Shown here: positions 1 through 64,000 of the stretch, in pieces
How the letters are laid out: every line of letters starts with the position of its first letter
Numbering within the stretch: the stretch's first letter is position 1
NCBI RefSeq assembly: GCF_963665355.1
Contig: NZ_OY762229.1
Span: 1,612,001-1,676,000, forward strand
Source of the DNA: an uncultured Desulfobacter sp.
GTDB taxonomy: Bacteria; Desulfobacterota; Desulfobacteria; Desulfobacterales; Desulfobacteraceae
Direction: 5' to 3'
DNA length: 64,000 nt
The notes under the pieces: generated by a model
Databases searched by the model: none
What the model saw: the letters and a program-made list of their open reading frames with translations, nothing else
Told to the model about the DNA's origin: nothing
Position numbers and translations under genes: made by a program

Positions 1-325
1 GGGCACCGGTGAACGCTCCTTTTTCATGGCCGAACAATTCACTTTCGAGAAGCTCGCTGGGAATAGCTCCACAATTGATAACCACCATGGGGCCGTCTTT
101 TCTTGCCGAATTTTTATGGATGGCCCGGGCAATGAGTTCCTTGCCGGTACCGCTTTCTCCTGTGATGAGCACCGACGAATCAGAACGCGCAACTTTACGC
201 ACCCGGTCAAGCACGGCCATTAGGCTCTTGCTCACGCCGGCGATGCCGCTGCGATCAAATCCCGTTATCTCTTTGAACGGGGCGTCAACAGTTTGTGTCC
301 TTTTGGGGGCTGTTGCTTGGGCCAT
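1..325 (-). CDS. Sigma-54-dependent activator, N-terminal part (runs off the window)
   Basis: Only the first 108 codons are present; the gene continues beyond position 1. The reading starts at ATG 325, ten bases after the cheY stop. It shows a short linker (about 22 residues) and then the AAA+ sigma-54 interaction domain: Walker A GESGTGKE, the [17 protein letters not shown] region with the GAFTGA loop that contacts sigma-54. There is no receiver domain in front of the AAA+ domain, so any phosphorylation input would have to come in trans, for example from the CheY just upstream. Family knowledge: such proteins remodel closed sigma-54 RNA polymerase complexes using ATP. The DNA-binding domain and target genes are outside the window. 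Confidence 0.9.
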
Positions 326-335
326 GGGACCTGAC

Positions 336-710
336 TCACTTAAGGATCTTTGCCAGTTTGTCTGAAATGGCCTCAGCTGTAAACGGCTTGACCACGTAAT
401 TGGAGACACCCGCTTGAACGGCTTCTATGACGTTTTGTTTCTGGGCTTCTGCCGTAACCATCAGAAAAGGTGCTTTTTTGTATTGAGTGCTGGCTCTTAC
501 TTTTTTCAGCAGTTCAAGACCCGTCATCTTGGGCATGTTCCAGTCGGAAATAATCAGATCAATCTCCTGCCTTTCAAGGATCTCCCACGCCGTTGTACCA
601 TCATCGGCCTCCACCAGATTTTTAAAACCAAGCTGTTTTAATATATTCTTCAGAATACGGCGCATGGTTGCAAAATCGTCAACAATCAAAACCTTGATGG
701 ATGTGTCCAT
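336..710 (-). CDS. cheY: CheY-type single-domain response regulator
   Basis: A 124-residue receiver domain with no output domain. The acidic pair is in [13 protein letters not shown], the phospho-acceptor Asp in LIISDWNMP, the conserved Thr in MVTAEA and the Lys in VVKPF. These segments closely match enteric CheY (known family). ATG 710 is the chosen start; it is preceded by AAGGAGG, and an in-frame GTG two codons upstream (716) is a possible alternative. It lies between cheX and a sigma-54 activator, so its output could be flagellar or pilus motility, or control of that activator. CheX next door would be its phosphatase (inference from family roles). Confidence 0.92.
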
Positions 711-749
711 TGGCACATTTTCCTCCTTAATTGGATTGAAACCCATCTA

Positions 750-1211
750 CTATCTATCAAAACATACCTCAATTGTAAAATTTCCACCGTCAGTTTGAAA
801 AGGTATTGCGATTTTTGGGCCGTCCCCATAGTGCCTGATGGAATGTTTTTTTCCTGTGACCACTGTTGGGATGGCGGCCTTGAACACCTTGCCAATTTCA
901 TCGAGTTCCCGCCGGGCCTGTCCGGAGATCATATTGGTCAATTCACCCACGGCATCGGCGATATCTTCATTGAGCTCTTCCATCTTTTCTCCAAACATGT
1001 TGGAAACAATCGTTAGAATACATTGTTCTTCAAAGGTCACGGCAATGGTTCCCTGGGCGACTCCGGTCAGTCCTATGACGCCGGTTACATCACCCACGGC
1101 GATATTATCTTTTTTTACATAGGGTTTACCTGCTGTTATTGCAACAAAAGCCATTGTTTCCAAGACGTTAATGGTTGCGTTGATGAAGGGGTTTATAAGT
1201 GTTACATCCAA
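750..1211 (-). CDS. cheX: CheX-family chemotaxis phosphatase
   Basis: A protein of about 153 residues. The catalytic family motif with Glu and Asn three residues apart is visible in DAVGELTNMISG, which is how CheX/CheC/FliY phosphatases dephosphorylate CheY-P. The start is chosen at TTG 1211 (MDVTLINPFINA), nine bases after GGAGG; the in-frame TTG at 1217 is only three bases from that site. It sits directly upstream of cheY and downstream of a PilZ gene in the same direction, so a regulator/phosphatase pair is likely. No CheA, CheW or receptor gene is in the window, so the kinase must lie elsewhere. Confidence 0.85.
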   Translation of the reverse strand: MDVTLINPFINATINVLETMAFVAITAGKPYVKKDNIAVGDVTGVIGLTGVAQGTIAVTFEEQCILTIVSNMFGEKMEELNEDIADAVGELTNMISGQARRELDEIGKVFKAAIPTVVTGKKHSIRHYGDGPKIAIPFQTDGGNFTIEVCFDR

Positions 1212-1264
1212 GATCAAACACCTCCGGCTGTTTTTTTACCGATGCCCAGATACTGCAGGGACAA

Positions 1265-1618
1265 TTAATCACTGTTTTTAGTATTATACAAAACTAACGT
1301 TTTCAGATGGGTATATGTATCTACGTCCATTGACTCAAAGGCTACACCGAAGCCTGCATCCGTGTGTCTGACGATTCGCCCCTGGATGTCCAGTTTGAGA
1401 TCTTCGATTCCGCCGGCCAGGTAAACACTCACCCGGCATGTCGTATCCAGGATTGGCCGCTTGTCTGTCTTAACAAATACGCCTCGCTGGCTCAAATCCT
1501 TTGAATTGGCTGAAAGCTGGGTCTCTTGTCCGGACTCTTCAAGCATATGAATTTCGATTTTAGTTATAAAATCTACCCTGGAATATTTTCGTCTGTCGTC
1601 TTTGTCTGAAATGCCCAA
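1265..1618 (-). CDS. PilZ-domain cyclic-di-GMP receptor protein
   Basis: A 117-residue protein made of one PilZ domain. The c-di-GMP-binding signature is present: the Arg-rich RRKYSR near residue 9 and DLSQRGVF near residue 43 (family pattern RxxxR then DxSxxG). The start is a TTG at 1618 with GGAG about ten bases upstream; no good ATG is available. It lies between the HD-GYP phosphodiesterase gene and cheX-cheY. This links c-di-GMP level to a chemotaxis-type output; the partner it regulates cannot be read from sequence. Confidence 0.85.
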   Translation of the reverse strand: MGISDKDDRRKYSRVDFITKIEIHMLEESGQETQLSANSKDLSQRGVFVKTDKRPILDTTCRVSVYLAGGIEDLKLDIQGRIVRHTDAGFGVAFESMDVDTYTHLKTLVLYNTKNSD

Positions 1619-1709
1619 TGCAATGTCACTCCATGCTAAAGATCTAAACTGCTGTGTTTAATAATTCCCTGAAAAGAGATTAGCATAATTCATTTTCAGG
1701 CTCAAGCCA

Positions 1710-3236
1710 TTAAAAATCATCCGGCAGGTCATGATCTGCCACCCGCAGGAAAATATTTACCACATCGGGGTCAAACTGAGTCCCTGAATTTTTAATTATG
1801 ATGTCAAGAACAACTTTTTTATCCATTTTTTTCCGGTAGGCCCTGTCCGATGCCATGGCGTCATAACTGTCGGCAACGGATAGAATCCTTGCAAGCTTAG
1901 GGATCTGTTCTCCTTTAAGACCGTCGGGATATCCCGTACCGTCGAATCGTTCGTGATGATGCCGGATAATCTGCGCTTCCCTGCCCCACAGACCCAGTTT
2001 GCTTATGATATCAGCACCTATGGTAGGATGCTCTTTTATTTTTTCGTATTCATCTCCGCTGAGGCGTCCAGGCTTTAAAAGAATGTCGTCTCTGATACCA
2101 ATTTTACCGATATCATGAAGGCTGCCTGCCACATTGATCATGTCCAGTTCCTCTTCAGTACACCCCATTTCTTCGGCAATCATATGGGCGACCCGGGCCA
2201 CTCTGGTGGAGTGTTTGCGGGTATAAAGATCCCGGACCTCAAGGGCTGTAACAAATGCAAACAGGGTGGAAAACAGATTTTCATATATATTCTCATATAA
2301 GGCGATATTTTCAATGCCTGAGGCAGCTTTCTGGGTTATAAAGCTTAGGTAGTAAATATCCTGTTCGCCAAAAGATCTTGGTCCCTGAAAAATATATGCT
2401 GAGACGACGCCGAAAATTTTATCCCGGATTTTCAAAGGCGCCACCATAAAAGAGTGTACCTGTCCTTTCATTGATGGGATGCCCGAGGCGTCTGTAATAA
2501 GGCAGGGGTTCTGGTCACTGCCCAACGATTCTATGATGAATGTTTTTTCCTGTTCTGGAATATCTGCGCAATAGATGGCCGGATTTTTATTATTTTCCGC
2601 ACCAGCTCTGTCCACAAGGACCAGGGAGTTATCCTGTTCTGAGTAGACATGAAAAAATACCAGGTCTGACCTGAGTTCTTCAACACCCAGCCGTACAACC
2701 TTGTTAAAAATTTCGTAGCTGGAATCAATGGCGGCAAAATCTTCCATAACCCGGTTTAAGGTATTGACCTCCTCCACCTTTTTAACCAGTTCAATGTTGA
2801 GCTGGCGCAGCCGCTCCCGACGTTCCACCTCCTCCTTCAGGATCAGGTTTTCAACAAAGAGACCGCGTTCGCGAAGCACTCTGCGAAGGGTCAACTCCAT
2901 CTGCTCAAGGTTCACCGGCTTGATCAGGTAATCCACAACTCCGTTTTTCAATGTCTGGATCGTATTATCAAGGGAAGGATACCCTGTCATCACCACAACG
3001 GGTAATGTGTTTTCAATGTGGCGGATACGTTCGGCAAGTTCAAGCCCGTCCATTACGGGCATATTGATATCGGTAAAAATACAGTCTATTTTTTCCCGGT
3101 TAACAATTTCCAGGGCTTTTGCCCCGTTTTCTGCAGTATATACCTGATAACCTTTTCTTTCAAAAAATCCTTCTGTGACATCCAGTATGCCATCCTCGTC
3201 GTCCACCACCAGGATTTTAATACGGTTCTTGTCCAT
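1710..3236 (-). CDS. Response regulator with REC, GAF-like and HD-GYP domains
   Basis: A 508-residue protein. An N-terminal receiver domain (residues about 5-120; acidic pair in ILVVDDEDG, acceptor Asp in CIFTDINMP, Lys in DYLIKP) is followed by a coiled linker, a GAF-like sensor region (about 160-320) and an HD-GYP domain (about 330-480) with SLHDIGKIG, HHHERFDGTGYP and GLKGEQIP. HD-GYP domains hydrolyse cyclic di-GMP (family knowledge), and all metal ligands of the motif are visible, so the enzyme looks active. ATG 3236 is chosen; a TTG three codons upstream (3245) is possible. No sensor kinase is adjacent. It heads the minus-strand signalling cluster with PilZ, CheX and CheY. Confidence 0.9.
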   Translation of the reverse strand: MDKNRIKILVVDDEDGILDVTEGFFERKGYQVYTAENGAKALEIVNREKIDCIFTDINMPVMDGLELAERIRHIENTLPVVVMTGYPSLDNTIQTLKNGVVDYLIKPVNLEQMELTLRRVLRERGLFVENLILKEEVERRERLRQLNIELVKKVEEVNTLNRVMEDFAAIDSSYEIFNKVVRLGVEELRSDLVFFHVYSEQDNSLVLVDRAGAENNKNPAIYCADIPEQEKTFIIESLGSDQNPCLITDASGIPSMKGQVHSFMVAPLKIRDKIFGVVSAYIFQGPRSFGEQDIYYLSFITQKAASGIENIALYENIYENLFSTLFAFVTALEVRDLYTRKHSTRVARVAHMIAEEMGCTEEELDMINVAGSLHDIGKIGIRDDILLKPGRLSGDEYEKIKEHPTIGADIISKLGLWGREAQIIRHHHERFDGTGYPDGLKGEQIPKLARILSVADSYDAMASDRAYRKKMDKKVVLDIIIKNSGTQFDPDVVNIFLRVADHDLPDDF

Positions 3237-3381
3237 CCACCTCAACCTGTTGTTAATCGGAATTTATCTAAAATTTATGTGTATATGAAACGCCATATTA
3301 TATCAACAAAAATCAAATTGTCCAAGATTCCGGTGATGTCCACGCAAAGAGAATTTAATCCAATTTTTTTTGATATCTTGA

Positions 3382-3473
3382 GAATAATGTTCTTGATATA
3401 AATAAAAATAACGAATATTATTCTGCATAATTGCGATTTATATGATGAGTTTAGCATAAATTGAATATTATTG
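3382..3473 (+). promoter_or_regulatory. Three phased imperfect-palindrome sites upstream of the Lrp-type gene
   Basis: The motif GAATAATGTTC (3382-3392), GAATATTATTC (3413-3423) and GAATATTATTG (3463-3473) occurs three times in the AT-rich gap before the Lrp-family gene. Spacings are 31 and 50 bp, roughly three and five helical turns. The last copy lies just before the ATG at 3476. Phased degenerate AT-rich sites are typical of Lrp/AsnC autoregulation, so this is a candidate operator array (inference). Confidence 0.45.
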
Positions 3474-3475
3474 TC

Positions 3476-3934
3476 ATGGATAAAACTGATCTGGAAATTT
3501 TAAAAATTTTACAAGAAAAAGCCAGAATCCCCAATGTGGAGGTTTCCAGAACCATTGGCATGGCTCCTTCCGCAGTGCTTGAGCGCATTAAAAAACTGGA
3601 GGCAAAACAGATCATCCAGGGTTACGAGGTGCGCTTGAACCCAGATATATTCGACTGTGCCATGACCGCCTTCGTCAGTATCCAGGTGACCCGTCCGTCT
3701 GAGATCCGGGAGACCGGGGAACAGCTGGCAACCATTGAACAGATCCAGGAAGTCCATTACCTGGCGGGTGGAGATACCCTGATGATTAAAATAAAGGCGT
3801 CGGGCAACAAAGAGCTCGAAGAACTGATACAAACCCGGATCGCCGATATGGATAGCGTAAAAACAACCCAGACATTTATAGCACTTTCCACATTTAAGGA
3901 GAGTGCAAAGATCAAATTACCGGATGAGATTTAA
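3476..3934 (+). CDS. Lrp/AsnC-family transcriptional regulator
   Basis: A 152-residue protein. It has an N-terminal winged helix-turn-helix (MDKTDLEILKILQEKAR, then VEVSRTIGMAPSAVLERIKKLE) and a C-terminal RAM/ligand-binding domain (about 65-145), the standard Lrp architecture. ATG 3476 matches the family start; the upstream TTG at 3461 is less likely. There is no clear Shine-Dalgarno site. The gene is 23 bp upstream of a PLP decarboxylase of the LysA fold in the same direction, so it probably senses an amino acid made or consumed by that enzyme (inference). Confidence 0.88.
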   Translation: MDKTDLEILKILQEKARIPNVEVSRTIGMAPSAVLERIKKLEAKQIIQGYEVRLNPDIFDCAMTAFVSIQVTRPSEIRETGEQLATIEQIQEVHYLAGGDTLMIKIKASGNKELEELIQTRIADMDSVKTTQTFIALSTFKESAKIKLPDEI

Positions 3935-3957
3935 CTTTAATATGAGGAATACTGACC

Positions 3958-5226
3958 ATGCCCATGTCACCTGAATTCAAACAAAGACTGTCAACTGTGG
4001 TGCAGGATGCCGTCGCCGCATTTGGCACCCCATTTCATATCTACGATGAAACCGGGATCATTCAAACCTGTCAGGCATTGAATAACGCCTTTGCCCCCAT
4101 TGACGGATTCAGGGAATATTTTGCTGTAAAAGGTCTGCCCAACCCTATGATTATGGCGCTTCTCAGATCCCAGGGGTTTGGGTTTGACTGCTCTTCAGTG
4201 CCTGAAATCGCACTGGCCCGTAACGTGGGAAGCACTGCCGAAGATATCATGTTCACCTCCAACAATACCACCCGTGAACAGCTAAAAATGGCCATGGACC
4301 AGGGGGGAAGCATCATCAACCTGGATGATATCTCCCTTATTTCCAAACTGCCGACCATACCTGAGCTGCTCTGTTTCAGATACAACCCCGGCGCCACACG
4401 CCAGGGAAACGAGATTATCGGCAAACCCGAAGAAGCCAAATACGGCCTTACCCGGGACCAGATGTTTTCAGCCTATGAGAAGGCCGTAAGCCTTGGCATC
4501 AAACGTTTTGGCCTGCATACCATGATGGCCTCCAATGAGCTTAATTACCAATACATGATTGACACGGCAAACATGCTCCTGGCGCTGGCTGAAGATCTGA
4601 ACCAGGCCCTTGACATCCGATTTGAGTTCATCAATATCGGTGGCGGATTAGGCATCCCCTACAAGCCGGATGCCCAGGCTTTCAATCTTGATGGCATGGC
4701 CAGCGGTATCATCAGTGCTTTTAAAGCCTTTAAGGTGAAAAACGGCTGGGTCCCCAAGCTGTATATGGAAAGTGCCCGGTATATTACCGGCCCCCACGGT
4801 GTTCTCGTCACTTCAGTGATCAACCATAAAAATATCTATCGCAACTATGTGGGCGTGGATGCGTCCATGTCGGCATTGATGCGTCCCGGAATGTATGGCG
4901 CCTACCATCACATCCACATCCATGGCAGGCCGGAATCCGGCGCCCTAACAACAGTTGATGTGGTAGGGGCGCTGTGTGAGAATAATGACAAGTTTGCCAT
5001 TCAAAGACCGTTGCCTGAAACCAGGGAAAACGACATACTGATTATCCATGACACCGGGGCCCACGGATATGCCATGGGATTTAACTACAATGGCCAGCTC
5101 CGTCCCAAAGAGCTTTTACTGAAAACAGACGGCACCATTGAACTGATCCGCCGGGCAGAGACCATGGACGACTATTTCGCCACATTAAATTTTGAACGCC
5201 AGACCATCACACCGGGGTGTAAGTGA
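3958..5226 (+). CDS. PLP-dependent decarboxylase, diaminopimelate decarboxylase-like (fold type III)
   Basis: A 422-residue protein of the alanine-racemase/LysA fold. The PLP lysine is in YFAVKGLPNP (residue about 59), the phosphate-binding glycines in NIGGGLGIPY, and the C-terminal domain has CENND (the usual catalytic CESGD region) and DTGAHGYAMGFNYNGQ. It departs from classical LysA at several points: HTMMAS replaces the usual HVGS-type segment, and ESARYITG replaces the EPGR motif. It may be a divergent meso-DAP decarboxylase (lysine synthesis) or act on a related D-amino acid. The Lrp-type gene just upstream fits amino-acid control. The fold is certain; the substrate is not. Confidence 0.8.
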   Translation: MPMSPEFKQRLSTVVQDAVAAFGTPFHIYDETGIIQTCQALNNAFAPIDGFREYFAVKGLPNPMIMALLRSQGFGFDCSSVPEIALARNVGSTAEDIMFTSNNTTREQLKMAMDQGGSIINLDDISLISKLPTIPELLCFRYNPGATRQGNEIIGKPEEAKYGLTRDQMFSAYEKAVSLGIKRFGLHTMMASNELNYQYMIDTANMLLALAEDLNQALDIRFEFINIGGGLGIPYKPDAQAFNLDGMASGIISAFKAFKVKNGWVPKLYMESARYITGPHGVLVTSVINHKNIYRNYVGVDASMSALMRPGMYGAYHHIHIHGRPESGALTTVDVVGALCENNDKFAIQRPLPETRENDILIIHDTGAHGYAMGFNYNGQLRPKELLLKTDGTIELIRRAETMDDYFATLNFERQTITPGCK

Positions 5227-5280
5227 TACGCCCCGGACACATTGACGACTGAGTATTTTATATCTGGTTTAAAAAAACTT

Positions 5281-5306
5281 GCCGGGGCCGGTTGTTGCGC
5301 CCCGGC
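5281..5306 (+). terminator. GC-rich stem-loop after the decarboxylase gene
   Basis: GCCGGGGC at 5281-5288 pairs with GCCCCGGC at 5299-5306 around a 10-base loop, 55 bp after the stop codon. It is not followed by a clear T run, so it may be a weak or Rho-assisted terminator. The rest of the 211 bp gap up to 5437 shows nothing clear beyond a weak ribosome-binding site. Confidence 0.4.
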
Positions 5307-5437
5307 CCTTTGCCCAATTTAAGACCTTGGCTCAAAATAAAAATAATTGATTATGAATCCATTTTGTGTTTTCCTTTAACCCGGATATGGCTCCCAAAGA
5401 TTTCGACGCCGGCATTTGATCCGGTAGGGAAAATAGC

Positions 5438-7345
5438 ATGAATTTACAACAAATCTGCCCCGATAAGCTGCTCACAGCTGAAGAAAGCATCAGAAAAATT
5501 CGCAATGGCTCACGGGTATTCATTGGCACCGGATGCGGAGAACCCCAGCACCTGATCCGAACCATGGTTGAAACCCAGTCTCTTCAGGACATTGTGGTCT
5601 ACCAGATGCTGTCAACCACTCTGGCGGAATATTTAAATGATGACAATTTCTCGTCCCGATTTTCCATCAAACTGTTTTTTATTTCCGTTCTTATGCGTAA
5701 ATTTGCATTTGAAGGGAAAATTGATTATATCCCGGCCTATCTTTCCCAGATTCCCAAAGTGTTCCGGAACAATGAAATCGGCCTGGATGTTGCCCTGGTC
5801 CAGGTCAGCCCCCCGGACGCACATGGGTACTGTTCTTTAGGCATTTCCGTGGACATCACCCTTTCGGGAATGAAAAATGCTAAACTCACCATTGCCCAGG
5901 TCAATCCGCAGATGCCCAGAACCTGGGGAGATTCTCTGGTGCACATTGACGATATCGACTATTTAGTGGAATATGAAGAACCGCTTCTGGAGTCCCTGCC
6001 CAAAACCAAAAACAAAAGGGTGGTTGAACGTATCGGCCATTATGTCAGCCAGCTGGTGGATGACGGCGCCACCTTGCAGATTGGATTCGGGCATCTGCCC
6101 CATGCCATTATGCCCTATCTGGCCGGAAAAAAAGATCTTGGTATCCACACCCAAGTTATCACAGACGGGCTTCTGCCTTTATTCAAAAACAAAGTAATCA
6201 CAAACCGCAAAAAAAATTTTCTTCCCGAACGGGCAGTGGCGTCCCTGTGCATGGGATCCAAGGAGTTGTATGATTATATATCTGACAACCCCATGTTCTA
6301 TTTCAGATCCTCTGAATTTGTGAACGATCCCAATGTCATTGCCAGAAATGATAACCTGATCTCCATCAGCTCCGCCCTGGAGGTGGATCTCACCGGTCAG
6401 ATATGTACGGACTCAAAAGGGTACCTGTTTTATTCGGGAATCGGCGACCAGGTGGATTTCATCAGAGGATCTGCCATGTCCAAGGGTGGCTTCTCCATTG
6501 TTATTATTCCTTCTACGGCCCAGAACGGCCAGGTATCCCGAATTGTGACCCATTTAAGTGAAGGTGCCGGGGTCGCCACAACCCGGGGTGACATCGACCT
6601 GGTGGTCACGGAATACGGTATTGCGGAAATCCGCCGGAAAAGCATTTTCCAGCGGGTTATGGAGCTGGCCCAGATTGCCCACCCCAAATTCCGCAAGGAG
6701 CTCATTGAACAGGCCAAGCAACGCCACTATATTTTCAGCGACCAGTTGCCGCCCACAAACCAGGATCTGCTGTTCCTCAATGCGTATAAATACAACATGC
6801 TTTTGCCCAGCGGGAAACAGTTGGAGGTCAGGCCGCTTCAGCCTTCGGATGAATTTGAATCCAGAAATTTCTACTATTCCCTTCAGGAAGATTCCATCTA
6901 TTTTAGATTTTTTAACAGACGCAAAGTTTTTTCCAGGCGTATGCTCCAGCAGATGTGGGCCCAGGTTGATTACAGCCGGAATATGAGTCTTGTTGCCCTT
7001 ATGCAGCAGGGGAAGAGAAAACAGATTGTGGCTGTGGCATCCTATGCAGAGGTGAATGACAGGAGTGCGGAAGTGGCTTTCCTGGTGCAGGAAGAACTCC
7101 ATGGACAGGGAATTGCCACCTTTATGCTCAGCTGCCTTGAAAAAATTGCCCGGCGGAACAATTACTCCTGTTTTTCTGCTCTTGTGCTGGCTGAAAACCA
7201 GAAAATGCTCAATGTATTTAAAAACACCTACCCCCACGCAGAATTTGTACGGGGGGAAGGCGGAGAAATCGAAGTGACCATGCCTTTTGAGATCATTGAT
7301 GGATTAGAGGAACAGAATGCCGCTGACGACCAGCCCCTGACATGA
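5438..7345 (+). CDS. Acetyl-CoA hydrolase/CoA-transferase fused to a GNAT acetyltransferase domain
   Basis: A 635-residue fusion. Residues about 8-430 form a family I CoA-transferase of the acetyl-CoA hydrolase/4-hydroxybutyrate CoA-transferase type: a Gly-rich N-terminal half (VFIGTGCGEP), the catalytic-Glu region SSALEVDLTGQ and the CoA-binding GIGDQVDFIRG. Residues about 465-620 form a GNAT domain, with the acetyl-CoA loop in VQEELHGQGIATFM. The first part would move CoA between acetate and other acyl-CoAs or hydrolyse it; the GNAT part could acetylate a lysine, possibly in the same or a partner enzyme (inference). Comparable fusions occur in other Desulfobacterota. The acyl-CoA synthetase next door is convergent. 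Confidence 0.88.
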   Translation: MNLQQICPDKLLTAEESIRKIRNGSRVFIGTGCGEPQHLIRTMVETQSLQDIVVYQMLSTTLAEYLNDDNFSSRFSIKLFFISVLMRKFAFEGKIDYIPAYLSQIPKVFRNNEIGLDVALVQVSPPDAHGYCSLGISVDITLSGMKNAKLTIAQVNPQMPRTWGDSLVHIDDIDYLVEYEEPLLESLPKTKNKRVVERIGHYVSQLVDDGATLQIGFGHLPHAIMPYLAGKKDLGIHTQVITDGLLPLFKNKVITNRKKNFLPERAVASLCMGSKELYDYISDNPMFYFRSSEFVNDPNVIARNDNLISISSALEVDLTGQICTDSKGYLFYSGIGDQVDFIRGSAMSKGGFSIVIIPSTAQNGQVSRIVTHLSEGAGVATTRGDIDLVVTEYGIAEIRRKSIFQRVMELAQIAHPKFRKELIEQAKQRHYIFSDQLPPTNQDLLFLNAYKYNMLLPSGKQLEVRPLQPSDEFESRNFYYSLQEDSIYFRFFNRRKVFSRRMLQQMWAQVDYSRNMSLVALMQQGKRKQIVAVASYAEVNDRSAEVAFLVQEELHGQGIATFMLSCLEKIARRNNYSCFSALVLAENQKMLNVFKNTYPHAEFVRGEGGEIEVTMPFEIIDGLEEQNAADDQPLT

Positions 7346-7395
7346 AGCTGGCAGCAACAGGCCGCATCCCTGCAACCCATTCTGATCATGGCAAT

Positions 7396-9159
7396 TTATC
7401 TGTTTTTTGAACTTAACTCGGGAAAATCCCAGTAAAAATATTCTTTGATGGTATCTTCAGCCCTTTCGGTTTCCTTCCGATCTGTTTGGGCATCCCGCAA
7501 ATCAATACGACGAATTTTTCCTGAAATGGTTTTGGGCACTTCATCAACAAATTCAATGATTCTTGGAATTTTAAACTTGGCAAGAATATTTATGGTGTGC
7601 TTGAACAATTCCAGTGCCAGTTCCCTGCTGCCGGTTTCGCCCGGACTAAGAATGACATAGGCTTTGACAAGCTGGTACCGCTTGGGGTCTGGGGCACCCA
7701 CAACGGCTGCCTCGGCCACGGCAGGGTGTTCTATCAACGCGCTCTCCACTTCAAAGGGTCCGATGCGGTAATCACTGGATTTAATGACGTCATCGGCCCG
7801 ACCCACGAACCACCAGTAACCATCGGCATCAAAGGACGCTCTGTCTCCGGTGTAATAATATTGATTTACAAACACAGAACTCATCTTTTCTGGGTTGCCG
7901 ATATACTCCTTAAAAAGCCCCACCGGCTTCCAGTTGTCCAATTTTATGACAATATGTCCCACCAGATCAGGTTCTGTAATTTCATTGCCTTCATCATCTG
8001 CCAGGGCCACATTATACATGGGAGATGGGATGCCAAAGGAGCCTGCCCTCATTTTTTCGGCCATCCATGGCGGGTTCCCGATCATGGCCGTGGACTCTGT
8101 CTGTCCGTAAAAATCCCGGATACGGGTGCCGGTAAAGCCATGCCAGCGTGTGATCACATCCGGGTTCAAAGGTTCTCCGGCAGATAGAGACTGACGAAGA
8201 CAAGACAGATCAATACCATGAAGATCTGCATTCACAAACATGCGCCAGGCTGTAGGCGGCGCACAGAATGTTGTGACCTTATGCCTTGCTAGCGCATCAA
8301 GATAGGTCCTTGCATCCAGGGAATCAAACCGGAAAGCGGTCACTGTGGCTCCCGCATTAAAGGGGACAAAAAAGGAGGACCAGGCCCATTTCCCCCATCC
8401 TGGGGCACTTAAGTTATGGTGAATGTCTTCGGGTTTAAGTCCCATCATGGCCGTGGTTGATAAATGCCCTGCAGGGTAGGAAACGGCCGTATGTCCCACC
8501 CGTTTGGGCAGGCCGGTGGTCCCGGAGGTAAAAAAGCAAAATAAAATATCATCGGATGCCGTGTCTGCAGCCTCGGCCTTGTCCGAGGCCCCTTCCACCT
8601 CATCGTAGGAGATCCAGCCCTCAGCCCGGCCAACCACCAGCTTAACCTTGGGAGTAATGCCGGTTTCCCGGATACAGCTTTCAATGATCTCAACGCTGGA
8701 CATGTCTGCCAGAATCACATCTGGTTTATAGGTTTCAAACCGAAACTCCAGCTCCCTTGCGGTCATGGTGGTCGCCGTAGGCACACTGACAATACCGGCT
8801 TTGATGCAGGCAAGGCTTGCAAACCATATCTCAGGACACAAGGGTACCATCATATACATATTGTCTTTTATGCCAATACCCCGGTCTGACAGAAAATTGA
8901 TCAACCTGTTGGCCCGGCAGGACAAATCAAGGTAGGAAAAACGAGTGGATTCAAGGGTGGTCAGGTCTTCATACACAAACGCGGTTTTATCCGGTGTCCG
9001 GGTCACATGAATACCTTCAAACACCTGGCTTACCCAATTGAATGAAGCAGGTATTGCCATACTGTTTAAAGAATCAAAAAACGCCTTTACCCGGGCCTGT
9101 TTTTCAGCATCATCCGACATCCGGTTGATATTGATGATCTGTTCGTAGAGTTCTCTCAT
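7396..9159 (-). CDS. AMP-forming acyl-CoA synthetase (MACS type)
   Basis: A 587-residue member of the ANL superfamily. Core motifs are all visible: TSGTTGLPK (P-loop, about residue 221), YGQTES (adenine binding), TGDRASFD, GRADDVIKSSDYRIGPFEVE (hinge region) and PKTISGKIRR with the C-terminal catalytic Lys. It activates a carboxylic acid to acyl-AMP and then acyl-CoA. The sequence layout (WGKWAWSSFF, long N-terminus) resembles medium-chain or aromatic acid CoA ligases rather than acetyl-CoA synthetase. Convergent with the CoA-transferase/GNAT gene, divergent from the Dus gene. Substrate unknown; it likely serves growth on organic acids. Confidence 0.88.
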   Translation of the reverse strand: MRELYEQIININRMSDDAEKQARVKAFFDSLNSMAIPASFNWVSQVFEGIHVTRTPDKTAFVYEDLTTLESTRFSYLDLSCRANRLINFLSDRGIGIKDNMYMMVPLCPEIWFASLACIKAGIVSVPTATTMTARELEFRFETYKPDVILADMSSVEIIESCIRETGITPKVKLVVGRAEGWISYDEVEGASDKAEAADTASDDILFCFFTSGTTGLPKRVGHTAVSYPAGHLSTTAMMGLKPEDIHHNLSAPGWGKWAWSSFFVPFNAGATVTAFRFDSLDARTYLDALARHKVTTFCAPPTAWRMFVNADLHGIDLSCLRQSLSAGEPLNPDVITRWHGFTGTRIRDFYGQTESTAMIGNPPWMAEKMRAGSFGIPSPMYNVALADDEGNEITEPDLVGHIVIKLDNWKPVGLFKEYIGNPEKMSSVFVNQYYYTGDRASFDADGYWWFVGRADDVIKSSDYRIGPFEVESALIEHPAVAEAAVVGAPDPKRYQLVKAYVILSPGETGSRELALELFKHTINILAKFKIPRIIEFVDEVPKTISGKIRRIDLRDAQTDRKETERAEDTIKEYFYWDFPELSSKNR

Positions 9160-9296
9160 TCCTTAGGAAACACTCCTTGCAATCCTATTTATTCTTATGT
9201 ATAGCTGGTCAAAAATATTGACTGTATAATGGATCGCCCTCAAGTTTGTCAAAAGATTTTATTGCCCAAGGCCTGGAAATCAAGGAAAACCACCCC

Positions 9297-10283
9297 ATGA
9301 CAGAGAATCGTCCCTTTTTGATGCTGGCCCCTTTGCAGGGGTTCACCGATGTGGTGTTCAGGCAGGTGTATGTCAGGCACTTCACCGGCATTGATCAGGC
9401 CATGGCCCCGTTCATTTCCACCATGGGCAGCAGGCACCTGAAACCATCCCGGCTCAAAGATGTGGCTCCGGATCTGAACACAGCACTTCCTGTCATTCCC
9501 CAGATACTGGGGAATAATCCGGAAGATTTTATATATCTTGGGGATTATCTTTTTGACATGGGTTATGGCCAGGTAAATTGGAATCTTGGGTGTCCCCATT
9601 CAAAAATTGCTAGAAAAGAGCGGGGCTCAGGCCTTTTACCCCATCCGGATAAAATAGACGTCTTTCTTTCCCGGGTGATCCCGGCCATGAAGCCCTCTTT
9701 AAGTGTTAAGATCCGCCTGGGCCGGCACAGCAAGGAGGAGATCCTGGATCTGATTGCGGTCTTCAACACCCACAAGCTTGACGAAATCATCCTGCACCCC
9801 AGAACCGGAGAGCAGATGTATACAGGCACCGCTGATGTCGACGCTTTTGAAAAGGCCATGAAGGCCTGTGTCCACCCCATGGTCTATAATGGGGATATTG
9901 TGGATACGGCATCCTGGGAAAAAGTGCGGCACCGTTTGCCGGCGGTCAGGCGTTTCATGATCGGCAGAGGCATTCTTTCCAACCCATTTCTGCCCGAACA
10001 AATCAAGGGTTTGGGTGCCGCCGATTTTCCAAATAATGGCAACCAGGTGCATGAACGGCTGAAATGCTTTCATACAGACCTTTTTAATAGTTACAAAGAG
10101 GTTTTTTCAGGTCCGGGACATCTTATCGGGCGCATGAAGGGATTTTGGAGCTATCTGGGACCATCCTTTGAAAACAGTAGAAAACCATTGAAAAAACTGC
10201 TCAAATCAAATTCGGAACAGGACTATTTAGACCGGATCAATGAATTTTGGGACATGAACTTAAAATTTCGACCGGATAGGTAA
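9297..10283 (+). CDS. tRNA-dihydrouridine synthase (Dus family, DusA/C-like branch)
   Basis: A 328-residue TIM-barrel FMN enzyme that reduces uridine to dihydrouridine in tRNA. Visible: MLAPLQGFTD at the N-terminus, the catalytic Cys in NWNLGCPHSK, KIRLGR, the HPRT motif and YNGDIVD/IGRGILSNPF for FMN phosphate. ATG 9297 is chosen with AAGGA upstream; the open frame extends back to a TTG at 9246 that lacks family-like sequence. A separate DusB is encoded at 13851, so this is a second Dus. Position specificity cannot be told from sequence alone. Confidence 0.88.
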   Translation: MTENRPFLMLAPLQGFTDVVFRQVYVRHFTGIDQAMAPFISTMGSRHLKPSRLKDVAPDLNTALPVIPQILGNNPEDFIYLGDYLFDMGYGQVNWNLGCPHSKIARKERGSGLLPHPDKIDVFLSRVIPAMKPSLSVKIRLGRHSKEEILDLIAVFNTHKLDEIILHPRTGEQMYTGTADVDAFEKAMKACVHPMVYNGDIVDTASWEKVRHRLPAVRRFMIGRGILSNPFLPEQIKGLGAADFPNNGNQVHERLKCFHTDLFNSYKEVFSGPGHLIGRMKGFWSYLGPSFENSRKPLKKLLKSNSEQDYLDRINEFWDMNLKFRPDR

Positions 10284-10360
10284 TTACCATTAACCAGAAG
10301 TACCTGCCTCCTAGTCTTGGGATCGGACCGGTTATTGTCTCTCCTTATGTGTATTGGGAT

Positions 10361-11761
10361 TTAATTTTTATTAAGCGGAATATCCCATTTTTTCATATAC
10401 TTCCACACAAGGGTCCGGCTTTTTCCAAGTTGTCTTGCCACCTCGGCCTTATTCCAGTTGCAGGCTTCCAGAAGCGACAAGAGACGTTCCCGGGTCAGGG
10501 GTGCCGGGGAAAAGGACGACGGCGTTGGGAATGAAGATGTCTTTTGGGGCCCCACATGGAATTGATCATAACCGCATACCTCGTCAGGCAACTCTTCACG
10601 GCTTATTTCCTGTGTGCGGCACAGTACAAACCCATGTGCAATGGCATTTTCCAGTTCCCTGACATTGCCGGGCCAGGGATAGGACATCAGTGTTTTCATG
10701 GCATCGGGCGTTACATTGCGTATATCCATACCCTCGCGTTTGTTCCCCTTTTCAATAAAATGCCTGACCAGCAAAGGAATATCTTCTATGCGCTGCCGCA
10801 GGGGCGGTAGCCGTATGGGGAACACCTTGAGCCGGTAATACAAATCCTCACGAAACGTTCCCTCACGGGTCAGAGTGTTCAAATCTTTATGGGTGGCAGC
10901 AATAACCCGGATGTCGATTTTTTTTTTCCGGGTATCTCCCACCCGTTCAATTTCCCGTTCCTGGAGCACCCGCAGAAGCTTTATCTGCATATACGGCGTC
11001 AGTTCACCGATTTCGTCAAGAAATATGGTGCCGGTATCGGCCTGCTCAAACCGTCCGATCCGGTCTTTATGGGCACCGGTGAAGGCGCCTTTGACATGGC
11101 CGAATAACTCGCTTTCCAGAAGGGTTTCGGACAACGCCGAGCAGTTCACCGTAACCAGGGGCCGCTGTCCTCCGGCCCCTTCATAGTGGATGGCCCGGGC
11201 CACAAGCTCTTTGCCGGTACCGCTCTCCCCCTGGATCAGGATGGTGGCCCGGCTGTCCGCCGCCGCCCGGATGGCATGGTACACCTTTTCCATGGCCGCT
11301 GATTTGCCGATGATATTGCCAAGGGCGTAACGCTTTTCAAGTTCCTGCTTGGCAGACGCTTCCCGGGCCTTGATGGCTTTGATTTCCGTTAAATCGGTCA
11401 AGGTTTCCACAATACCCAGAATATTATCCTTTTCATCCCTGACCAGTCTGGCATTTTTAATCACCGGCACATCATAACCGTCCTTGTGCCGGATGAAACA
11501 CTCCTTGGTTTCTGCTTTGCCATGGGCCAGTACCCCGCACTGGGAGATATCCTCCGGATTGACCTGATTATAACATCGGCTGCACTTTATCAGGCAGCAC
11601 CCCTGGCCCACAGCTTCCTGGACCGTGTAACCGCTGATATTTTCCATGGCCCGGTTCCAGGCGGTAATTTTACCTTCCTGGTCCAACGTAAAGAGTCCTT
11701 CAGCCATGGCATCCAAAATATGATTTAAAAAATTAATGTTTTTAATCCCGTAGTTTTTCAC
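10361..11761 (-). CDS. PAS-domain sigma-54-dependent transcriptional activator with a Cys-rich PAS loop
   Basis: A 466-residue regulator. PAS domain at about 10-130, AAA+ sigma-54 domain at about 150-385 ([33 protein letters not shown]) and a C-terminal Fis-type HTH at about 420-460 (WNKAEVARQLGKSRTLVWKYMKKW). The PAS domain carries five cysteines close together (C55, C56, C60, C63, C75), which could bind a metal or Fe-S cluster or act as a redox switch (inference). It is divergent from the universal stress protein gene at 11940, a possible target, although I could not find a clear -24/-12 promoter between them. Confidence 0.9.
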   Translation of the reverse strand: MKNYGIKNINFLNHILDAMAEGLFTLDQEGKITAWNRAMENISGYTVQEAVGQGCCLIKCSRCYNQVNPEDISQCGVLAHGKAETKECFIRHKDGYDVPVIKNARLVRDEKDNILGIVETLTDLTEIKAIKAREASAKQELEKRYALGNIIGKSAAMEKVYHAIRAAADSRATILIQGESGTGKELVARAIHYEGAGGQRPLVTVNCSALSETLLESELFGHVKGAFTGAHKDRIGRFEQADTGTIFLDEIGELTPYMQIKLLRVLQEREIERVGDTRKKKIDIRVIAATHKDLNTLTREGTFREDLYYRLKVFPIRLPPLRQRIEDIPLLVRHFIEKGNKREGMDIRNVTPDAMKTLMSYPWPGNVRELENAIAHGFVLCRTQEISREELPDEVCGYDQFHVGPQKTSSFPTPSSFSPAPLTRERLLSLLEACNWNKAEVARQLGKSRTLVWKYMKKWDIPLNKN

Positions 11762-11819
11762 ACATCACCCGCACAGTTATTGTTTCCTGACACCGGGCAA
11801 TGGTAAAGTAACACCACAC

Positions 11820-11833
11820 AACAATCAATTGTT
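11820..11833. promoter_or_regulatory. Palindrome between the PAS regulator and usp genes
   Basis: AACAAT and ATTGTT flank a 2-bp centre in the divergent gap 11762-11939, with a second small palindrome AACATGTT at 11841-11848. This could be an operator for either gene. A weak -35/-10 pair (TTGCGT 11870-11875, TATTAT 11892-11897) lies just before usp. Confidence 0.3.
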
Positions 11834-11939
11834 ATCCTCAAACATGTTGTTTTTTTCAAGGATTAGTGCTTGCGTACTGACGACGATGGTTTATTATCAT
11901 CTAAAAATTGGTATGAGTTAAACCACAAGGGAGTAAATT

Positions 11940-12467
11940 ATGATCCAGAAACCAAAACGTATATTGTTTGCATCGGACCTGTCCACCAACATGAAAGAGG
12001 TCTTTACACATGCCGTATCCATTTCCACGTTAAGCGATGCGGGTATAATCGTACTTCATGTCATGGAAGAGGCTGTGAAAAATGCAGAGCGGCGTGCCCA
12101 GCGCGCATTTGGTGAAACACTTTACAACGCCATAAGGTCAGAACAAAAGACCGGGGCCCTAAACCTGCTCACCGGAAAAAACGTTGACGCCTTGCGTATT
12201 AAACAGGCCATTGCAGGCTTTCTGGACGACAGGACAGAGCGTCAGCCAGGAATTGAGATGAGTTCGCCCATTGAAAAAATTCTTGTCACGGAAAGTAAAT
12301 CCGTTGCTGATGAAATCACTCGGACAGCAGTGGAGGAAGGGTGTGATATCATTGTTATGGGATGTCGGCACCAAAATTTTATCGAAAATGCCATTGGAGA
12401 CAACATTGCCCGCAAAGTGCTCAAACGAACCAGTGTTCCGGTACTTGTGGTGCCTTTGCTGGACTGA
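11940..12467 (+). CDS. Universal stress protein (UspA family)
   Basis: A 175-residue single Usp domain. It begins with the family beta strand KRILFASDLS, and the C-terminal ATP-binding-type loop is MGCRHQNFIENAIGDN followed by ARKVLKRTSVPVLVVP. The first Gly-rich residues deviate from the strict G2xG9xG(S/T) pattern, so ATP binding is uncertain. An insertion of about 30 residues in the middle is slightly longer than usual. The Shine-Dalgarno is AAGGGAG. Divergent from the PAS/sigma-54 regulator. Confidence 0.85.
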   Translation: MIQKPKRILFASDLSTNMKEVFTHAVSISTLSDAGIIVLHVMEEAVKNAERRAQRAFGETLYNAIRSEQKTGALNLLTGKNVDALRIKQAIAGFLDDRTERQPGIEMSSPIEKILVTESKSVADEITRTAVEEGCDIIVMGCRHQNFIENAIGDNIARKVLKRTSVPVLVVPLLD

Positions 12468-12529
12468 TAGTTAAACACAGGATTCAAATCCTGCCCAATC
12501 ACAACCAAAGACGTTTGCATGGAGGCCTA

Positions 12530-12907
12530 GTGGCTGAAATAAAAGATATTGTGCTAATCTACATGGAAAACAACCCTGTCAGTTTCGCCAGAATTGAAAA
12601 TATTATACCGGATCATAAAAAAGATTGGTATCAGATTACATTGCTCATGCTACAGATACCGTTGCAGGTTGTCACCTGGATTTTAAGGGCCGAGTATATC
12701 AATGGAGACGTCTTTTCCATGAACGGCAAACCCATGCGCCTGGAAAAGGTAAAAACGCCGGTTGTGCCCCTTGAACAAGACGACTTGCCCGGGACATCGC
12801 CTGAAAACGAACATAATATTGAATCAAAAGACTCTTCAGGGAATAATCAGAACAAAATAATAAGTTTTTCCAAACTGAAAAAACATAAAAACGATCAGGA
12901 ACCATAA
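12530..12907 (+). CDS. Small conserved-looking hypothetical protein
   Basis: A 125-residue protein read from GTG 12530, which has GGAGG four bases upstream; the open frame extends further back without a ribosome-binding site. I do not recognise the family. The first 80 residues look folded (amphipathic helices, WYQITLLMLQIPLQVVTWI); the last 45 are polar and end in a basic tail (SKLKKHKNDQEP). It is two bases from the next gene (DUF1848), so the two are probably co-translated. Confidence 0.65.
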   Translation: MAEIKDIVLIYMENNPVSFARIENIIPDHKKDWYQITLLMLQIPLQVVTWILRAEYINGDVFSMNGKPMRLEKVKTPVVPLEQDDLPGTSPENEHNIESKDSSGNNQNKIISFSKLKKHKNDQEP

Positions 12908-12909
12908 AT

Positions 12910-13815
12910 TTGGAAGGCCCTACCGGCATCCTGTCCGCCTCCAGGCGTACAGACATACCAGGATGGTACACTCCCTGGTTTCTGGATAGAATTGAACAAG
13001 GGTATTTTTTAGTCACCAATCCATTTAACAGACAGTCTCGAAGGATTAATGCAACACCCAGGGATATTCACACCATTGTTTTCTGGTCCAAAAATTATGG
13101 TCCGTTTCTGGACTTGAGGGCCCACAAACTTTTAGCCCAAAAAGATTTTCACCTGTTTTTTAATTTTACCATCAATACGCCGTTAAAAGATCTTGAACCC
13201 GGTCTGCCGGACCTTTCAGAGCGCCTGTCCCAGGCCCGGCGCATTGCCATGGCCACAAGTCCCGAACAGGTCGCCTGGCGTTTTGATCCCATCTGTTTTT
13301 ATGAAAAGGGCGGCAGAGTTTTTAACAATCTTGACTCCTTTGAATATATTGCAGAAGAATTGTCACAGGTGGGTATCAAGCAATGCATTACCAGTTTTTA
13401 TGATCCGTACAAAAAGGTGACTGCAAGAATCAAACGCATGGCAGATCCGAGGCGCCCCGGGCTAAGATTCATCGATCCGGGTACGGCGCGTAAGGCAGAA
13501 ATTATCCGCAGTATGATTCAATGTCTCAAAAGCCTTGGTATGAGGCTTTTTTTATGCTGTGAAAAAGAACTGATGGATGCCGCCGGATTAGGCAGAGATG
13601 CATCCGGCAGCGCCTGCATCAACGGGAATCTTTATAAAACCTTGTTCGGCGGAAATCCGGAAACCCGAGGTGATTATGGGCAGCGGCGTAAAAAGGGTTG
13701 CCAATGCACAAAATCCTTTGATATCGGTTCGTATGAAGATCATCCCTGTTTTCACAACTGTCTTTTCTGTTATGCCAGGACGGGCCTTGATCTCATAAAA
13801 CCGGCTATGGGCTGA
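12910..13815 (+). CDS. DUF1848 family protein
   Basis: A 301-residue protein beginning at TTG 12910, with AGGA before it and only two bases after the previous stop. The family hallmark ASRRTDIPG is at residues 10-18, and the C-terminus has the Cys motif DHPCFHNCLFCYAR plus GCQCTKSFDIGSY. The closing CxxxCxxC resembles a radical-SAM or Fe-S binding site placed at the C-terminus. Function of DUF1848 is not established. The upstream small protein may be its partner. Confidence 0.85.
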   Translation: MEGPTGILSASRRTDIPGWYTPWFLDRIEQGYFLVTNPFNRQSRRINATPRDIHTIVFWSKNYGPFLDLRAHKLLAQKDFHLFFNFTINTPLKDLEPGLPDLSERLSQARRIAMATSPEQVAWRFDPICFYEKGGRVFNNLDSFEYIAEELSQVGIKQCITSFYDPYKKVTARIKRMADPRRPGLRFIDPGTARKAEIIRSMIQCLKSLGMRLFLCCEKELMDAAGLGRDASGSACINGNLYKTLFGGNPETRGDYGQRRKKGCQCTKSFDIGSYEDHPCFHNCLFCYARTGLDLIKPAMG

Positions 13816-13850
13816 CCTCGACTGATGACTTTATCCCACTCCAGTAAAAT

Positions 13851-14819
13851 ATGAAAATAAAAGACTTAGAAATTAACGGCATCACTTTTCTGGCCCCGTT
13901 GGCAGGGGTTACCAATATGCCTTTCAGGCAGCTGATCAAGGATTGCGGATGCGCCGTGGTCTGCTCGGAGATGATCAGTGCCAAAGGCCTATTCTACGCT
14001 TCTGAAAAGACGACAACGCTACTTAAGTCACAGGAAGATGAGCGACCGCTATCCGTCCAGATTTTTGGTTCGGATCCGGTTTCCATGGGACAGGCTGCAG
14101 CGTTTATCAATGATCTTGGCACAGCGGATATTATTGACATCAATTTTGGGTGCAGTGTCAAAAAAGTGATTAAGCAGGGGGCTGGCGTTGCGCTCATGAA
14201 GGATTTGGTCCTTTCCCAAAAAATCATAAAGACCGTGAGGGAGGCCACATCTCTTCCCTTTACCATAAAAATACGCAGCGGGTGGGATGCCTCCGGGGAC
14301 CAGGCCGTGAATCTTGCAGAAATCGCCGAAGACCAGGGTGTGGATGCCATTGCCTTTCATCCGAGGACAGCTGTTCAGGGATTCAGGGGTAGGGCGGACT
14401 GGAAGTTGATTGCACGACTGAAACAGACCGTCCGTATTCCCGTGATCGGAAACGGGGATATCGCCACACCCCAGGACGCAAAGGAAATGCTTTCCCAAAC
14501 CGGCTGTGACGCCGTCATGGTGGGAAGGGCAGCCATGGCCAATCCGTTCCTCCTTTCACAGATCGAACAGTATATGTCCCACGGCACATTCGCCCATCCT
14601 GAACCCCGGGCCATTTTCCGAACAATGGAATCGCTGACCCGGGGGTATGTGTCCTATTTCGGGGAAATCACAGCATGCAGGATGCTGAGGGGAAGGCTCG
14701 CTTGGTTTGTCCGGGGATTACCCGGCGCCGCGGTATTCCGCCGCGAATTATCCATTCTTGCAAGCAGTGGCCATGCCCTTGAGATGATCCGGGATTTTGA
14801 GGCAAACCTCAAGGTTTGA
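13851..14819 (+). CDS. dusB: tRNA-dihydrouridine synthase B
   Basis: A 322-residue Dus enzyme with FLAPLAGVTNMPFR, the catalytic-Cys segment DINFGCSVKKV (most homologues have GCP; here Ser follows the Cys), KIRSGWD, FHPRTAVQGF and GNGDI/MVGRAAMANPF for FMN. It reduces specific uridines in the tRNA D-loop. The last 11 bases overlap the end of queF, which is convergent, so the two tRNA-modification genes share their 3' ends. Confidence 0.93.
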   Translation: MKIKDLEINGITFLAPLAGVTNMPFRQLIKDCGCAVVCSEMISAKGLFYASEKTTTLLKSQEDERPLSVQIFGSDPVSMGQAAAFINDLGTADIIDINFGCSVKKVIKQGAGVALMKDLVLSQKIIKTVREATSLPFTIKIRSGWDASGDQAVNLAEIAEDQGVDAIAFHPRTAVQGFRGRADWKLIARLKQTVRIPVIGNGDIATPQDAKEMLSQTGCDAVMVGRAAMANPFLLSQIEQYMSHGTFAHPEPRAIFRTMESLTRGYVSYFGEITACRMLRGRLAWFVRGLPGAAVFRRELSILASSGHALEMIRDFEANLKV

Positions 14820-15210
14820 TATATTCAGCGGATCCCACGGACGAAATCCCGCCACGCGGAGTGAATTCGCCTGTCACCTTCATATATAAAGGGTTTATCA
14901 CAGCCACCAGATCGTCCAAAATTTTATTGACCACATGTTCATAAAACATCCCGACATTCCTGTACTGCATCAGATAATATTTAAGCGATTTCAACTCGAC
15001 CAGATGGGCATCCGGCCGGTACTCAATAATGATGGTCCCGTTGTCGGGCAAACCTGTCATGGGGCAGACCGAAGTATATTCGGGCTGGGTGATTTTAATA
15101 TCAATGCTGCGTTTTGACTTATATGCATAGTCAATAGGTTCCAGCAGATCCGGTGTAATGCTATCTGCGGCAGCCAATGTAAAAGGGGGGGCGTACTGCT
15201 TATTTTTCAT
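14809..15210 (-). CDS. queF: NADPH-dependent preQ0 reductase (7-cyano-7-deazaguanine reductase)
   Basis: A 133-residue unimodular (YkvM-type) QueF. The catalytic Cys is in SVCPMTGLPD and the family NADPH/QueF motif is ELKSLKYYL; Glu and His of the active site are in MFYEHVVN. It reduces the nitrile of preQ0 to preQ1 in queuosine biosynthesis. ATG 15210 is used; a TTG one codon upstream is in frame. No preQ1 riboswitch was recognised in front of it. No other queuosine gene is in the window. Confidence 0.93.
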   Translation of the reverse strand: MKNKQYAPPFTLAAADSITPDLLEPIDYAYKSKRSIDIKITQPEYTSVCPMTGLPDNGTIIIEYRPDAHLVELKSLKYYLMQYRNVGMFYEHVVNKILDDLVAVINPLYMKVTGEFTPRGGISSVGSAEYIKP

Positions 15211-15368
15211 CAATAATCTTTCTTTACAATCCTTTACAATTTTTACCCGAAAATTTCGTCCTAACGGGTTGCTAATTCGTTAAATGTTATGGTAACATAC
15301 GATACTAAAGTATTCAATATGCTTTGAAACAGACTGCTGACAGCAGGGCTGCACAGCAAGTTTAGGCT

Positions 15369-15464
15369 GATAAATATTTGATAGGCCACTTCCGGTGATA
15401 GATAGGAGTGGGGGAAATTATTTATCAAAATATCCTTGACAAGTGGCCTGAAATATACGATAAA
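15369..15464 (+). promoter_or_regulatory. Promoter with interleaved inverted repeats upstream of the coiled-coil protein gene
   Basis: TTGACA (15436-15441) and GATAAA (15459-15464) with 17 bp spacing form a good sigma-70 promoter pointing at the gene at 15609. Overlapping it is a 9-bp inverted repeat AGGCCACTT (15383-15391) / AAGTGGCCT (15441-15449), and a second pair GATAAATA (15369-15376) / TATTTATC (15420-15427) that interleaves with it in pseudoknot order. The gap 15214-15608 has no gene; this structure is the only clear content. Confidence 0.45.
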
Positions 15465-15608
15465 TGCGTTTGCATTCTGCCCAAAGAAAATGACATATTA
15501 AATCCTTATTTTAGCTCGCAATTGTTGATTAAGGAAAGCCAAAGTACATCTTTAGAGCCAAATAAATCTATATATGCGGCATAAGGAGAATCAAGGAGAG
15601 AGGTTATC

Positions 15609-16394
15609 ATGAACGACTTTTTGCAGAGCCTTCGTAACGGCCAGGCCGAGAAGGCGAGAACACCAAAAACAAGAAAAAATTTTGACAATTCGTACTATTC
15701 AAACACATCCAGGTTCAATTCATATGGGGGGTCCGGCTATCCCAATAACAGGCCTTCGCAAATGAAACGCCCCATACCTTCAGGAATTCCCCAGGTACCC
15801 GGGAATCAGAATCCTGAAGAGTCCAATTCCGTTCTTTTAGTGGAAATCCTGGATAATTTAAGCACCCAGATTGATATTCTGGTTAAAAACCAGGAGTATA
15901 TGATCACCATTCAGGAAAGAACTGCGGACCTGCTTCAGCGTCAGGCTGATGCTGTTGATATCATCATGGACCGTCTGAATCTTACCCCCGATCAGGGGGG
16001 GGATATCGCTCCGACGTTTGAGCATCATTATGTATCGTCCCAGGCTCCGGATGAAGAAATTGACGGCACTGTAGAAGATCTGCTCAGAGCGGAAATGGCT
16101 GAGGAAGAACGCCGCAGAACAATGGCTCAGGACGATTTTCAGGGCGCCAATACCAATATTGTAAAAAAACGCAGAAAAATCGTTGCATCACCACCCGCTT
16201 CAGAACCATCAATCGGGGAAGCCGCGGATCTGATGCCCAGAGAAGAGATCATGGATATCATCAACTCCATGCGGGAACAAGGCGCTACCTATGATCAGGT
16301 CGCCAAACATCTCATAGATCTTGGACAGCCGACCTTTTCCGGTCGTGGCGAATGGCATGCCCAGACTATCCACAGGCTGTGTAGCAACAAGTAA
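15609..16394 (+). CDS. Unknown protein: disordered N-terminus, coiled coil, recombinase-like HTH at the C-terminus
   Basis: A 261-residue protein of unrecognised family. Residues 1-75 are basic and polar with many Asn, Ser and Pro. Residues about 76-124 look like a coiled coil (repeated Leu/Ile with Gln: LVEILDNLSTQIDILVKNQ). Residues about 150-205 are charged. Residues 212-258 (REEIMDIINSMREQGATYD onward, ending GEWHAQTIHRLC) resemble the DNA-contacting helix-turn-helix of large serine recombinases, but there is no catalytic domain. It may be a DNA-associated scaffold or regulator. A strong Shine-Dalgarno (AAGGAGA, AAGGAGAG) precedes ATG 15609. It stands alone, bounded by its own promoter and the terminator at 16455. 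Confidence 0.7.
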   Translation: MNDFLQSLRNGQAEKARTPKTRKNFDNSYYSNTSRFNSYGGSGYPNNRPSQMKRPIPSGIPQVPGNQNPEESNSVLLVEILDNLSTQIDILVKNQEYMITIQERTADLLQRQADAVDIIMDRLNLTPDQGGDIAPTFEHHYVSSQAPDEEIDGTVEDLLRAEMAEEERRRTMAQDDFQGANTNIVKKRRKIVASPPASEPSIGEAADLMPREEIMDIINSMREQGATYDQVAKHLIDLGQPTFSGRGEWHAQTIHRLCSNK

Positions 16395-16454
16395 TCACGT
16401 ATTTCCATAATAGCAGCGATCTGTAACTGTTATTTTTAGGATAAAGAAAAAAAG

Positions 16455-16490
16455 AAAAACCGGTGGGATTTATTCCGACCGGTTTTTTTT
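16455..16490. terminator. Bidirectional intrinsic terminator
   Basis: AACCGGT and ACCGGTT form a stem around GGGATTTATTCCG, with an A run before and eight T after, so it reads as a Rho-independent terminator on both strands. It closes the gene at 15609 (plus) and overlaps the 3' end of the HNH gene that ends the hisI-era operon (minus). Confidence 0.85.
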
Positions 16491-16790
16491 ATTACCTTGC
16501 AGTCGTGCCATGTATTCACCCCACTCCGCAGGCAACATCCTTTGCTTTTGAGTATTACATGCCTTGCAGCACGGCACCAGGTTAAATTTTTCCGAGTGTC
16601 CTCCCCGGGAAAGGGGAATCACATGATCCATGGTCAGTTCTTTGGGAGAGAAATTTCCCCCGCAATAGTAACAGACCCCGGACGACAGCTTTCGTTTCCA
16701 CCATTGGCTGCCCCGAAGCTGCCTGGCTTTGGCCCGCTCTTTTTTCAGGTGCGAATCATTGGGAAAAGAAAAGAAATCAATATCTGTCAT
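16470..16790 (-). CDS. Small HNH endonuclease domain protein
   Basis: A 106-residue protein consisting of one HNH domain: Cys pair in VCYYCGG, the DHVIPLSRGG core with the catalytic His, then NLVPCCKACNTQK with the second Cys pair and Asn. The domain binds zinc and a catalytic metal and nicks DNA in known relatives, but many stand-alone copies have unknown targets. It is the last gene of the minus-strand operon, 20 bases after era. Its stop lies inside the terminator stem. Confidence 0.85.
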   Translation of the reverse strand: MTDIDFFSFPNDSHLKKERAKARQLRGSQWWKRKLSSGVCYYCGGNFSPKELTMDHVIPLSRGGHSEKFNLVPCCKACNTQKQRMLPAEWGEYMARLQGNKKNRSE

Positions 16791-16810
16791 GTCGTCCGGG
16801 TTCCTTGTAT

Positions 16811-17695
16811 TTAGTACCCAAATTCACTGAGGCGACGTTCACTGGATACCCAATCCCGGGTCACCTTAACAAACAGTTTAAGTAGAACCTTGGTGCCTAA
16901 CATCTCTTCAATATCCGTGCGTGCACTTGATCCGATTCTCTTGAGCATGCTTCCGTTTTTTCCAATAATAATTCCCTTTTGGGAATCACGGACTAAATGG
17001 ATGCTGGCATGGATCACGATCAGCTTTTTTTCAACCTCAAAAGCATCCACGGTGACGGCGGACGAATAGGGAACCTCCATGCCGGTGAGCCTGAACACCT
17101 TTTCTCGGATAATTTCGCTGACCATATATTTCTCGGAAATATCGGTGAAGGTATCCTCAGGATAAAGTGGCGGCCCTTCAGGAAGTCGGGATTCCACTTC
17201 ATCAAGAAGCAGGTCCACCTGGACGTTTTTCCTTGCCGAAACAGGTACAATGGCTTCAAACCCAAACAGATGCCTGAACATTTCCACCTGTTCATACACC
17301 GCAGATTTTGGGGCCAGATCTATTTTGTTTAGCGCCAGAATTACAGGTTTACGCACGGTTTCAAATCGCTTCAGGATTATCTTTTCCGACGCATAGTTCC
17401 TGGATGCTGCATCCACCATAAAAAGAATCAGATCCACATCGTCCATGGCCTGGACCGCCTGCTCCACGATTCGTTGGTTAAGCAGAGTTGTGCTTTTGTG
17501 AATTCCCGGTGTATCCAGAAACACAATCTGGGCGTGGGGGCGATTTACAATGCCAAGGATCCGATCCCGGGTGGTCTGGGGTTTGCTGGAGGTGATTGAA
17601 ATTTTTTGACCCAGAACCTGATTGAGCAAAGTGGATTTTCCGGCATTGGGTGCACCGATAATACCCACAAATCCCGAGCGGGAGATTTCGGACAT
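16811..17695 (-). CDS. era: GTPase Era
   Basis: A 294-residue protein with the G domain (GAPNAGKS, DTPGIH, NKID, then SARKN) in the first 175 residues and a C-terminal KH RNA-binding domain (GIIIGKNGSMLKRIG). Era binds 16S rRNA near its 3' end and assists 30S maturation. It follows engB by two bases, so two ribosome-assembly GTPases are co-transcribed here. Confidence 0.96.
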   Translation of the reverse strand: MSEISRSGFVGIIGAPNAGKSTLLNQVLGQKISITSSKPQTTRDRILGIVNRPHAQIVFLDTPGIHKSTTLLNQRIVEQAVQAMDDVDLILFMVDAASRNYASEKIILKRFETVRKPVILALNKIDLAPKSAVYEQVEMFRHLFGFEAIVPVSARKNVQVDLLLDEVESRLPEGPPLYPEDTFTDISEKYMVSEIIREKVFRLTGMEVPYSSAVTVDAFEVEKKLIVIHASIHLVRDSQKGIIIGKNGSMLKRIGSSARTDIEEMLGTKVLLKLFVKVTRDWVSSERRLSEFGY

Positions 17696-17697
17696 AT

Positions 17698-18297
17698 CTA
17701 TTCTTCCTTTTGATACCAGTCAATGAGGTTTTGGATTTCATCCCATATGGTTTGGCGACCCTGGCGGGTTTTGGCCGAAAAAAGAATAATTCCGTTTCGA
17801 TCCCGGTTAAACGCGGCACAGGCAGAATCCAGTTGTTTTATCTGTTTGGTTTTTGACAGTTTATCCGCCTTGGTCAAGACCAGAAGACAGGGCATGTTCT
17901 TCGCTTCAAGCCACCGGACCATGTCCAGTTCCTCTTTGCCGGGTTCCCTGCGGATATCCATGAGCAGAATCAGTCCCAGCAAATTTCTTCGTGTATCCAC
18001 ATAAGTTTCAACCATGGGTTGCCATTGTGCCCTGATTTTTTTGGACACTTTAGCATACCCGTATCCGGGCAGATCCACCAGAGAGAGTTCACCATTGATC
18101 AGAAAAAAATTAATCAATTGTGTACATCCGGGCCGGGAACTTGTTTTGACCATATCCCTGCGACTGATCAGGGTGTTGATCAAAGAAGATTTTCCAACAT
18201 TGGATCTGCCCGCAAACGCGATTTCTGAAAAATCGTATTCCGGATATTGAGCGGGCTTTACCGCACTTTTCACAAAATCAACGCCACGGATTATCAT
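17698..18297 (-). CDS. engB: Ribosome-biogenesis GTPase EngB/YsxC/YihA
   Basis: A 199-residue TRAFAC GTPase: GRSNVGKSSLIN (P-loop), DLPGYGYAKV (G3), TKADKL (G4), SAKTRQG (G5). Family members act in 50S assembly. The ATG overlaps the stop of the upstream aminotransferase gene by four bases, and era follows directly. Confidence 0.95.
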   Translation of the reverse strand: MIIRGVDFVKSAVKPAQYPEYDFSEIAFAGRSNVGKSSLINTLISRRDMVKTSSRPGCTQLINFFLINGELSLVDLPGYGYAKVSKKIRAQWQPMVETYVDTRRNLLGLILLMDIRREPGKEELDMVRWLEAKNMPCLLVLTKADKLSKTKQIKQLDSACAAFNRDRNGIILFSAKTRQGRQTIWDEIQNLIDWYQKEE

Positions 18298-19451
18298 GTG
18301 TACTTTTTTAAATACCCTTCCAGACGCTCCATACCTATTTTAAGATTTTCCAGGGAATTGGCATAAGAAAAACGCAGATACCCTTCACCATTGGCTCCAA
18401 AATCAATGCCCGGGGTAACGCCGATGTGTGCCTTTTCCAGGATATCAAACGCCAGGGCATAGGAATCTGTGGAAATATGTTTAAAATTTACAAAAATATA
18501 AAAAGCCCCGGTGGGCTCCACCATAATTGAAAGCCCCATCTCTTTAAGGCGCCTGATCATAAATTTTCTGCGCTCATTATATGTATCACGCATGGTCTGG
18601 GTTTCTTTGTCGGCACCGGTCAATGCCGCAGCGCCGGCCAACTGGGTAATGGAGTTGGCGCAGATAAAGAAGTTTTGCTGCAGCACCTGGAGGGCCCGGA
18701 CAAATTTGGGAGGCGCAATCAGATAGCCCAAGCGAAGTCCTGTCATGGCAAACAGCTTGGAAAAGCCATTAAGCACAAATGCCTGGTCTGTAAACTCCAA
18801 AATGGAGTGGTCTTTCCCTTCATAGGTCAGACCGTGATAAATTTCATCGGAAACAATATACAGGCCGTATTCTTTAGCCACCTCAACAATTTGCCTCATC
18901 CGGGCCTCGGGAATAACGGTGCCCGTAGGATTGGACGGGGAATTGATGAAAATGGCCTTGGTTTTATCTGTGATTTTTTCCCGAATGGCCTGGGGCGTAT
19001 AAACGAAACCGTCCTGCTCATGCACCTTGACAAAAACAGGTTCGCCTTGAACATACCGAATAAAATTGGCGTAGCAGGCATAGTGGGGGTCTGAAACGAT
19101 GACCTCATCGCCGGGATTGAGCAGCGCGCTGAACACCAGAAGCATGGCCGGAGATGTGCCGTTGGTTACAAGAATCTGACCGGGATCCACGGTTGTGCCA
19201 TAGGTACGTTTGTGGTAGTCACTGATGGCCAGGCGCAGCCGGAGGTCTCCCAGGCTGTGGGTGTAACAGGTTTCGTTTTGTTCCAGGGCCTCAACACAGA
19301 CCCGGTTGACGCATTCGGGCACATTAAAGTCCGGCTCACCGATCTCCATGTGAATCACATCAATACCCTGTGCTTCCATCTTATGGATTTTTTCCATCAC
19401 ATCCATAACGATGAAGGGTTTTATCTGTTCACATCTTTTGGCCACACTCAT
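18294..19451 (-). CDS. Class I/II PLP aminotransferase (aspartate aminotransferase-like)
   Basis: A 385-residue fold type I aminotransferase. The PLP lysine is in NGFSKLFAMTGLRLGY, with NGTSPAM (phosphate cup), SPSNPTG, SDEIYHGL and the substrate-binding Arg in YLRFSYA. ATG 19451 is chosen, with AAGGTGAT upstream and only two bases from the hisG stop; the open frame runs back to 19478. Its place in a his operon suggests histidinol-phosphate aminotransferase as one possibility, but the motifs look more like aspartate/aromatic-type enzymes. Co-transcribed with hisI-hisG and the two GTPase genes. Confidence 0.88.
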   Translation of the reverse strand: MSVAKRCEQIKPFIVMDVMEKIHKMEAQGIDVIHMEIGEPDFNVPECVNRVCVEALEQNETCYTHSLGDLRLRLAISDYHKRTYGTTVDPGQILVTNGTSPAMLLVFSALLNPGDEVIVSDPHYACYANFIRYVQGEPVFVKVHEQDGFVYTPQAIREKITDKTKAIFINSPSNPTGTVIPEARMRQIVEVAKEYGLYIVSDEIYHGLTYEGKDHSILEFTDQAFVLNGFSKLFAMTGLRLGYLIAPPKFVRALQVLQQNFFICANSITQLAGAAALTGADKETQTMRDTYNERRKFMIRRLKEMGLSIMVEPTGAFYIFVNFKHISTDSYALAFDILEKAHIGVTPGIDFGANGEGYLRFSYANSLENLKIGMERLEGYLKKYT

Positions 19452-19453
19452 TT

Positions 19454-20329
19454 TCAAATCACCTTGTTTAATGCACATTCAATTATACCTTCAGCCCCTG
19501 CTTTCAACAATTGGGGAACCAGGTCGCGGACCACACTGATTTCAACCACCGTCTCCACGGAAAACCAGTCGGACTGGTAGAGGGGGGCTACGGTGGGGGC
19601 GTTCAGACTTGGCAGAAGGTCAACCACAGCAGGCAGCTTGGATTGAGGCACATTCATCTTAAGCATCACAAGCTTTTCCGCCACAAGGGCTGCCTGGAGC
19701 AGCATGGCAATCTGCTCGATTTTTTCCCGCTTCACCGGATCCTGCCAGGCGGTTCTATTGGCGATGAGCTGGGTGTTGGTTTTCATCATCTCGTGGATGA
19801 CTTTTAAATTATGTGCCCGGATCGTGCTTTCGGTCTCCGTAATCTCCACAATGGCATCAGCCAGGCCGGACACAATCTTGGCTTCCGTGGCCCCCCAGGA
19901 AAACTTCACGTTTACATTAATGTTCCGGGACTGAAAATAGCGTTTTGTAAATTTTACAAGTTCGGTGGAAATGGTTTTGCCTTCCAGCTCCTCAAGGGAG
20001 TTGATGCCGGAATCTCCGGCCACGGCCACCACCCACCGGGCCGGGCGGGAAGATACCTTTGAATAGACAAGATCCGTCACCACATGCACATCGGACTCAT
20101 GTTCAGCGATCCAGTCAAGGCCGGTCAGGCCTGCATCAATAATGCCGGATTCCACATTGATGGACATTTCCTGGGCCCGGCACAGGGCGCATTCAATGGC
20201 GTCGTCATCAATGTCCGGAAAATAACTCCTGCCTTCCACGTTTATTTTCCATCCCGAACGTCTGAACAGATTGACGGTTGCATTCTGCAGACTTCCTTTG
20301 GGAATGCCCAGTTTTAATTTTTTAGTCAT
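19454..20329 (-). CDS. hisG: ATP phosphoribosyltransferase, long form
   Basis: A 291-residue HisG catalysing the first step of histidine synthesis (ATP + PRPP). The catalytic part shows GIPKGSLQ, DAGLTGLDW and the PRPP loop region GLADAIVEITETEST; the C-terminal about 75 residues form the ACT-like regulatory domain of long-form HisG, which binds histidine for feedback inhibition. The start ATG overlaps the hisI stop (TAATG). Confidence 0.95.
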   Translation of the reverse strand: MTKKLKLGIPKGSLQNATVNLFRRSGWKINVEGRSYFPDIDDDAIECALCRAQEMSINVESGIIDAGLTGLDWIAEHESDVHVVTDLVYSKVSSRPARWVVAVAGDSGINSLEELEGKTISTELVKFTKRYFQSRNINVNVKFSWGATEAKIVSGLADAIVEITETESTIRAHNLKVIHEMMKTNTQLIANRTAWQDPVKREKIEQIAMLLQAALVAEKLVMLKMNVPQSKLPAVVDLLPSLNAPTVAPLYQSDWFSVETVVEISVVRDLVPQLLKAGAEGIIECALNKVI

Positions 20330-20703
20330 TATTTATATACCTTTTCCGGGTCAAATACCCGCTGTTCAACTGTTTTAAATTCACCGTTTTCAACAATTGT
20401 ATGAAAACAGCTCTTATATCCTTTGTGACACGCTGCCCCGCCCACCTGGATCACCTTGAGAAGCACGGTGTCATTGTCACAGTCCACCCGAATCTCTTTT
20501 ACTTTTTGAACGTGTCCCGAGGTTTCGCCCTTTTTCCATAGTTTTTTTCTGGACCGGCTGTAGTAAACGGCATTGCCGCTGGCAAGGGTCTCTTCAAAGG
20601 AGGCTTTATTCATATAGGCCAGCATCAGCACCTCGCCTGTATCCGCATCCTGGGCAATGGCGGGGATCAGCCCGCCGGTTTTGTCAAAATCAAGTTCCGG
20701 CAT
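20329..20703 (-). CDS. hisI: Phosphoribosyl-AMP cyclohydrolase
   Basis: A 124-residue HisI without the HisE domain. The metal sites are visible: [10 protein letters not shown] and [13 protein letters not shown]. It opens the adenine ring of PR-AMP in the third step of histidine synthesis. ATG 20703 ([10 protein letters not shown]) is preferred; the open frame runs back to 20748. It is the first gene of the operon, behind a 180-base leader with two hairpins. The remaining his genes are not in the window. Confidence 0.93.
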
Positions 20704-20844
20704 GACTCTTTTGTCTTCCTTATAAGTTCGATAAATTGAAGGCGGCAAAAGCCGCTTGAAGCCGGATCGTTTAGGCGATCTGTCATTTGGAATCGCCTTA
20801 ATCTTTTACATATTTCATCCGGCCGACCATATCAAAACTTAAAT

Positions 20845-20872
20845 ATTTAATGGTTTGGTCGCAAAATGTCAA
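20845..20872 (-). promoter_or_regulatory. Likely sigma-70 promoter of the hisI-era operon
   Basis: On the minus strand TTGACA (20872-20867) is followed after 16 bp by TTAAAT (20850-20845). Between it and hisI lie two hairpins, one with arms AGGCGAT/ATCGCCT and one with AGCGGC/GCCGCC, neither followed by a T run. No His-rich leader peptide or T-box was recognised. Confidence 0.45.
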
Positions 20873-20885
20873 TTTGAAAATAGGA

Positions 20886-21938
20886 TCAGGACTGGTCGAA
20901 GAAAAAATTTTGGTCAAAAACAAGGTGTTTTCCATTTCGAACCTTTTCCCTCAAAAGGCTCAGCTTCCTATCCAGATCAGCCAGACAGGCAGCGCTTTGT
21001 TTCTCTGCATCCAAGGTTTTGACTACATCGGCAATGCCGCCGTTTTTTATCACAATGCGCCGGTCGCAGGACAGAGCGAGTAATGGATCATGGGTGGCAA
21101 GTAGCACAATTTTTTCTTTGTCAAGCAGCAGTGAAATCGCTTTAACACGGTCTATGCCCGCATTTTCAATCTCATCAATCAACACCACAGGGGAGGCGCT
21201 TAGGTAGGCTACATCAGCAATCATCAATGCCCGGGACTGACCGCCGGAAAGGGATGTGATGGGTGTGCCCAGGGAGAAGGGTTCTCCCGCGAGCATAACC
21301 GCAGCCTGGTAGATCTGCGTGATTTTGTCAGGAATATTGTCGATCAGGCGGCTTTCTGCGTGCATCTGCAAAAAGGCCTCCACAGTCAGGTCCATGACAA
21401 AATTCATATTTTGGGAGAGTTGGGCCACCAGTCTGAATTCGCCGGAAAAACGGGACTGGGCATCAGGTGCTTTGCCGTTGGGCAATACTTTCCGACCCGA
21501 TGGGGTGTCCTCCTGGGCCAGACACTCAATATCGGACAGGAGCTGGCTTTTGCCGGAGCCGGTGGGGCCCACCACACTGACGACCTCGCCGGGGACCAGG
21601 GTGAGATTCATGGTTTCCGGGCACCCGTTTTTATCAAATCCGGCCCCGATGACCAGGTAATCCATTCTGTCATGAATCTTATGCCGGCACTGCTCCATCT
21701 TGGCAATAAATTCCAGAAGCTGTACGATTAGGGCTTCATGGTCCAGGTGGAATTGTGACAAATGGTCGAAAGACAAGCTTTTGATGAGCATAGCCAGCGT
21801 ATTGTGCCCGGAAAAAGGATCAATCTCGAGGGAGGTGAAAAAATCAACCAGGTATGGATATTTTTCCAGCAGCACATTAAGCTCAAGGTCCAAAATATCC
21901 ACGCCAGGGCTATCCCTTTTGTTTATTTCCCCCATCAT
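20886..21938 (-). CDS. Soluble ABC ATPase with an N-terminal DUF1858-like helical domain
   Basis: A 350-residue protein. Residues about 12-80 resemble the small DUF1858/ScdA-like helical domain; residues about 95-310 are an ABC nucleotide-binding domain with Walker A GPTGSGKS (124-131), Q-loop Gln (about 173), signature LSGGQ (230-234), Walker B VVLIDE (251-256) and the switch His (283). There is no membrane segment, and no permease gene nearby. The start overlaps the GTPase stop by four bases. The closing 40 residues are charged. Together with the two genes upstream it forms a permease-less ABC/PBP/GTPase set; the role is unknown (inference: assembly or delivery of a metal or cofactor in the cytoplasm). 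Confidence 0.8.
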   Translation of the reverse strand: MMGEINKRDSPGVDILDLELNVLLEKYPYLVDFFTSLEIDPFSGHNTLAMLIKSLSFDHLSQFHLDHEALIVQLLEFIAKMEQCRHKIHDRMDYLVIGAGFDKNGCPETMNLTLVPGEVVSVVGPTGSGKSQLLSDIECLAQEDTPSGRKVLPNGKAPDAQSRFSGEFRLVAQLSQNMNFVMDLTVEAFLQMHAESRLIDNIPDKITQIYQAAVMLAGEPFSLGTPITSLSGGQSRALMIADVAYLSASPVVLIDEIENAGIDRVKAISLLLDKEKIVLLATHDPLLALSCDRRIVIKNGGIADVVKTLDAEKQSAACLADLDRKLSLLREKVRNGKHLVFDQNFFFDQS

Positions 21939-22654
21939 GTGAAATCCATTGTTTTGACATTGCCGATCTGACTGTCAGGCCCGATCCTGGTCTCCCCCAG
22001 GCAATAGGAACATAAGGCTGCCGGCATAGTGAAACGAAGACGCATGCCGTTTAATGACTCAACGGCGGGTGCTGTTTGAAAATGGCCTGCAGCCAGAAGG
22101 CAGCCCTGACCCGTCAACCCATTGACCGGCAACACCGAAGCTTTTGCGTTGGCCTGGCGGACACGGAAGGTAAAAACCTCCCGTTCAGCCTGTGATACAA
22201 TATCTCCTTTGGTCAGTACAACAAGGTCCGCATTTTTCAACATAGGGCCGATTTTCCTGGGTGTATGCACACCACTTAAATGATCAATGACGCATACGGC
22301 CAGAACGCCTTTAATATGGGGCGAACACCGGTTGCAAAGCCCTGCACTTTCACTGATTAACAGGTCAAAACCCTGGCGGATGCCCCACTGCACACAATCC
22401 TCTATGTTGGAAATAAAAAAATGATCAGGGCACAGCCCCCCGGCCAGCCCTTTTTTCACCGGCAGTCCAGTAAGTTCATATCTTTTATGGTCATCCCCGG
22501 TAAGGCAGTCAAACTTAATGATACCAATACGAAACCCCTGCTTTAAGAGCACTGTTGCCGTATGCAGTATCAAAGATGTTTTGCCGCTTGACGGCGGCCC
22601 TGCCACCGTCACCAGCCTGATAAACGGCCCTGAGTGTTTCAATATCTGATTCAT
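21935..22654 (-). CDS. HypB/UreG-like P-loop GTPase with CxxC motifs
   Basis: A 239-residue SIMIBI-class GTPase. Walker A GPPSSGKTS is at residues 19-27, the switch/Walker B region ISESAG at 100-105, and the guanine-specificity motif LTKGD at 147-151. Cysteines are placed at likely metal-binding points: C75, the pair C107/C110 just after the switch Gly, and a C-terminal CSYC at 215-218. HypB, UreG and CooC relatives load nickel or other metals into enzymes. No hydrogenase, urease or CODH gene is in the window. Five bases downstream of the PBP gene and overlapping the ABC gene. Confidence 0.8.
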   Translation of the reverse strand: MNQILKHSGPFIRLVTVAGPPSSGKTSLILHTATVLLKQGFRIGIIKFDCLTGDDHKRYELTGLPVKKGLAGGLCPDHFFISNIEDCVQWGIRQGFDLLISESAGLCNRCSPHIKGVLAVCVIDHLSGVHTPRKIGPMLKNADLVVLTKGDIVSQAEREVFTFRVRQANAKASVLPVNGLTGQGCLLAAGHFQTAPAVESLNGMRLRFTMPAALCSYCLGETRIGPDSQIGNVKTMDFT

Positions 22655-22659
22655 GGCAA

Positions 22660-23868
22660 TCAGGGCGCCAGAGGCATGAAAATTTTATCAATTTCAAGAT
22701 TTAAGACCGGAAGATCATGCTGTCTTAGGAAATCCCAGCCCAGCCATTTTAACGGTTTTGCCTGGATATCTGCGGCCACGTCAGCATGGGGGACGGGAAA
22801 TCCCGCACCGGCAAGAATCTGTGCAAGCTGACTTCCCACAAGATAATCAAGAACCGGTTTGAGCTCCTCTTTTTTTTCAGGTTTGACCTGGAGAATCACC
22901 GGGCTGGCAAGGGCCCCGTCATCCGGCCATATCACCTTTATACGTTCCTGATGCCGGATACGTTCCGCAAAAAAGGCCGGCATGACATAAAGCGCACCCG
23001 GGCCGTTATTATCAATTCTGTTGACCATCTGTGCCGGGTGAAGTCCTTCAAGCACATTGTTCGCCAGGGCTTCCAACCCCTGGTTGCCAAAATCTTTAAA
23101 AGTAGGCAGAAGAACAGCATGGCAATAAAAGCCGTCTCCTCCCCTGATGATCAGGCTTTTCTCCCAAGCAGGATTAAGACAATCTTCCCAGGTCTTCGGC
23201 AGAGCTCTATTTTCCAATTTATCAAGGTTGGCAACCACCACTAAAGGGTTTACACACAGAATGGTATATTCATTTTTGGGGTCTAAAATCTGAGCCTCTG
23301 AAAAATTAGAACCGGCATTGAGTGCTCCATAACCTGAAAAATAGCCCGGAGCCACAAAACGGTTATAAAACCTATGGCCTAGAAAAACATTAAAGTCAGC
23401 AGACACAATAATATCCGGTAGTTCATTTTTGGATTCAATGGTGTCAACATAGGAATAATAAGAAAGTTCCTGATTAACATTTCCCTCCACCGCCGATTGA
23501 ATGCCGATACCCTGCGTCGCCTGAAGTTTGTTTAAGAATTGGGAAAACGCCCGGCTGAACGGCATTTTCAGGCCACAAGGCATAAGTCCCAGAAAGCTTA
23601 AGTCTTTCTGTGCCTCCATTGAGGCCAGTCCGGGGGTGTCAATTACAGGGTTTTGGGTGATTGCACCCTCAAGCATCCCAATGAATGCATTGATATTTAT
23701 AAGTCGACTTCTTAAGGCTGTGCCCAAGGTCAAAAACGGGGCCAGGACATGCATGGCATCGTCACTGACCAGGGCGCCTAAACCACTGGACTCGAAAACT
23801 GAACGTGTTTGGGGGTAAAGCTGAATAATTTCATATAGTTTTAAGTCTGGATGAATATGGGTTGGCAT
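22660..23868 (-). CDS. PBP2-fold 'substrate-binding' protein with N-terminal DUF1858-like domain and no signal peptide
   Basis: A 402-residue protein. Residues 5-75 resemble a DUF1858 domain (DLKLYEIIQLYPQTRSVFES). Residues about 80-390 resemble type 2 periplasmic binding proteins of the ferric-ion/thiamine class: a DIIVSADFNVF segment, LCVNPLVVVANLDKLENR, LPKTWEDCLNPAWEKSLII, and a C-terminal GAGFPVP. There is no signal peptide, lipobox or Tat motif, so it should be cytoplasmic, unlike ordinary binding proteins. AAGGAGG precedes the start. First gene of the three-gene operon with the GTPase and the ABC ATPase. Confidence 0.78.
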   Translation of the reverse strand: MPTHIHPDLKLYEIIQLYPQTRSVFESSGLGALVSDDAMHVLAPFLTLGTALRSRLININAFIGMLEGAITQNPVIDTPGLASMEAQKDLSFLGLMPCGLKMPFSRAFSQFLNKLQATQGIGIQSAVEGNVNQELSYYSYVDTIESKNELPDIIVSADFNVFLGHRFYNRFVAPGYFSGYGALNAGSNFSEAQILDPKNEYTILCVNPLVVVANLDKLENRALPKTWEDCLNPAWEKSLIIRGGDGFYCHAVLLPTFKDFGNQGLEALANNVLEGLHPAQMVNRIDNNGPGALYVMPAFFAERIRHQERIKVIWPDDGALASPVILQVKPEKKEELKPVLDYLVGSQLAQILAGAGFPVPHADVAADIQAKPLKWLGWDFLRQHDLPVLNLEIDKIFMPLAP

Positions 23869-24089
23869 TATTTTCTGCGCCTCCTTTATTGTTCCTCATA
23901 ATCCCAGGGAATCTTCCCGAAACGGATGACAGCAATTCCAATGCCAGGTAAAACAAAAGCAGCCAATATGTGATAATTTCATGGATTGAAATACTTAATT
24001 AAACATAAATACTGTCATTATCCTCAATTTAAATTTCAACGCTTAAAAAGCAGAAAACACCCGGAAGTACAATATTGTCATATAAAGCC

Positions 24090-24240
24090 TTTGATAGATA
24101 CATATTTGTCACCTGCCTGTTTCTGGGTGTGCAAATCGCATCGTTTAAAGTTGTTTGATATTTGGTATCAAGGTATACGCAGGTGCCATCGGCTATTGCT
24201 ATCCTTATCCTAATTTGATAAAAGCAAGTATTTTATCAAA
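24090..24240. promoter_or_regulatory. Repeated TTTGATA/TATCAAA sites in the divergent gap before the PBP1A gene
   Basis: The gap 23869-24263 holds a half site TTTGATA (24090-24096), a palindrome TTGATA-TTTGG-TATCAA (24155-24171) and a hairpin/palindrome TTTGATAAAA (24214-24223) / TTTTATCAAA (24231-24240). They could be operators for one factor. No gene or RNA was recognised in the rest of this gap. Confidence 0.35.
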
Positions 24241-24263
24241 AAACAATACTATTTCGGAACCTT

Positions 24264-26669
24264 ATGACAAAACAACAAAGTCGCACTCAGATTCTGAAGA
24301 AGCGAAGCAAGAAAAAAGAAAAAAGTATATGGATTTCTCTTTTCATATGGGTGCTTACCCTGTCTGTCGTTGCCGTTGTTGCCGGATGTGCAGCCATTGC
24401 CGCAGGATTTTTCTATCTTAGCCAGGACCTTCCCCAAATCAATACACTCAAGGACTATCGCCCGGCCATTGTGACCAATGTATATTCCGATGATGGCAGA
24501 AAAATAGGCGAGTTTTACAAAGAACGCAGAATAGTCGTTCCTTTGTCCGACATGCCTGCAAACCTGGTTAATGCTTTTGTGGCGGCCGAAGATTCAAGGT
24601 TCAGGGAACATCCCGGTATTGATATAAAATCCATTGTCAGGGCGTTTATAAAAAATTTTATGGCCGGCACTATTGTCCAGGGCGGGTCAACCATTACCCA
24701 GCAGGTGACTAAATCTTTTCTCCTTACCCCGGAGAGGACTTATGAACGCAAACTTAAAGAGGTTATTTTATCCTATAAAATTGAAAAAAAGCTTTCCAAG
24801 GATGACATCCTCTTTCTTTATTTGAATCAGATCTATCTGGGACACGGCGCTTACGGTGTTGAAGCGGCTTCTGAAAATTATTTCGGTAAACATGTCAAGG
24901 ATCTGACCCTGGCTGAATGTGCCATGCTGGCAGGCCTGCCCCAGGCACCCAGCCGGTACAGCCCTTTTCAGAATCCGGAGCTGGCCAGGCAGCGCCAGGT
25001 TTATACTCTGAACCGTATGAAAGAAGAGGGGATGATCTCCAATCTGGAAGCCACCGAGGCCATGGGAGCCAGGCTGGACATTAAATCTCGAAAAAACTGG
25101 TTCATTGAGCGGGTTCCCTGCTACACGGAGCATGTCAGACGGTATGTTGAAAAAAAATACGGAAAAGATATGCTTTACACCCAAGGCTTAAACATTCATA
25201 CCGCCGTGAATATTGAACTGCAAAAAATAGCCCGGTCCGCAGTCAATAAAGGCCTGTCAGATCTGGATCAACGTTGTGGATACCGAGGCCCCGAAAAAAA
25301 TATATCAGCGCTTCAGGAGGAAGGTTTCAGTCGCATCATCGCCGATGAATTAAACGGCAGCCGTCTGGCTAAAGACGAAGTATATCAAGGCGTTGTCCTG
25401 AATGTGGACGATGACAACAAAATTACCCATGTGAGGGTTGGCAATGTCGCAGGTATTCTCCGGCTAACGACCATGACATGGGCCAGAAAACCAGACCCCC
25501 AAATACCCTATTGGTCTGCCAGGATCACTAAACCCTCCCAGGCCCTAAAAATTGGAGATGTCATCTATGTGAAAGTCCTTGGGGAAATGGCTGCTGACAT
25601 GCAATATGAATTTGCCCTTTACCAGGAACCCATTGCTCAATCAGCACTTCTGAGCATTGAAGCGGAAACCGGCCATGTTAAAGCCATGATCGGCGGAAGA
25701 GATTTCAAGGACTCCCAGTTCAACCGGGCATTTCAGTCGAGACGTCAGCCCGGCTCCGCATTCAAGCCTATACTTTACGCGGCAGCCCTTGACAAAGGAT
25801 ATACGCCAGCCTCTGTCATTATTGACTCTCCTGTGGTCTTTGAAGACAAGCTGAACGACAGAGTGTGGAAACCTCATAACTATGCGGAGAAATTTTACGG
25901 CCCCACCCTGCTTCGTCAGGCTCTGACCACATCCAGAAATATTGTTACCATCAAAATTTTGCAGGATATTGGCATAGATTATGTGATCGGTTATGCAAGA
26001 AGGCTTGGAATCACCTCTCCCATTGCCAGAAACCTGTCCATATCCCTGGGGTCTTCAGGGGTATCTCTGTTTGAACTGACCAAGGCATATTCAGTATTTT
26101 CCAATCTGGGGTACCTGATTGAGCCGGTATTTATCACCGAAATTTATGACCGGGACCACAAGCTTCTGGAATCCTCCAAACTGATTCGCAAGAAGGTCAT
26201 TGACATGGGTACGGCCTATCTTATGACCAGTATGCTGGAAAGCGTGGTACAGGCTGGAACCGCCCAGAGAATCAGAGCCTTGAACCGGCCGGCGGCAGGT
26301 AAAACCGGTACCACCAACGATCTTCACGATGCCTGGTTCATGGGCTTTACCCCAAGGTACACCACAGGGGTATGGGTGGGGCTTGACAGGGAAGCGCCAC
26401 TTGGCTGGAAAGAAACTGGTTCCCGGGCTGCAAGTCCCATCTGGCTGGATTACATGCAGCAAGCCCTGGAGGGCAAATCTGTACGAGAGTTTACAGTTCC
26501 CGAAGGTATCATACGTGTTAAAATAGATGCCGATACCGGCCTTCTGCCGATTGCCCAGAGCCAGCACACGATTTTTGAGTGCTTTAAAGAGGGGACAGAG
26601 CCTACACAGTACACCCAGAGACCGGATGAGGTGTTGAGCACAGAAGATTTGTTCAAAGAAGGTTTTTAG
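24264..26669 (+). CDS. mrcA: Penicillin-binding protein 1A (bifunctional transglycosylase/transpeptidase)
   Basis: An 801-residue class A PBP that polymerises and cross-links peptidoglycan. One N-terminal membrane anchor (about 22-52), a GT51 domain (EDSRFREHPGID with catalytic Glu, GGSTITQQVTK, KIEKKLSKDDIL), an OB-like insertion (about 370-460) and a transpeptidase domain with SxxK (GSAFK), SxN (TSRN) and KTG (GKTGTTND). All catalytic motifs are intact. It stands alone with its own long upstream region; the next operon begins 620 bp downstream. Confidence 0.95.
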   Translation: MTKQQSRTQILKKRSKKKEKSIWISLFIWVLTLSVVAVVAGCAAIAAGFFYLSQDLPQINTLKDYRPAIVTNVYSDDGRKIGEFYKERRIVVPLSDMPANLVNAFVAAEDSRFREHPGIDIKSIVRAFIKNFMAGTIVQGGSTITQQVTKSFLLTPERTYERKLKEVILSYKIEKKLSKDDILFLYLNQIYLGHGAYGVEAASENYFGKHVKDLTLAECAMLAGLPQAPSRYSPFQNPELARQRQVYTLNRMKEEGMISNLEATEAMGARLDIKSRKNWFIERVPCYTEHVRRYVEKKYGKDMLYTQGLNIHTAVNIELQKIARSAVNKGLSDLDQRCGYRGPEKNISALQEEGFSRIIADELNGSRLAKDEVYQGVVLNVDDDNKITHVRVGNVAGILRLTTMTWARKPDPQIPYWSARITKPSQALKIGDVIYVKVLGEMAADMQYEFALYQEPIAQSALLSIEAETGHVKAMIGGRDFKDSQFNRAFQSRRQPGSAFKPILYAAALDKGYTPASVIIDSPVVFEDKLNDRVWKPHNYAEKFYGPTLLRQALTTSRNIVTIKILQDIGIDYVIGYARRLGITSPIARNLSISLGSSGVSLFELTKAYSVFSNLGYLIEPVFITEIYDRDHKLLESSKLIRKKVIDMGTAYLMTSMLESVVQAGTAQRIRALNRPAAGKTGTTNDLHDAWFMGFTPRYTTGVWVGLDREAPLGWKETGSRAASPIWLDYMQQALEGKSVREFTVPEGIIRVKIDADTGLLPIAQSQHTIFECFKEGTEPTQYTQRPDEVLSTEDLFKEGF

Positions 26670-26774
26670 TACAAAGAAGAAAATTCGTTTTAAAAAAAAG
26701 GATTTTCGCCAATAGGTACACTCTATTGCCGGTGAAATAATTTTGTCTTTTTACTACGATTAAAACATTTGAAG

Positions 26775-26815
26775 AATAGCTTGGTATCCCCGGTTATAGG
26801 GGATACCAAGCTATT
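26775..26815. repeat. Perfect 17-bp hairpin downstream of the PBP1A gene
   Basis: AATAGCTTGGTATCCCC (26775-26791) pairs perfectly with its complement (26799-26815) around a 7-base loop. There is no T run on either side, so it is not a standard terminator; it may be a REP/MITE-like palindrome or an mRNA 3'-end stabiliser. It lies 106 bp after the mrcA stop in a 618-bp gap that has no convincing gene. Confidence 0.6.
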
Positions 26816-27100
26816 ACTACAATTTCCAGGAGAAAACGATTTAACTCCTGACTCTGATAAAAGTAATTATTTTTCTGATTCTCAGCTGTGGTTCAATTGT
26901 AAAAACAAAAAAAATTTTAACATGACGAATATTGAAATTACTATTTCTCTCAAAACCAAATCTCATAGTTTTAACGTCAAAAAATATGATTGACAAACCC
27001 TGAGAAACCGGATTAACTTTAAGCAGTCTTGCTTGATAAAAAAAACCTTTTTTACATATATCAAAAGCACATTAATTTATTAGGAAAATATTTTTAAGGA

Positions 27101-27163
27101 AAGCTTGGAAATCGAAGCTTAATCTTTATATGAAAGATCTGTGTAACCTACACAGATCTTTCA
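27101..27163. repeat. Hairpin pair in the leader of the pilus operon
   Basis: A perfect 15-bp stem TGAAAGATCTGTGTA (27131-27145) / TACACAGATCTTTCA (27149-27163) with a 3-base loop, preceded by two AAGCTT sites (27101-27106, 27115-27120) facing each other. After it comes a GC-richer stretch (27170-27240) with further short stems, including GCTGAT/ATCAGC. This may be a structured 5' leader for mshI; no known riboswitch consensus was recognised. Confidence 0.5.
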
Positions 27164-27287
27164 ACCTTCGTGGTGGGCCGAGCCTGGCAGCTGATATGTC
27201 AGATCAGCCCATGGCTGTTAGACGAAAACAATATCCCGGTGAACTTTTAAGGTATATAACCTAATTGAACCATTCAAAGAGGTTACT

Positions 27288-29069
27288 GTGACAGATTATA
27301 GTGAGTTGAATTCAACAGAGAAGCTTTTAGATTCCATCCGGACCGCCACCCCGTCCCAGACGGCAGCCAAGGAAATCGCTTCTCCCCTGCCCGAATCCAA
27401 GGGTAGCACATCCCTTAAAGGTAATGCCTTGATCAATCTTTGTGCAGGGGCATATCTGGCGGGAACTTGTTTGTCTCTGGTGTTGACCGGCGAGGCCGGG
27501 CGCGGGGGCGAAAAAGAGATCGTTAAGTGGCAGATTATTCCCTATCCAGAGAATATGGGAATGAAACGTGAAGGATTTCCGGCCTTTCTCCGATCTGAAC
27601 TGACCTCTTTTCTATCTGGTTATAAAAATGTTTCTATCTGGACGGCCATAGAGACCGGGGATGTAAAACTAAGACAATTAACACTACCCAACCTGCCGGA
27701 TGCCAAATTGGCCAATGCTGCAATGTGGGCACTGAAGAAGGAAATTGAAATAGACCCGGTCAATGAAATTTTTGACTATGAGTTTATTTCGGATGTTCAT
27801 GTCAACGGTGTTAAAAAGAAAAACGTGGTTGCATTTTCCGGCAACCGAAACACTGTAAATGAATTGAAAACCCTGTTCAAATCAGCCGGATTTTCCCTGG
27901 ATGGTATCACGGCGACTCCCTTTGCCATCCAAAACTGTATTCTTGCCGGACAGCCGGACACCGGCGGACAGCCTGTGGTTGTTGTCAATATACGGCGGTA
28001 CCGGTCTGAAATTTTTTGCATATCAAACCAGGGTGTGTTGGTGGCAAGAAGTATTAAAACCGGCTCATTCAGCCTGGCGGAACCTTTCATAGAATCCGGC
28101 ATCGTGGACGAAAATATCACGGATATTCCTAATTTTCTGGCCTCAAGAGAACGGCTGGATGACCCCGGTTATGAAGATCTGAAGGCATCCACCGAACGAC
28201 TTTTAGGTAAAATTCAGCGCACCGGCGAATACTGTTCCAATATGTTCCTGGAAAATGAGCCGGTTGCAAAATATTATTTTTTCGGAGAAACAGACGACAG
28301 CCCGGCCCTTATAAATTTTTACGAAGGAATGATACCGAATCGGACAAGTCTTTTTTCGCCATTTCAAGATAGTCAGGATACCATCGGTCTGGCCATGCCC
28401 GCCAGCGCAGCAGACAGAAACAGAGTCATCCCGACTTTGGGTATTGCCCTGTCCAACAAAACCATTACCCCCAATTTCCTTTATACACATAAGGAAAAAG
28501 CCATTACCGCAAAAGCCCAAAAGATCAATATCGGAATAATAGCTGCAGGGATTGCAGGTCTTCTGATCTGCTGCGGGGTATGGTTATGGCTTCACCAGAA
28601 GGAAAACAGTGAAATCGTCAGGCTTATGGCTGTTAAAGCCCAGCTTTCCCAATATGACACCCCAATCACAAAAGAGGTGCTGGATAAAAAAATTCTTCAA
28701 GCCAAGAAGAAAATGAAGATGATTCGTCAATATGCCTCTGACTATGCCTCCTTATCCGTTATCAGTGAATTATGCACATTGACGCCTGAAAATATAGAGA
28801 TTCTTACCCTGGATGCAGGTCTTGCAGAACCGTCCAATACAGAAAACGAGAATAAAAATGAAAGAAAAGTCGGCGAACGTGGACGACATATGCGCCTTCA
28901 AGGCGTTGTATTGGCAGAATTCACTGCCTTGGAATCTACTTTGACCGGGTTTGTCATGGCGCTGAGTGAATCTTCCATTTTCGGTAATATTGAGATTGAA
29001 AACAAAAAAATAGTTCAGAAAAAAAACGGTAATATTCTCAACTTTACTGTGGATATGGAGATTTTCTGA
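27288..29069 (+). CDS. mshI: MSHA/type IV pilus assembly protein, PilM-PilN-like fusion (MshI)
   Basis: A 593-residue protein from GTG 27288 (GAGG upstream). Residues about 45-400 look like the actin-like PilM ATPase fold (LPNLPDAKLANAAMWALKKEI is the PilM-type segment); a single membrane helix follows at about 414-434 and then a periplasmic PilN-like coiled/ferredoxin-like part. Separate PilM and PilN in other type IV pili are joined here, as in MshI but longer. It would form the cytoplasmic-to-periplasmic alignment platform with the next two proteins. First gene of the pilus operon; its stop overlaps the next start. Confidence 0.8.
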   Translation: MTDYSELNSTEKLLDSIRTATPSQTAAKEIASPLPESKGSTSLKGNALINLCAGAYLAGTCLSLVLTGEAGRGGEKEIVKWQIIPYPENMGMKREGFPAFLRSELTSFLSGYKNVSIWTAIETGDVKLRQLTLPNLPDAKLANAAMWALKKEIEIDPVNEIFDYEFISDVHVNGVKKKNVVAFSGNRNTVNELKTLFKSAGFSLDGITATPFAIQNCILAGQPDTGGQPVVVVNIRRYRSEIFCISNQGVLVARSIKTGSFSLAEPFIESGIVDENITDIPNFLASRERLDDPGYEDLKASTERLLGKIQRTGEYCSNMFLENEPVAKYYFFGETDDSPALINFYEGMIPNRTSLFSPFQDSQDTIGLAMPASAADRNRVIPTLGIALSNKTITPNFLYTHKEKAITAKAQKINIGIIAAGIAGLLICCGVWLWLHQKENSEIVRLMAVKAQLSQYDTPITKEVLDKKILQAKKKMKMIRQYASDYASLSVISELCTLTPENIEILTLDAGLAEPSNTENENKNERKVGERGRHMRLQGVVLAEFTALESTLTGFVMALSESSIFGNIEIENKKIVQKKNGNILNFTVDMEIF

Positions 29070-29644
29070 TGGCGAAAAAGGAAAAAAAAAACACTGGAAA
29101 ACTTTCCTCTACGACATTTAGCCTTATTGTGATTTGTATCGTGGGGGTCCTTGCAGTTGCCCTGGGCCTTCTTTACCCCAAAGTTAAGAATATTCAGAAT
29201 ATAAAAGCAGACTGGCTTGCCAACACCATTCGTCTGGAAGAGCAGAAACGTTTTTATCCGGCATATGCCCAGGCCTGCAACCTGGCGGACACACAATTTG
29301 CTAATCTCCTGCCCCTTCCGGAACGTAAGGCAATTGCCAGGGAAGAGATTTCTGGTTTGGGCGAGGTCTTTAAGCAGATTGCCGAAAAAGAGGGTGTAGC
29401 CCTGTCGGAAAACCGAATGGATACAGAATCCTTTAAAACGGGTGCTGAATTGATTTCCATGAATATAACTTACAAAGGAGAATTCCTGCATTTCAGGCCC
29501 TGTTTAATTGAACTCATCAAACTGCCTTGTTTCAACAGCCTTGAGAATGTTGAAATCCGGACGGATAGAGACAATGTCAGGTATTGCAGCATCAGATGCA
29601 AGATCGCCATAGAAAATAATGATGTTTCTAAAAATCAAGGGTAG
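29069..29644 (+). CDS. mshJ: PilO/MshJ-like inner-membrane pilus assembly protein
   Basis: A 191-residue protein: short basic cytoplasmic N-terminus, one membrane helix at about 18-38, coiled segment, then a periplasmic domain (about 110-185) of PilO size. Sequence identity to known PilO is not obvious, so the call rests on topology, size and position between the PilM/N-like and PilP-like genes. The ATG overlaps the mshI stop (TGATG). Confidence 0.72.
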   Translation: MAKKEKKNTGKLSSTTFSLIVICIVGVLAVALGLLYPKVKNIQNIKADWLANTIRLEEQKRFYPAYAQACNLADTQFANLLPLPERKAIAREEISGLGEVFKQIAEKEGVALSENRMDTESFKTGAELISMNITYKGEFLHFRPCLIELIKLPCFNSLENVEIRTDRDNVRYCSIRCKIAIENNDVSKNQG

Positions 29645-29653
29645 ATAGAAACA

Positions 29654-30148
29654 ATGAACAAGAGAGAAGTTATCATCATTGTGTTTGCAGGTTTGCTGGT
29701 TGTATTTGGATTGCTGGATTTTTTTGTTCTGGGTGAAAAGACAGACCGTACGGATGACGAAAAAATTCAAGCTGCCATTATAACTGCTGAAGAAGCCCAA
29801 AATACAGCTCACGAAGCCATTGCATCATTGAAAAAAGGTAACGGAGGCAGCGATCTGGCATTTCTTAAGGAAAAAGCTGAAAGCATATGGCCCAGGGACC
29901 CTTTTATTTTATATAGCGGAGATCCGGATGAAAGGGATGCGACTGAAATCGAAAATCTGCCGGAGATGGTCTATTCCGGGTTTATCCAGTTGGGTGAAAA
30001 TGTTCTGGGCGTGATAAACAACATGGAATACAGCATCGGCGACCTTGTTATTGACATCGGGTGCAAGGTGCTTCAGATCACCCCCACAAAGGTGACGTTA
30101 CTGACCCAGGCCGACAGACAGCTTACACTGTATTTACAGGAAGATTAA
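29654..30148 (+). CDS. mshK: PilP/MshK-like pilus assembly protein
   Basis: A 164-residue protein with an N-terminal membrane helix (about 5-25), a flexible helical linker and a C-terminal beta-rich PilP/GspC-like domain (about 105-164: VYSGFIQLGENVLGVINN, then VIDIGCKVLQITPTKVTLL). PilP-type proteins connect the inner-membrane platform to the secretin. It directly precedes the secretin gene, the expected order. Confidence 0.75.
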   Translation: MNKREVIIIVFAGLLVVFGLLDFFVLGEKTDRTDDEKIQAAIITAEEAQNTAHEAIASLKKGNGGSDLAFLKEKAESIWPRDPFILYSGDPDERDATEIENLPEMVYSGFIQLGENVLGVINNMEYSIGDLVIDIGCKVLQITPTKVTLLTQADRQLTLYLQED

Positions 30149-30183
30149 TTAACGGGTGTATATAACCGGTGATGGGAATAAAA

Positions 30184-31902
30184 ATGAGAAAATATATTCA
30201 CATTTATTTTTTAGCACTGATACTGATGGTTCTTGGGTTTGGGTGTCAGGCCACGCAAAAGGAAGAAAAAATGCCGGACCGGTTTGAAAAATGGCGGGCC
30301 ATGGCCGAGAGTTCCCCCAAGGTGACGCCGGACGCTCGTCCGTATATTGAAGAGATCGACAGGAATGTCCAGAAAAAGGTTGAGGTTCTGGAGCAGGAGT
30401 ACAAGGCCAGGCACCAGGCTGAAGAATCGTTTGAACCTGAAAAAAAGCTGCCCAGAATGCGGCTGACCATGAAAATGCATGATGTTCCTGTGGCGGTTCT
30501 CCTAAGAACCCTTGCCAGGGCGGCCGACGTCAACATCCTGATTAATGAGACCGTTTCGGGCCAGGCAAAGATCAACATCACCAACGTGCCATGGAATCAG
30601 GCATTTACCGGGCTTCTGGATTCCTATGGCCTGACCTATAAATGGAGTGGCAATATTTTACGCGTGATTACCGTGGATGATCTTAACAAGGAAATCGCGC
30701 TCATGGAAGCCAAACAAAAATATCAGAAAAGCAGAAAAGAACATGCTCTGGCCATGGAAGCCATTGCCCGAAGACAGGAAAAGCTTGAACCTCTGTTGAC
30801 CCGGGTGGTGAAAATTAATTTTGCCGATCTTGAAGAATTACGTCTTAACATCGAAAAATATCTGCAGGCCAGCTCCAGGGAAGCTGCCATTGAAAAAGCC
30901 ATGGCCGAATCAGGAGATAAAAAGAGTGCTGCAGAGCAGGCTGATTTCAGAGACTCCATTTTTAAAGATACAAATACCAATTCGCTGGTCATCCACGCGA
31001 CAAGATCAGAGTTAGATAAAATTATGCCCATTATCCAGAAGCTGGATAAACCCAATCTGCAGATTCTGATTGAAGCCCATATTGTAGAAGCCACATCAGA
31101 TACGGCCAGGGAACTTGGGGTCCAGTGGGGAGGACTTGGCCTTACAACAACCAGCAACGGAACCCAGCGCAACTGGGTGGGCGGGGGATCTTCGGATTTT
31201 ACTTCTAACTCCTGGGAAACAGACGATGACGGTAACACAAATCTGAATATTGGGAACACAATCATTAACAATGCGATATCCGGCACAGGCGGGCTTTCTT
31301 TGGGGTTCATGACCGAAAAGCTTGGAGAGTGGGCGCTTTACACGGAGCTGACCGCTCTGCAGGAAGAGGGTAAGGTAAATATTCTATCAAAACCCTCCAT
31401 CACCACTCTGGATCACCACAAAGCGATTATTGAATCGGGTAAAGAGGTTCCCTTCCAGACCGTGGAAAACGACGAAGTGTCAATTGAGTGGCGAAAAGCT
31501 GTGATCAGTCTGGAGGTAACACCCCATGTGATCAATGAAAATATTGTCAGGCTGGAGATTAAAACCAATAAAGATGAACTTGATTTTACCAATACGGTTG
31601 ATGGCAATCCTACGATTAACACCAAAAATGCAGAAACCATGGTTAACCTGTTTGACGGTCAAACAACGGTTATCGGCGGTTTAAATAAGGAAAATATTGA
31701 AGACGGTAAAACCGGGGTACCGGGCCTGATGAATATTCCAGGGCTGGGGTGGCTGTTCAGAAATACAAGCAATTCTGCTGGAATGGAAGAGTTGCTTATT
31801 TTTATTACCCCGCATATACTTAAAGGGCAGCCTGCCCCATCAAGGCCTGTGGCGAATAATACGGCAAAGCCGGAAACCTCAGTGTCGGCAGGAGCCCAGT
31901 AA
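30184..31902 (+). CDS. mshL: Secretin of the MSHA/type IV pilus (MshL/PilQ family)
   Basis: A 572-residue outer-membrane secretin. N-terminal hydrophobic signal ending in GFGC with a Cys at about residue 21, suggesting a lipoprotein although the lipobox is imperfect. A short secretin/TonB-type N-domain (about 95-180), an N1-like domain, and the C-terminal secretin core (about 290-560) with VNILSKPSITTLDHHKA, ISLEVTPHV, and VPGLMNIPGLGWLFR. ATG 30184 is chosen over the GTG/ATG at 30169/30172 because the signal peptide then starts with MRKY. It forms the pore for the pilus. Confidence 0.9.
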   Translation: MRKYIHIYFLALILMVLGFGCQATQKEEKMPDRFEKWRAMAESSPKVTPDARPYIEEIDRNVQKKVEVLEQEYKARHQAEESFEPEKKLPRMRLTMKMHDVPVAVLLRTLARAADVNILINETVSGQAKINITNVPWNQAFTGLLDSYGLTYKWSGNILRVITVDDLNKEIALMEAKQKYQKSRKEHALAMEAIARRQEKLEPLLTRVVKINFADLEELRLNIEKYLQASSREAAIEKAMAESGDKKSAAEQADFRDSIFKDTNTNSLVIHATRSELDKIMPIIQKLDKPNLQILIEAHIVEATSDTARELGVQWGGLGLTTTSNGTQRNWVGGGSSDFTSNSWETDDDGNTNLNIGNTIINNAISGTGGLSLGFMTEKLGEWALYTELTALQEEGKVNILSKPSITTLDHHKAIIESGKEVPFQTVENDEVSIEWRKAVISLEVTPHVINENIVRLEIKTNKDELDFTNTVDGNPTINTKNAETMVNLFDGQTTVIGGLNKENIEDGKTGVPGLMNIPGLGWLFRNTSNSAGMEELLIFITPHILKGQPAPSRPVANNTAKPETSVSAGAQ

Positions 31903-31907
31903 GATTT

Positions 31908-33515
31908 ATGATGTATTACCGGACATTGCATCTGGAAAAGGAGCCCTTTTCCAATTCACCTGATCCCGGGGTCTTTTTTAACTCCCGGCAGCATCTAACC
32001 GCCTTGCAAAAGCTTGAGATATCCATCCGGCTGCGCAGGGGGCTTAACGTGGTCACAGGAGATGTGGGTACCGGAAAAACAACAGTGTGCCGACAACTGA
32101 TTCGAAAAATTGATACCGATGAAAAGATCAGATATTTCCTGATACTGGACCCGGGATTCGCCTCGCCGAAAGAATTTCTGACCTTAATACTTTGCCAGTT
32201 TACCGGTGCGCCGTTGGACACACACCGGCATGACAATGAGTTAACTCTTAAGGAGAAGATTAAAGTCAACCTGTTTTCATCAGGGGTTGACAACGATACC
32301 ACCACGGTTCTGATGATTGACGAAGGTCAGAAACTGCCGCTTTACTGCCTTGAAACATTAAGGGAATTGCTCAATTACGAGACAAACGATAAAAAGCTGC
32401 TTCAGATCGTAATTTTTGCCCAGAAAGAGTTCGACAAGATGATCAGGGGCATGGAAAATTTTGTGGACCGGATTAATTTCAGGTTCACTTTTTTGCCCTT
32501 AAGTTTTTTTGAAACCAGAGCGTTAATACGATTTCGAATAGATCTGGCCGCATCGATAGGTCATGATACTGAAAATCAACTACCTGGATTCACTTTTTTC
32601 GGGTTCTGGGCTATTTATAGAATAACCAGAGGATATCCCAGAAAAATTATCAATCTGTGTCACCATGTACTGTTAAACATGATCATTCAGGACCGGCAGC
32701 GCGCCGGCTCCTTTTTTGTTCATGCCTGTGCAGGAGATATTTTTCCCGATTACCAGGAAAGAATAAGGATCTCTTTGCCTCCTGCCCTCTCCGTTTTTGC
32801 CATGGTTATAGTTTTTGTTCTGGCATTTCATGTCAAAACGTTAGTGAAGATCGCACCTGAACCGATTCAACAAAAAGTTTTTGAATGGGCCTCCTCCAAT
32901 TCTTCCACCGTCGACCATGCCGCTATGGGTTTAACCCCAGCTTTGGACACGGTAGAAATTGTTAAAAAATATCCTGTGTTCGTTCAATCTGAACCTTCTG
33001 CCCCTGTCATCGTTGTCCCGTCTGGTTTTGATAAAATTTCCGGAGGCGAACCCAATCTTATAGGATACGCGAAAATACCTGATGGCAGCAGTTTGCGTGC
33101 GATGATATCAGTTATTTATGGAACATATTCAAAAAAGATTCTTCAGAAAATTCTGCAGGAAAATGCCGGAATTGAAGATCCCAATCTGATTCTTAACGGA
33201 GAAGTGATCTATTTTCCTGTAATCAGAGAGACCTCAGCACATTGGCTTCCAGAACATATTTGCCTGGCGGCAGGCAGTTTTTCTGATTTGAATAAAGCGT
33301 ATAACAAAGCATGGGAGTACAGAAAGCAGGGATTGGATGCCCGGACGCTATCAACCTGGAGCGTGGAAAATGGATTTATATTTTATGTGGTATTAAACCG
33401 GGTGTTTACAGATAAATCAACCGCCCAAGCCTTTTCGGCACAGCTATCCGAATCTTTCGGTGAATTCCAGGAGACTGAGATCGCTGGCTTAATTGAAAAT
33501 AGAAAGATTTTGTAA
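31908..33515 (+). CDS. mshM: ExeA/MshM-like AAA ATPase fused to LysM-like and SPOR-like domains
   Basis: A 535-residue protein. Residues 1-285 are an ExeA/GspA-type ATPase (RTLHLEKEPFSNSPDP start, Walker A GDVGTGKT at 51-58, Walker B VLMIDE at 134-139). A membrane helix lies at about 291-309, then a linker, a LysM-like peptidoglycan-binding segment (about 393-440, LIGYAKIPDGSSLRAMI then ILNGEVIYFPV) and a SPOR-like domain (about 452-530). MshM in vibrios is about half this length. The extra C-terminus would let the protein bind peptidoglycan and help place the secretin through the wall, as ExeA does with ExeB (inference). Confidence 0.83.
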   Translation: MMYYRTLHLEKEPFSNSPDPGVFFNSRQHLTALQKLEISIRLRRGLNVVTGDVGTGKTTVCRQLIRKIDTDEKIRYFLILDPGFASPKEFLTLILCQFTGAPLDTHRHDNELTLKEKIKVNLFSSGVDNDTTTVLMIDEGQKLPLYCLETLRELLNYETNDKKLLQIVIFAQKEFDKMIRGMENFVDRINFRFTFLPLSFFETRALIRFRIDLAASIGHDTENQLPGFTFFGFWAIYRITRGYPRKIINLCHHVLLNMIIQDRQRAGSFFVHACAGDIFPDYQERIRISLPPALSVFAMVIVFVLAFHVKTLVKIAPEPIQQKVFEWASSNSSTVDHAAMGLTPALDTVEIVKKYPVFVQSEPSAPVIVVPSGFDKISGGEPNLIGYAKIPDGSSLRAMISVIYGTYSKKILQKILQENAGIEDPNLILNGEVIYFPVIRETSAHWLPEHICLAAGSFSDLNKAYNKAWEYRKQGLDARTLSTWSVENGFIFYVVLNRVFTDKSTAQAFSAQLSESFGEFQETEIAGLIENRKIL

Positions 33516-33542
33516 AATAAAGCTTAAAGAAAGAGGATCTTG

Positions 33543-35249
33543 ATGGCAATTAAACGCAAACGCCTTGGTGAGATGCTGATAGAAGCCCAAATACTTGAAA
33601 AGGCCCAGCTTGAAACTGCGCTGATTGGTGCCAGAAAAAGCGGGAAGCGGCTTGGGCAATATCTTATCCGGGAGGGAATTGTCAACGAGAAAGACATTGT
33701 AGAGCTGATCTCTTCCCAGATGCAGATCAAGCGTTACGATCCCAATGATTATTCGATTACCACAGCGCTTGCCAATATTTTTGATGTGGATACTGCCCAG
33801 AAATATCACGCTGTGCCCATTCATAAAAAAGACGGTATATTGCTCATCGCCATGACAGACCCCCTTGATATCAACGCCTACGATCATATAGAGGTGTATA
33901 CGGATACCGAGGTGGAAGCGGTTATCTGCACGGAACAGGAATTCAGCGCTCTGATTGCTTCAGTGTACGGTACTTACGCAGGTGCCGACGGTGTTATGGA
34001 GCATATCCAGGAAATGCAGGAGATGGACGTCAAAGATGAAGTTGATGAACAATACCAGAAGAACATCTCCTCGCTTATGGACATGGCTGAAGAGGCACCG
34101 GTTGTCAGGCTTGTCAACTCCATTCTCACCCAGGCCGTCAAGGAAAGGGCGTCGGACGTTCATTTGGGACCTGAAAAAGATTATGTTGAGATCAGGTTCA
34201 GGGTGGACGGAAAACTGCACCATATTCCTGCGCCGCCCAGGAATATGTTTACATCTATTGTTTCCCGGTTAAAAATTCTTGCCAACCTGGATATTTCCGT
34301 GTCCAGAATTCCCCAGGACGGTCGTTTTACAGTGGTTGTGCAGGACAGAGAGATCAATATCCGTGTGTCCACAATACCCACGGTATACGGGGAAAATATG
34401 GTGCTTCGTCTCCTGGATACCAGCGCAGGCATTTACTCTCTGGACAAATTGGGTATGGATCCCAAGGACATTGCCCTTATCGAAAAAATGATTAAAATGC
34501 CCTATGGTCTCCTTCTTGCCACAGGACCAACCGGCTCAGGGAAAAGTACCTCGCTGTTTTCCATGCTGAAAATCATCAACACACCTGATGTCAATATCAT
34601 CACTTTGGAAGATCCGGTGGAATATCGTATGGAACATGTGCGCCAGGGGCAGCTCAACAGAAAAGCAGGCATGACCTTTGCCTCAGGCCTTCGTGCCATT
34701 TTGCGTCAGGATCCGGATGTGGTTATGATCGGGGAGATCCGTGATGGCGAAACCGCAGGGGTTGCTGTCCAGGCTGCACTGACAGGGCATATGGTGCTCA
34801 GTACGGTCCATACCAACGATGCTGCCGGCGCCATTACCCGTTTTGTGGACATGGGCATTGAGCCCTTCCTGGTCTCTTCGGTTATGCTGCTCACCCAGGC
34901 ACAGCGACTTATCCGAACGGTCTGCCCCCATTGTAAGGAATCGTATTCACCACCTGAGACCATCCGTAAATTCTGGGGCCTTGACCATGCCCAGGGAGTG
35001 GATTTTGTCCGGGGACGGGGGTGTATGCAGTGCAAGGATACCGGCTATCTTGGACGAACTGGTCTTTATGAAGTTCTTCACATCAATCAGGATGTTCAAA
35101 AAATGATACTTGCCGGTAAATCAGCCCAGGAAATCACTTTTCTCTGCCAGAAATCCGGTCATTTAAAAACTTTGAAACAGGATGCTGCCAACAAGGTGGC
35201 CAATGGAATAACCAGTCCTGAGGAGGCAGCTTCTGCTGTAATGGTGTAA
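33543..35249 (+). CDS. mshE: Pilus extension ATPase with N-terminal MshEN-like domain (MshE/PilB)
   Basis: A 568-residue GspE-family ATPase. The N-terminus holds the tandem motif of MshEN cyclic-di-GMP-binding domains: KRLGEMLIEAQIL then KRLGQYLIREGIV. The motor has Walker A GPTGSGKS, an Asp box (ITLEDPVEY), Walker B RQDPDVVMIGEIRD, a His box (STVHTNDA) and the zinc site CPHC/CMQC. It powers pilus assembly. The MshEN motif suggests control by c-di-GMP, fitting the HD-GYP and PilZ genes at the start of the window. ATG 33543 follows AGAGGA. Confidence 0.92.
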   Translation: MAIKRKRLGEMLIEAQILEKAQLETALIGARKSGKRLGQYLIREGIVNEKDIVELISSQMQIKRYDPNDYSITTALANIFDVDTAQKYHAVPIHKKDGILLIAMTDPLDINAYDHIEVYTDTEVEAVICTEQEFSALIASVYGTYAGADGVMEHIQEMQEMDVKDEVDEQYQKNISSLMDMAEEAPVVRLVNSILTQAVKERASDVHLGPEKDYVEIRFRVDGKLHHIPAPPRNMFTSIVSRLKILANLDISVSRIPQDGRFTVVVQDREINIRVSTIPTVYGENMVLRLLDTSAGIYSLDKLGMDPKDIALIEKMIKMPYGLLLATGPTGSGKSTSLFSMLKIINTPDVNIITLEDPVEYRMEHVRQGQLNRKAGMTFASGLRAILRQDPDVVMIGEIRDGETAGVAVQAALTGHMVLSTVHTNDAAGAITRFVDMGIEPFLVSSVMLLTQAQRLIRTVCPHCKESYSPPETIRKFWGLDHAQGVDFVRGRGCMQCKDTGYLGRTGLYEVLHINQDVQKMILAGKSAQEITFLCQKSGHLKTLKQDAANKVANGITSPEEAASAVMV

Positions 35250-35252
35250 TCC

Positions 35253-36473
35253 ATGAGTACATTCACCTACACCGCCATTAATGAAACCGGTTCAGTCGTC
35301 AAAGGGGAGATTGAAGCCTCGTCCCAGGATAGCGCTGTTGACAAGATTGCCCTGAAAGGTTTAATTCCCGAAAAAGTAAAGGAAAAAACAGGCGGTGGGT
35401 CAGGTTTCTTCTCTTCCCTTGAGGACCGTCTTACAACAATAAAGGCCAGGGATCTTGTCTTATTTACAAAGCAATTCAAGACACTTATCCACGCCGGTGT
35501 GCCCATGATGGATGTCCTGACCACCATGGAGATCCAAACGGAAAATAAGCGGCTGAAAAAAGTTGTTTCACAGATTCGAGTTGATATCCGGGAAGGAGGG
35601 AACCTTTTTTCGTCTTTTGCCAAACATCCGGATGTTTTTTCACAGCTTTACTGCAACATGTTACATGCCGGAGAAACTTCCGGTGCATTACCGGATGTTC
35701 TTGAACGGTTGATTTATATCATTGATCACGAAGACAAACTAAAATCTGATATCAAATCAGCCATGCGGTACCCGATGATGGTAACGAGTTTTCTTGGCGT
35801 TGCTTTTCTCGTTCTTCTTAATTTTGTTATCCCCAAATTTGTGAAAGTGTTTGAGTCTGCAAAACTCGAACTGCCGTTACCGACACAAATCTGCATAATC
35901 ATGCATAAAGCTATGCATGATTATTGGCTTATCGGAATTATTGCTGGTGGAGCAATACTGGCTGCTGTATACTATATTTTTTTTAAAACGCCTCCGGGAA
36001 TACTGCTTAGAGATCAGTTCCTATTAAAAGTGCCCATTGTCGGACCCGTGGTCTCCAAGGCTGCCATGTCCAGGTTTGCTTCTATTTTTGCAATACTGCA
36101 GACCTCTGGTATTACTGTTCTTGAATCCATTGATGTCCTGACAAAAACCATCAATAATGCCGCCATTACCAAAGAATTTATAAAAATAAAAGAAATGCTG
36201 ACAGCAGGCCGGGGCATTTCCCAACCTTTGAAATCATCCAAATATTTTCCACCCATGGTTATCAATATGGTGGCCATCGGAGAGGAAACCGGTAACCTGG
36301 ATGATATGCTGACAGAAATTTCACATCATTACGATGCAGAAGTTGAATATAGTACAAAAGCGATGTCTGAAGCCATAGGACCCATCCTCGTCGTAGGTCT
36401 GGCTGCTGTTGTTGGTTTTTTTGCACTGGCTATATTTTTACCCATGTGGGATTTGACCAAGATGGTAAAATAA
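35253..36473 (+). CDS. mshG: Inner-membrane platform protein of the pilus (MshG/PilC/GspF)
   Basis: A 406-residue GspF-family protein with two GspF repeats (about 68-190 and 270-395; FTKQFKTLIHAGVPMMDVL and a matching second copy SRFASIFAILQTSGITVLES) and three membrane helices (about 170-195, 222-245, 375-398). It anchors the ATPase and prepilin in the inner membrane. Three bases after the mshE stop. Confidence 0.92.
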   Translation: MSTFTYTAINETGSVVKGEIEASSQDSAVDKIALKGLIPEKVKEKTGGGSGFFSSLEDRLTTIKARDLVLFTKQFKTLIHAGVPMMDVLTTMEIQTENKRLKKVVSQIRVDIREGGNLFSSFAKHPDVFSQLYCNMLHAGETSGALPDVLERLIYIIDHEDKLKSDIKSAMRYPMMVTSFLGVAFLVLLNFVIPKFVKVFESAKLELPLPTQICIIMHKAMHDYWLIGIIAGGAILAAVYYIFFKTPPGILLRDQFLLKVPIVGPVVSKAAMSRFASIFAILQTSGITVLESIDVLTKTINNAAITKEFIKIKEMLTAGRGISQPLKSSKYFPPMVINMVAIGEETGNLDDMLTEISHHYDAEVEYSTKAMSEAIGPILVVGLAAVVGFFALAIFLPMWDLTKMVK

Positions 36474-36479
36474 GTTCCA

Positions 36480-36511
36480 TATCCCAATCGGGATACTTTT
36501 TATTTTTTTTT
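36480..36511 (+). terminator. Hairpin plus T run between mshG and the prepilin gene
   Basis: TATCCC/GGGATA with a 4-base loop is followed by CTTTTTATTTTTTTT, a good intrinsic-terminator shape, yet the prepilin Shine-Dalgarno (AAGGAGG) comes only 10 bases later with no room for a promoter. It may partly stop transcription, or serve as a 5' end after mRNA processing that protects the pilin message. Confidence 0.6.
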
Positions 36512-36530
36512 ACTAACTAAGGAGGGAATC

Positions 36531-36902
36531 ATGAAGAACGTTCTTAAAAATGAACAAGGTTTTACTTTAATTGAAATCATTGCGGTTCTGGTTATTCTCG
36601 GTGTTCTGGCTGCTGTTGCAGTACCTAAATACCTTGACCTGATGGATGACGCTAAGAAAAAAGCAGTAGAGGGTGCCCTTGCTGCCGGTGCAAGTAATGT
36701 CAGCATGCAATTTGGTGGGCAATTATTGGCCACAGGCAGTGAAGGTACCGCATTAACAAACGCCATATCAGAGTGTAATACCAACCTTAAATCTCTTGGA
36801 GACTTTAATGCATCATATAAAGTAAGTAACACCAGTTGGTATACGGTTACTGTATCAGACGCTGATGGTAATACAGAGTCTAAAAATTTTATGGCTTATT
36901 AA
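36531..36902 (+). CDS. Type IV prepilin (MSHA-type pilin)
   Basis: A 123-residue prepilin. Short leader ending KNEQG, cleavage before FTLIEIIAVLVIL (type III N-methylation signal with Glu at +5), then an alpha-1 helix and a small globular domain with one Cys only (SECNTN), so no disulfide loop typical of PilA. A prepilin peptidase is not in the window. As the only pilin in the operon it is likely the major subunit, and the sugar-transfer cassette that follows makes it a candidate for glycosylation (Ser/Thr-rich tail). Confidence 0.9.
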   Translation: MKNVLKNEQGFTLIEIIAVLVILGVLAAVAVPKYLDLMDDAKKKAVEGALAAGASNVSMQFGGQLLATGSEGTALTNAISECNTNLKSLGDFNASYKVSNTSWYTVTVSDADGNTESKNFMAY

Positions 36903-36968
36903 CAACGAGATGATAATTTAAAATATTGCAGCTTTTTGCATATTATAACAATTGTATGTTACGAAAAC

Positions 36969-36999
36969 GGGGGATTGTCTTGGATAGTCCCCATTTTGT
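36969..36999 (+). terminator. Weak terminator after the prepilin gene
   Basis: GGGGATT pairs with AGTCCCC (one wobble pair) and is followed by ATTTTGT. It lies 67 bp after the pilin stop and probably ends the pilus operon. Confidence 0.5.
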
Positions 37000-37007
37000 A
37001 TTAGGGA

Positions 37008-37058
37008 CTCGGAAAAAATAAATGCCACAAGCAAGATGGAGGATTTATTTTTTCCGAG
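37008..37058. repeat. 16-bp perfect inverted repeat
   Basis: CTCGGAAAAAATAAAT (37008-37023) and its exact complement (37043-37058) are separated by 19 bases; two more G/C pairs extend the stem across a one-base bulge. It sits between the pilus operon and the AT-rich sugar cassette and could be a second terminator or a palindromic repeat marking a junction. Confidence 0.55.
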
Positions 37059-37146
37059 CCTTTTAAAGCATAATGTATCAATCCATGTGTTCTAACGTGC
37101 TGTAATAAAATAAAATCAACATATTCCGATTTTCTATCCGGGCCTG

Positions 37147-39258
37147 ATGAATAGATTTATATTTAACTGGAATACAGTCCTTTCTAATAAATTTTTCAGA
37201 CTTACTTTGTTGTTAGCTGCATTGTTATGGTTAATTCTGAAATCTCCTTTAATTTTTATTCCGTTACTTGAAAGGCTCAAACAATCCGGTTTTACTGAAA
37301 ACCCATTGGATATATATTATTTCTGGATTGAATTTGCGGTCTGGATTTTATGTTTCATTCCAGGCTTTGCCTTCATTTTTTCATCGGTAGATTTTAAAAC
37401 ATATTTATCCAGATATCGCGTTTCCCTTTTAGTGGTTATGAATTTTTTTTATGCGTTGTTCAGATCGTTTAAGACCCTGGATGTGACAGATACTGGTTTT
37501 CATTTTACCAAAGCCTGGGGACTATTCCACGGCAGTGTATCTGAAAATATCGACTTTCTGGTGGGGACCAATTTTTTCAACGGGTTGTGGCTGTCTGCGG
37601 CCGGTGCCCCGAGTGTCTTGTGGGCAAGACTGGGCTATGTGCTGGTGGTCACGGGAATTTCACTTATTTCATTCAGGATCTACTCTCTATATTTTCATGG
37701 CCTTATTGCCTGGCTGATTTTTGTTATACTTTCCATTTTTTTTATTCATTACAATTATTACCTTTCGATAAATTACGACAATCTGCCGGTATTATCTGCA
37801 TTGGCCGGTATCTGGCTGCTTCTTGGCAATAGGAAAAGCAGTTTTGTTTATCTTTTTTCCGGAATATTTTTGTGTCTGACAGTATGGCTTAAGTTCAATT
37901 TTATCCTGATATTAACACTGCCTTTTGTATATGCGTGGGTATTATATGAAAAGAAACAGGCATGGGCACAGCCTTTTTTGTTTTTATGCGGGGGATATTG
38001 GGTCTGTTTTGCCTTGGGAACCCTTCTGCTGTATAGCAGTGGAAATCTGTCTACATATATCAACTACCTTGATGAAAACTTTATTCATAGAGAAACCCCA
38101 ACTTCCATTCCAGGCATTGATTATCTTTCTCTCGCCAAACAGGGAACATTATCGGACAGTCTATCATCAACGGAGTCCAATGACCCTTTCTATTATTTGG
38201 ACTCCAGTCAAAAAAGCACATCGGAAAGAATGGATTCACTGTACTCGGCTGCCGGCAGGGATTCTCATGGACTTTTAAATTTGTTCAGAGGGTATTTCCA
38301 TTCCAGCTGGGTTGTATTGCAGAAAAGTGCTGTCTTAAGTGTGCTTATACTCATTTTATTGCTGATGCTTGGGGAATCGATATCGGTAAAACAGATGATA
38401 GTCAACATGATTTGTGCGTTCAGTATACACTATGCAATTTTTTTAGGATTTGACGGTCCGTATTTCATTTACATGACAGTACTGATTATGCCTGGATATT
38501 TTTTTTATATTTATTCGTTACGTTATGCAGGCAACCTTGTAGTTCCCTCTGTGTTAATCCTTTTGGTTACGTTATTCAGTTTCCCCGGTTCTGATCTCTC
38601 CTTTAATGTAATATACCGCTCTGGTGCAGGACTGTTGTTCTTTGCCTTCCCCCTGGCGTTCATGCTTGGAAAAAAAATTTACATTGGCCGGCAGGGTTTG
38701 AATATGACCCACTATGTTATAATAGTCGTGGTTATGATCATGTTCAGTATTGTCCATCCTTGGGGGTATAATGCGTCGCACAGGGATCTTGGTGATCGAT
38801 CTGTGCTTGTTGAAATGTTCAGGTCTCCCCAGCTTTTCGGTATTCATACCTTTCCCCAGCGGGTTAAGGTCATTGATGAAGCCCTTGAATTCTTCAACCA
38901 TGAAACATACCCGAGAAACAATACACCGGCGCTGTTTTTAAGCTGGATTCCCATGATGTATTATTTGACCCAGACCAATTGCATAATGAACAATCCCTGG
39001 CACGGATGTGTCTTGTTCGATGCATTCAAAAAGGAATTTGACAAGGCTGCAAAGACGAAACCACCGGTATATATAACATTTTCAAAAATCATGACAAGAA
39101 ATACCGGATGGCCGTTATATGATAAAGAATACCGGAAACAAGATAAAGCATGGATACCGGATTTAAAGAAGTTTGACTACATCCGCTACTGGATGAAGGA
39201 TAAAAATTATTCAAAGGTGTTTGAGAATGATATGTTTGAAGTGTATAAACAAGACTGA
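37147..39258 (+). CDS. Polytopic membrane protein, probable GT-C-type glycosyltransferase
   Basis: A 703-residue protein with about 12 predicted membrane helices in the first 540 residues and a soluble C-terminal domain of about 150 residues. An acidic first-loop motif (KTLDVTDTGFHF, residues about 112-123) is where GT-C enzymes such as ArnT or PMT keep their catalytic acids. I do not recognise the exact family. Next to a polyprenyl-phosphate sugar transferase and a flippase subunit it could hand the sugar to its final acceptor on the outer face of the inner membrane (inference). Base composition is much more AT-rich than the surroundings. Confidence 0.68.
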   Translation: MNRFIFNWNTVLSNKFFRLTLLLAALLWLILKSPLIFIPLLERLKQSGFTENPLDIYYFWIEFAVWILCFIPGFAFIFSSVDFKTYLSRYRVSLLVVMNFFYALFRSFKTLDVTDTGFHFTKAWGLFHGSVSENIDFLVGTNFFNGLWLSAAGAPSVLWARLGYVLVVTGISLISFRIYSLYFHGLIAWLIFVILSIFFIHYNYYLSINYDNLPVLSALAGIWLLLGNRKSSFVYLFSGIFLCLTVWLKFNFILILTLPFVYAWVLYEKKQAWAQPFLFLCGGYWVCFALGTLLLYSSGNLSTYINYLDENFIHRETPTSIPGIDYLSLAKQGTLSDSLSSTESNDPFYYLDSSQKSTSERMDSLYSAAGRDSHGLLNLFRGYFHSSWVVLQKSAVLSVLILILLLMLGESISVKQMIVNMICAFSIHYAIFLGFDGPYFIYMTVLIMPGYFFYIYSLRYAGNLVVPSVLILLVTLFSFPGSDLSFNVIYRSGAGLLFFAFPLAFMLGKKIYIGRQGLNMTHYVIIVVVMIMFSIVHPWGYNASHRDLGDRSVLVEMFRSPQLFGIHTFPQRVKVIDEALEFFNHETYPRNNTPALFLSWIPMMYYLTQTNCIMNNPWHGCVLFDAFKKEFDKAAKTKPPVYITFSKIMTRNTGWPLYDKEYRKQDKAWIPDLKKFDYIRYWMKDKNYSKVFENDMFEVYKQD

Positions 39259-39280
39259 AATACCTAATGTAGAAATTAAA

Positions 39281-40228
39281 ATGAATTATATGCCAGAAAA
39301 AGTTCACATCTCAATTGTATCGCCAGTATATAGATCAGAAAATATAGTTCCGGAACTGGTAAAACAAATAAAAAATACGGTTTTGAATATTACTGATGAC
39401 TATGAAATAATTCTTGTAAATGATGGTTCTCTTGATAATTCCTGGCAGAAAATAACAGAAGAGTGTCAAAAAGATAAACGGGTAAAAGGTTTAAATTTAA
39501 GCCGGAATTTCGGACAGCATTATGCCATTACTGCCGGATTAAATTATGCATCAGGTGAGTGGATTGTTGTAATGGACTGTGATCTGCAGGATAGACCTGA
39601 TGAAATTTTTAATTTATATCAAAAAGCACAGGAAGGGTATGACAGTGTTTTTGCTCAACGAACAGTCCGTATGGATTCCGTTATCAATAAGATTGTTTCA
39701 AAAATATTTTATCTTTTTTTCAGCTATCTAACAGACACAAAACAGGATGCAAGTATAGCAAATTTTGGGATTTATAATAAAAAAGTAATTCAAGCCATAT
39801 TGTCCATGAAAGATCAAATTCGATTTTTTCCGACCATGGTTCAATGGGTTGGTTTTAAAAAATATTATCTTCCCGTTAAACATTCCAAACGTTTTGAAGG
39901 AGAATCTACATATGATTTTAAACGGTTACTCCAGCTTGCAATGAATTCTGTCCTGGCATTTTCAGATAAACCATTACGATTGACGGTGAAACTTGGGTTT
40001 TTTATTACAACGCTCTCATTGGTTACGATTATTGTGTATTTTTTTATGTATTTAACCGGATCAATTAAAGTTCTTGGCTTTACCAGTTTAATTCTTTCTT
40101 TTTGGTTCTTATCAGGTGTTATCATTTTTATACTTGGTTTTCTTGGATTGTATATTGGAAAGATTTTTGAAAAGGTTAAAGAACGTCCCTCTTTTATCGT
40201 AAATGAAATTCTTAATATTGAAGAATGA
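39281..40228 (+). CDS. GT2 polyprenyl-phosphate glycosyltransferase (DPM1/ArnC/GtrB-like)
   Basis: A 315-residue enzyme. The GT-A domain shows SIVSPVYRSE, ILVNDGSLD (DxD-type), MDCDLQDRPDE and a C-terminal pair of membrane helices (about 235-258, 268-292), the layout of GtrB/ArnC that load a nucleotide sugar onto undecaprenyl phosphate. The start is ATG 39281; the upstream part of the open frame overlaps the previous gene. It is strongly AT-rich. Its stop overlaps the next start by four bases. Confidence 0.87.
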   Translation: MNYMPEKVHISIVSPVYRSENIVPELVKQIKNTVLNITDDYEIILVNDGSLDNSWQKITEECQKDKRVKGLNLSRNFGQHYAITAGLNYASGEWIVVMDCDLQDRPDEIFNLYQKAQEGYDSVFAQRTVRMDSVINKIVSKIFYLFFSYLTDTKQDASIANFGIYNKKVIQAILSMKDQIRFFPTMVQWVGFKKYYLPVKHSKRFEGESTYDFKRLLQLAMNSVLAFSDKPLRLTVKLGFFITTLSLVTIIVYFFMYLTGSIKVLGFTSLILSFWFLSGVIIFILGFLGLYIGKIFEKVKERPSFIVNEILNIEE

Positions 40229-40938
40229 ATTTAGAACATCTTCAATGGGATAGTCAGTTTTTTGGTTTGAAAATTGGAAAAATTGTCTGTAATCGTGAAA
40301 ATTACAATGATAAATTAAATCAGCTCGTTAGCTCAGCAAGAAATGAAAACTATTCGCTTTTGTATGTTTTTTCATCAGAACATATTTTCTTGAGTGAGAA
40401 ACACGTTATTAAAAACAATGCATTGCTGGTTGACAGAAAAATAGCCTACCAACTGAATTTGAATAGCAAAATAATAAGAATTGATGATTGCATCCTTGAT
40501 TACAATACAAAAAAATTATCAAAAGACTTATTGGATTTAACGTATATAAGTGGGCAGTATTCTCGGTTTTTATTAGATAAAAAAATGCCTGAGAATGCAT
40601 TTGAAAATTTATATAAAGCCTGGATAGAAAAATCGCTGTCAAAAGAAATTGCCGATAAAGTTTTTGTTGCCCAACGTAATTGTAAAATTATAGGTTTTGT
40701 TACATTAAAGATAAAAGACGAGAAAGGTGAGGTTGGTTTAATAGCCGTTTCAGAACAGGCACAAGGGCAAAAAATTGGTTCAAAATTAATCGATGCTTGT
40801 GTTTTATATTTACAACAAAAATCAATATATGAAATAGTTGTTTCAACCCAATTGGCTAATACTCAAGCATGCCGATTCTATATATCTTATGGATTCAAAA
40901 AAGAATTGATAACAAATACATACCATTTTTGGTTATAG
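40225..40938 (+). CDS. wecD: WecD/RffC-like sugar N-acetyltransferase (GNAT)
   Basis: A 237-residue GNAT protein. The N-terminal WDSQFFGLKIGK matches the WecD/RffC family start, and the acetyl-CoA site is VGLIAVSEQAQGQKIGSKL. RffC acetylates dTDP-4-amino-4,6-dideoxygalactose to dTDP-Fuc4NAc. The aminotransferase that makes that substrate (WecE) is two genes downstream, supporting the assignment. AT-rich like its neighbours. Confidence 0.8.
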   Translation: MNLEHLQWDSQFFGLKIGKIVCNRENYNDKLNQLVSSARNENYSLLYVFSSEHIFLSEKHVIKNNALLVDRKIAYQLNLNSKIIRIDDCILDYNTKKLSKDLLDLTYISGQYSRFLLDKKMPENAFENLYKAWIEKSLSKEIADKVFVAQRNCKIIGFVTLKIKDEKGEVGLIAVSEQAQGQKIGSKLIDACVLYLQQKSIYEIVVSTQLANTQACRFYISYGFKKELITNTYHFWL

Positions 40939-40943
40939 AACTA

Positions 40944-41306
40944 TTGGATTTTTTTTATATCATAGGAACTGTTGTTTTTACCGTCTATGGGCAATTAATC
41001 CTCAAATGGCGGATTGTTGACTACGGGGCGCTGCCTGTGCCGTTTATGGATAAAGTTATTTTTTTAATCAGACTGGTGGCTGACCCTTTTATCCTATCAG
41101 GTTTTTTATCTGCATTTATTGCCTCGTTATTCTGGATGGCGGCTATGACAAAATTTGACTTAAGTTTTGCTTATCCTTTTATGAGCGCGTCTTTTGTCTT
41201 TGTTTTTTTCTTCTCAATGTTTCTATTTGATGAACCCTTTTCTATCCATAAGGTGCTGGGCTTGTTTTTCATCGTACTTGGCATTGTTATAACAAGCAGA
41301 GCATGA
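40944..41306 (+). CDS. EamA/SMR-type small membrane protein, flippase-like (ArnE/F-like)
   Basis: A 120-residue protein with four predicted membrane helices (MDFFYIIGTVVFTVYGQLILKW start; later FWMAAMTKFDLSFAYPFMSASFV and KVLGLFFIVLGIVIT). This resembles ArnE/ArnF, which together flip undecaprenyl-phosphate-aminoarabinose. A TTG at 40944 is the chosen start, six bases after the wecD stop; the open frame reaches back inside wecD. Only one such subunit is encoded here, so it would act as a homodimer. Confidence 0.72.
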   Translation: MDFFYIIGTVVFTVYGQLILKWRIVDYGALPVPFMDKVIFLIRLVADPFILSGFLSAFIASLFWMAAMTKFDLSFAYPFMSASFVFVFFFSMFLFDEPFSIHKVLGLFFIVLGIVITSRA

Positions 41307-41335
41307 TTGAGCACAAGGCTGTGATTGGAGAAAAT

Positions 41336-42481
41336 ATGCAGACCGCAATTCCTTACAACAGGCCTTTTATTGCCGGCAAGGAGCTTTACAATATAGCCCA
41401 GGCTGTTATCAAACACTCCCATCTTGCCGGAGACGGTTATTTCACAAAGCAATGCCAGGCCTGGCTGCAGAATCGCTTGGGAAGTCCGGCGCTCCTGACC
41501 CATTCCTGTACAGCCGCCCTTGAGATGGCTGCAATCCTTGGGGATATTTCCCCCGGGGATGAAGTGATCATGCCCTCCTATACATTTGTTTCAACGGCCA
41601 ATGCCTTTGTGCTGCGGGGCGGTGTGCCTGTGTTTGTGGATATTCGGAAGGATACGCTCAATATTGATGAAACCTTAATTGAACCGGCAGTGACGGACAG
41701 AACAAAGGCCATTGTGCCGGTGCATTATGCGGGTGTGCCTTGTGCCATGGACGTGATTATGGACATTGCGCACAGGCATGGGCTCATGGTGATTGAAGAT
41801 GCGGCCCAGGCTCTGCTCTCCTCCGACAATGACCGATTTCTGGGTACCATCGGCGATATGGGGGCTTTAAGTTTCCATGAAACCAAAAATATTATCAGTG
41901 GTGAAGGCGGGGCGCTTTTGATTAACAATCCGCACCTGCTGGACCGGGCCTACATGATCTGGGAGAAAGGCACCAACAGGCGTCAGTTTTTTCAAGGCCT
42001 GGTGGATAAATATACCTGGGTGGATATCGGATCCTCTTTTCTGCCGTCTGATATGACAGCTGCATTTTTGTATGCCCAGCTTGAGCTGGCTGAAACCATT
42101 ATTCACAAAAGACGGCAGATCTGCGATCATTACCGGGAACGGCTGGCGCCCCTGGAAGAAAAAGGGCTTATTCGACTGGCCCACGGGGAATCCTCATCAG
42201 GCTCCAGCCACAACGGTCATATATTTTATATTATCACCGGTACCCTGGAAGAACGTTCTCAGTTAATAACCTGCCTTAAAAATGAAAATATCCATGCTGT
42301 ATTCCATTATATCCCTTTGCATTCCTCTCCTGCCGGAAAAAAGTTCGGCAGGGTTGCAGGAGATTTGAAATATACACAAAAATTAAGTGAAAGAGTCCTG
42401 CGACTGCCGCTGTACTATGAGATGACCCTGGATGATGTGGACAGGGTTACAGATCGTATCATTAATTTTTATACTGTCTGA
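41336..42481 (+). CDS. wecE: dTDP-4-amino-4,6-dideoxygalactose transaminase
   Basis: A 381-residue DegT/DnrJ/EryC1 aminotransferase with near-identity to WecE/RffA over long stretches: GDEVIMPSYTFVSTANAFVLRGG, NIDETLIEPA, PVHYAGVPC, SFHETKNI with the PLP Lys, WEKGTNRRQFF and VFHYIPLHSSPAG. It converts dTDP-4-keto-6-deoxyglucose to dTDP-Fuc4N. ATG 41336 has GGAG upstream and fits the family start; an ATG at 41303 overlaps the flippase stop and is possible. Its base composition is normal for the window, unlike the genes before it. Confidence 0.92.
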   Translation: MQTAIPYNRPFIAGKELYNIAQAVIKHSHLAGDGYFTKQCQAWLQNRLGSPALLTHSCTAALEMAAILGDISPGDEVIMPSYTFVSTANAFVLRGGVPVFVDIRKDTLNIDETLIEPAVTDRTKAIVPVHYAGVPCAMDVIMDIAHRHGLMVIEDAAQALLSSDNDRFLGTIGDMGALSFHETKNIISGEGGALLINNPHLLDRAYMIWEKGTNRRQFFQGLVDKYTWVDIGSSFLPSDMTAAFLYAQLELAETIIHKRRQICDHYRERLAPLEEKGLIRLAHGESSSGSSHNGHIFYIITGTLEERSQLITCLKNENIHAVFHYIPLHSSPAGKKFGRVAGDLKYTQKLSERVLRLPLYYEMTLDDVDRVTDRIINFYTV

Positions 42482-42559
42482 ATTCTTTTACCTGGACCCT
42501 GTTTTATGGTAAATTTTAATAATTTTTATTTTTTAAACAATCGGTAAAAAAGGGATCTC

Positions 42560-44104
42560 ATGAAAAAAGACAATATCACCACCGCCACCAAAGCTGCCGA
42601 AACAATTAAAACCGATCTTCTGGTTTATTTTGCCGTGGAGGCAAAGGACAACAAAATGCCTGTATGCGATGCCGCTGTCCAGTCCCAGGTTAAAAATGCG
42701 TTTGAATTGAAGGATTTTTCAGGAAAGGCTGCAGAACAGATATTGTTTTATCCGCCGGCCCGATCAAAAATTGCGGCCGCCCGGGTTCTGGTTCTGGGTA
42801 CAGGGCCTGTGAATAAGGAAAAGAATAAAGGGCTCGCCCTGGATATGCTGCGCGAGGCGGGCGGGCAGGTTGCCAAGGTGTGTACATCGGTTAAGGCAAA
42901 GGACGTCGTGATATGCCTGCCACCTTCAAAACATGTATCCCCGGCGCTGCCTGACCCGGAAGCTGTTGCCGGTGCTGTGGCCGAAGGTATTATTCTTGGG
43001 GATTACCGGTTTGAAAAATACAAGGAAAGCACAAAGAAAAAAAACGATTATCCCGGACTTGGGGCAATACAATTTGTATGCAAAGATGATCTTAAACTCG
43101 TACGACAGGGTGTTGAAAAGGCGAAAAATGCAGCCTTTGCCGCCTGTGCGGCACGGGATATGGCCAATGAACCGGGAAACCACTGGACCTCGGCCGATTT
43201 TGCGGCATATGCCAAACACCTTGCTGCGGAAACGGGGCTGGGCTACCGGTGTCTGGAAAAAAAGGATATGGAACAGTTGGGCATGGGGGGCATCCTTGGC
43301 GTCAACCAGGGATCCTATGTACCGGCACGCATGGTGGTTCTGGAATATTTGCCGGAAAACAGGACCGAAACCATCCTCCTTGTGGGCAAGGGGTTGACCT
43401 TTGATTCCGGGGGTATCAGCATCAAGCCGGCTGCGGGCATGGAGGATATGAAATACGATATGTGCGGCGGTGCAGCGGTTATGTGTGCCATGCAGGCCGT
43501 TGCCCTGGAAAAGCCGGATGTGGGTGTTGTGGCCATTGTTCCTGCCACGGATAATATGTCCGGGGCCAACGCCATTCACCCCGGCGATATTGTCCGTCAC
43601 TACAACGGGGTAACAAGCGAGGTTATCAACACCGATGCCGAAGGCCGCCTCATCCTGGCCGACGCCCTGGCCTGGGGCATTGAAAATTTCAAGCCCACCT
43701 GTGTGCTTGACGCGGCAACCCTGACAGGCGCGGTCATCATCGGCCTAGGCCATCATTATACAGGTCTGGTGTCCAACAACGACGCCTTGGTCAAAGCGGT
43801 TGAAACAGCCGGGAGTCTTGCCGGGGAACCTGTCTGGCGACTGCCCCTGAATAAAAACTATGAAAAACAGATTGAGTCTGATGTGGCGGACATTAAAAAC
43901 ACCGGGGGGAAACCGGCCGGCACAATAACTGCCGCAGCGTATCTGTCAAATTTTGTGGGTAAAACCCCCTGGGCGCATCTGGATATTGCAGGCACGGCCT
44001 GGGATTTTACAAAAAAGGCCTATATCCCCAAGGGGCCATCGGGAACGGCCACCAGGACGTTTATTAATCTGGTGCGAAACTGGAAAACAGGCAAAGTGAA
44101 ATAG
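42560..44104 (+). CDS. pepA: Leucyl aminopeptidase (M17)
   Basis: A 514-residue cytosolic aminopeptidase. The metal-binding segments GLTFDSGGISIKP, MKYDMCGGAA and NTDAEGRLILADAL are intact, in the C-terminal catalytic domain; the N-terminal domain is typical. It cleaves N-terminal residues in peptide turnover. Its TAG stop is the first three bases of a palindromic repeat element (see 44104-44164). Confidence 0.95.
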   Translation: MKKDNITTATKAAETIKTDLLVYFAVEAKDNKMPVCDAAVQSQVKNAFELKDFSGKAAEQILFYPPARSKIAAARVLVLGTGPVNKEKNKGLALDMLREAGGQVAKVCTSVKAKDVVICLPPSKHVSPALPDPEAVAGAVAEGIILGDYRFEKYKESTKKKNDYPGLGAIQFVCKDDLKLVRQGVEKAKNAAFAACAARDMANEPGNHWTSADFAAYAKHLAAETGLGYRCLEKKDMEQLGMGGILGVNQGSYVPARMVVLEYLPENRTETILLVGKGLTFDSGGISIKPAAGMEDMKYDMCGGAAVMCAMQAVALEKPDVGVVAIVPATDNMSGANAIHPGDIVRHYNGVTSEVINTDAEGRLILADALAWGIENFKPTCVLDAATLTGAVIIGLGHHYTGLVSNNDALVKAVETAGSLAGEPVWRLPLNKNYEKQIESDVADIKNTGGKPAGTITAAAYLSNFVGKTPWAHLDIAGTAWDFTKKAYIPKGPSGTATRTFINLVRNWKTGKVK

Positions 44105-44164
44105 TGTTTGGACGAAAAGTCACCCATCTGCGCCTTGCATCTGGGCCACTTTTCGTCCAAACAC
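44104..44164. repeat. Palindromic repeat, short form, abutting the pepA stop codon
   Basis: 61 bp with perfect 17-bp arms GTGTTTGGACGAAAAGT and its complement, and an inner CCCA/TGGG stem. It is homologous to the 125-bp element at 51790-51914 but lacks that copy's central insert. It begins at the last G of the pepA TAG. No T run follows; it may act as a terminator or mRNA 3' stabiliser. The rest of the gap to 44288 shows nothing clear. Confidence 0.85.
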
Positions 44165-44288
44165 CGGGCCTCGTTCAGGGTCCATACATATACCCCGTAT
44201 TTTTTATTTCCAGGACAGGGTGAAAGTGGTAAATAGCACCTCAATGACAGATCTTCCCCAATTTTTTAACTGATATTAAGGCCAAATC

Positions 44289-45593
44289 ATGGAACGAATT
44301 CTGGTAATCATGGCATCTTCTGCCTTAAGCACCCTGTTTTTTTTCTGGTTTTCCCACAGCATAAAAAAAAAGGAGTCTGTCAGGCAGTTTATTGAATCCC
44401 ATCTTTGGCTGATGCATCCCAACGCCATCTGTTACTGGCGTACAGGTCTGGCCTTTCTGGGATTTATCCTGTACTTTTTTTCGCCCTATCAATCTTTGTC
44501 CATTTTTATTTTCACATTTGCCGCCATTCTTGACGGGGTTGACGGGGTTGTGGCCCGGGGCTGCAACCTGGTCTCCCGGTGGGGGGAGTGGCTGGACCCC
44601 ATGTGCGACAAGCTGACCTATCTGCCCCCCATGATCGGGTTTGCTTATATCGGGATTTTGTCACCCAAACTTGTCTGGATACTTGTGGCCATTGAACTTG
44701 TGGGCCAATTTTTTGCCCGCAGAATACTGACCTGGCTCAAGGTGTCCGGAGCCGCCAACAACTTCGGGAAAATCAAGGCCATTATCTGTTTTGCCCTGGT
44801 GATTCTGTGCGCCCTGATGGATGCCTATCCCGGGATGCTCAACATCGGTGACGGGGTGCTTTTGTGCTGCATCGTTCTGTCTGCGGCATCCATGATTTTC
44901 AAGTTTGTCCCCAACCGGCTTTATGCAGATATTCTGTCCATGCTCAATTTTTCATGCGGTGTCACCAGCCTGGTTCTGACCTATCACCACTTTTATGCCT
45001 GGGCCATCTGTGTGATCATCATGGGTCAGCTTTTTGACCTGTTTGACGGGCGCATGGCGCTTAAACACGGGGGTACAAAATACGGCCCCTGGCTGGATGA
45101 TATTGCTGATTTTGTCAGTTTCGGCCTGGCTCCGGCCTATATGGTGGATATGAGAGGGGGGACCTTTGCCCTGTTTTTTGCTTCAATTTATGTGGTGGGT
45201 GTGGCGTATCGCCTGGTGCGGTTTGTTACCAAGGACAAGGGGCGCACTGATCTGCCCACCGGTATTTTTAACGGATTTCCAAGCCCTGCCGGAGCCCTGA
45301 TTGTATTAGGGGCATCCCTTGTGTTCGGGCCCATAATGTTATGGCTGTGTACCGCGATTTCCACAGCTCTGATGGTCAGCCATATCCGGTTTGCCCATTT
45401 TGGCCGGGTAATCCTCAAGCAGATCCCCAAACCCATTTTTTTCCTGATTTCCGCCACCACAATGGTGGTTTTAGCCTATATCCTGAAGACTAAAAATGTC
45501 CAGATGTTCGGGTATCTTATCCTGGCTTCCGTAGTTTTTTATCTGGCGGCAGGCCGGTTATGGGTGCAAAAATTGAATCCTGTGAGTAATTAG
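44289..45593 (+). CDS. Tandem two-domain CDP-alcohol phosphatidyltransferase
   Basis: A 434-residue integral membrane protein containing two complete CDP-alcohol phosphatidyltransferase domains. Domain 1 (about 40-185): D82-G-V-D85-G...AR90...G99...D103...D107, exactly the family DxxDGxxAR-x8-GxxxDxxxD pattern. Domain 2 (about 210-420): D250-L-F-D253-G...G266...D270...D274, followed by SFGLAPAYM, as in phosphatidylserine synthase of the PssA-II type; its AR is changed to AL. The first looks PgsA/other-like, the second PssA-like. One chain may make two phospholipids or one domain may have diverged. Such enzymes are usually single-domain. Confidence 0.85.
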   Translation: MERILVIMASSALSTLFFFWFSHSIKKKESVRQFIESHLWLMHPNAICYWRTGLAFLGFILYFFSPYQSLSIFIFTFAAILDGVDGVVARGCNLVSRWGEWLDPMCDKLTYLPPMIGFAYIGILSPKLVWILVAIELVGQFFARRILTWLKVSGAANNFGKIKAIICFALVILCALMDAYPGMLNIGDGVLLCCIVLSAASMIFKFVPNRLYADILSMLNFSCGVTSLVLTYHHFYAWAICVIIMGQLFDLFDGRMALKHGGTKYGPWLDDIADFVSFGLAPAYMVDMRGGTFALFFASIYVVGVAYRLVRFVTKDKGRTDLPTGIFNGFPSPAGALIVLGASLVFGPIMLWLCTAISTALMVSHIRFAHFGRVILKQIPKPIFFLISATTMVVLAYILKTKNVQMFGYLILASVVFYLAAGRLWVQKLNPVSN

Positions 45594-45619
45594 TACTGGT
45601 GTTCAGGCACCAGGCAGGG

Positions 45620-47422
45620 TTATTTTTTTCGGCTGCGGTTCTTTCTGCCCTTGCCGGAAAAACGCCCCTGATTCTGGTTCTGCCGTGGTGCGGATTTGGT
45701 CCGGTCATCCGGGGGCCGGGTGACCACCTGTTTTTGTCTCTCCTTGGCCCGCAGATCTTTTTCCACAAACACGGGCACCATGGCAAAGGGGTCAATGCCT
45801 GTATAGTACATCAGGGTTGAAAAGGTGGATGGCGTGGGCGTGAATATCTGGACCTGCTCCGGAGTGATGTGAAGTTCGTTTCTGGTAAACGCCTTGAGTT
45901 CATTCATCTCATTTATGGTACATCCGGGGTGGGCCGCAATCAGGTAATAGGTGAGGTATTGTTTTTTGTTCAAGGTTTTGCAGATGTTGTCAAACCGGTG
46001 CTTGAACTCAACAAGGCTCTCCATGCCCGGTTTGCCCATAAGTGCCAGCACACCGGGCACACAATGTTCCGGTGCCAGCTTCATCTGGCCGGAAACATGG
46101 TCGGATATCACCTGCTTTAAGTATGCCTGTCCCTTTTGTTTGTCCCCGAGAATCAGGTCATGGCGTATTCCTGAGTTGAGAAATACCTTTTTAACACCCG
46201 CAAGGCGGCTGATTTCATTGAGCAGATCCATCTGGGGGCCGTGATCCGGTGCAAGGAAGGGGCATGGCGTCGGGAACAGGCAGCGCCGGTGGGAACAGGC
46301 CCCTTTTTTTAATTTTTTTTCGCACTCAAACCCGTACATGTTGGCGGTGGGGCCGCCCAGATCAAAGATATATCCTTTAAAATCCCTGTCCCGGGTCATT
46401 TTTTCTGCTTCGGCAATGATGGACTCTTTGCTGCGCCACCGCACGGTGCGGCCTTGGTGGACGGTGATGGCGCAGAAGTTACACTCCCCATAGCAGCCGT
46501 AATGGGTGGGTATGGAAAACCGGATGGTGTCCATGGCCCGGACATGGCCCAGGGACCGGTAATAGGGGTGAACATCCCGCTGGAAATCCAGGTCATGAAT
46601 GTCATCCATCTCTTGGGTGGTGCTGAAGGGTGCCGGGGGATTGAGGACCAGAAACCGGTCTGCATGGGCCTGGCTCAGGGGGCGGGCAAGCGTGGGGTCC
46701 GTATTGTCATAAAAGGTTTTAAAGCTTTGGATATAAAGGTTCTTGTCCCTGAGGACATCTTCATAGGAGGGCAACTCTATGCCTTTGGGTGCCCTGGCGA
46801 TATATCCCAGGCCCGGAATTTGTGTAACAGGATCTTCTGCGTCGTCCGGCGCTGTCTTCGGTTTATTATCCAGGGCCCGGGCCAGCTCCACGACACCGGC
46901 ATGGGCCATGCCGAACAAAAGGTAGTCGGCTTTGGCGTCAAACAGGATGGACCTTCGTATTTTATTGGACCAGAAATCATAGTGGGCAATGCGCCGGAGA
47001 CTTGCTTCGATGCCGCCCAGCACAATGGGTGCGGTTGATTTGAAAAAACGCCGCACAAGGTTGGTGTATACAATAACCGCCCGGTCGGGCCGCCGGGTGT
47101 TTTCTCCGCCCGGTGTGTAGTCATCCTGTTTGCGTCGTTTTTTTGATGCGGTGTAGTTGGCCACCATGGAGTCCACGGCCCCGCCGGTGATGCCCCAGAA
47201 GAGCCGGGGTTCGCCCAGCCGTGTGATGTCCCGGTCGCTGTCTGTGTCCGGCTGGGCAATGATTCCCACGGTAAATCCGTGGGCTTCCAGGACCCGGCCG
47301 ATCAGGCTGACCCCCATGAACGCAGAATCAATGTATGTATCCCCGGTGACAAGAATCACATCAAGCTGGCTGATGCCCCGGTCATCAAGTTCTTTTCGGG
47401 TGGTGGGTAAAAACATGTTCAC
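45620..47422 (-). CDS. ygiQ: YgiQ-family radical SAM protein
   Basis: A 600-residue UPF0313 protein: an N-terminal B12-binding-like region (LDVILVTGDTYIDSAFMGVSLI), then a radical SAM core with the cluster-binding Cys set in YGCYGECNFCAI. The C-terminal tail is rich in Lys, Arg, Gln and Asn and probably disordered. Substrate unknown. The start overlaps the MFS gene stop by four bases, so the two are co-translated. Confidence 0.92.
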   Translation of the reverse strand: MNMFLPTTRKELDDRGISQLDVILVTGDTYIDSAFMGVSLIGRVLEAHGFTVGIIAQPDTDSDRDITRLGEPRLFWGITGGAVDSMVANYTASKKRRKQDDYTPGGENTRRPDRAVIVYTNLVRRFFKSTAPIVLGGIEASLRRIAHYDFWSNKIRRSILFDAKADYLLFGMAHAGVVELARALDNKPKTAPDDAEDPVTQIPGLGYIARAPKGIELPSYEDVLRDKNLYIQSFKTFYDNTDPTLARPLSQAHADRFLVLNPPAPFSTTQEMDDIHDLDFQRDVHPYYRSLGHVRAMDTIRFSIPTHYGCYGECNFCAITVHQGRTVRWRSKESIIAEAEKMTRDRDFKGYIFDLGGPTANMYGFECEKKLKKGACSHRRCLFPTPCPFLAPDHGPQMDLLNEISRLAGVKKVFLNSGIRHDLILGDKQKGQAYLKQVISDHVSGQMKLAPEHCVPGVLALMGKPGMESLVEFKHRFDNICKTLNKKQYLTYYLIAAHPGCTINEMNELKAFTRNELHITPEQVQIFTPTPSTFSTLMYYTGIDPFAMVPVFVEKDLRAKERQKQVVTRPPDDRTKSAPRQNQNQGRFSGKGRKNRSRKK

Positions 47423-48834
47423 TGTTTCGAAGCAGGTCCTTTTGTTTGCTCCACCCGGGCCATGGAAAAGATAATTCCCACCAGACTGAGCACGGCAAAA
47501 ATAATAAAGGCCGTATGCATGGTTTTTAGAAACCCCGGGGCCGTGGCGGTGCTGACTTCAGCATTGCCCATGAACATGCTTAGAAGCAGCGTGGTGATGG
47601 TCATGGCCGTAAGCATACCGATGCTGCGCATGGTGGCCACAAGGCTTGAGGCAATGCCGTAATGTTTCGGACGCACAGATCCCATGACCGTGGTCATGTT
47701 GGGTGTGGAAAATGCGGCAAATCCCAAACCCATGATCACCAGCACCGTCAGCACCTGCCAGATTTGGGCTTCCTGGCCGAGAAAGGCTGCGAACCCAAGC
47801 CCTGCCGCGCAGATGGCCATACCGGCCGTGGATAATTTGGATGGTGAGATCCTGTCTGAAAGGGTGCCTGACAAGGGTGACAGAGCCGCCTGAATTACCG
47901 GTTGGACAATGAGCACAAAACCTGTGGTTTGGGCAGACATGCCTTTGATCACCTGGAGATACAGGGAAAAGAAAAACGTGAGCCCGAATGAGGCGGCATA
48001 GTTGATCCATGTGGCAATGTTGCTGAAGGCAAACACGCGGTTTCCCAGCAGCAGGCGGATATCCAGGATGGGAGAGGGGTGTCTGTATTCAAACACTGAA
48101 AAGCCAGCCAGGCAAACCACTCCGGCGACCATCAGACCCGGTGCCCAGGTCTCGCTTTCAAGGTGGGATACCCCCACGATGAGGCAGGAGAGGGCTGTCA
48201 TATAAATGAGGCTGCCCAACCAGTCAAAGGATTCTCCTTCTGCACCTTTCCACTCTCCTTTAAGTTGGGTCAGGGTCAGAATCAGGGCTGCCATGGCAAG
48301 GGGGACAGTTGCAAAAAAGATCCACTGCCAACCCATCCAGGCGATCATGAAGCCGGCCAGGGTGGGACCGGCGGACAGGCCCAGGTAGACACAGGCCACA
48401 ATGATGCCCATGGCTTTGCCCCGTGTCTCCTTTGGCACCACAGACGATAGAATGGCCACGGACGTGGAGACCGTACACGACACGCCAATGCCCTGAAGAA
48501 AGCGGATGGCAATGAAAACAGCGATTGACGGGGAAAAGGGCAGCAGGATCGTGGCAAGGACAAACAGTCCCACACCTGACACAAATATTTTTTTTCTTCC
48601 GGTGATGTCGGCCAGCCGGCCCAGAGGTAGAAGAAACAGGGTGACAGCCAGAATGTAGACCATTTCCACCAGGGCCAGGGAGACGGCACTGGCACCGAAA
48701 AAACGGCCAATGGTGGGAAGGGCCACACCGACGGCAGACATCATGAACGGTGCCAGAAACTGTACTGAGGACACGATAAATATGGTGTGGCCGGAGGATA
48801 TTGGTGGTCGGGGTTTGTTCAGGCTGCTTTTCAT
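47419..48834 (-). CDS. MFS transporter, DHA2-like (14 helices)
   Basis: A 471-residue polytopic protein. Motif A is seen in LGRLADITGRKKIF, motif C-like glycines in YLGLSAGPTLAGFM, and 14 membrane helices can be outlined, as in drug:H+ antiporters of the DHA2 group. It would export toxic compounds by proton exchange. A 10-bp inverted repeat lies in its upstream region (48905-48914/48957-48966). Confidence 0.85.
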   Translation of the reverse strand: MKSSLNKPRPPISSGHTIFIVSSVQFLAPFMMSAVGVALPTIGRFFGASAVSLALVEMVYILAVTLFLLPLGRLADITGRKKIFVSGVGLFVLATILLPFSPSIAVFIAIRFLQGIGVSCTVSTSVAILSSVVPKETRGKAMGIIVACVYLGLSAGPTLAGFMIAWMGWQWIFFATVPLAMAALILTLTQLKGEWKGAEGESFDWLGSLIYMTALSCLIVGVSHLESETWAPGLMVAGVVCLAGFSVFEYRHPSPILDIRLLLGNRVFAFSNIATWINYAASFGLTFFFSLYLQVIKGMSAQTTGFVLIVQPVIQAALSPLSGTLSDRISPSKLSTAGMAICAAGLGFAAFLGQEAQIWQVLTVLVIMGLGFAAFSTPNMTTVMGSVRPKHYGIASSLVATMRSIGMLTAMTITTLLLSMFMGNAEVSTATAPGFLKTMHTAFIIFAVLSLVGIIFSMARVEQTKGPASKQ

Positions 48835-48904
48835 GTGCTCCCCTCCCGGCGTTGTCAGACACCCGGTTCATAGGACTTAATTGGCTCTGCTGTTCTGTGT
48901 CGCG

Positions 48905-48966
48905 TCAGGCTGCTTTTAAAATTGTTTTTAACGGTTTTAATTGATTTTTCATTATGAGCAGCCTGA
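48905..48966. promoter_or_regulatory. Inverted repeat upstream of the MFS gene
   Basis: TCAGGCTGCT (48905-48914) and AGCAGCCTGA (48957-48966) are exact inverse complements 42 bases apart in an AT-rich gap of 209 bp. It may be an operator or the hairpin at the end of the MotB-like gene. Confidence 0.35.
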
Positions 48967-49043
48967 CCAGGATGTCAAGATAAAATACCGTGGGTGGGGC
49001 GGAGGTGGGACGGCTAAAGATTTTTAAGATTCCCCTATGGTTG

Positions 49044-49786
49044 TTACGGTTGCTCAGCTTCCCTGACTATAGAAATTTCCACACGCCGGTTGGCTTCCCT
49101 GCCCAGGAAATGATTGTTGTCTCCAATGGGCCGGTATTGGCCAAATCCTTCTATATTGACCCGTTCCGGGGCCACCCGGCAGTCGATTAAAATTTAGCCA
49201 CACTCATGGCCCTTGCTGAGGAGAGCTCCCAGTTGGAAGGAAACTGGGCCGTATGAATGGGGGTATTGTCTGTATGGCCGGCAACGATGATTCGGTAACC
49301 GGGCTCTGTTATGAAAAATGTGGCCAAGTCCTGTAAAGTGGGCTTAATGTAGTCCAGAAGGCCGGCCTGGCCGGAAGGAAAGCTGATATCTTCTCCCAGG
49401 GTCAGAATGAGTCTGTTTTTTGCGATTTTAACGGAGTAATTTGAAATATCTGATTTTTCCATGACCTCAAGCAGCCGGTCTTCAATGGCCAGAAGATCCA
49501 GGCCCGTTTCCATATTCTTTTTCACCGGCTTGTCCGGTGTTTTAACTGCGTCAACGGCCTGGCGCACCACCGTGGCAACATGCTTGATTTTTGGCGTTTC
49601 GGGTGTCTGGGTCTGGTTGCTGTACAACATGATAAAGAAAACCAGTATCAGGGTCATGATATCCAGCATGGCCCACAAACCGGGATCTTCAGGTTCGCAT
49701 CCCTCCAAAAGACCCTGGCGTTTCAAACGAAGCCGCTTTGACTCCGAAATTTCCAGTTCATATATGAGGTTTTCCGGGGTTGCCAT
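49044..49786 (-). pseudogene. MotB/OmpA-like stator protein, broken by a one-base frameshift
   Basis: The first frame (49786 to 49187) encodes 199 residues: cytoplasmic N-terminus, one membrane helix (about 36-57) with an Asp at position 42 (WAMLDIMTLILVFF) as in proton-conducting MotB, and an OmpA-like domain (AGHTDNTPIH, SNWELSSARA). It stops at TAA in AAATTTTAATC. Reading on in the -1 frame gives the missing end of the OmpA domain (LIDCRVAPERVNIEG, GQYRPIGDNN, EANRRVEISIV) up to TAA at 49046-49044. One T too few in the T run explains this, so it is a recent mutation or a sequencing error. Partner of the MotA-like gene five bases upstream. Confidence 0.85.
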
Positions 49787-49791
49787 ATATA

Positions 49792-50652
49792 TCAGCCTGC
49801 CATGGGTTCCTGTTTTTCAGGGTGGGGTTGAAGACGGGTCAATTTCATGGGCAGTTTCATGTTTTTCCTGTTCCGTGCCAGGTTTTTTCTGCCTGCGGTC
49901 CAGTCATCCTGGAAATAATCGCCGATGCAGTATCTCAAGCGGTACCCGATGGCTTTGGCATTGCTCTTGTCCGCAATATCTAAAACCCCCTCAATGATTA
50001 ATGTCAGTTCCATGGCGTCATGTTTGGTTTTTTCCGCCAGTTTTTTTGCAATGGGAAGAAAAATTACGTTGGCATAGAGCAGTCCGTAAAACGTGGTCAA
50101 AAGGGCTGTGGCCACCCCTTTTCCGATGAGCTCCGGTGACCCCATATTATTTAATACGTTGATCAGGCCGATAATGGTGCCCACAAAACCAAATACCGGC
50201 ATTAATTTAATGAAGGTATTGATCAGATCCGCCTGGGAACGTCTGGCCTGCAGAAAATTGTCGTATCTTTGTTCAAGGGTTTTGAAGATCGTATATCTGT
50301 CAAACCCGTCCGCAATCATTTCAATGCCCATCTTCAGAAATGGATTGTCAATGGTTTCAGATTTTTCATCCAGTACAAGCTGTCCGTCCCGGCGTCGGAT
50401 TGTGGCCAGTACCTCTATCTGCTTTATGAGAGCGTTCAGATTGGCTTTCTGGCCGGAAAATGCCTTACGGATATTGACTAAAAGATCCGAAAACAGATGA
50501 AAAGGATACGACATCAGGGCGCAGACAAAAGCCCCGGCAAGAATAATCAGGTTACTTTTGATGTTTAAAACAATGGATGATAGTTCGGATACGGTTCCTG
50601 ACAACAGTATAAACACAACAACACCTGCGGCCGGAAGTATTTTCTGGAGCAT
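49792..50652 (-). CDS. MotA/TolQ/ExbB-like proton-channel protein
   Basis: A 286-residue inner-membrane protein with the two N-terminal helices, a large cytoplasmic part and two closing helices of the MotA/ExbB family (FGFVGTIIGLINVL and ATALLTTFYGLLYANVIFLP). ATG 50652 has AAGGAGA upstream; the open frame extends back to 50817. It pairs with the MotB/OmpA-like gene to form a stator-like ion channel, either for a flagellum or for another envelope machine; no flagellar gene is nearby. The partner's frameshift would leave it without a functional peptidoglycan anchor. Confidence 0.85.
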   Translation of the reverse strand: MLQKILPAAGVVVFILLSGTVSELSSIVLNIKSNLIILAGAFVCALMSYPFHLFSDLLVNIRKAFSGQKANLNALIKQIEVLATIRRRDGQLVLDEKSETIDNPFLKMGIEMIADGFDRYTIFKTLEQRYDNFLQARRSQADLINTFIKLMPVFGFVGTIIGLINVLNNMGSPELIGKGVATALLTTFYGLLYANVIFLPIAKKLAEKTKHDAMELTLIIEGVLDIADKSNAKAIGYRLRYCIGDYFQDDWTAGRKNLARNRKNMKLPMKLTRLQPHPEKQEPMAG

Positions 50653-50999
50653 GGGATTCTCCTTTGTTAATGGGGTAAAAAAACAGATTTCAATGAGATA
50701 GTGTAAGCACAAATTGTGCCTGTTAAAAATTATAATAAAGTTACAGTATGTTAAGATTTTTCGTAAAACAAGATAGGAAGAAATTGCCGGTTCAGACTGG
50801 TTGTCATGACCACCCATGGGATGATTCGATCTCTATATATCCGGCCTCAGTCCGTAACAGAAAATGAAATTAATATAGCAAGTTATTGGGAACCTACTAT
50901 AAAACAAGATGACAATCGGGGCGGTTTGTGACAAACTGTGCCCGGTTTTAAAACAGTATGTCCGGTGTATTCCGGAACTTAAGCAGAAAGGACATGACA

Positions 51000-51437
51000 G
51001 TGAGTAATCTTGACGCATTCCTGGACAAGCTCCAGGAGGAGATATTTGATGAGGCAAAACAGGCTTTAGGTGAAAGAGGTTTTCACCGCTGGAGAAACCC
51101 CAGATATAACGGCCGGATGGAAAACCCTGATGGATGGGGCCGGGTAACCGGAGAGTGCGGGGACACCATGGAAATATATCTGAAATTCAGCAACAACCAG
51201 GTGGCAGACGCTTCTTATTTTACGGACGGGTGCGCCTCTTCCATGGTCAGCGGCTCCTTTGCCGCTGAACTGACACTGGGCAAAACCCCGGAGGAACTGA
51301 CTGATATCACTGCAGACCACATCCTTGCCGCCATCGGCCGGCTGCCGGAAAATGACCTTCACTGCACCACTCTGGCAGCCCGCACCATCCAGGCCGCCCT
51401 GGACAACTACATGGGTAATATGGTGAAACAAGGGTAA
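51000..51437 (+). CDS. NifU/IscU-like iron-sulfur cluster scaffold protein
   Basis: A 145-residue NifU N-terminal domain protein. The three cluster-ligand cysteines are in GECGDTM, TDGCASS and DLHCTTLA, the spacing of IscU/NifU scaffolds. The GTG at 51000 is seven bases from AGAAAGGA and preferred over the ATG at 50994, which sits one base from it. It stands without a cysteine desulfurase, so it must borrow sulfur from one encoded elsewhere. The next small gene follows in the same direction after four bases. Confidence 0.85.
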   Translation: MSNLDAFLDKLQEEIFDEAKQALGERGFHRWRNPRYNGRMENPDGWGRVTGECGDTMEIYLKFSNNQVADASYFTDGCASSMVSGSFAAELTLGKTPEELTDITADHILAAIGRLPENDLHCTTLAARTIQAALDNYMGNMVKQG

Positions 51438-51441
51438 ATTG

Positions 51442-51759
51442 ATGGAAATTTTCCTTGATCTGAGCCGCCACTGCATCCAGACGGCGGCTCGTCTGAAGCT
51501 TGAACACCTGATCCGGCAGTGCCTTAATGAGCCGGATCAGGAAACAGAAGAGATGATTGAGGCGTTGACCGATTTTCTGACTCTGAATGATTTCGGAGAA
51601 TTGCGCAGGCGCATTGATCTGGCCCGTAAATCCTTTGAAAATAGTCCCGAACAACTTGTGCACCTCGACCTGTCCATTGGCATGCTCAGCCCCTTCTCCC
51701 GCATGGCCCTTGGCTTTGGTTACTGCATTTTGACCATGCCGGCCCCCTCTTGCTTATAA
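51442..51759 (+). CDS. Small hypothetical protein downstream of the NifU-like scaffold gene
   Basis: A 105-residue protein of unrecognised family, mostly helical and acidic for the first 75 residues (RLKLEHLIRQCLNEPDQETE) with three Cys (near 12, 27 and 95). ATG 51442 is four bases after the scaffold stop, preceded by AAGGG, so the two are probably translated together. It ends 30 bp before the palindromic repeat. Confidence 0.6.
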   Translation: MEIFLDLSRHCIQTAARLKLEHLIRQCLNEPDQETEEMIEALTDFLTLNDFGELRRRIDLARKSFENSPEQLVHLDLSIGMLSPFSRMALGFGYCILTMPAPSCL

Positions 51760-51789
51760 TTCTGAAACATGGTGCCCGAACGGAAACCC

Positions 51790-51914
51790 GTGTTTGGACG
51801 CAAAGTTGCCCAGATGCAAGGCGCAAGAAAATGTGCAACCGGAGCATACTTGAGTATGTGAGGATTGCACATTTTCTTGCAACGCCGCAGATGGGTGACT
51901 TTGCGTCCAAACAC
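51790..51914. repeat. Palindromic repeat, long form, abutting the radical SAM gene stop codon
   Basis: 125 bp of three nested stems: outer 17-bp arms GTGTTTGGACGCAAAGT, middle 16-bp arms GCAAGAAAATGTGCAA (51823-51838 / 51865-51880) and an inner CATACT/AGTATG stem. On the minus strand it starts at the TAG of the radical SAM gene. Same family as 44104-44164; one stem pair is changed from A-T to C-G on both sides at once. Confidence 0.9.
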
Positions 51915-52963
51915 TACATATGACGAAAGCGCACCACCTCCTGCTTAAAAGCAAGCCCCAGTTCAATGCGGTCCAAAACCTTTTGTTTTTCATCCGGGAA
52001 CTGATATCCCTCATACCCGTGGTGGAAGACCAGGTCTCCCGAGGCTGTGCGCCAGTAGTTGCCCATGTGGTCAAAGCAGACCTTGGAGGTTACATTCAGG
52101 TTTTGTATCATCCGGCGCAATTCCAGGAGCTGCTCCCGGGGATCAAGCATGATGATCTGTCCCTGTTTGAACTGGTCATACATTGATGTGCCCCGGGCCG
52201 GTCTGAAAGGCCGGGACCGGATATAATGGGGATTGATTTCACTGAGCACCCGGGCTGTATTTTCAGCATGCTGGTCTGTCATCGCCTTGCCGCCAAGTCC
52301 GGGCATCCAGTATTCCGACACCTGAAATCCGGCTTCCATGGCCTTTCTGCCGCCTTCAATAAGGCCGTCAGCCGTTACCCCCTTTTTGATCTGTTTGAGC
52401 AGAGCATCATCTCCGGTTTCAAGGCCCAGGTGAAGCCTGTCAAGACCGGCCGCGCGTATGGCTTTCAGATCCCCAAGGGAACGCTGGGCCAGGGTCCGGG
52501 CTCTTGCGTAAGTGGTGATTCTTTCAATGGAAGGAAAGGTTTGCTTAAGATAGGTCAATGCTTCAATAAAATCTTGGGGCGGCATAATCATGGAGTTGCC
52601 GTCCTGTAAGAATGCGGTTTTCCCCCCCGCCGCCATCCACTGGATCAGCATGTCCGCACCCGGATGATAGTTTAAGCCCGGGGCTTTTTCAAGCAATGCC
52701 AGAATGGCCTCCCGGGTGACCAGGCCACCGTGTCCCAAGGCCTTTGATTCAGCCTGGAGGTCAGACATAAGGTTTGCCATGGCATTGATGTCGGATTTGA
52801 TCTCCTCCAGGGATCTTAAATTAAATTTTTTTCCTTTATACATGGTGCAGAAGGTGCAGTGGTTCCAGGGACAGTTTCTGGTAAAACGGACCAGCAGGGA
52901 CGCGCTGCCCCCTTCACTGGGGGGGCGGTATACGCCGGTTTCGAACGGGTAGTCTCGGCTCAT
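51914..52963 (-). CDS. Radical SAM protein of unknown substrate
   Basis: A 349-residue protein with an unusual cluster motif C-x4-C-x2-C in RNCPWNHCTFC at residues about 30-38 (the common form is C-x3-C-x2-C), then GLETGDDALLKQI and MPGLGGKA segments of the SAM barrel. ATG 52963 is chosen with GAAAGGA at seven bases; the open frame extends back to 53023. Related proteins of this type are widespread in sulfate reducers with no known function. Its stop is inside the long palindromic repeat. Confidence 0.83.
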   Translation of the reverse strand: MSRDYPFETGVYRPPSEGGSASLLVRFTRNCPWNHCTFCTMYKGKKFNLRSLEEIKSDINAMANLMSDLQAESKALGHGGLVTREAILALLEKAPGLNYHPGADMLIQWMAAGGKTAFLQDGNSMIMPPQDFIEALTYLKQTFPSIERITTYARARTLAQRSLGDLKAIRAAGLDRLHLGLETGDDALLKQIKKGVTADGLIEGGRKAMEAGFQVSEYWMPGLGGKAMTDQHAENTARVLSEINPHYIRSRPFRPARGTSMYDQFKQGQIIMLDPREQLLELRRMIQNLNVTSKVCFDHMGNYWRTASGDLVFHHGYEGYQFPDEKQKVLDRIELGLAFKQEVVRFRHM

Positions 52964-53100
52964 CATTACATCCTTTCTGAATTGTCTATTGTTACAGAAT
53001 GCTAATGATATGCCGGAAGTCAACCCATTGCAAAGAATTGCCCGGCAGTCATATGCAACTTGCCTGAAGGTTATTCATCCTAAAAAAATATAAAAGCAAT

Positions 53101-53129
53101 TTAATATGTTACATGGACTTTCATATAAT
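53101..53129 (+). promoter_or_regulatory. Likely uvrA promoter
   Basis: TTAATA (53101-53106) and TATAAT (53124-53129) are 17 bp apart, 75 bp before uvrA. I looked for a LexA box and found no clear CTGT-N8-ACAG; a GTTACAG further upstream lacks its partner. Confidence 0.45.
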
Positions 53130-53203
53130 ACTTTTACCCGGACTTTACTTTTTCAATGCAGGTGATTATTGTTGTTTGGAAATTCCCAAAAAACCGGTGA
53201 CCC

Positions 53204-56179
53204 ATGAAAAAGAATACTGCTGCCGCTGTGCACCAGACAGCTGATAGTTATGCTGCTGACAGCCTGATACCCCCGCACTCCCTGGAAGAGGACTCCCGGT
53301 CCAAGGAACTGGACCGAATCATTGTCCGGGGTGCCAAGGAACATAATCTTAAAAATATTGATGTAGAGATTCCCAAGAAAAAACTGGTGGTGGTGACGGG
53401 CGTGTCCGGGTCGGGCAAGTCCAGTCTGGCCTTTGATACCATCTTTGCCGAAGGACAGCGCCGGTATGTGGAATCCTTGTCCTCCTATGCCCGGCAGTTC
53501 ATCGGACAGATGGAAAAACCGCGCTACGATACCATTAGAGGGCTTTCCCCCACCATTGCCATTGAACAGAAGGCGGCCTCCAAAAATCCCCGGTCCACCG
53601 TGGGCACCATTACCGAAATTTATGACTACCTGCGGGTGCTCTTTGCCCGGGTGGGGACCCAATATTGCTATAAGTGCGGCAGCAAGGTAGGCAGGGGCCA
53701 TGCCCAGGCCATGGTCTCCCAGATTATGGATCTTCCTGATGGTTCCAAAATTCTGATTCTGGCGCCCATTGTGGAAAACCGCAAAGGTGAACACCGGGAG
53801 CGTCTTGAAGAGCTCAAGCGAGACGGCTACGCACGGGTCCGGGTGGACGGTGTGGTTCAGGACCTTGAAAATGTCCAGTCCCTGGCCCGCAACAAAAAGC
53901 ACCACATTGAAGTGGTGGTGGACCGGCTGGTGGTAAAGTCCGAAGGCGCGTTTGAAAAACGGCTGACCGACTCCGTGGAAGCCGCCCTGAAACTGGGTGC
54001 AGGCCAGCTCATTGTCCACATGATGGGCCGGGAAGATCTGAAAATGAGCGAGGCCCGCTCCTGTTGCGGCATTGCCTATCCCGAACTGATCCCCCAGATC
54101 TTTTCATTTAACTCACCTTTGGGCATGTGTCCGGACTGCAACGGCATTGGCACCTTGCTGGCCATTGATCCGGATAAGGTGGTGCCGGATCCCGGTCTGT
54201 CCATTCGTGAAGGGGCGGTGATCCCCTGGAAAAATTATTTCATCAAAAACCCGCGGTTCAGCAATGACAACTCCTGGGGCAAGGGCCAGCTTCTGGCCAT
54301 GGAGGAGCAGTGGGGCATAGATTTCGATACGCCCTGGAACAAGCTGCCAAAAAAACAACGGGATCTGCTCCTCTACGGCTCCGGCGACAAGCAGATGACC
54401 GTGAACTGGAATTCATCAAAGATTCAGGGGCAGTTTTCCCGCACCCATGAAGGACTGATCCATACCCTGATGCGCCGGTACCGGAACACCCAGTCCGAAA
54501 ATCAGAAAAAGTACTATACCGATTTCATGACCGCCGCCACCTGTACGGCATGTAAGGGAAGACGGTTGCGGGATGAGATTCTGCATGTCCGAATCGATGG
54601 AAAATCCATTATTGATGTCACTGAGATGACAGTGAAGCAGGCCTATAACTTTATCTCATCCCTTGAACTGACGGGCAGCAAAAAACTCATTGCCGCTGAA
54701 CTGCTCAAGGAGATCCGGGACCGCCTGGGCTTCCTTGTGAATGTGGGCCTGGATTATCTCTCCCTGGACCGGTCCGGACCTACACTGTCCGGCGGGGAGT
54801 CCCAGCGCATCCGCCTGGCCTCCCAGGTGGGATCTGAACTGACAGGGGTGCTTTATATCCTGGACGAACCCTCCATCGGCCTGCACCAGAGAGACAACAT
54901 CAAACTGCTCTCCACGCTGAAACATCTGCGGGACATCGGCAACACCCTGCTCATTGTGGAGCATGACCAGGAGACCATGGAAGCCTCGGACTGGATTGTG
55001 GACATCGGCCCGGGTGCCGGCCACCTGGGCGGAGAGATCGTGGCCCAGGGCACGCCTGAGCAGATTCGGAACAACCCGGTCTCCCTCACCGGTCAATTTT
55101 TAAGCGGAAACCAGACCATTGCAGTGCCAGAGGTCCGCCGGACGCCCGGGGCCATGGGGAATAAATGGATTACCATCCACGGGGCATGTGAAAACAATCT
55201 GGACAACATTACAGCCGAAATTCCCGTGGGACTATTGACGGCTGTTACCGGTGTGTCCGGTGCAGGAAAATCCACCCTGGTCAACCAGATTCTCTACCCG
55301 GCCCTGGCGGTAAAACTGAACGGCTCCCAGATGAGTGTGGGAAAACATAAAAAAATAACCGGACTGTCCCACATCAACAAGATCATTAATATTGACCAGA
55401 AACCCATCGGCCGGACTCCCCGGAGCAATCCCGCCACCTACACCAAACTGTTTGACCCCATCCGGGATCTGTTTGCCATGCTGCCCGAATCCCAGGCCAG
55501 GGGGTATAAAAAAGGCAGATTCTCCTTTAATGTCAAGGGCGGACGGTGTGAGGCCTGCCAGGGGGACGGATACATCAAGGTGGAGATGCACTTTCTGGCC
55601 GATGTGTTTGTGCCCTGTGATGTATGCCACGGCAAACGATTCAACAAGTCCACTCTGGAGATCAAGTATAAGGATCACTCCATTGCCGATGTTCTGGATC
55701 TCTCTGTGGTCCAGGCCCGGGACCTGTTTGATGCCCACGCCAAAATAACCGGAATTCTGGATACACTGATGGATGTGGGACTCTCCTACATCAAACTGGG
55801 TCAGGCCGCCACCACCCTGTCCGGCGGAGAAGCCCAGCGGATCAAACTGGCCCGGGAACTGGCCAGAAAAGACACCGGCGATACCCTTTATATTCTGGAC
55901 GAGCCCACCACAGGACTTCACTTCCAGGACATCCGAATGCTGCTGCAGGTGCTCCAGCGCCTCACCCATGCCGGCAACACCGTGGTGATCATTGAGCATA
56001 ACCTGGATGTGATCAAGACCGCCGACTGGATCATGGACATCGGCCCCGAGGGTGGCAGCGGCGGCGGCCGGATTGTGGCGGCAGGCCCCCCGGAAAAGGT
56101 GGCCATGGATCCAGACAGTTACACCGGCCGGTATCTACACCCTGTCCTTAGCCTGAACGGCTGCAATTCTGTTCAATGA
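53204..56179 (+). CDS. uvrA: Excinuclease ABC subunit A
   Basis: A 991-residue UvrA, about 40-50 residues longer than usual because of an N-terminal extension with no recognised motif. Two ABC ATPase cores: Walker [10 protein letters not shown] and GVSGAGKST, signatures LSGGESQRI and LSGGEAQRI, Walker [13 protein letters not shown] and [12 protein letters not shown]; zinc-binding Cys pairs ([14 protein letters not shown] and CEACQG/CDVCHG). It finds bulky DNA lesions with UvrB. No uvrB or uvrC is nearby. Confidence 0.97.
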
Positions 56180-56385
56180 GCTACATTTTTTGCGCTCTTG
56201 TTGCGAAAAAAATGAAAGTTTTGTAACTCATTTTTTATCAGAATAATGCCTTTGCATAAAAACTATTTAAAAACAGGCTGTTATCTTTTTGGTATGGCCT
56301 TTGCAAAACATAAAGACAAAGGATACATCCTTCCTGAAACCAAGGAACACTCCATTTGTCCTTGTCGCAACTATCTCTCCCCCCT

Positions 56386-56416
56386 CCCTGTGCCGGAAAA
56401 ACAATCCGGCACAGGG
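56386..56416. repeat. 12-bp perfect hairpin downstream of uvrA
   Basis: CCCTGTGCCGGA (56386-56397) and its complement (56405-56416) enclose a 7-base loop. No T run follows, so it is not a standard intrinsic terminator, but it may fold in RNA. The 530-bp gap up to 56711 holds a small open frame (56246-56470) with weak support and the promoter at 56647. Confidence 0.5.
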
Positions 56417-56646
56417 CCTCATCAATCAACAGAATGCCCAAATAACCAGGAGGCCTTGAAACGAATGTGAAATCAATGCATGTATCGCTTTTGATACCCA
56501 TTTAATATGTCTGTTTGCCGATACAAAATGACTTTAAAAAGGATAACTATAAAAAAATGAAAATTTCGTTCCTATGTATGAATTTTTGGTAACCAGTTCG
56601 TGTTCAGCAGTTTTTGTATTTGTTTATTGTTTTGAAATTCAACGCA

Positions 56647-56675
56647 TTACAAGATGGCATGTTTTTTGCTATACT
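56647..56675 (+). promoter_or_regulatory. Likely promoter of the chitin-synthase-like GT2 gene
   Basis: TTACAA (56647-56652) and TATACT (56670-56675) with 17 bp between, about 35 bp before the ATG, plus AAGGAGATG as Shine-Dalgarno. Confidence 0.45.
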
Positions 56676-56711
56676 GGCGATTGGGTTTAAAAAAATAAGG
56701 AGATGTAAATT

Positions 56712-58094
56712 ATGGTAACGACCCGAGAGATTATCAAAAATAAAAATAGATTTGCAGCCCTGGCCTGTATTCTGGCAGTTGTGGCAGCAGTTTGTGTGTA
56801 TGGTACCGAGAGCTCATCTGCCACCCAGCTTCTTAAAGGGATGCCCTGGGGGCGCGGGCTTATTGTCTTATTTTTCGTTTTTTCCAGTCTGGCTTTGGCA
56901 GAATTGTTATGGAGAATCATACTGGTAGTGAAATACAGGCCTGTTCCGGGGGTGTCCGATGATGAACTGCCGGCATGTACGGTTGTCGTACCTGCTTACA
57001 ATGAGGGCCGCCAGGTATTTGATACCCTTAAGAGCCTTGCCTCCTGTAACTACCCCAGGAATAAAATTCAACTCATTGCTGTGGACGACGGCAGTGCAGA
57101 TGACACCTGGGTGTGGATTAAAAAGGCTGCAAGAGCACTTCCAGTCCCTGTTCTGACCATACGTCACTCCAAAAACAAAGGCAAACGCCAGGCCCTTTAT
57201 AATGGGTTTAAAAAAAGTACCGGAACAGTGCTGGTCACCGTGGACAGTGACTCCATAGTGGAGGCGGACACTCTTAGAAATCTGGTATCCCCCATGGCAT
57301 TAAACTCCGATGTCGGTGCTGTTGCAGGAAATGTCCGGGTGCTCAACCAGGCCCAGGGTATCATCCCCCGGATGGTGGATATTGTTTTTGTGTTCAGCTT
57401 TGATTTCATGCGTGCCAGCCAGAGCATGGTCCGCACAGTGACCTGCACACCCGGGGCCCTGTCTGCATATCGGAAATCTGCTGTCTTAAATGTGCTTGAT
57501 AAATGGCTGAATCAGACATTTCTCGGCCGCCCCGCCAATATTGGCGAAGACCGCGCATTGACAAATATGATTCTTCGCCAGGGATATGACGTGGTGTTTC
57601 AGCAGAATGCCAGAGTCTTTACCGAGGTCCCGGTGCGCTATTCCCAGCTTTGCAAAATGTATTTGAGGTGGGCCAGAAGCAATGTCCGTGAAACCATTGC
57701 CATGACAACCTTTATCTTTACGCGGTTTCGCAGCAGATCAATACTTGGGGCACGGATCAACCTGGTTTCCGACGTACTCAAGCTGACCGTGGCCCAGATT
57801 TTTTTCCTGATCTCCTGGGGGCTGATTTTGTGGAATCCGGCCATATTCGGGAGCAAGACCATTATCGGCATTATATTGGGTGCCAGCTTGTCCGCCACAA
57901 TCTATGCCTTGAAATTCGGCAAAATTTCCTCGGTACTGGCATTTATCTATGGATTTTTCTTTTTCTTCGGCCTGACCTGGATTAAACCCTATGCCCTGAT
58001 TACCCCTCACAACTCTCGTTGGATGACACGGGCCCGCCCCAAGGTCGACAACACAACTATTGCCCACCCGATCAGCGCCCGGCAGTTGACATAA
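56712..58094 (+). CDS. Membrane GT2 glycosyltransferase (chitin-synthase/hyaluronan-synthase/NodC-like)
   Basis: A 460-residue processive-type GT2. Two N-terminal helices, a catalytic domain with VVPAYNEG, VDDGSADD, VDSDS, GEDRAL and the Q/RxxRW-like LRWARSN (here CKMYLRWARSN), then three C-terminal membrane helices. This is the layout of enzymes polymerising N-acetylglucosamine or similar beta-linked polysaccharides. It is a single gene with its own promoter and terminator. The polymer is unknown; a PgaC-like role is one option, but no pga partners are in the window. Confidence 0.85.
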   Translation: MVTTREIIKNKNRFAALACILAVVAAVCVYGTESSSATQLLKGMPWGRGLIVLFFVFSSLALAELLWRIILVVKYRPVPGVSDDELPACTVVVPAYNEGRQVFDTLKSLASCNYPRNKIQLIAVDDGSADDTWVWIKKAARALPVPVLTIRHSKNKGKRQALYNGFKKSTGTVLVTVDSDSIVEADTLRNLVSPMALNSDVGAVAGNVRVLNQAQGIIPRMVDIVFVFSFDFMRASQSMVRTVTCTPGALSAYRKSAVLNVLDKWLNQTFLGRPANIGEDRALTNMILRQGYDVVFQQNARVFTEVPVRYSQLCKMYLRWARSNVRETIAMTTFIFTRFRSRSILGARINLVSDVLKLTVAQIFFLISWGLILWNPAIFGSKTIIGIILGASLSATIYALKFGKISSVLAFIYGFFFFFGLTWIKPYALITPHNSRWMTRARPKVDNTTIAHPISARQLT

Positions 58095-58121
58095 TCATAT
58101 CTTACTTTCTTGCGTTTTTTC

Positions 58122-58155
58122 GACACGGCAGCACCGTTCCCGGTGCTGCCGTGTC
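58122..58155. terminator. Strong hairpin between convergent genes
   Basis: GACACGGCAGCACCG and its complement form a 15-bp stem with a 4-base TTCC loop, lying between the stop codons of the GT2 gene (plus) and the beta-CASP gene (minus). On the plus strand it is followed by CCTCTTT; a clean T run is lacking on both strands. Confidence 0.7.
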
Positions 58156-58165
58156 CCTCTTTAAA

Positions 58166-59749
58166 TCACGCTAAATTATACCAGTCTCCCGGCTGGGGAA
58201 CAAAGGCGTTATATCCTTTTTCGTTGAGACGCTGGGCAAATGCGGCACTCTGGTCTGCTTCCCCGTGAACCACGGCAATGTTTTTCACCCGGAGATTGGA
58301 TTCATCAACCACCCGCATCAGTTCATGGCGGTCAGCATGGGCGGAAAACCCGCCGATTTTTTCCACATGGGCTTTCAGGGGGTAGGCTTTTCCCAGAATT
58401 TTGACTTCCGGAGCTTTGTCTTCACCCCTACTTTCCCCCATGCCTAGTTCTTCAATGCGCCGTCCCAGGGTATTGTTGGCCATATACCCCACGATGAGGA
58501 TGGTATGTTTGGGATTATGTATTTTATATCGAAGGTGATGAAGTATCCGGCCTGCTTCACACATGCCGGATGCTGAAATCACGATGTGCGGGGTATCGTC
58601 CTGGGTGACGCGCATGGACTCCTCCACCGACTCGACAAACTTGATGTTTTTAAAGTAAAAGGGGTTGATCCCTTTTTCCAGGAATATTTTATGGGTCTCC
58701 CTGTCATAGGTTTCCGGATGCTCCCCAAAGACCTTTGTGATATTTGATGCCAAAGGACTGTCCACATAAACAGGAACGTTGGGAACAGCGCCGGAGTCAT
58801 ACAGCTGGTGAAGAATGTAAATAAGCTCCTGGGTTCTGCCAAAGGCAAAGGATGGAATCAGAAGAGATCCTCCCCGGTCAATTGTCCGGGTCAGGGTATC
58901 TTTCAGGCTGCCTGAAAGATCAGCCACCGGGGCATGCTCACGGTCGCCGTAGGTGCTTTCAACGATCATAAGATCAATATCCCTGTCCTCTTCATCAAAT
59001 TCCAGGGTGGGATCTCTTAAAATGGGTTTTTCAAACCGGCCGATATCACCGGTAAAAAGTATTTTAAGGGGTTTGCCTCCGTTTTCGGGTTTTATCGTAA
59101 GCAAAGAAAAGGCTGATCCTAAAATATGGCCGGCCACGTAGAATTTTACCGTGGTGCCCTTGCCGATGGTCACTTCCGAGCCAAAGGGATAGCCATCAAT
59201 AAAAGAAAGGGATTCCAGGGCCTCCTCCTGGGTGTACAGCGGTGTCACCATCCCAAGGCCATGCTCCTTGTGAAGCGCGGCAATGGCCTCCACATTCAGT
59301 TCATGGGGGCTTTTTTTCAGCAGTTTTTTTATCTCGGCTTTTTCCTTGTTGGAAAGCTGCTGCTTGGTTTTGGACTGCTCAACATCATACAGAAACGAAC
59401 GCAGGGCTTTATAATTAAGGTACTGGGCATCGGACTCCTGGATATGCCCTGAATCCAGAAGCATATACTCCAAAGCATCTTTTGTGGGCCGGGTGGTGAC
59501 AACCCGGCCGGAAAACCCTTCCTTTGTCAACAACGGTATCCGGCCGGAATGATCAATGTGGGCATGGGAAAGAACCATGGTGGTGATTTCAGACCGGTTT
59601 ACAGGAAAGTCTTCGTTTTTATCCCGGCTCTCCTTTCTTCGGCCCTGGAACATGCCGCAATCCAGTAAAATTTTATCAACGCCTGTATCCAGCACATGCA
59701 TGGATCCGGTCACCTCGCCTGCTGCTCCGAAAAATCCCACTTTAACCAT
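58166..59749 (-). CDS. Metallo-beta-lactamase/beta-CASP RNA-nuclease-like protein
   Basis: A 527-residue protein: MBL fold with the zinc motif SHAHIDHSGRIP near the N-terminus, TGDIGRFE and the beta-CASP insertion (DLMIVESTYGDREH, PSFAFGRTQELI, ISASGMCEAGR), closing with the RMMBL part (GGFSAHADRHEL, VVHGEADQ). This is the CPSF73-like exo/endonuclease family of bacteria and archaea. It should process or degrade RNA. Monocistronic; convergent with the GT2 gene. Confidence 0.88.
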   Translation of the reverse strand: MVKVGFFGAAGEVTGSMHVLDTGVDKILLDCGMFQGRRKESRDKNEDFPVNRSEITTMVLSHAHIDHSGRIPLLTKEGFSGRVVTTRPTKDALEYMLLDSGHIQESDAQYLNYKALRSFLYDVEQSKTKQQLSNKEKAEIKKLLKKSPHELNVEAIAALHKEHGLGMVTPLYTQEEALESLSFIDGYPFGSEVTIGKGTTVKFYVAGHILGSAFSLLTIKPENGGKPLKILFTGDIGRFEKPILRDPTLEFDEEDRDIDLMIVESTYGDREHAPVADLSGSLKDTLTRTIDRGGSLLIPSFAFGRTQELIYILHQLYDSGAVPNVPVYVDSPLASNITKVFGEHPETYDRETHKIFLEKGINPFYFKNIKFVESVEESMRVTQDDTPHIVISASGMCEAGRILHHLRYKIHNPKHTILIVGYMANNTLGRRIEELGMGESRGEDKAPEVKILGKAYPLKAHVEKIGGFSAHADRHELMRVVDESNLRVKNIAVVHGEADQSAAFAQRLNEKGYNAFVPQPGDWYNLA

Positions 59750-59770
59750 AGGTTTGTCCCTTTTCCTGAA

Positions 59771-60550
59771 TTAATTAAACAATTTCTTCAACAATTCCGT
59801 TGTCTGCTTCACCGGATCCTCCCGGATCGCTTTTTCCTCTTTTGCCAGATAGTAGAAAATACCGTTTAGGGCTTCCTCCACCGCATAGTCTGTCAGATTG
59901 CCCTTTACATCCGGAACCAGGGGCAGGGATTTATACTTATCCACCAACTGGTCATAGGATTGTACGGCTCCGACTTCTTCCAGGGTGTTCTGCACCACCG
60001 GGGTAAATGCCTCGGTGAGATCGCCGGACATTTTGCCCTTGAAATACTGGGTGGCGGCATCATCTGCACCATTGAGAATGCTTTTGGCATCGTCAAAGGA
60101 CATCTGGGAAATGGCATTGACAAACAGTTGTTTGGCTTTGGGGGTGGCTGCTTCGGCCGCCCGGTTCAGTTTCAGTTCCAGATCCTGGGCATAAGAGCCC
60201 AGCCCGGCCTTGTTCATCAGCATTTGGGCCTTGGAAAGGTAGGACGGCAAAGGGATATGGATGCTTGAGTCGGAATTAAAGCCGTTTTCAGCGCTCAACT
60301 GCCTGACAACGGTTCCGGCACCTGTCTCCAGCGCCTCTTTAAGGCCGGCGATAATTTCGCTGCCGGTAAGGTTGCCGTCATTTGAACTGGAGTTGCCAGA
60401 ACTGTCGCTGTCGTCGCTTTTACTAAGAGATTTAATCAACGAAGAGCCCTGGTCCAACAGGGAACTGCCGGCCAGAACAGGTCCCTGAAATCCTGAAACA
60501 AAGCTAAAAACAATAGCTGCTGCTGAAACCATGATGCTTTTTTTTAACAT
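59771..60550 (-). CDS. DUF4197 protein, exported
   Basis: A 259-residue protein with a signal peptide (MLKKSIMVSAAAIVFSF, cleavage probably after VLAG), a Ser/Asp-rich linker (about 45-65) and a DUF4197 domain (about 65-240: LKEALETGAGTVVRQL, then LPSYLSKAQMLMNK and MSFDDAKSILNGADDAAT). Function not established. ATG 60550 with GGGAG upstream is preferred to 60568. It follows the AsmA gene by 20 bases, so the two are one operon of envelope proteins. Confidence 0.82.
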   Translation of the reverse strand: MLKKSIMVSAAAIVFSFVSGFQGPVLAGSSLLDQGSSLIKSLSKSDDSDSSGNSSSNDGNLTGSEIIAGLKEALETGAGTVVRQLSAENGFNSDSSIHIPLPSYLSKAQMLMNKAGLGSYAQDLELKLNRAAEAATPKAKQLFVNAISQMSFDDAKSILNGADDAATQYFKGKMSGDLTEAFTPVVQNTLEEVGAVQSYDQLVDKYKSLPLVPDVKGNLTDYAVEEALNGIFYYLAKEEKAIREDPVKQTTELLKKLFN

Positions 60551-60570
60551 TTTGAACCGTTCTCCCATAA

Positions 60571-62622
60571 TTATTTTAATAACCCTTTTATCAGCTTTTT
60601 GGCTGCATCTTCCACATCCTTCTTTTTAATATCTCCCGAGCCGTCACCTTTAAGGATCTGCTTGATTTCATCGGCGTCGGGCAGCCGGTTCTTCATAATG
60701 GCTTCGAGATCCAGTGTTACCTTTGGTTCTTCCCAGGTACCTGTGATCACAAAGGGAATGAGCAGCCCCGAACGATCCTTGGTATCCCCCTGACCCTTCA
60801 GAGTGGCCACCAGTTTCGGTTCAATCCTGAAATTCAGGTCTTCTTTTATCAGACTGGTTTCACCTCTGGCAACAAGTCTGAGCAGAGGAGATACAAGGGA
60901 TGCATCCTCAATTTTCAAAAGGCCTTTCGTGGCCATATATGGAATCTTAAGTTCGGCAAAATCGGTTCTGGGTTTTTCCGGGGTGGATTCTTTCAGGCCA
61001 ATGTCTGCCTTGGCATTGCGGATGGTGCGGGCAATATCAACACCCACAATGGCACCATCAAGAAATTTAATCTCTCCTTCGCCGTCCAGGGTCTTTTTAA
61101 TCATTTCCGGGGTGTCGCCGTCCATGGTAAGGGCAATATCCGAGGCCATGGTCCCTTCAATAATATCCTTACCCGTGCTGTCCCGGATGGCAGGTCCGGC
61201 CTGGACACCGCTGGTTGTCAGATGAAGATTCGTTGCCGGGGTATTTTTACGCACATCAACCCTGGCCGTTGCCCCGGCCTTTCCCTGGTAAAGATCCATG
61301 GTAAACGGATCCAGGGTAAACACCCCGTTTTTTCCTGCCAGGACTGCTGTAATTGTGGTCATGGTCAATCCGGATACCTTAAGAGAGCCTATATTCACCT
61401 TTGCATCCAGCACCATCCGGCGCAAAGGCGTATAATCGGTGGTCGTGGATTTGCTGTCGGGGTTGTCGGTATTCTTACCTGTGTTCCCGGCTTCGTCTCC
61501 GGCTGAGGTCTTCCCGTCCGAATCTTTCTCCGCAGCCGGAGGCAGGTACCGGTCCACGTCGATTTTATCCAGGGAGAGGGCGAATTTCAGATCCGGTTTT
61601 TCAAAGGCCTGGGCCCGGGCACTGAAGTTGATGGTGGAATCATCCAGTACCAGTACCCCGTTGGATAGGGTCACAGCCTTGGCAGATCCTTTGACAAGGG
61701 CTTTCAGGGAGAGCTTCTCCAGGACTGACACATCTGCGGTTTTGATGGGAACGGGCTGATCCAGGGCGGCAAAAAGCTTTTTGGGCGAAAAGGGCTTCAA
61801 TTCCAAGGCCAGATCAATTTTTTGTTCGGTCAGGGGTTTTATCAGCCGGCCTTGAAGAGAAACGGTCAGTTGATCCAGGGCCTTGCCCATAAGGTTAAAG
61901 TCGATATCCGTGGCACCGGGATTTTGTCCCACAGGGCCCACTTTCCCGGTCAAAGATACGGGTTTGCCGTCTATTTTGGCGCCAAAGACAATGGCAATGG
62001 CCTTATCCATACTGATGCCGGAGAGATTTAAGTTAAGATCTGAAATTTTTTTGGACAGGCCGGTGCCTTTGTCCGCATAGGAGAGAAATCCGTTGACGAT
62101 ATCAAACTGTTCAACGATAAATGACTTGATGGGAAGTTCTGTGCTGGTTGTGCCGGGGGATGCAGAGGTGTCCCGGGAGGGTTGGGTTTGACTCTTCTGA
62201 GCCGAAGAGCTGGTATCCACAGCCCCAATGTGTTCCCAGTTTCCCAGACCCGCCTTGTTTTTGACCAGAACGATGCTGGGAGAGTCCACGATGAATTTGT
62301 CCACCTCAATCTGCTTGGAAAAAAGAGGCAGAACCTTTACCCTGACTTCAAAGCTTTTCACCGAGATCATGGGCTTTTTCTCAAATCCTTCAGGATTGCC
62401 CAGGGTGAGGTCTGACAGCCGGATTCCGGCCCAGGGAAATAACGACAGTTTGATATCATCGCCCATGGAGAAACTGCGTCCGGTCTGCCGGGTCACCATG
62501 GATTCAATGTTTGGCAGATATTTTCCGACATCCACAAACATGGGGATCAATACAGCAGCGCCGATAATCAGACCGGCGAGAATGCCTACAGTAACAATGA
62601 CCCACTTCAAGAATCTGACCAT
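60571..62622 (-). CDS. AsmA-family envelope protein
   Basis: A 683-residue protein with one N-terminal membrane helix (about 8-28), then a long beta-rich periplasmic body of the AsmA type (WAGIRLSDLTLGNPEGF, LRLVARGETSL and GTWEEPKVTLDL near the C-terminus). AsmA-like proteins form elongated grooves thought to move phospholipids between membranes. A Ser/Thr/Asp-rich linker is at about 385-415. AAGGAG precedes ATG 62622. Confidence 0.87.
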   Translation of the reverse strand: MVRFLKWVIVTVGILAGLIIGAAVLIPMFVDVGKYLPNIESMVTRQTGRSFSMGDDIKLSLFPWAGIRLSDLTLGNPEGFEKKPMISVKSFEVRVKVLPLFSKQIEVDKFIVDSPSIVLVKNKAGLGNWEHIGAVDTSSSAQKSQTQPSRDTSASPGTTSTELPIKSFIVEQFDIVNGFLSYADKGTGLSKKISDLNLNLSGISMDKAIAIVFGAKIDGKPVSLTGKVGPVGQNPGATDIDFNLMGKALDQLTVSLQGRLIKPLTEQKIDLALELKPFSPKKLFAALDQPVPIKTADVSVLEKLSLKALVKGSAKAVTLSNGVLVLDDSTINFSARAQAFEKPDLKFALSLDKIDVDRYLPPAAEKDSDGKTSAGDEAGNTGKNTDNPDSKSTTTDYTPLRRMVLDAKVNIGSLKVSGLTMTTITAVLAGKNGVFTLDPFTMDLYQGKAGATARVDVRKNTPATNLHLTTSGVQAGPAIRDSTGKDIIEGTMASDIALTMDGDTPEMIKKTLDGEGEIKFLDGAIVGVDIARTIRNAKADIGLKESTPEKPRTDFAELKIPYMATKGLLKIEDASLVSPLLRLVARGETSLIKEDLNFRIEPKLVATLKGQGDTKDRSGLLIPFVITGTWEEPKVTLDLEAIMKNRLPDADEIKQILKGDGSGDIKKKDVEDAAKKLIKGLLK

Positions 62623-62648
62623 AGCAAACTCCTTGAAAAAATAGTAAG

Positions 62649-62688
62649 GCCCATCCGGAAATATCTTTCAGTGGTTTTCCGGACGGGC
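62649..62688 (-). terminator. Hairpin between tpx and the AsmA gene
   Basis: GCCCATCCGGAAA pairs with TTTTCCGGACGGGC (one mismatch). On the minus strand it is followed after about five bases by TTTTTT (62641-62636), so it could end the tpx message just before the AsmA Shine-Dalgarno. Confidence 0.55.
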
Positions 62689-62711
62689 TCCTGCGTTCTT
62701 TTTTTTACCGA

Positions 62712-63212
62712 TTAGGACAGTGCAGCCAGAGCGGATGCGTAATCCGGCTCCTGTTTGATCTCCGGCACAAGCTGGGAATAAACCACCTTGCCTGCTGAAT
62801 CAAGAACAACAACGGCCCGGGCAGTAAGGCCGGCCAGGGCGCCGTCCTTCATGGCCACACCATAGTCAAGGGCAAACTGGGGATTGCGGAAGGCCGATGC
62901 GGTCACAACATTCTCAATGCCTTCGGCAACGCAGAACCTTTTGTGTGCAAAGGGAAGATCCCCTGAGATACAGAGAACAACGGTGTTTTCCTTGGTCCCG
63001 GCCGCTTCATTGAATTTACGGACAGCAGTGGCACAGATGGGGGTGTCAAGGCTTGGAAAAATATTGAGCACCACCTGTTTGCCGGCAAATGCAGACAGTT
63101 TGACTTCAGATAAATCCTGTCCCACAAGGGTAAACTCTTTTGCCTGTTCACCGGTTTGGGGAAAATTACCATCCAAATTTACAGGGTTTCCACCAAGTGT
63201 AATAGATCCCAT
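62712..63212 (-). CDS. tpx: Thiol peroxidase, atypical 2-Cys peroxiredoxin
   Basis: A 166-residue Tpx. The peroxidatic Cys is in [14 protein letters not shown] and the resolving Cys in [12 protein letters not shown]. It reduces hydrogen peroxide and alkyl hydroperoxides using thioredoxin, useful for an anaerobe meeting oxygen. Its own promoter region lies in 63213-63436, a 224-bp gap with nothing else clear. Confidence 0.93.
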
Positions 63213-63436
63213 GAAAGTTCTCCTTTTTTGTTTTCTTAGCTTTTGTTTGAATTCTTGCGTGTCGGTCTGGAAAAAATATGCAACATCATATCTGTCATTG
63301 CAACCATTTGTAAATAATAATGGTGTTCTGGGCTATTTCAAGCTTTCTGCCATTTATCTTTTTCGAAAAATTATTTATCAGCGCTTCACAGGTGTTGAGC
63401 ACCAGTCCAGGATGATATCCGGTTGAACAAAACGCT

Positions 63437-64000
63437 TCAGGGAACAGAATCAAAGTCCGGGAATAACAGCCCTTCCGCCCGGGCCTTTCTCCTGCGGGTT
63501 TTGGCCGCAATCGCTTTTTCCGGGGCGGCAGTGATGGTGTTCGCGGTTTCCCGGGCCGGGATGTCGTAATTGACAACCACCGTTTCATCCTCCTGGTGTT
63601 CAACAGATACCGGGATGCTGAATACAAGTTCTTTTTCCTGGCGCGTCACCACGGGAAACCCATAATGCGTATTTTCATGCTTGATGGGTTTTCCGGTGTC
63701 CAGGCGTCCTTGAATAAATTTCATGTGTGCATCTATGCGATGCTGTATGGCCGATGAGAAATGGTCAAGGGAATCATTGCATCGCTCAAAAAATTTTTCC
63801 AGAAGGCTTGGGTCGATTTCATACCCTGCGGAGTTGCGCCCGGCCGCCATGGCTGCAAGGGTTGTGGTTCCCGTACCCAGAAACGGGTCCAGCACAAGAT
63901 CCCCTTTCACGGAATACATGTTGATGAGGCGATAGGCCAGGTCAAAGGGGAAGGCTGCGCTGCGGCTGCGGTTTTTTTGTTTTCCCATGGCCTGGCGGGT
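63437..64000 (-). CDS. DNA methyltransferase (N4/N6 amino type), C-terminal part, runs off the window
   Basis: At least 188 codons; the frame stays open to the window edge, so the start is beyond 64000. The AdoMet-binding motif I is LVLDPFLGTGTTTLAA, and AFPFDLAYRLI before it is the usual preceding helix. Because motif I comes late, the catalytic (D/S/N)PP(Y/W) must lie upstream outside the window, the order of beta-class amino methyltransferases. The C-terminus is basic (KTRRRKARAEG) and disordered. Any cognate restriction enzyme would be outside the window. Confidence 0.85.
   Translation of the reverse strand, partial: TRQAMGKQKNRSRSAAFPFDLAYRLINMYSVKGDLVLDPFLGTGTTTLAAMAAGRNSAGYEIDPSLLEKFFERCNDSLDHFSSAIQHRIDAHMKFIQGRLDTGKPIKHENTHYGFPVVTRQEKELVFSIPVSVEHQEDETVVVNYDIPARETANTITAAPEKAIAAKTRRRKARAEGLLFPDFDSVP

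Follow-up and report, generated by a model that had tools for sequence, protein, structure and literature searches.

A permease-less operon of Desulfobacter encoding a PBP2-fold protein, a HypB/UreG-type GTPase and a soluble ABC ATPase: a candidate cytoplasmic metal-trafficking device

The window analysed is a 64,000-nucleotide stretch of contig NZ_OY762229.1 (positions 1,612,001 to 1,676,000, forward strand; RefSeq assembly GCF_963665355.1) from an uncultured Desulfobacter sp. It contains a compact operon of three genes encoding a PBP2-fold protein (PBP), a GTPase and an ABC ATPase (Table 1), referred to here as the trio. The genes are tightly coupled, with a gap of 5 bases between genes 1 and 2 and an overlap of 4 bases between genes 2 and 3, as read from the sequence. 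No permease gene was seen by eye among the open reading frames of window positions 15000–30000, and the permease-less trio operon described in an earlier, sequence-only reading of this DNA is confirmed. That reading considered the composition undescribed, and no account of a PBP–GTPase–ABC trio was found in the literature searched, the coverage of which mostly excluded subscription journals.

Table 1. Features of the trio operon in the window
Feature	Coordinates	Strand	Size or position	Basis
Three-gene operon (PBP2-fold protein, HypB/UreG-type GTPase, soluble ABC ATPase)	20886–23868	−		
Gene 1, PBP2-fold protein (SBP_bac_6) with N-terminal DUF1858	22660..23868	−	402 aa	Pfam
DUF1858 domain of gene 1	23680..23856	−	residues 5–63	PF08984, 31.8 bits vs. 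cut-off 32.2, E 1.5e-7
Gene 2, HypB/UreG-type (G3E) GTPase	21935..22654	−	239 aa	cobW/HypB/UreG profile
Gene 3, soluble ABC ATPase, N-terminal part remotely DUF1858-like	20886..21938	−	350 aa	ABC_tran profile
Sigma-54-type (−24/−12) promoter element	23931..23946	−	78 nt upstream of gene 1 start codon	TGGCAT-N5-TTGCT

The sigma-54-type pattern occurs twice in the window, with 0.34 occurrences expected and at least two found in 7 of 100 shuffles. Of 12 upstream regions in Desulfobacter with sufficient length to contain it, 9 have the same element at 76–80 nt; two of the three regions that lack it come from one genome. In genome G000, the pattern is present upstream of the anfH copy, and its exact form was not found upstream of the main nifH.

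The PBP matches the SBP_bac_6 family (E 6.9e-66, Pfam), and its predicted structure is nearest to ferric-binding proteins, also resembling the metal-citrate binder MctA; by both family profile and fold it is a protein of the ferric-binding type. The match list also contains proteins with this iron-type fold that bind other ligands. A single-sequence search for a close PDB relative gave, at best, a weak match to an iron-binding protein (E 0.32). The trio PBP differs from FbpA, FutA, SfuA and MctA in its N-terminal DUF1858 domain, in the invariant residues Cys98 and His277 and in the lack of a signal peptide according to hydropathy. The two residues are invariant in the group with the gene order PBP–GTPase–ABC, each being situated at a helix start. 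The claim that the protein carries no signal peptide held in the hydropathy test, where the window PBP scored low and showed no N-terminal hydrophobic signal; the threshold was passed by 2 of 44 PBPs, as against 17 of 18 FecB-type controls. The profile over the DUF1858 part matched 2fi0 (E 1e-6) and, without significance, the iron–sulfur repair protein ScdA (E 0.55).

The GTPase matches the cobW/HypB/UreG profile (E 8.3e-12, Pfam), and its model has the G-domain fold of G3E metallochaperone GTPases, resembling UreG and HypB; RecA matches of its profile were disregarded as repeats of one P-loop match. The CxxC pairs 107/110 and 215/218 reported earlier are present, and C75-P-D-H78, C107-x-R-C110 and C215/C218 are invariant in all 64 GTPases compared, so the G-domain contains conserved Cys/His residues of the metal-site type (C75, H78, C107 and C110). 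A profile alignment places the CPDH and LCxRC stretches on the part of HypB (2hf8) that contains its metal-binding residues. The protein differs from HypB and UreG in missing both curated equivalog cut-offs (39.9 vs. 121.2 bits for HypB; 30.2 vs. 204.2 bits for UreG), in having the additional invariant C110 and C215/C218 and in being accompanied by an ABC ATPase and, in many cases, by a PBP as well. A hydrogenase or urease context was not seen at the trio loci, except for hypDE-like genes, named by eye, in L056–L058.

The ABC ATPase matches ABC_tran (E 5.4e-13, Pfam), and its LSGGQ and DExENAG motifs, the latter being an unusual Walker B, are invariant in 62 ABC proteins. Pfam did not find DUF1858 in the window ABC protein; weak matches were obtained for four of eight ABC N-termini tested (the window's own, among the eight, gave none), and only that of L101 had E < 0.01 (7.4e-5). 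An hhalign comparison of 14 ABC and 18 PBP N-termini gave a probability of 60% and E 8.6e-5, with E 0.15 for the reversed control. The sequence-only reading had assigned a DUF1858-like N-terminus to both proteins and proposed docking on a common partner; for the PBP this stands, just below the cut-off, while the ABC match is remote, and the similarity of the two N-termini only faintly suggests a shared partner. SufC of the SufBCD complex, as presented in PMC9164220, is likewise a soluble ABC ATPase without a membrane permease and works in Fe–S cluster assembly. The trio ABC ATPase differs from it in having a GTPase partner and an N-terminal domain of its own, and no SufB/SufD-like gene is present in the window operon.

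A search of other genomes for the trio and its constant neighbours, proposed earlier, revealed a conserved GTPase–ABC unit, with nitrogenase and Mo/W neighbours at part of the loci. The ABC ATPase adjoins the GTPase on the same strand in 62 of 64 cases, the remaining two being at contig ends, and a PBP accompanies 42 of the 45 GTPase–ABC pairs of class A, the trio-bearing class. Because the unit recurs across phyla, the trio is not a chance arrangement. A widespread sister pair of GTPase and ABC ATPase without permease or PBP (class B) is accompanied by a CGLCG Fe–S protein in 17 of 18 loci. The 64 GTPases represent 63 loci (the window, L025–L030, L050–L065 and L096–L135); left out were the closely related Desulfobacter loci L001–L012 and L021–L024, L013 (same genome as L065), L014–L020 (weak HypB/UreG-type matches), L031, L032, the short duplicates L033–L049 and L066–L095, and 7 of 49 GTPase matches in one search, all low-scoring and class B-like. 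An intermediate case is L119 (genome G579), counted as class B among loci, since its downstream gene is PBP-like but escaped the PBP profile, and as class A among genomes. Neighbour counts refer to matches anywhere in a locus, mostly about 10 kb on each side, several loci ending at contig ends; modABC, hypDE, suf, NapA/formate dehydrogenase, iscR/nifS, nifV and FecE names were read by eye unless confirmed by profile.

A link with nitrogenase and Mo/W does not appear in the earlier reading. In Desulfobacterota, true NifH above the cut-off is present in 13 of 13 class A genomes of a 296-genome sample and in 3 of 20 non-carriers (Fisher p 1e-6), the latter being taken from the head of the list of genomes without a match rather than at random, 12 of them from the window's order. 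In Bacillota the figures are 6 of 23 class A genomes and 3 of 36 non-carriers, picked at even steps of handle number (p 0.13); four of the 17 class A Bacillota without NifH over the cut-off have a weaker NifH-like protein. Because of these 17, the idea of a system serving nitrogenase only was dropped. Five of six Desulfobacter genomes without the trio also have NifH; this genus tally covers 10 of 12 carriers. Genes of the nif/anf type share a locus with the trio in L025, L026, L029, L030, L051 and L054. In L029, AnfD (1030 bits) and AnfG were named, that is, one trio copy adjoins an Fe-only nitrogenase; in L025, the trio is flanked by nifENB–ferredoxin-type genes and a gene that, by eye, we take to be nifV-like.

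NifQ, described in PMC4761190 as the Mo donor for FeMo-co, might share with the trio a role in supplying Mo to nitrogenase cofactor assembly. No sequence relation between them was found, the NifQ profile PF04891 being absent from the Pfam matches (E up to 1) of all three trio proteins. NifQ was detected in 1 of 45 NifH-positive genomes tested. The exception, G210, possesses both NifQ and the trio; NifQ is absent from all other carriers tested and also from the five NifH-positive Desulfobacter without the trio. Diazotrophs lacking NifQ thus occur with and without the trio, and a general replacement of NifQ was discarded.

Other signals concern molybdenum and tungsten. A Moco/tungsten riboswitch lies directly upstream of 2 of 27 Bacillota trio operons (L097 and L110; 0.011 expected), within a limit of 500 nt chosen after the matches had been seen, and such riboswitches precede FecB-like genes in L097, L111 and L120. 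Next to the trio, L112 and L053 each encode a ModE-type HTH protein, with scores of 50.5 and 56.4 bits that fall short of the curated cut-off of 98.5 bits, and an HTH–PBP_like regulator is located 3 kb from the trio in L055.

The most probable reading, to which we give a probability of about 0.45, is that the trio is a cytoplasmic GTP/ATP-driven metal-trafficking device, most likely for Mo/W and, in Desulfobacter, most likely serving nitrogenase. The cytoplasmic PBP would take an incoming metal species in its cleft, where Cys98 and His277 may participate; the GTPase, as a G3E relative of HypB and UreG, would hold the metal by C75/H78 and C107/C110, and perhaps also by C215/C218; the ABC ATPase, without a membrane partner much like SufC, would drive the PBP/GTPase transfer or the release to the target, a step perhaps mediated by the DUF1858-type N-terminal domains. 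The window copy, behind its sigma-54-type promoter, would most likely feed the assembly of the nitrogenase cofactor in the absence of NifQ. The sequence-only reading had also envisaged a cytoplasmic device for metal centres rather than an importer: the HypB/UreG-like fold, the invariant metal-type ligands, the recurrent GTPase–ABC pair and the nitrogenase or Mo/W neighbours of some loci fit this view, while the metal and cargo, their binding, the direction of transfer, the mechanism and the target are what we infer. The PBP fold, the linkage to NifH in Desulfobacterota, the riboswitches and regulators, the promoter conserved in Desulfobacter and the scarcity of NifQ point the same way.

Several observations weigh against this reading. 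Nitrogenase does not depend on the trio, and the association with NifH is not significant in Bacillota. MoaA shows no enrichment, with 31 of 36 genomes in class A and 17 of 23 among non-carriers (p 0.31); its absence from G000 is uncertain because scoring covered 23 of the 34 first-look candidates. Moco riboswitches are absent from 41 of 45 class A loci, including the window, where no RNA element was found at Rfam gathering thresholds; a search of the 13 Desulfobacterota of class A gave none, and among Bacillota 18 of 23 non-carriers have them, more than the 14 of 23 class A genomes. The 23 non-carriers in the riboswitch, MoaA and Hcp tallies are reused from the 36 above. Neither NifH nor MoaA was detected in G562, G359 and G579, which weakens the notion that every carrier needs Mo; G579 still has a Moco riboswitch. 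The copy beside the Fe-only nitrogenase and seven Bacillota copies within 5 kb of hybrid-cluster protein (hcp) genes also fit poorly.

These last copies speak for an alternative that is somewhat unlikely, though the strongest one: the same device would handle iron or an Fe–S unit, as an NTP-driven system for delivery to, or repair of, the complex clusters of nitrogenase, of hybrid cluster protein and of Suf/Isc clients. The seven hcp genes, in seven genomes, were confirmed by position; an eighth match, in L060, possibly represents a relative of this enzyme, because G298 encodes its Hcp at a different place. Among class A genomes, 35 of 36 have Hcp, compared with 15 of 23 non-carriers (p 0.0015), but the protein is widespread in such anaerobes in any case, with 19 of 21 genomes in class B. 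The kinship of the PBP model with ferric-binding proteins favours iron, as does the non-significant ScdA match, but the iron-like fold is common to binders of other ligands. A suf-like operon, recognised by eye, lies downstream of the trio in L028, and class B pairs have their CGLCG Fe–S protein and, in L064, IscR-like and NifS-like genes (by eye). Against iron stand the riboswitches directly before trio operons and the ModE-type regulators, below cut-off, beside two of them.

A conventional ABC importer is quite unlikely; in it, the trio would form the cytoplasmic portion and the ABC protein would power a permease of the FecCD type encoded elsewhere. Of the 45 class A loci, 14 contain FecB-like proteins and 11 contain FecCD permeases, and L097 has a single run FecB–FecCD–PBP–GTPase–ABC behind its riboswitch, without a separate FecE. 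In the other 34 class A loci, however, there is no FecCD match, and L029, L051, L054, L107 and L109 contain a separate FecE-like ATPase (by eye). The unusual Walker B also speaks against this, and we know of no importer that includes such a GTPase. An importer would have a permease in the operon and an exported or lipid-anchored binding protein, and the window operon has neither, judging by eye and by hydropathy, respectively. The earlier reading held that a cognate permease co-occurring everywhere or a signal peptide would make the system an ordinary transporter; hydropathy indicates no signal peptide, and FecCD, counted within loci, accompanies a minority. The MolBC-A importer is FecCD-like. 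The FecB–FecCD neighbours of some trio copies, behind Moco riboswitches, could be molybdate importers such as MolBC-A (PMC4031551) or other FecBCD-type systems; the trio differs from these in having no permease of its own, and its ABC ATPase is distinct from the FecE-like ATPases encoded in those loci.

A role like that of HypB and UreG, with insertion of nickel or cobalt, is improbable: the best fold matches of the GTPase are nickel chaperones and hypD/hypE-like genes lie near three trio copies, but the curated cut-offs are missed by far and the recurrent neighbours are FecBCD, nitrogenase, hcp and Mo/W items. Equally improbable is a sensor in which the cytoplasmic PBP detects a metal or other ligand and both NTPases relay the signal to a regulator or enzyme; of the 45 class A loci, 8 encode Crp-type regulators, and HTH regulators such as that in L055 have cytoplasmic PBP-like domains, but Pfam found no DNA-binding or signalling domain in the three proteins, and the invariant cysteines and HypB/UreG fold point to metal transfer.

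Returning to Mo/W trafficking, a wider and more tentative picture, which we hold with appreciably less assurance, is that of a ‘transporter without a membrane’: members of import and nickel-chaperone families (a PBP, an ABC ATPase and a HypB-like GTPase) would have been recruited together and may capture Mo/W species in the cytoplasm and load them into the nitrogenase cofactor and into Mo/W or other complex-cluster enzymes, constituting one metal donor of anaerobic diazotrophs without NifQ, while the class B pair would serve another cluster. How metals are inserted into nitrogenase and other complex enzymes is only partly understood, particularly in such NifQ-less anaerobes, and a candidate of just three genes, linked with nitrogenase in Desulfobacterota and with Moco/tungsten riboswitches in some Clostridia, makes the question of the donor testable. 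For nitrogen-fixation engineering, the trio suggests accessory genes, which, to our knowledge, nobody has transplanted. If the proposal is true, it would represent a new architecture, in which an ABC ATPase and a binding protein work wholly inside the cell together with a GTP-driven metallochaperone.

The three genes of the window operon, which encode a PBP2-fold protein (PBP), a GTPase and a soluble ABC ATPase (together, the trio), are tightly coupled, as the sequence-only reading had stated: a 5-base gap separates the PBP and GTPase genes and a 4-base overlap joins the GTPase and ABC genes. The GTPase scores far below the equivalog cut-offs of the curated HypB and UreG profiles and is therefore a relative of these proteins and a member of neither family. 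The claim that the PBP lacks a signal peptide was borne out by a hydropathy test, which found no hydrophobic N-terminus in this protein and detected one in 17/18 FecB-type controls. The DUF1858-like domain proposed for both the first and the last protein held for the PBP, where the Pfam match is just under the curated cut-off; the N-terminus of the ABC protein shows only a remote likeness. Genes read by eye as hisI-like adjoin the trio in Desulfobacter (window 20329-20748) and in another Desulfobacterota locus (L050, 8070-8465).

Features of the trio operon in the window
Feature	Position	Strand	Basis
Sigma-54-type -24/-12 element, TGGCAT-N5-TTGCT	23946-23931	-	Pattern match, 78 nt upstream of start codon
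PBP2-fold protein	22660-23868	-	Pfam SBP_bac_6, 222.6 bits; DUF1858 match
GTPase	21935-22654	-	Pfam cobW/HypB/UreG
ABC ATPase	20886-21938	-	Pfam ABC_tran

The GTPase was found in 11 of 18 other Desulfobacter genomes examined. The D. vibrioformis protein is 91% identical to that of the window, and a second copy in the window's own genome is 50% identical. A profile built from seven GTPase sequences (E 1e-20 or better) detected it in 15/296 Desulfobacterota and 44/299 Bacillota genomes. Across 63 loci (window, L025-L030, L050-L065, L096-L135), the ABC gene adjoins the GTPase gene on the same strand in 62 of 64 cases, the other two being at contig ends, and the pairwise distances of the two proteins are correlated (Spearman 0.86 overall, 0.65 inside class A). 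Class A comprises 45 of the 62 pairs; 42 have a PBP, in the order PBP–GTPase–ABC (30) or GTPase–ABC–PBP (12), and one of the remaining three is truncated by a contig end. The other 17 pairs, in which a PBP profile found no PBP, form class B, a sister system; 17/18 class B loci encode a CGLCG Fe–S protein, assigned to PF04060 by a domain test on L121. Such pairs (L063, L064, L121-L135) occur in many Clostridia, in places near genes that we take, by eye, to be Mrp-, IscU-, NifX- or NifS-like.

Several trios lie among nitrogenase genes. The second trio of the window genome (locus L029) adjoins anfHDGK-type genes (AnfD 1030.7 bits, cut-off 873.8; AnfG 170.5, cut-off 124.7), this Fe-only cluster existing alongside a main nif cluster (L136, L140). 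Elsewhere, the trio adjoins a nifB-like gene (L030; 332 bits, just under the cut-off of 343.65), stands together with nifH, nifD/K-like genes and nifB (L026), or shares a locus with nifE-, nifN- and nifB-type, ferredoxin and GNAT genes and a presumed nifV-like gene, named by eye (L025). NifH exceeded its cut-off in 13/13 class A Desulfobacterota of the sample versus 3/20 non-carriers, which were those listed first and not a random draw (Fisher p 1e-6); the nitrogenase alpha chain did so in all 13, and NifH over cut-off was absent genome-wide from both class B Desulfobacterota. The converse, that nitrogenase implies the trio, fails, since NifH is present in 5/6 Desulfobacter genomes without the trio (9/10 carriers tested). 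True NifH occurs in 6/23 class A, 4/21 class B and 3/36 non-carrier Bacillota genomes. NifQ was detected in one of 45 NifH-positive genomes (G210), which bears the trio; one paper describes nifQ as absent in Paenibacillus, Clostridium, cyanobacteria and Frankia (PMC4761190).

The sigma-54-type pattern has two matches in the window versus 0.34 expected (at least two in 7/100 shuffles); the second exact site, TGGCATGTTTTTTGCT at 56655-56670 (+), may be due to chance. Conservation across Desulfobacter is the stronger support: of the 12 upstream sequences that extend far enough to include the element, 9 carry it at 76–80 nt, one miss (L004) having one further change and two from a single genome (L003, L021) having lost it. 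A site of the same kind precedes anfH of L029; with this pattern, none was found at the nifH of the main nif cluster. Because nif genes usually have sigma-54 promoters, nitrogen control of the window operon is plausible.

Signs of molybdenum or tungsten come from particular loci. An Rfam scan covered the 45 class A loci and 10 of the 18 in class B; it identified the Moco/tungsten riboswitch (RF01055) in four of the former and none of the latter. It lies 0.2 kb upstream of the GTPase of a GTPase–ABC–PBP unit (L097), at the PBP start (L110) and, in two related genomes (L111, L120), ahead of a FecB-like gene; another in L097 is 0.8 kb upstream of the called start of a FecB-like gene, followed by FecCD and a second trio. 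Counting same-strand riboswitches up to 500 nt upstream, a limit chosen after the matches were known, 2/27 Bacillota trio operons have one versus 0.011 expected from genome-wide riboswitch counts (p 6e-5). ModE-type HTH genes adjoin the trio in L053 and L112, scoring below the curated cut-off, and in L055 an HTH-PBP_like regulator 3 kb from the trio is followed by presumed modABC-like genes, named by eye. The genome-level link is weak: MoaA is present in 31/36 class A versus 17/23 non-carrier genomes, and Moco riboswitches in 14/23 class A Bacillota (18/23 non-carriers) and 0/13 class A Desulfobacterota.

Other neighbours include hcp, which in seven Bacillota genomes is no more than 5 kb from the trio; Hcp is encoded in 35/36 class A versus 15/23 non-carrier genomes (p 0.0015). 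Moco riboswitches lie near an hcp gene in G368 (C1:2528059-2530673) and an hcp fragment in the related genome G476 (C4:63747-64617), which may connect Hcp with Mo/W control. Counting matches anywhere in the fetched sequence, 14 of the 45 class A loci encode FecB-like proteins, 11 FecCD, 10 class I methyltransferases and eight Crp regulators. The L097 run FecB–FecCD–PBP–GTPase–ABC has, by eye, no FecE of its own; genes we take for FecE, also by eye, are present in L029, L051, L054, L107 and L109. In L111 (11378-17256) and L055 (5616-12177), the trio is accompanied by methyltransferases, a radical SAM protein (AmmeMemoRadiSam-like in L111; 127.8 bits, cut-off 220) and binding proteins of FecB-like type; these genes may form a cluster for the uptake or processing of a metal chelate. 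GTPase–ABC–PBP trios in L113, L114, L115, L117 and L118 occur with NitT-type permeases; a protein of L113 (3233-4642), with relatives in the other four, combines a copper-amine-oxidase N-domain with a phosphonate/NMT1-type binding domain (domains tested on L113).

The literature searched yielded no description of the trio. Taken together, the data support a real, widespread NTPase system that would be metallochaperone-like in function. Iron is a serious rival as its cargo because of the hcp neighbours, the trio beside the Fe-only nitrogenase and the carriers without MoaA. Molybdenum or tungsten would nevertheless be the best reading of the cargo, given the riboswitch and ModE positions together with the nitrogenase linkage.
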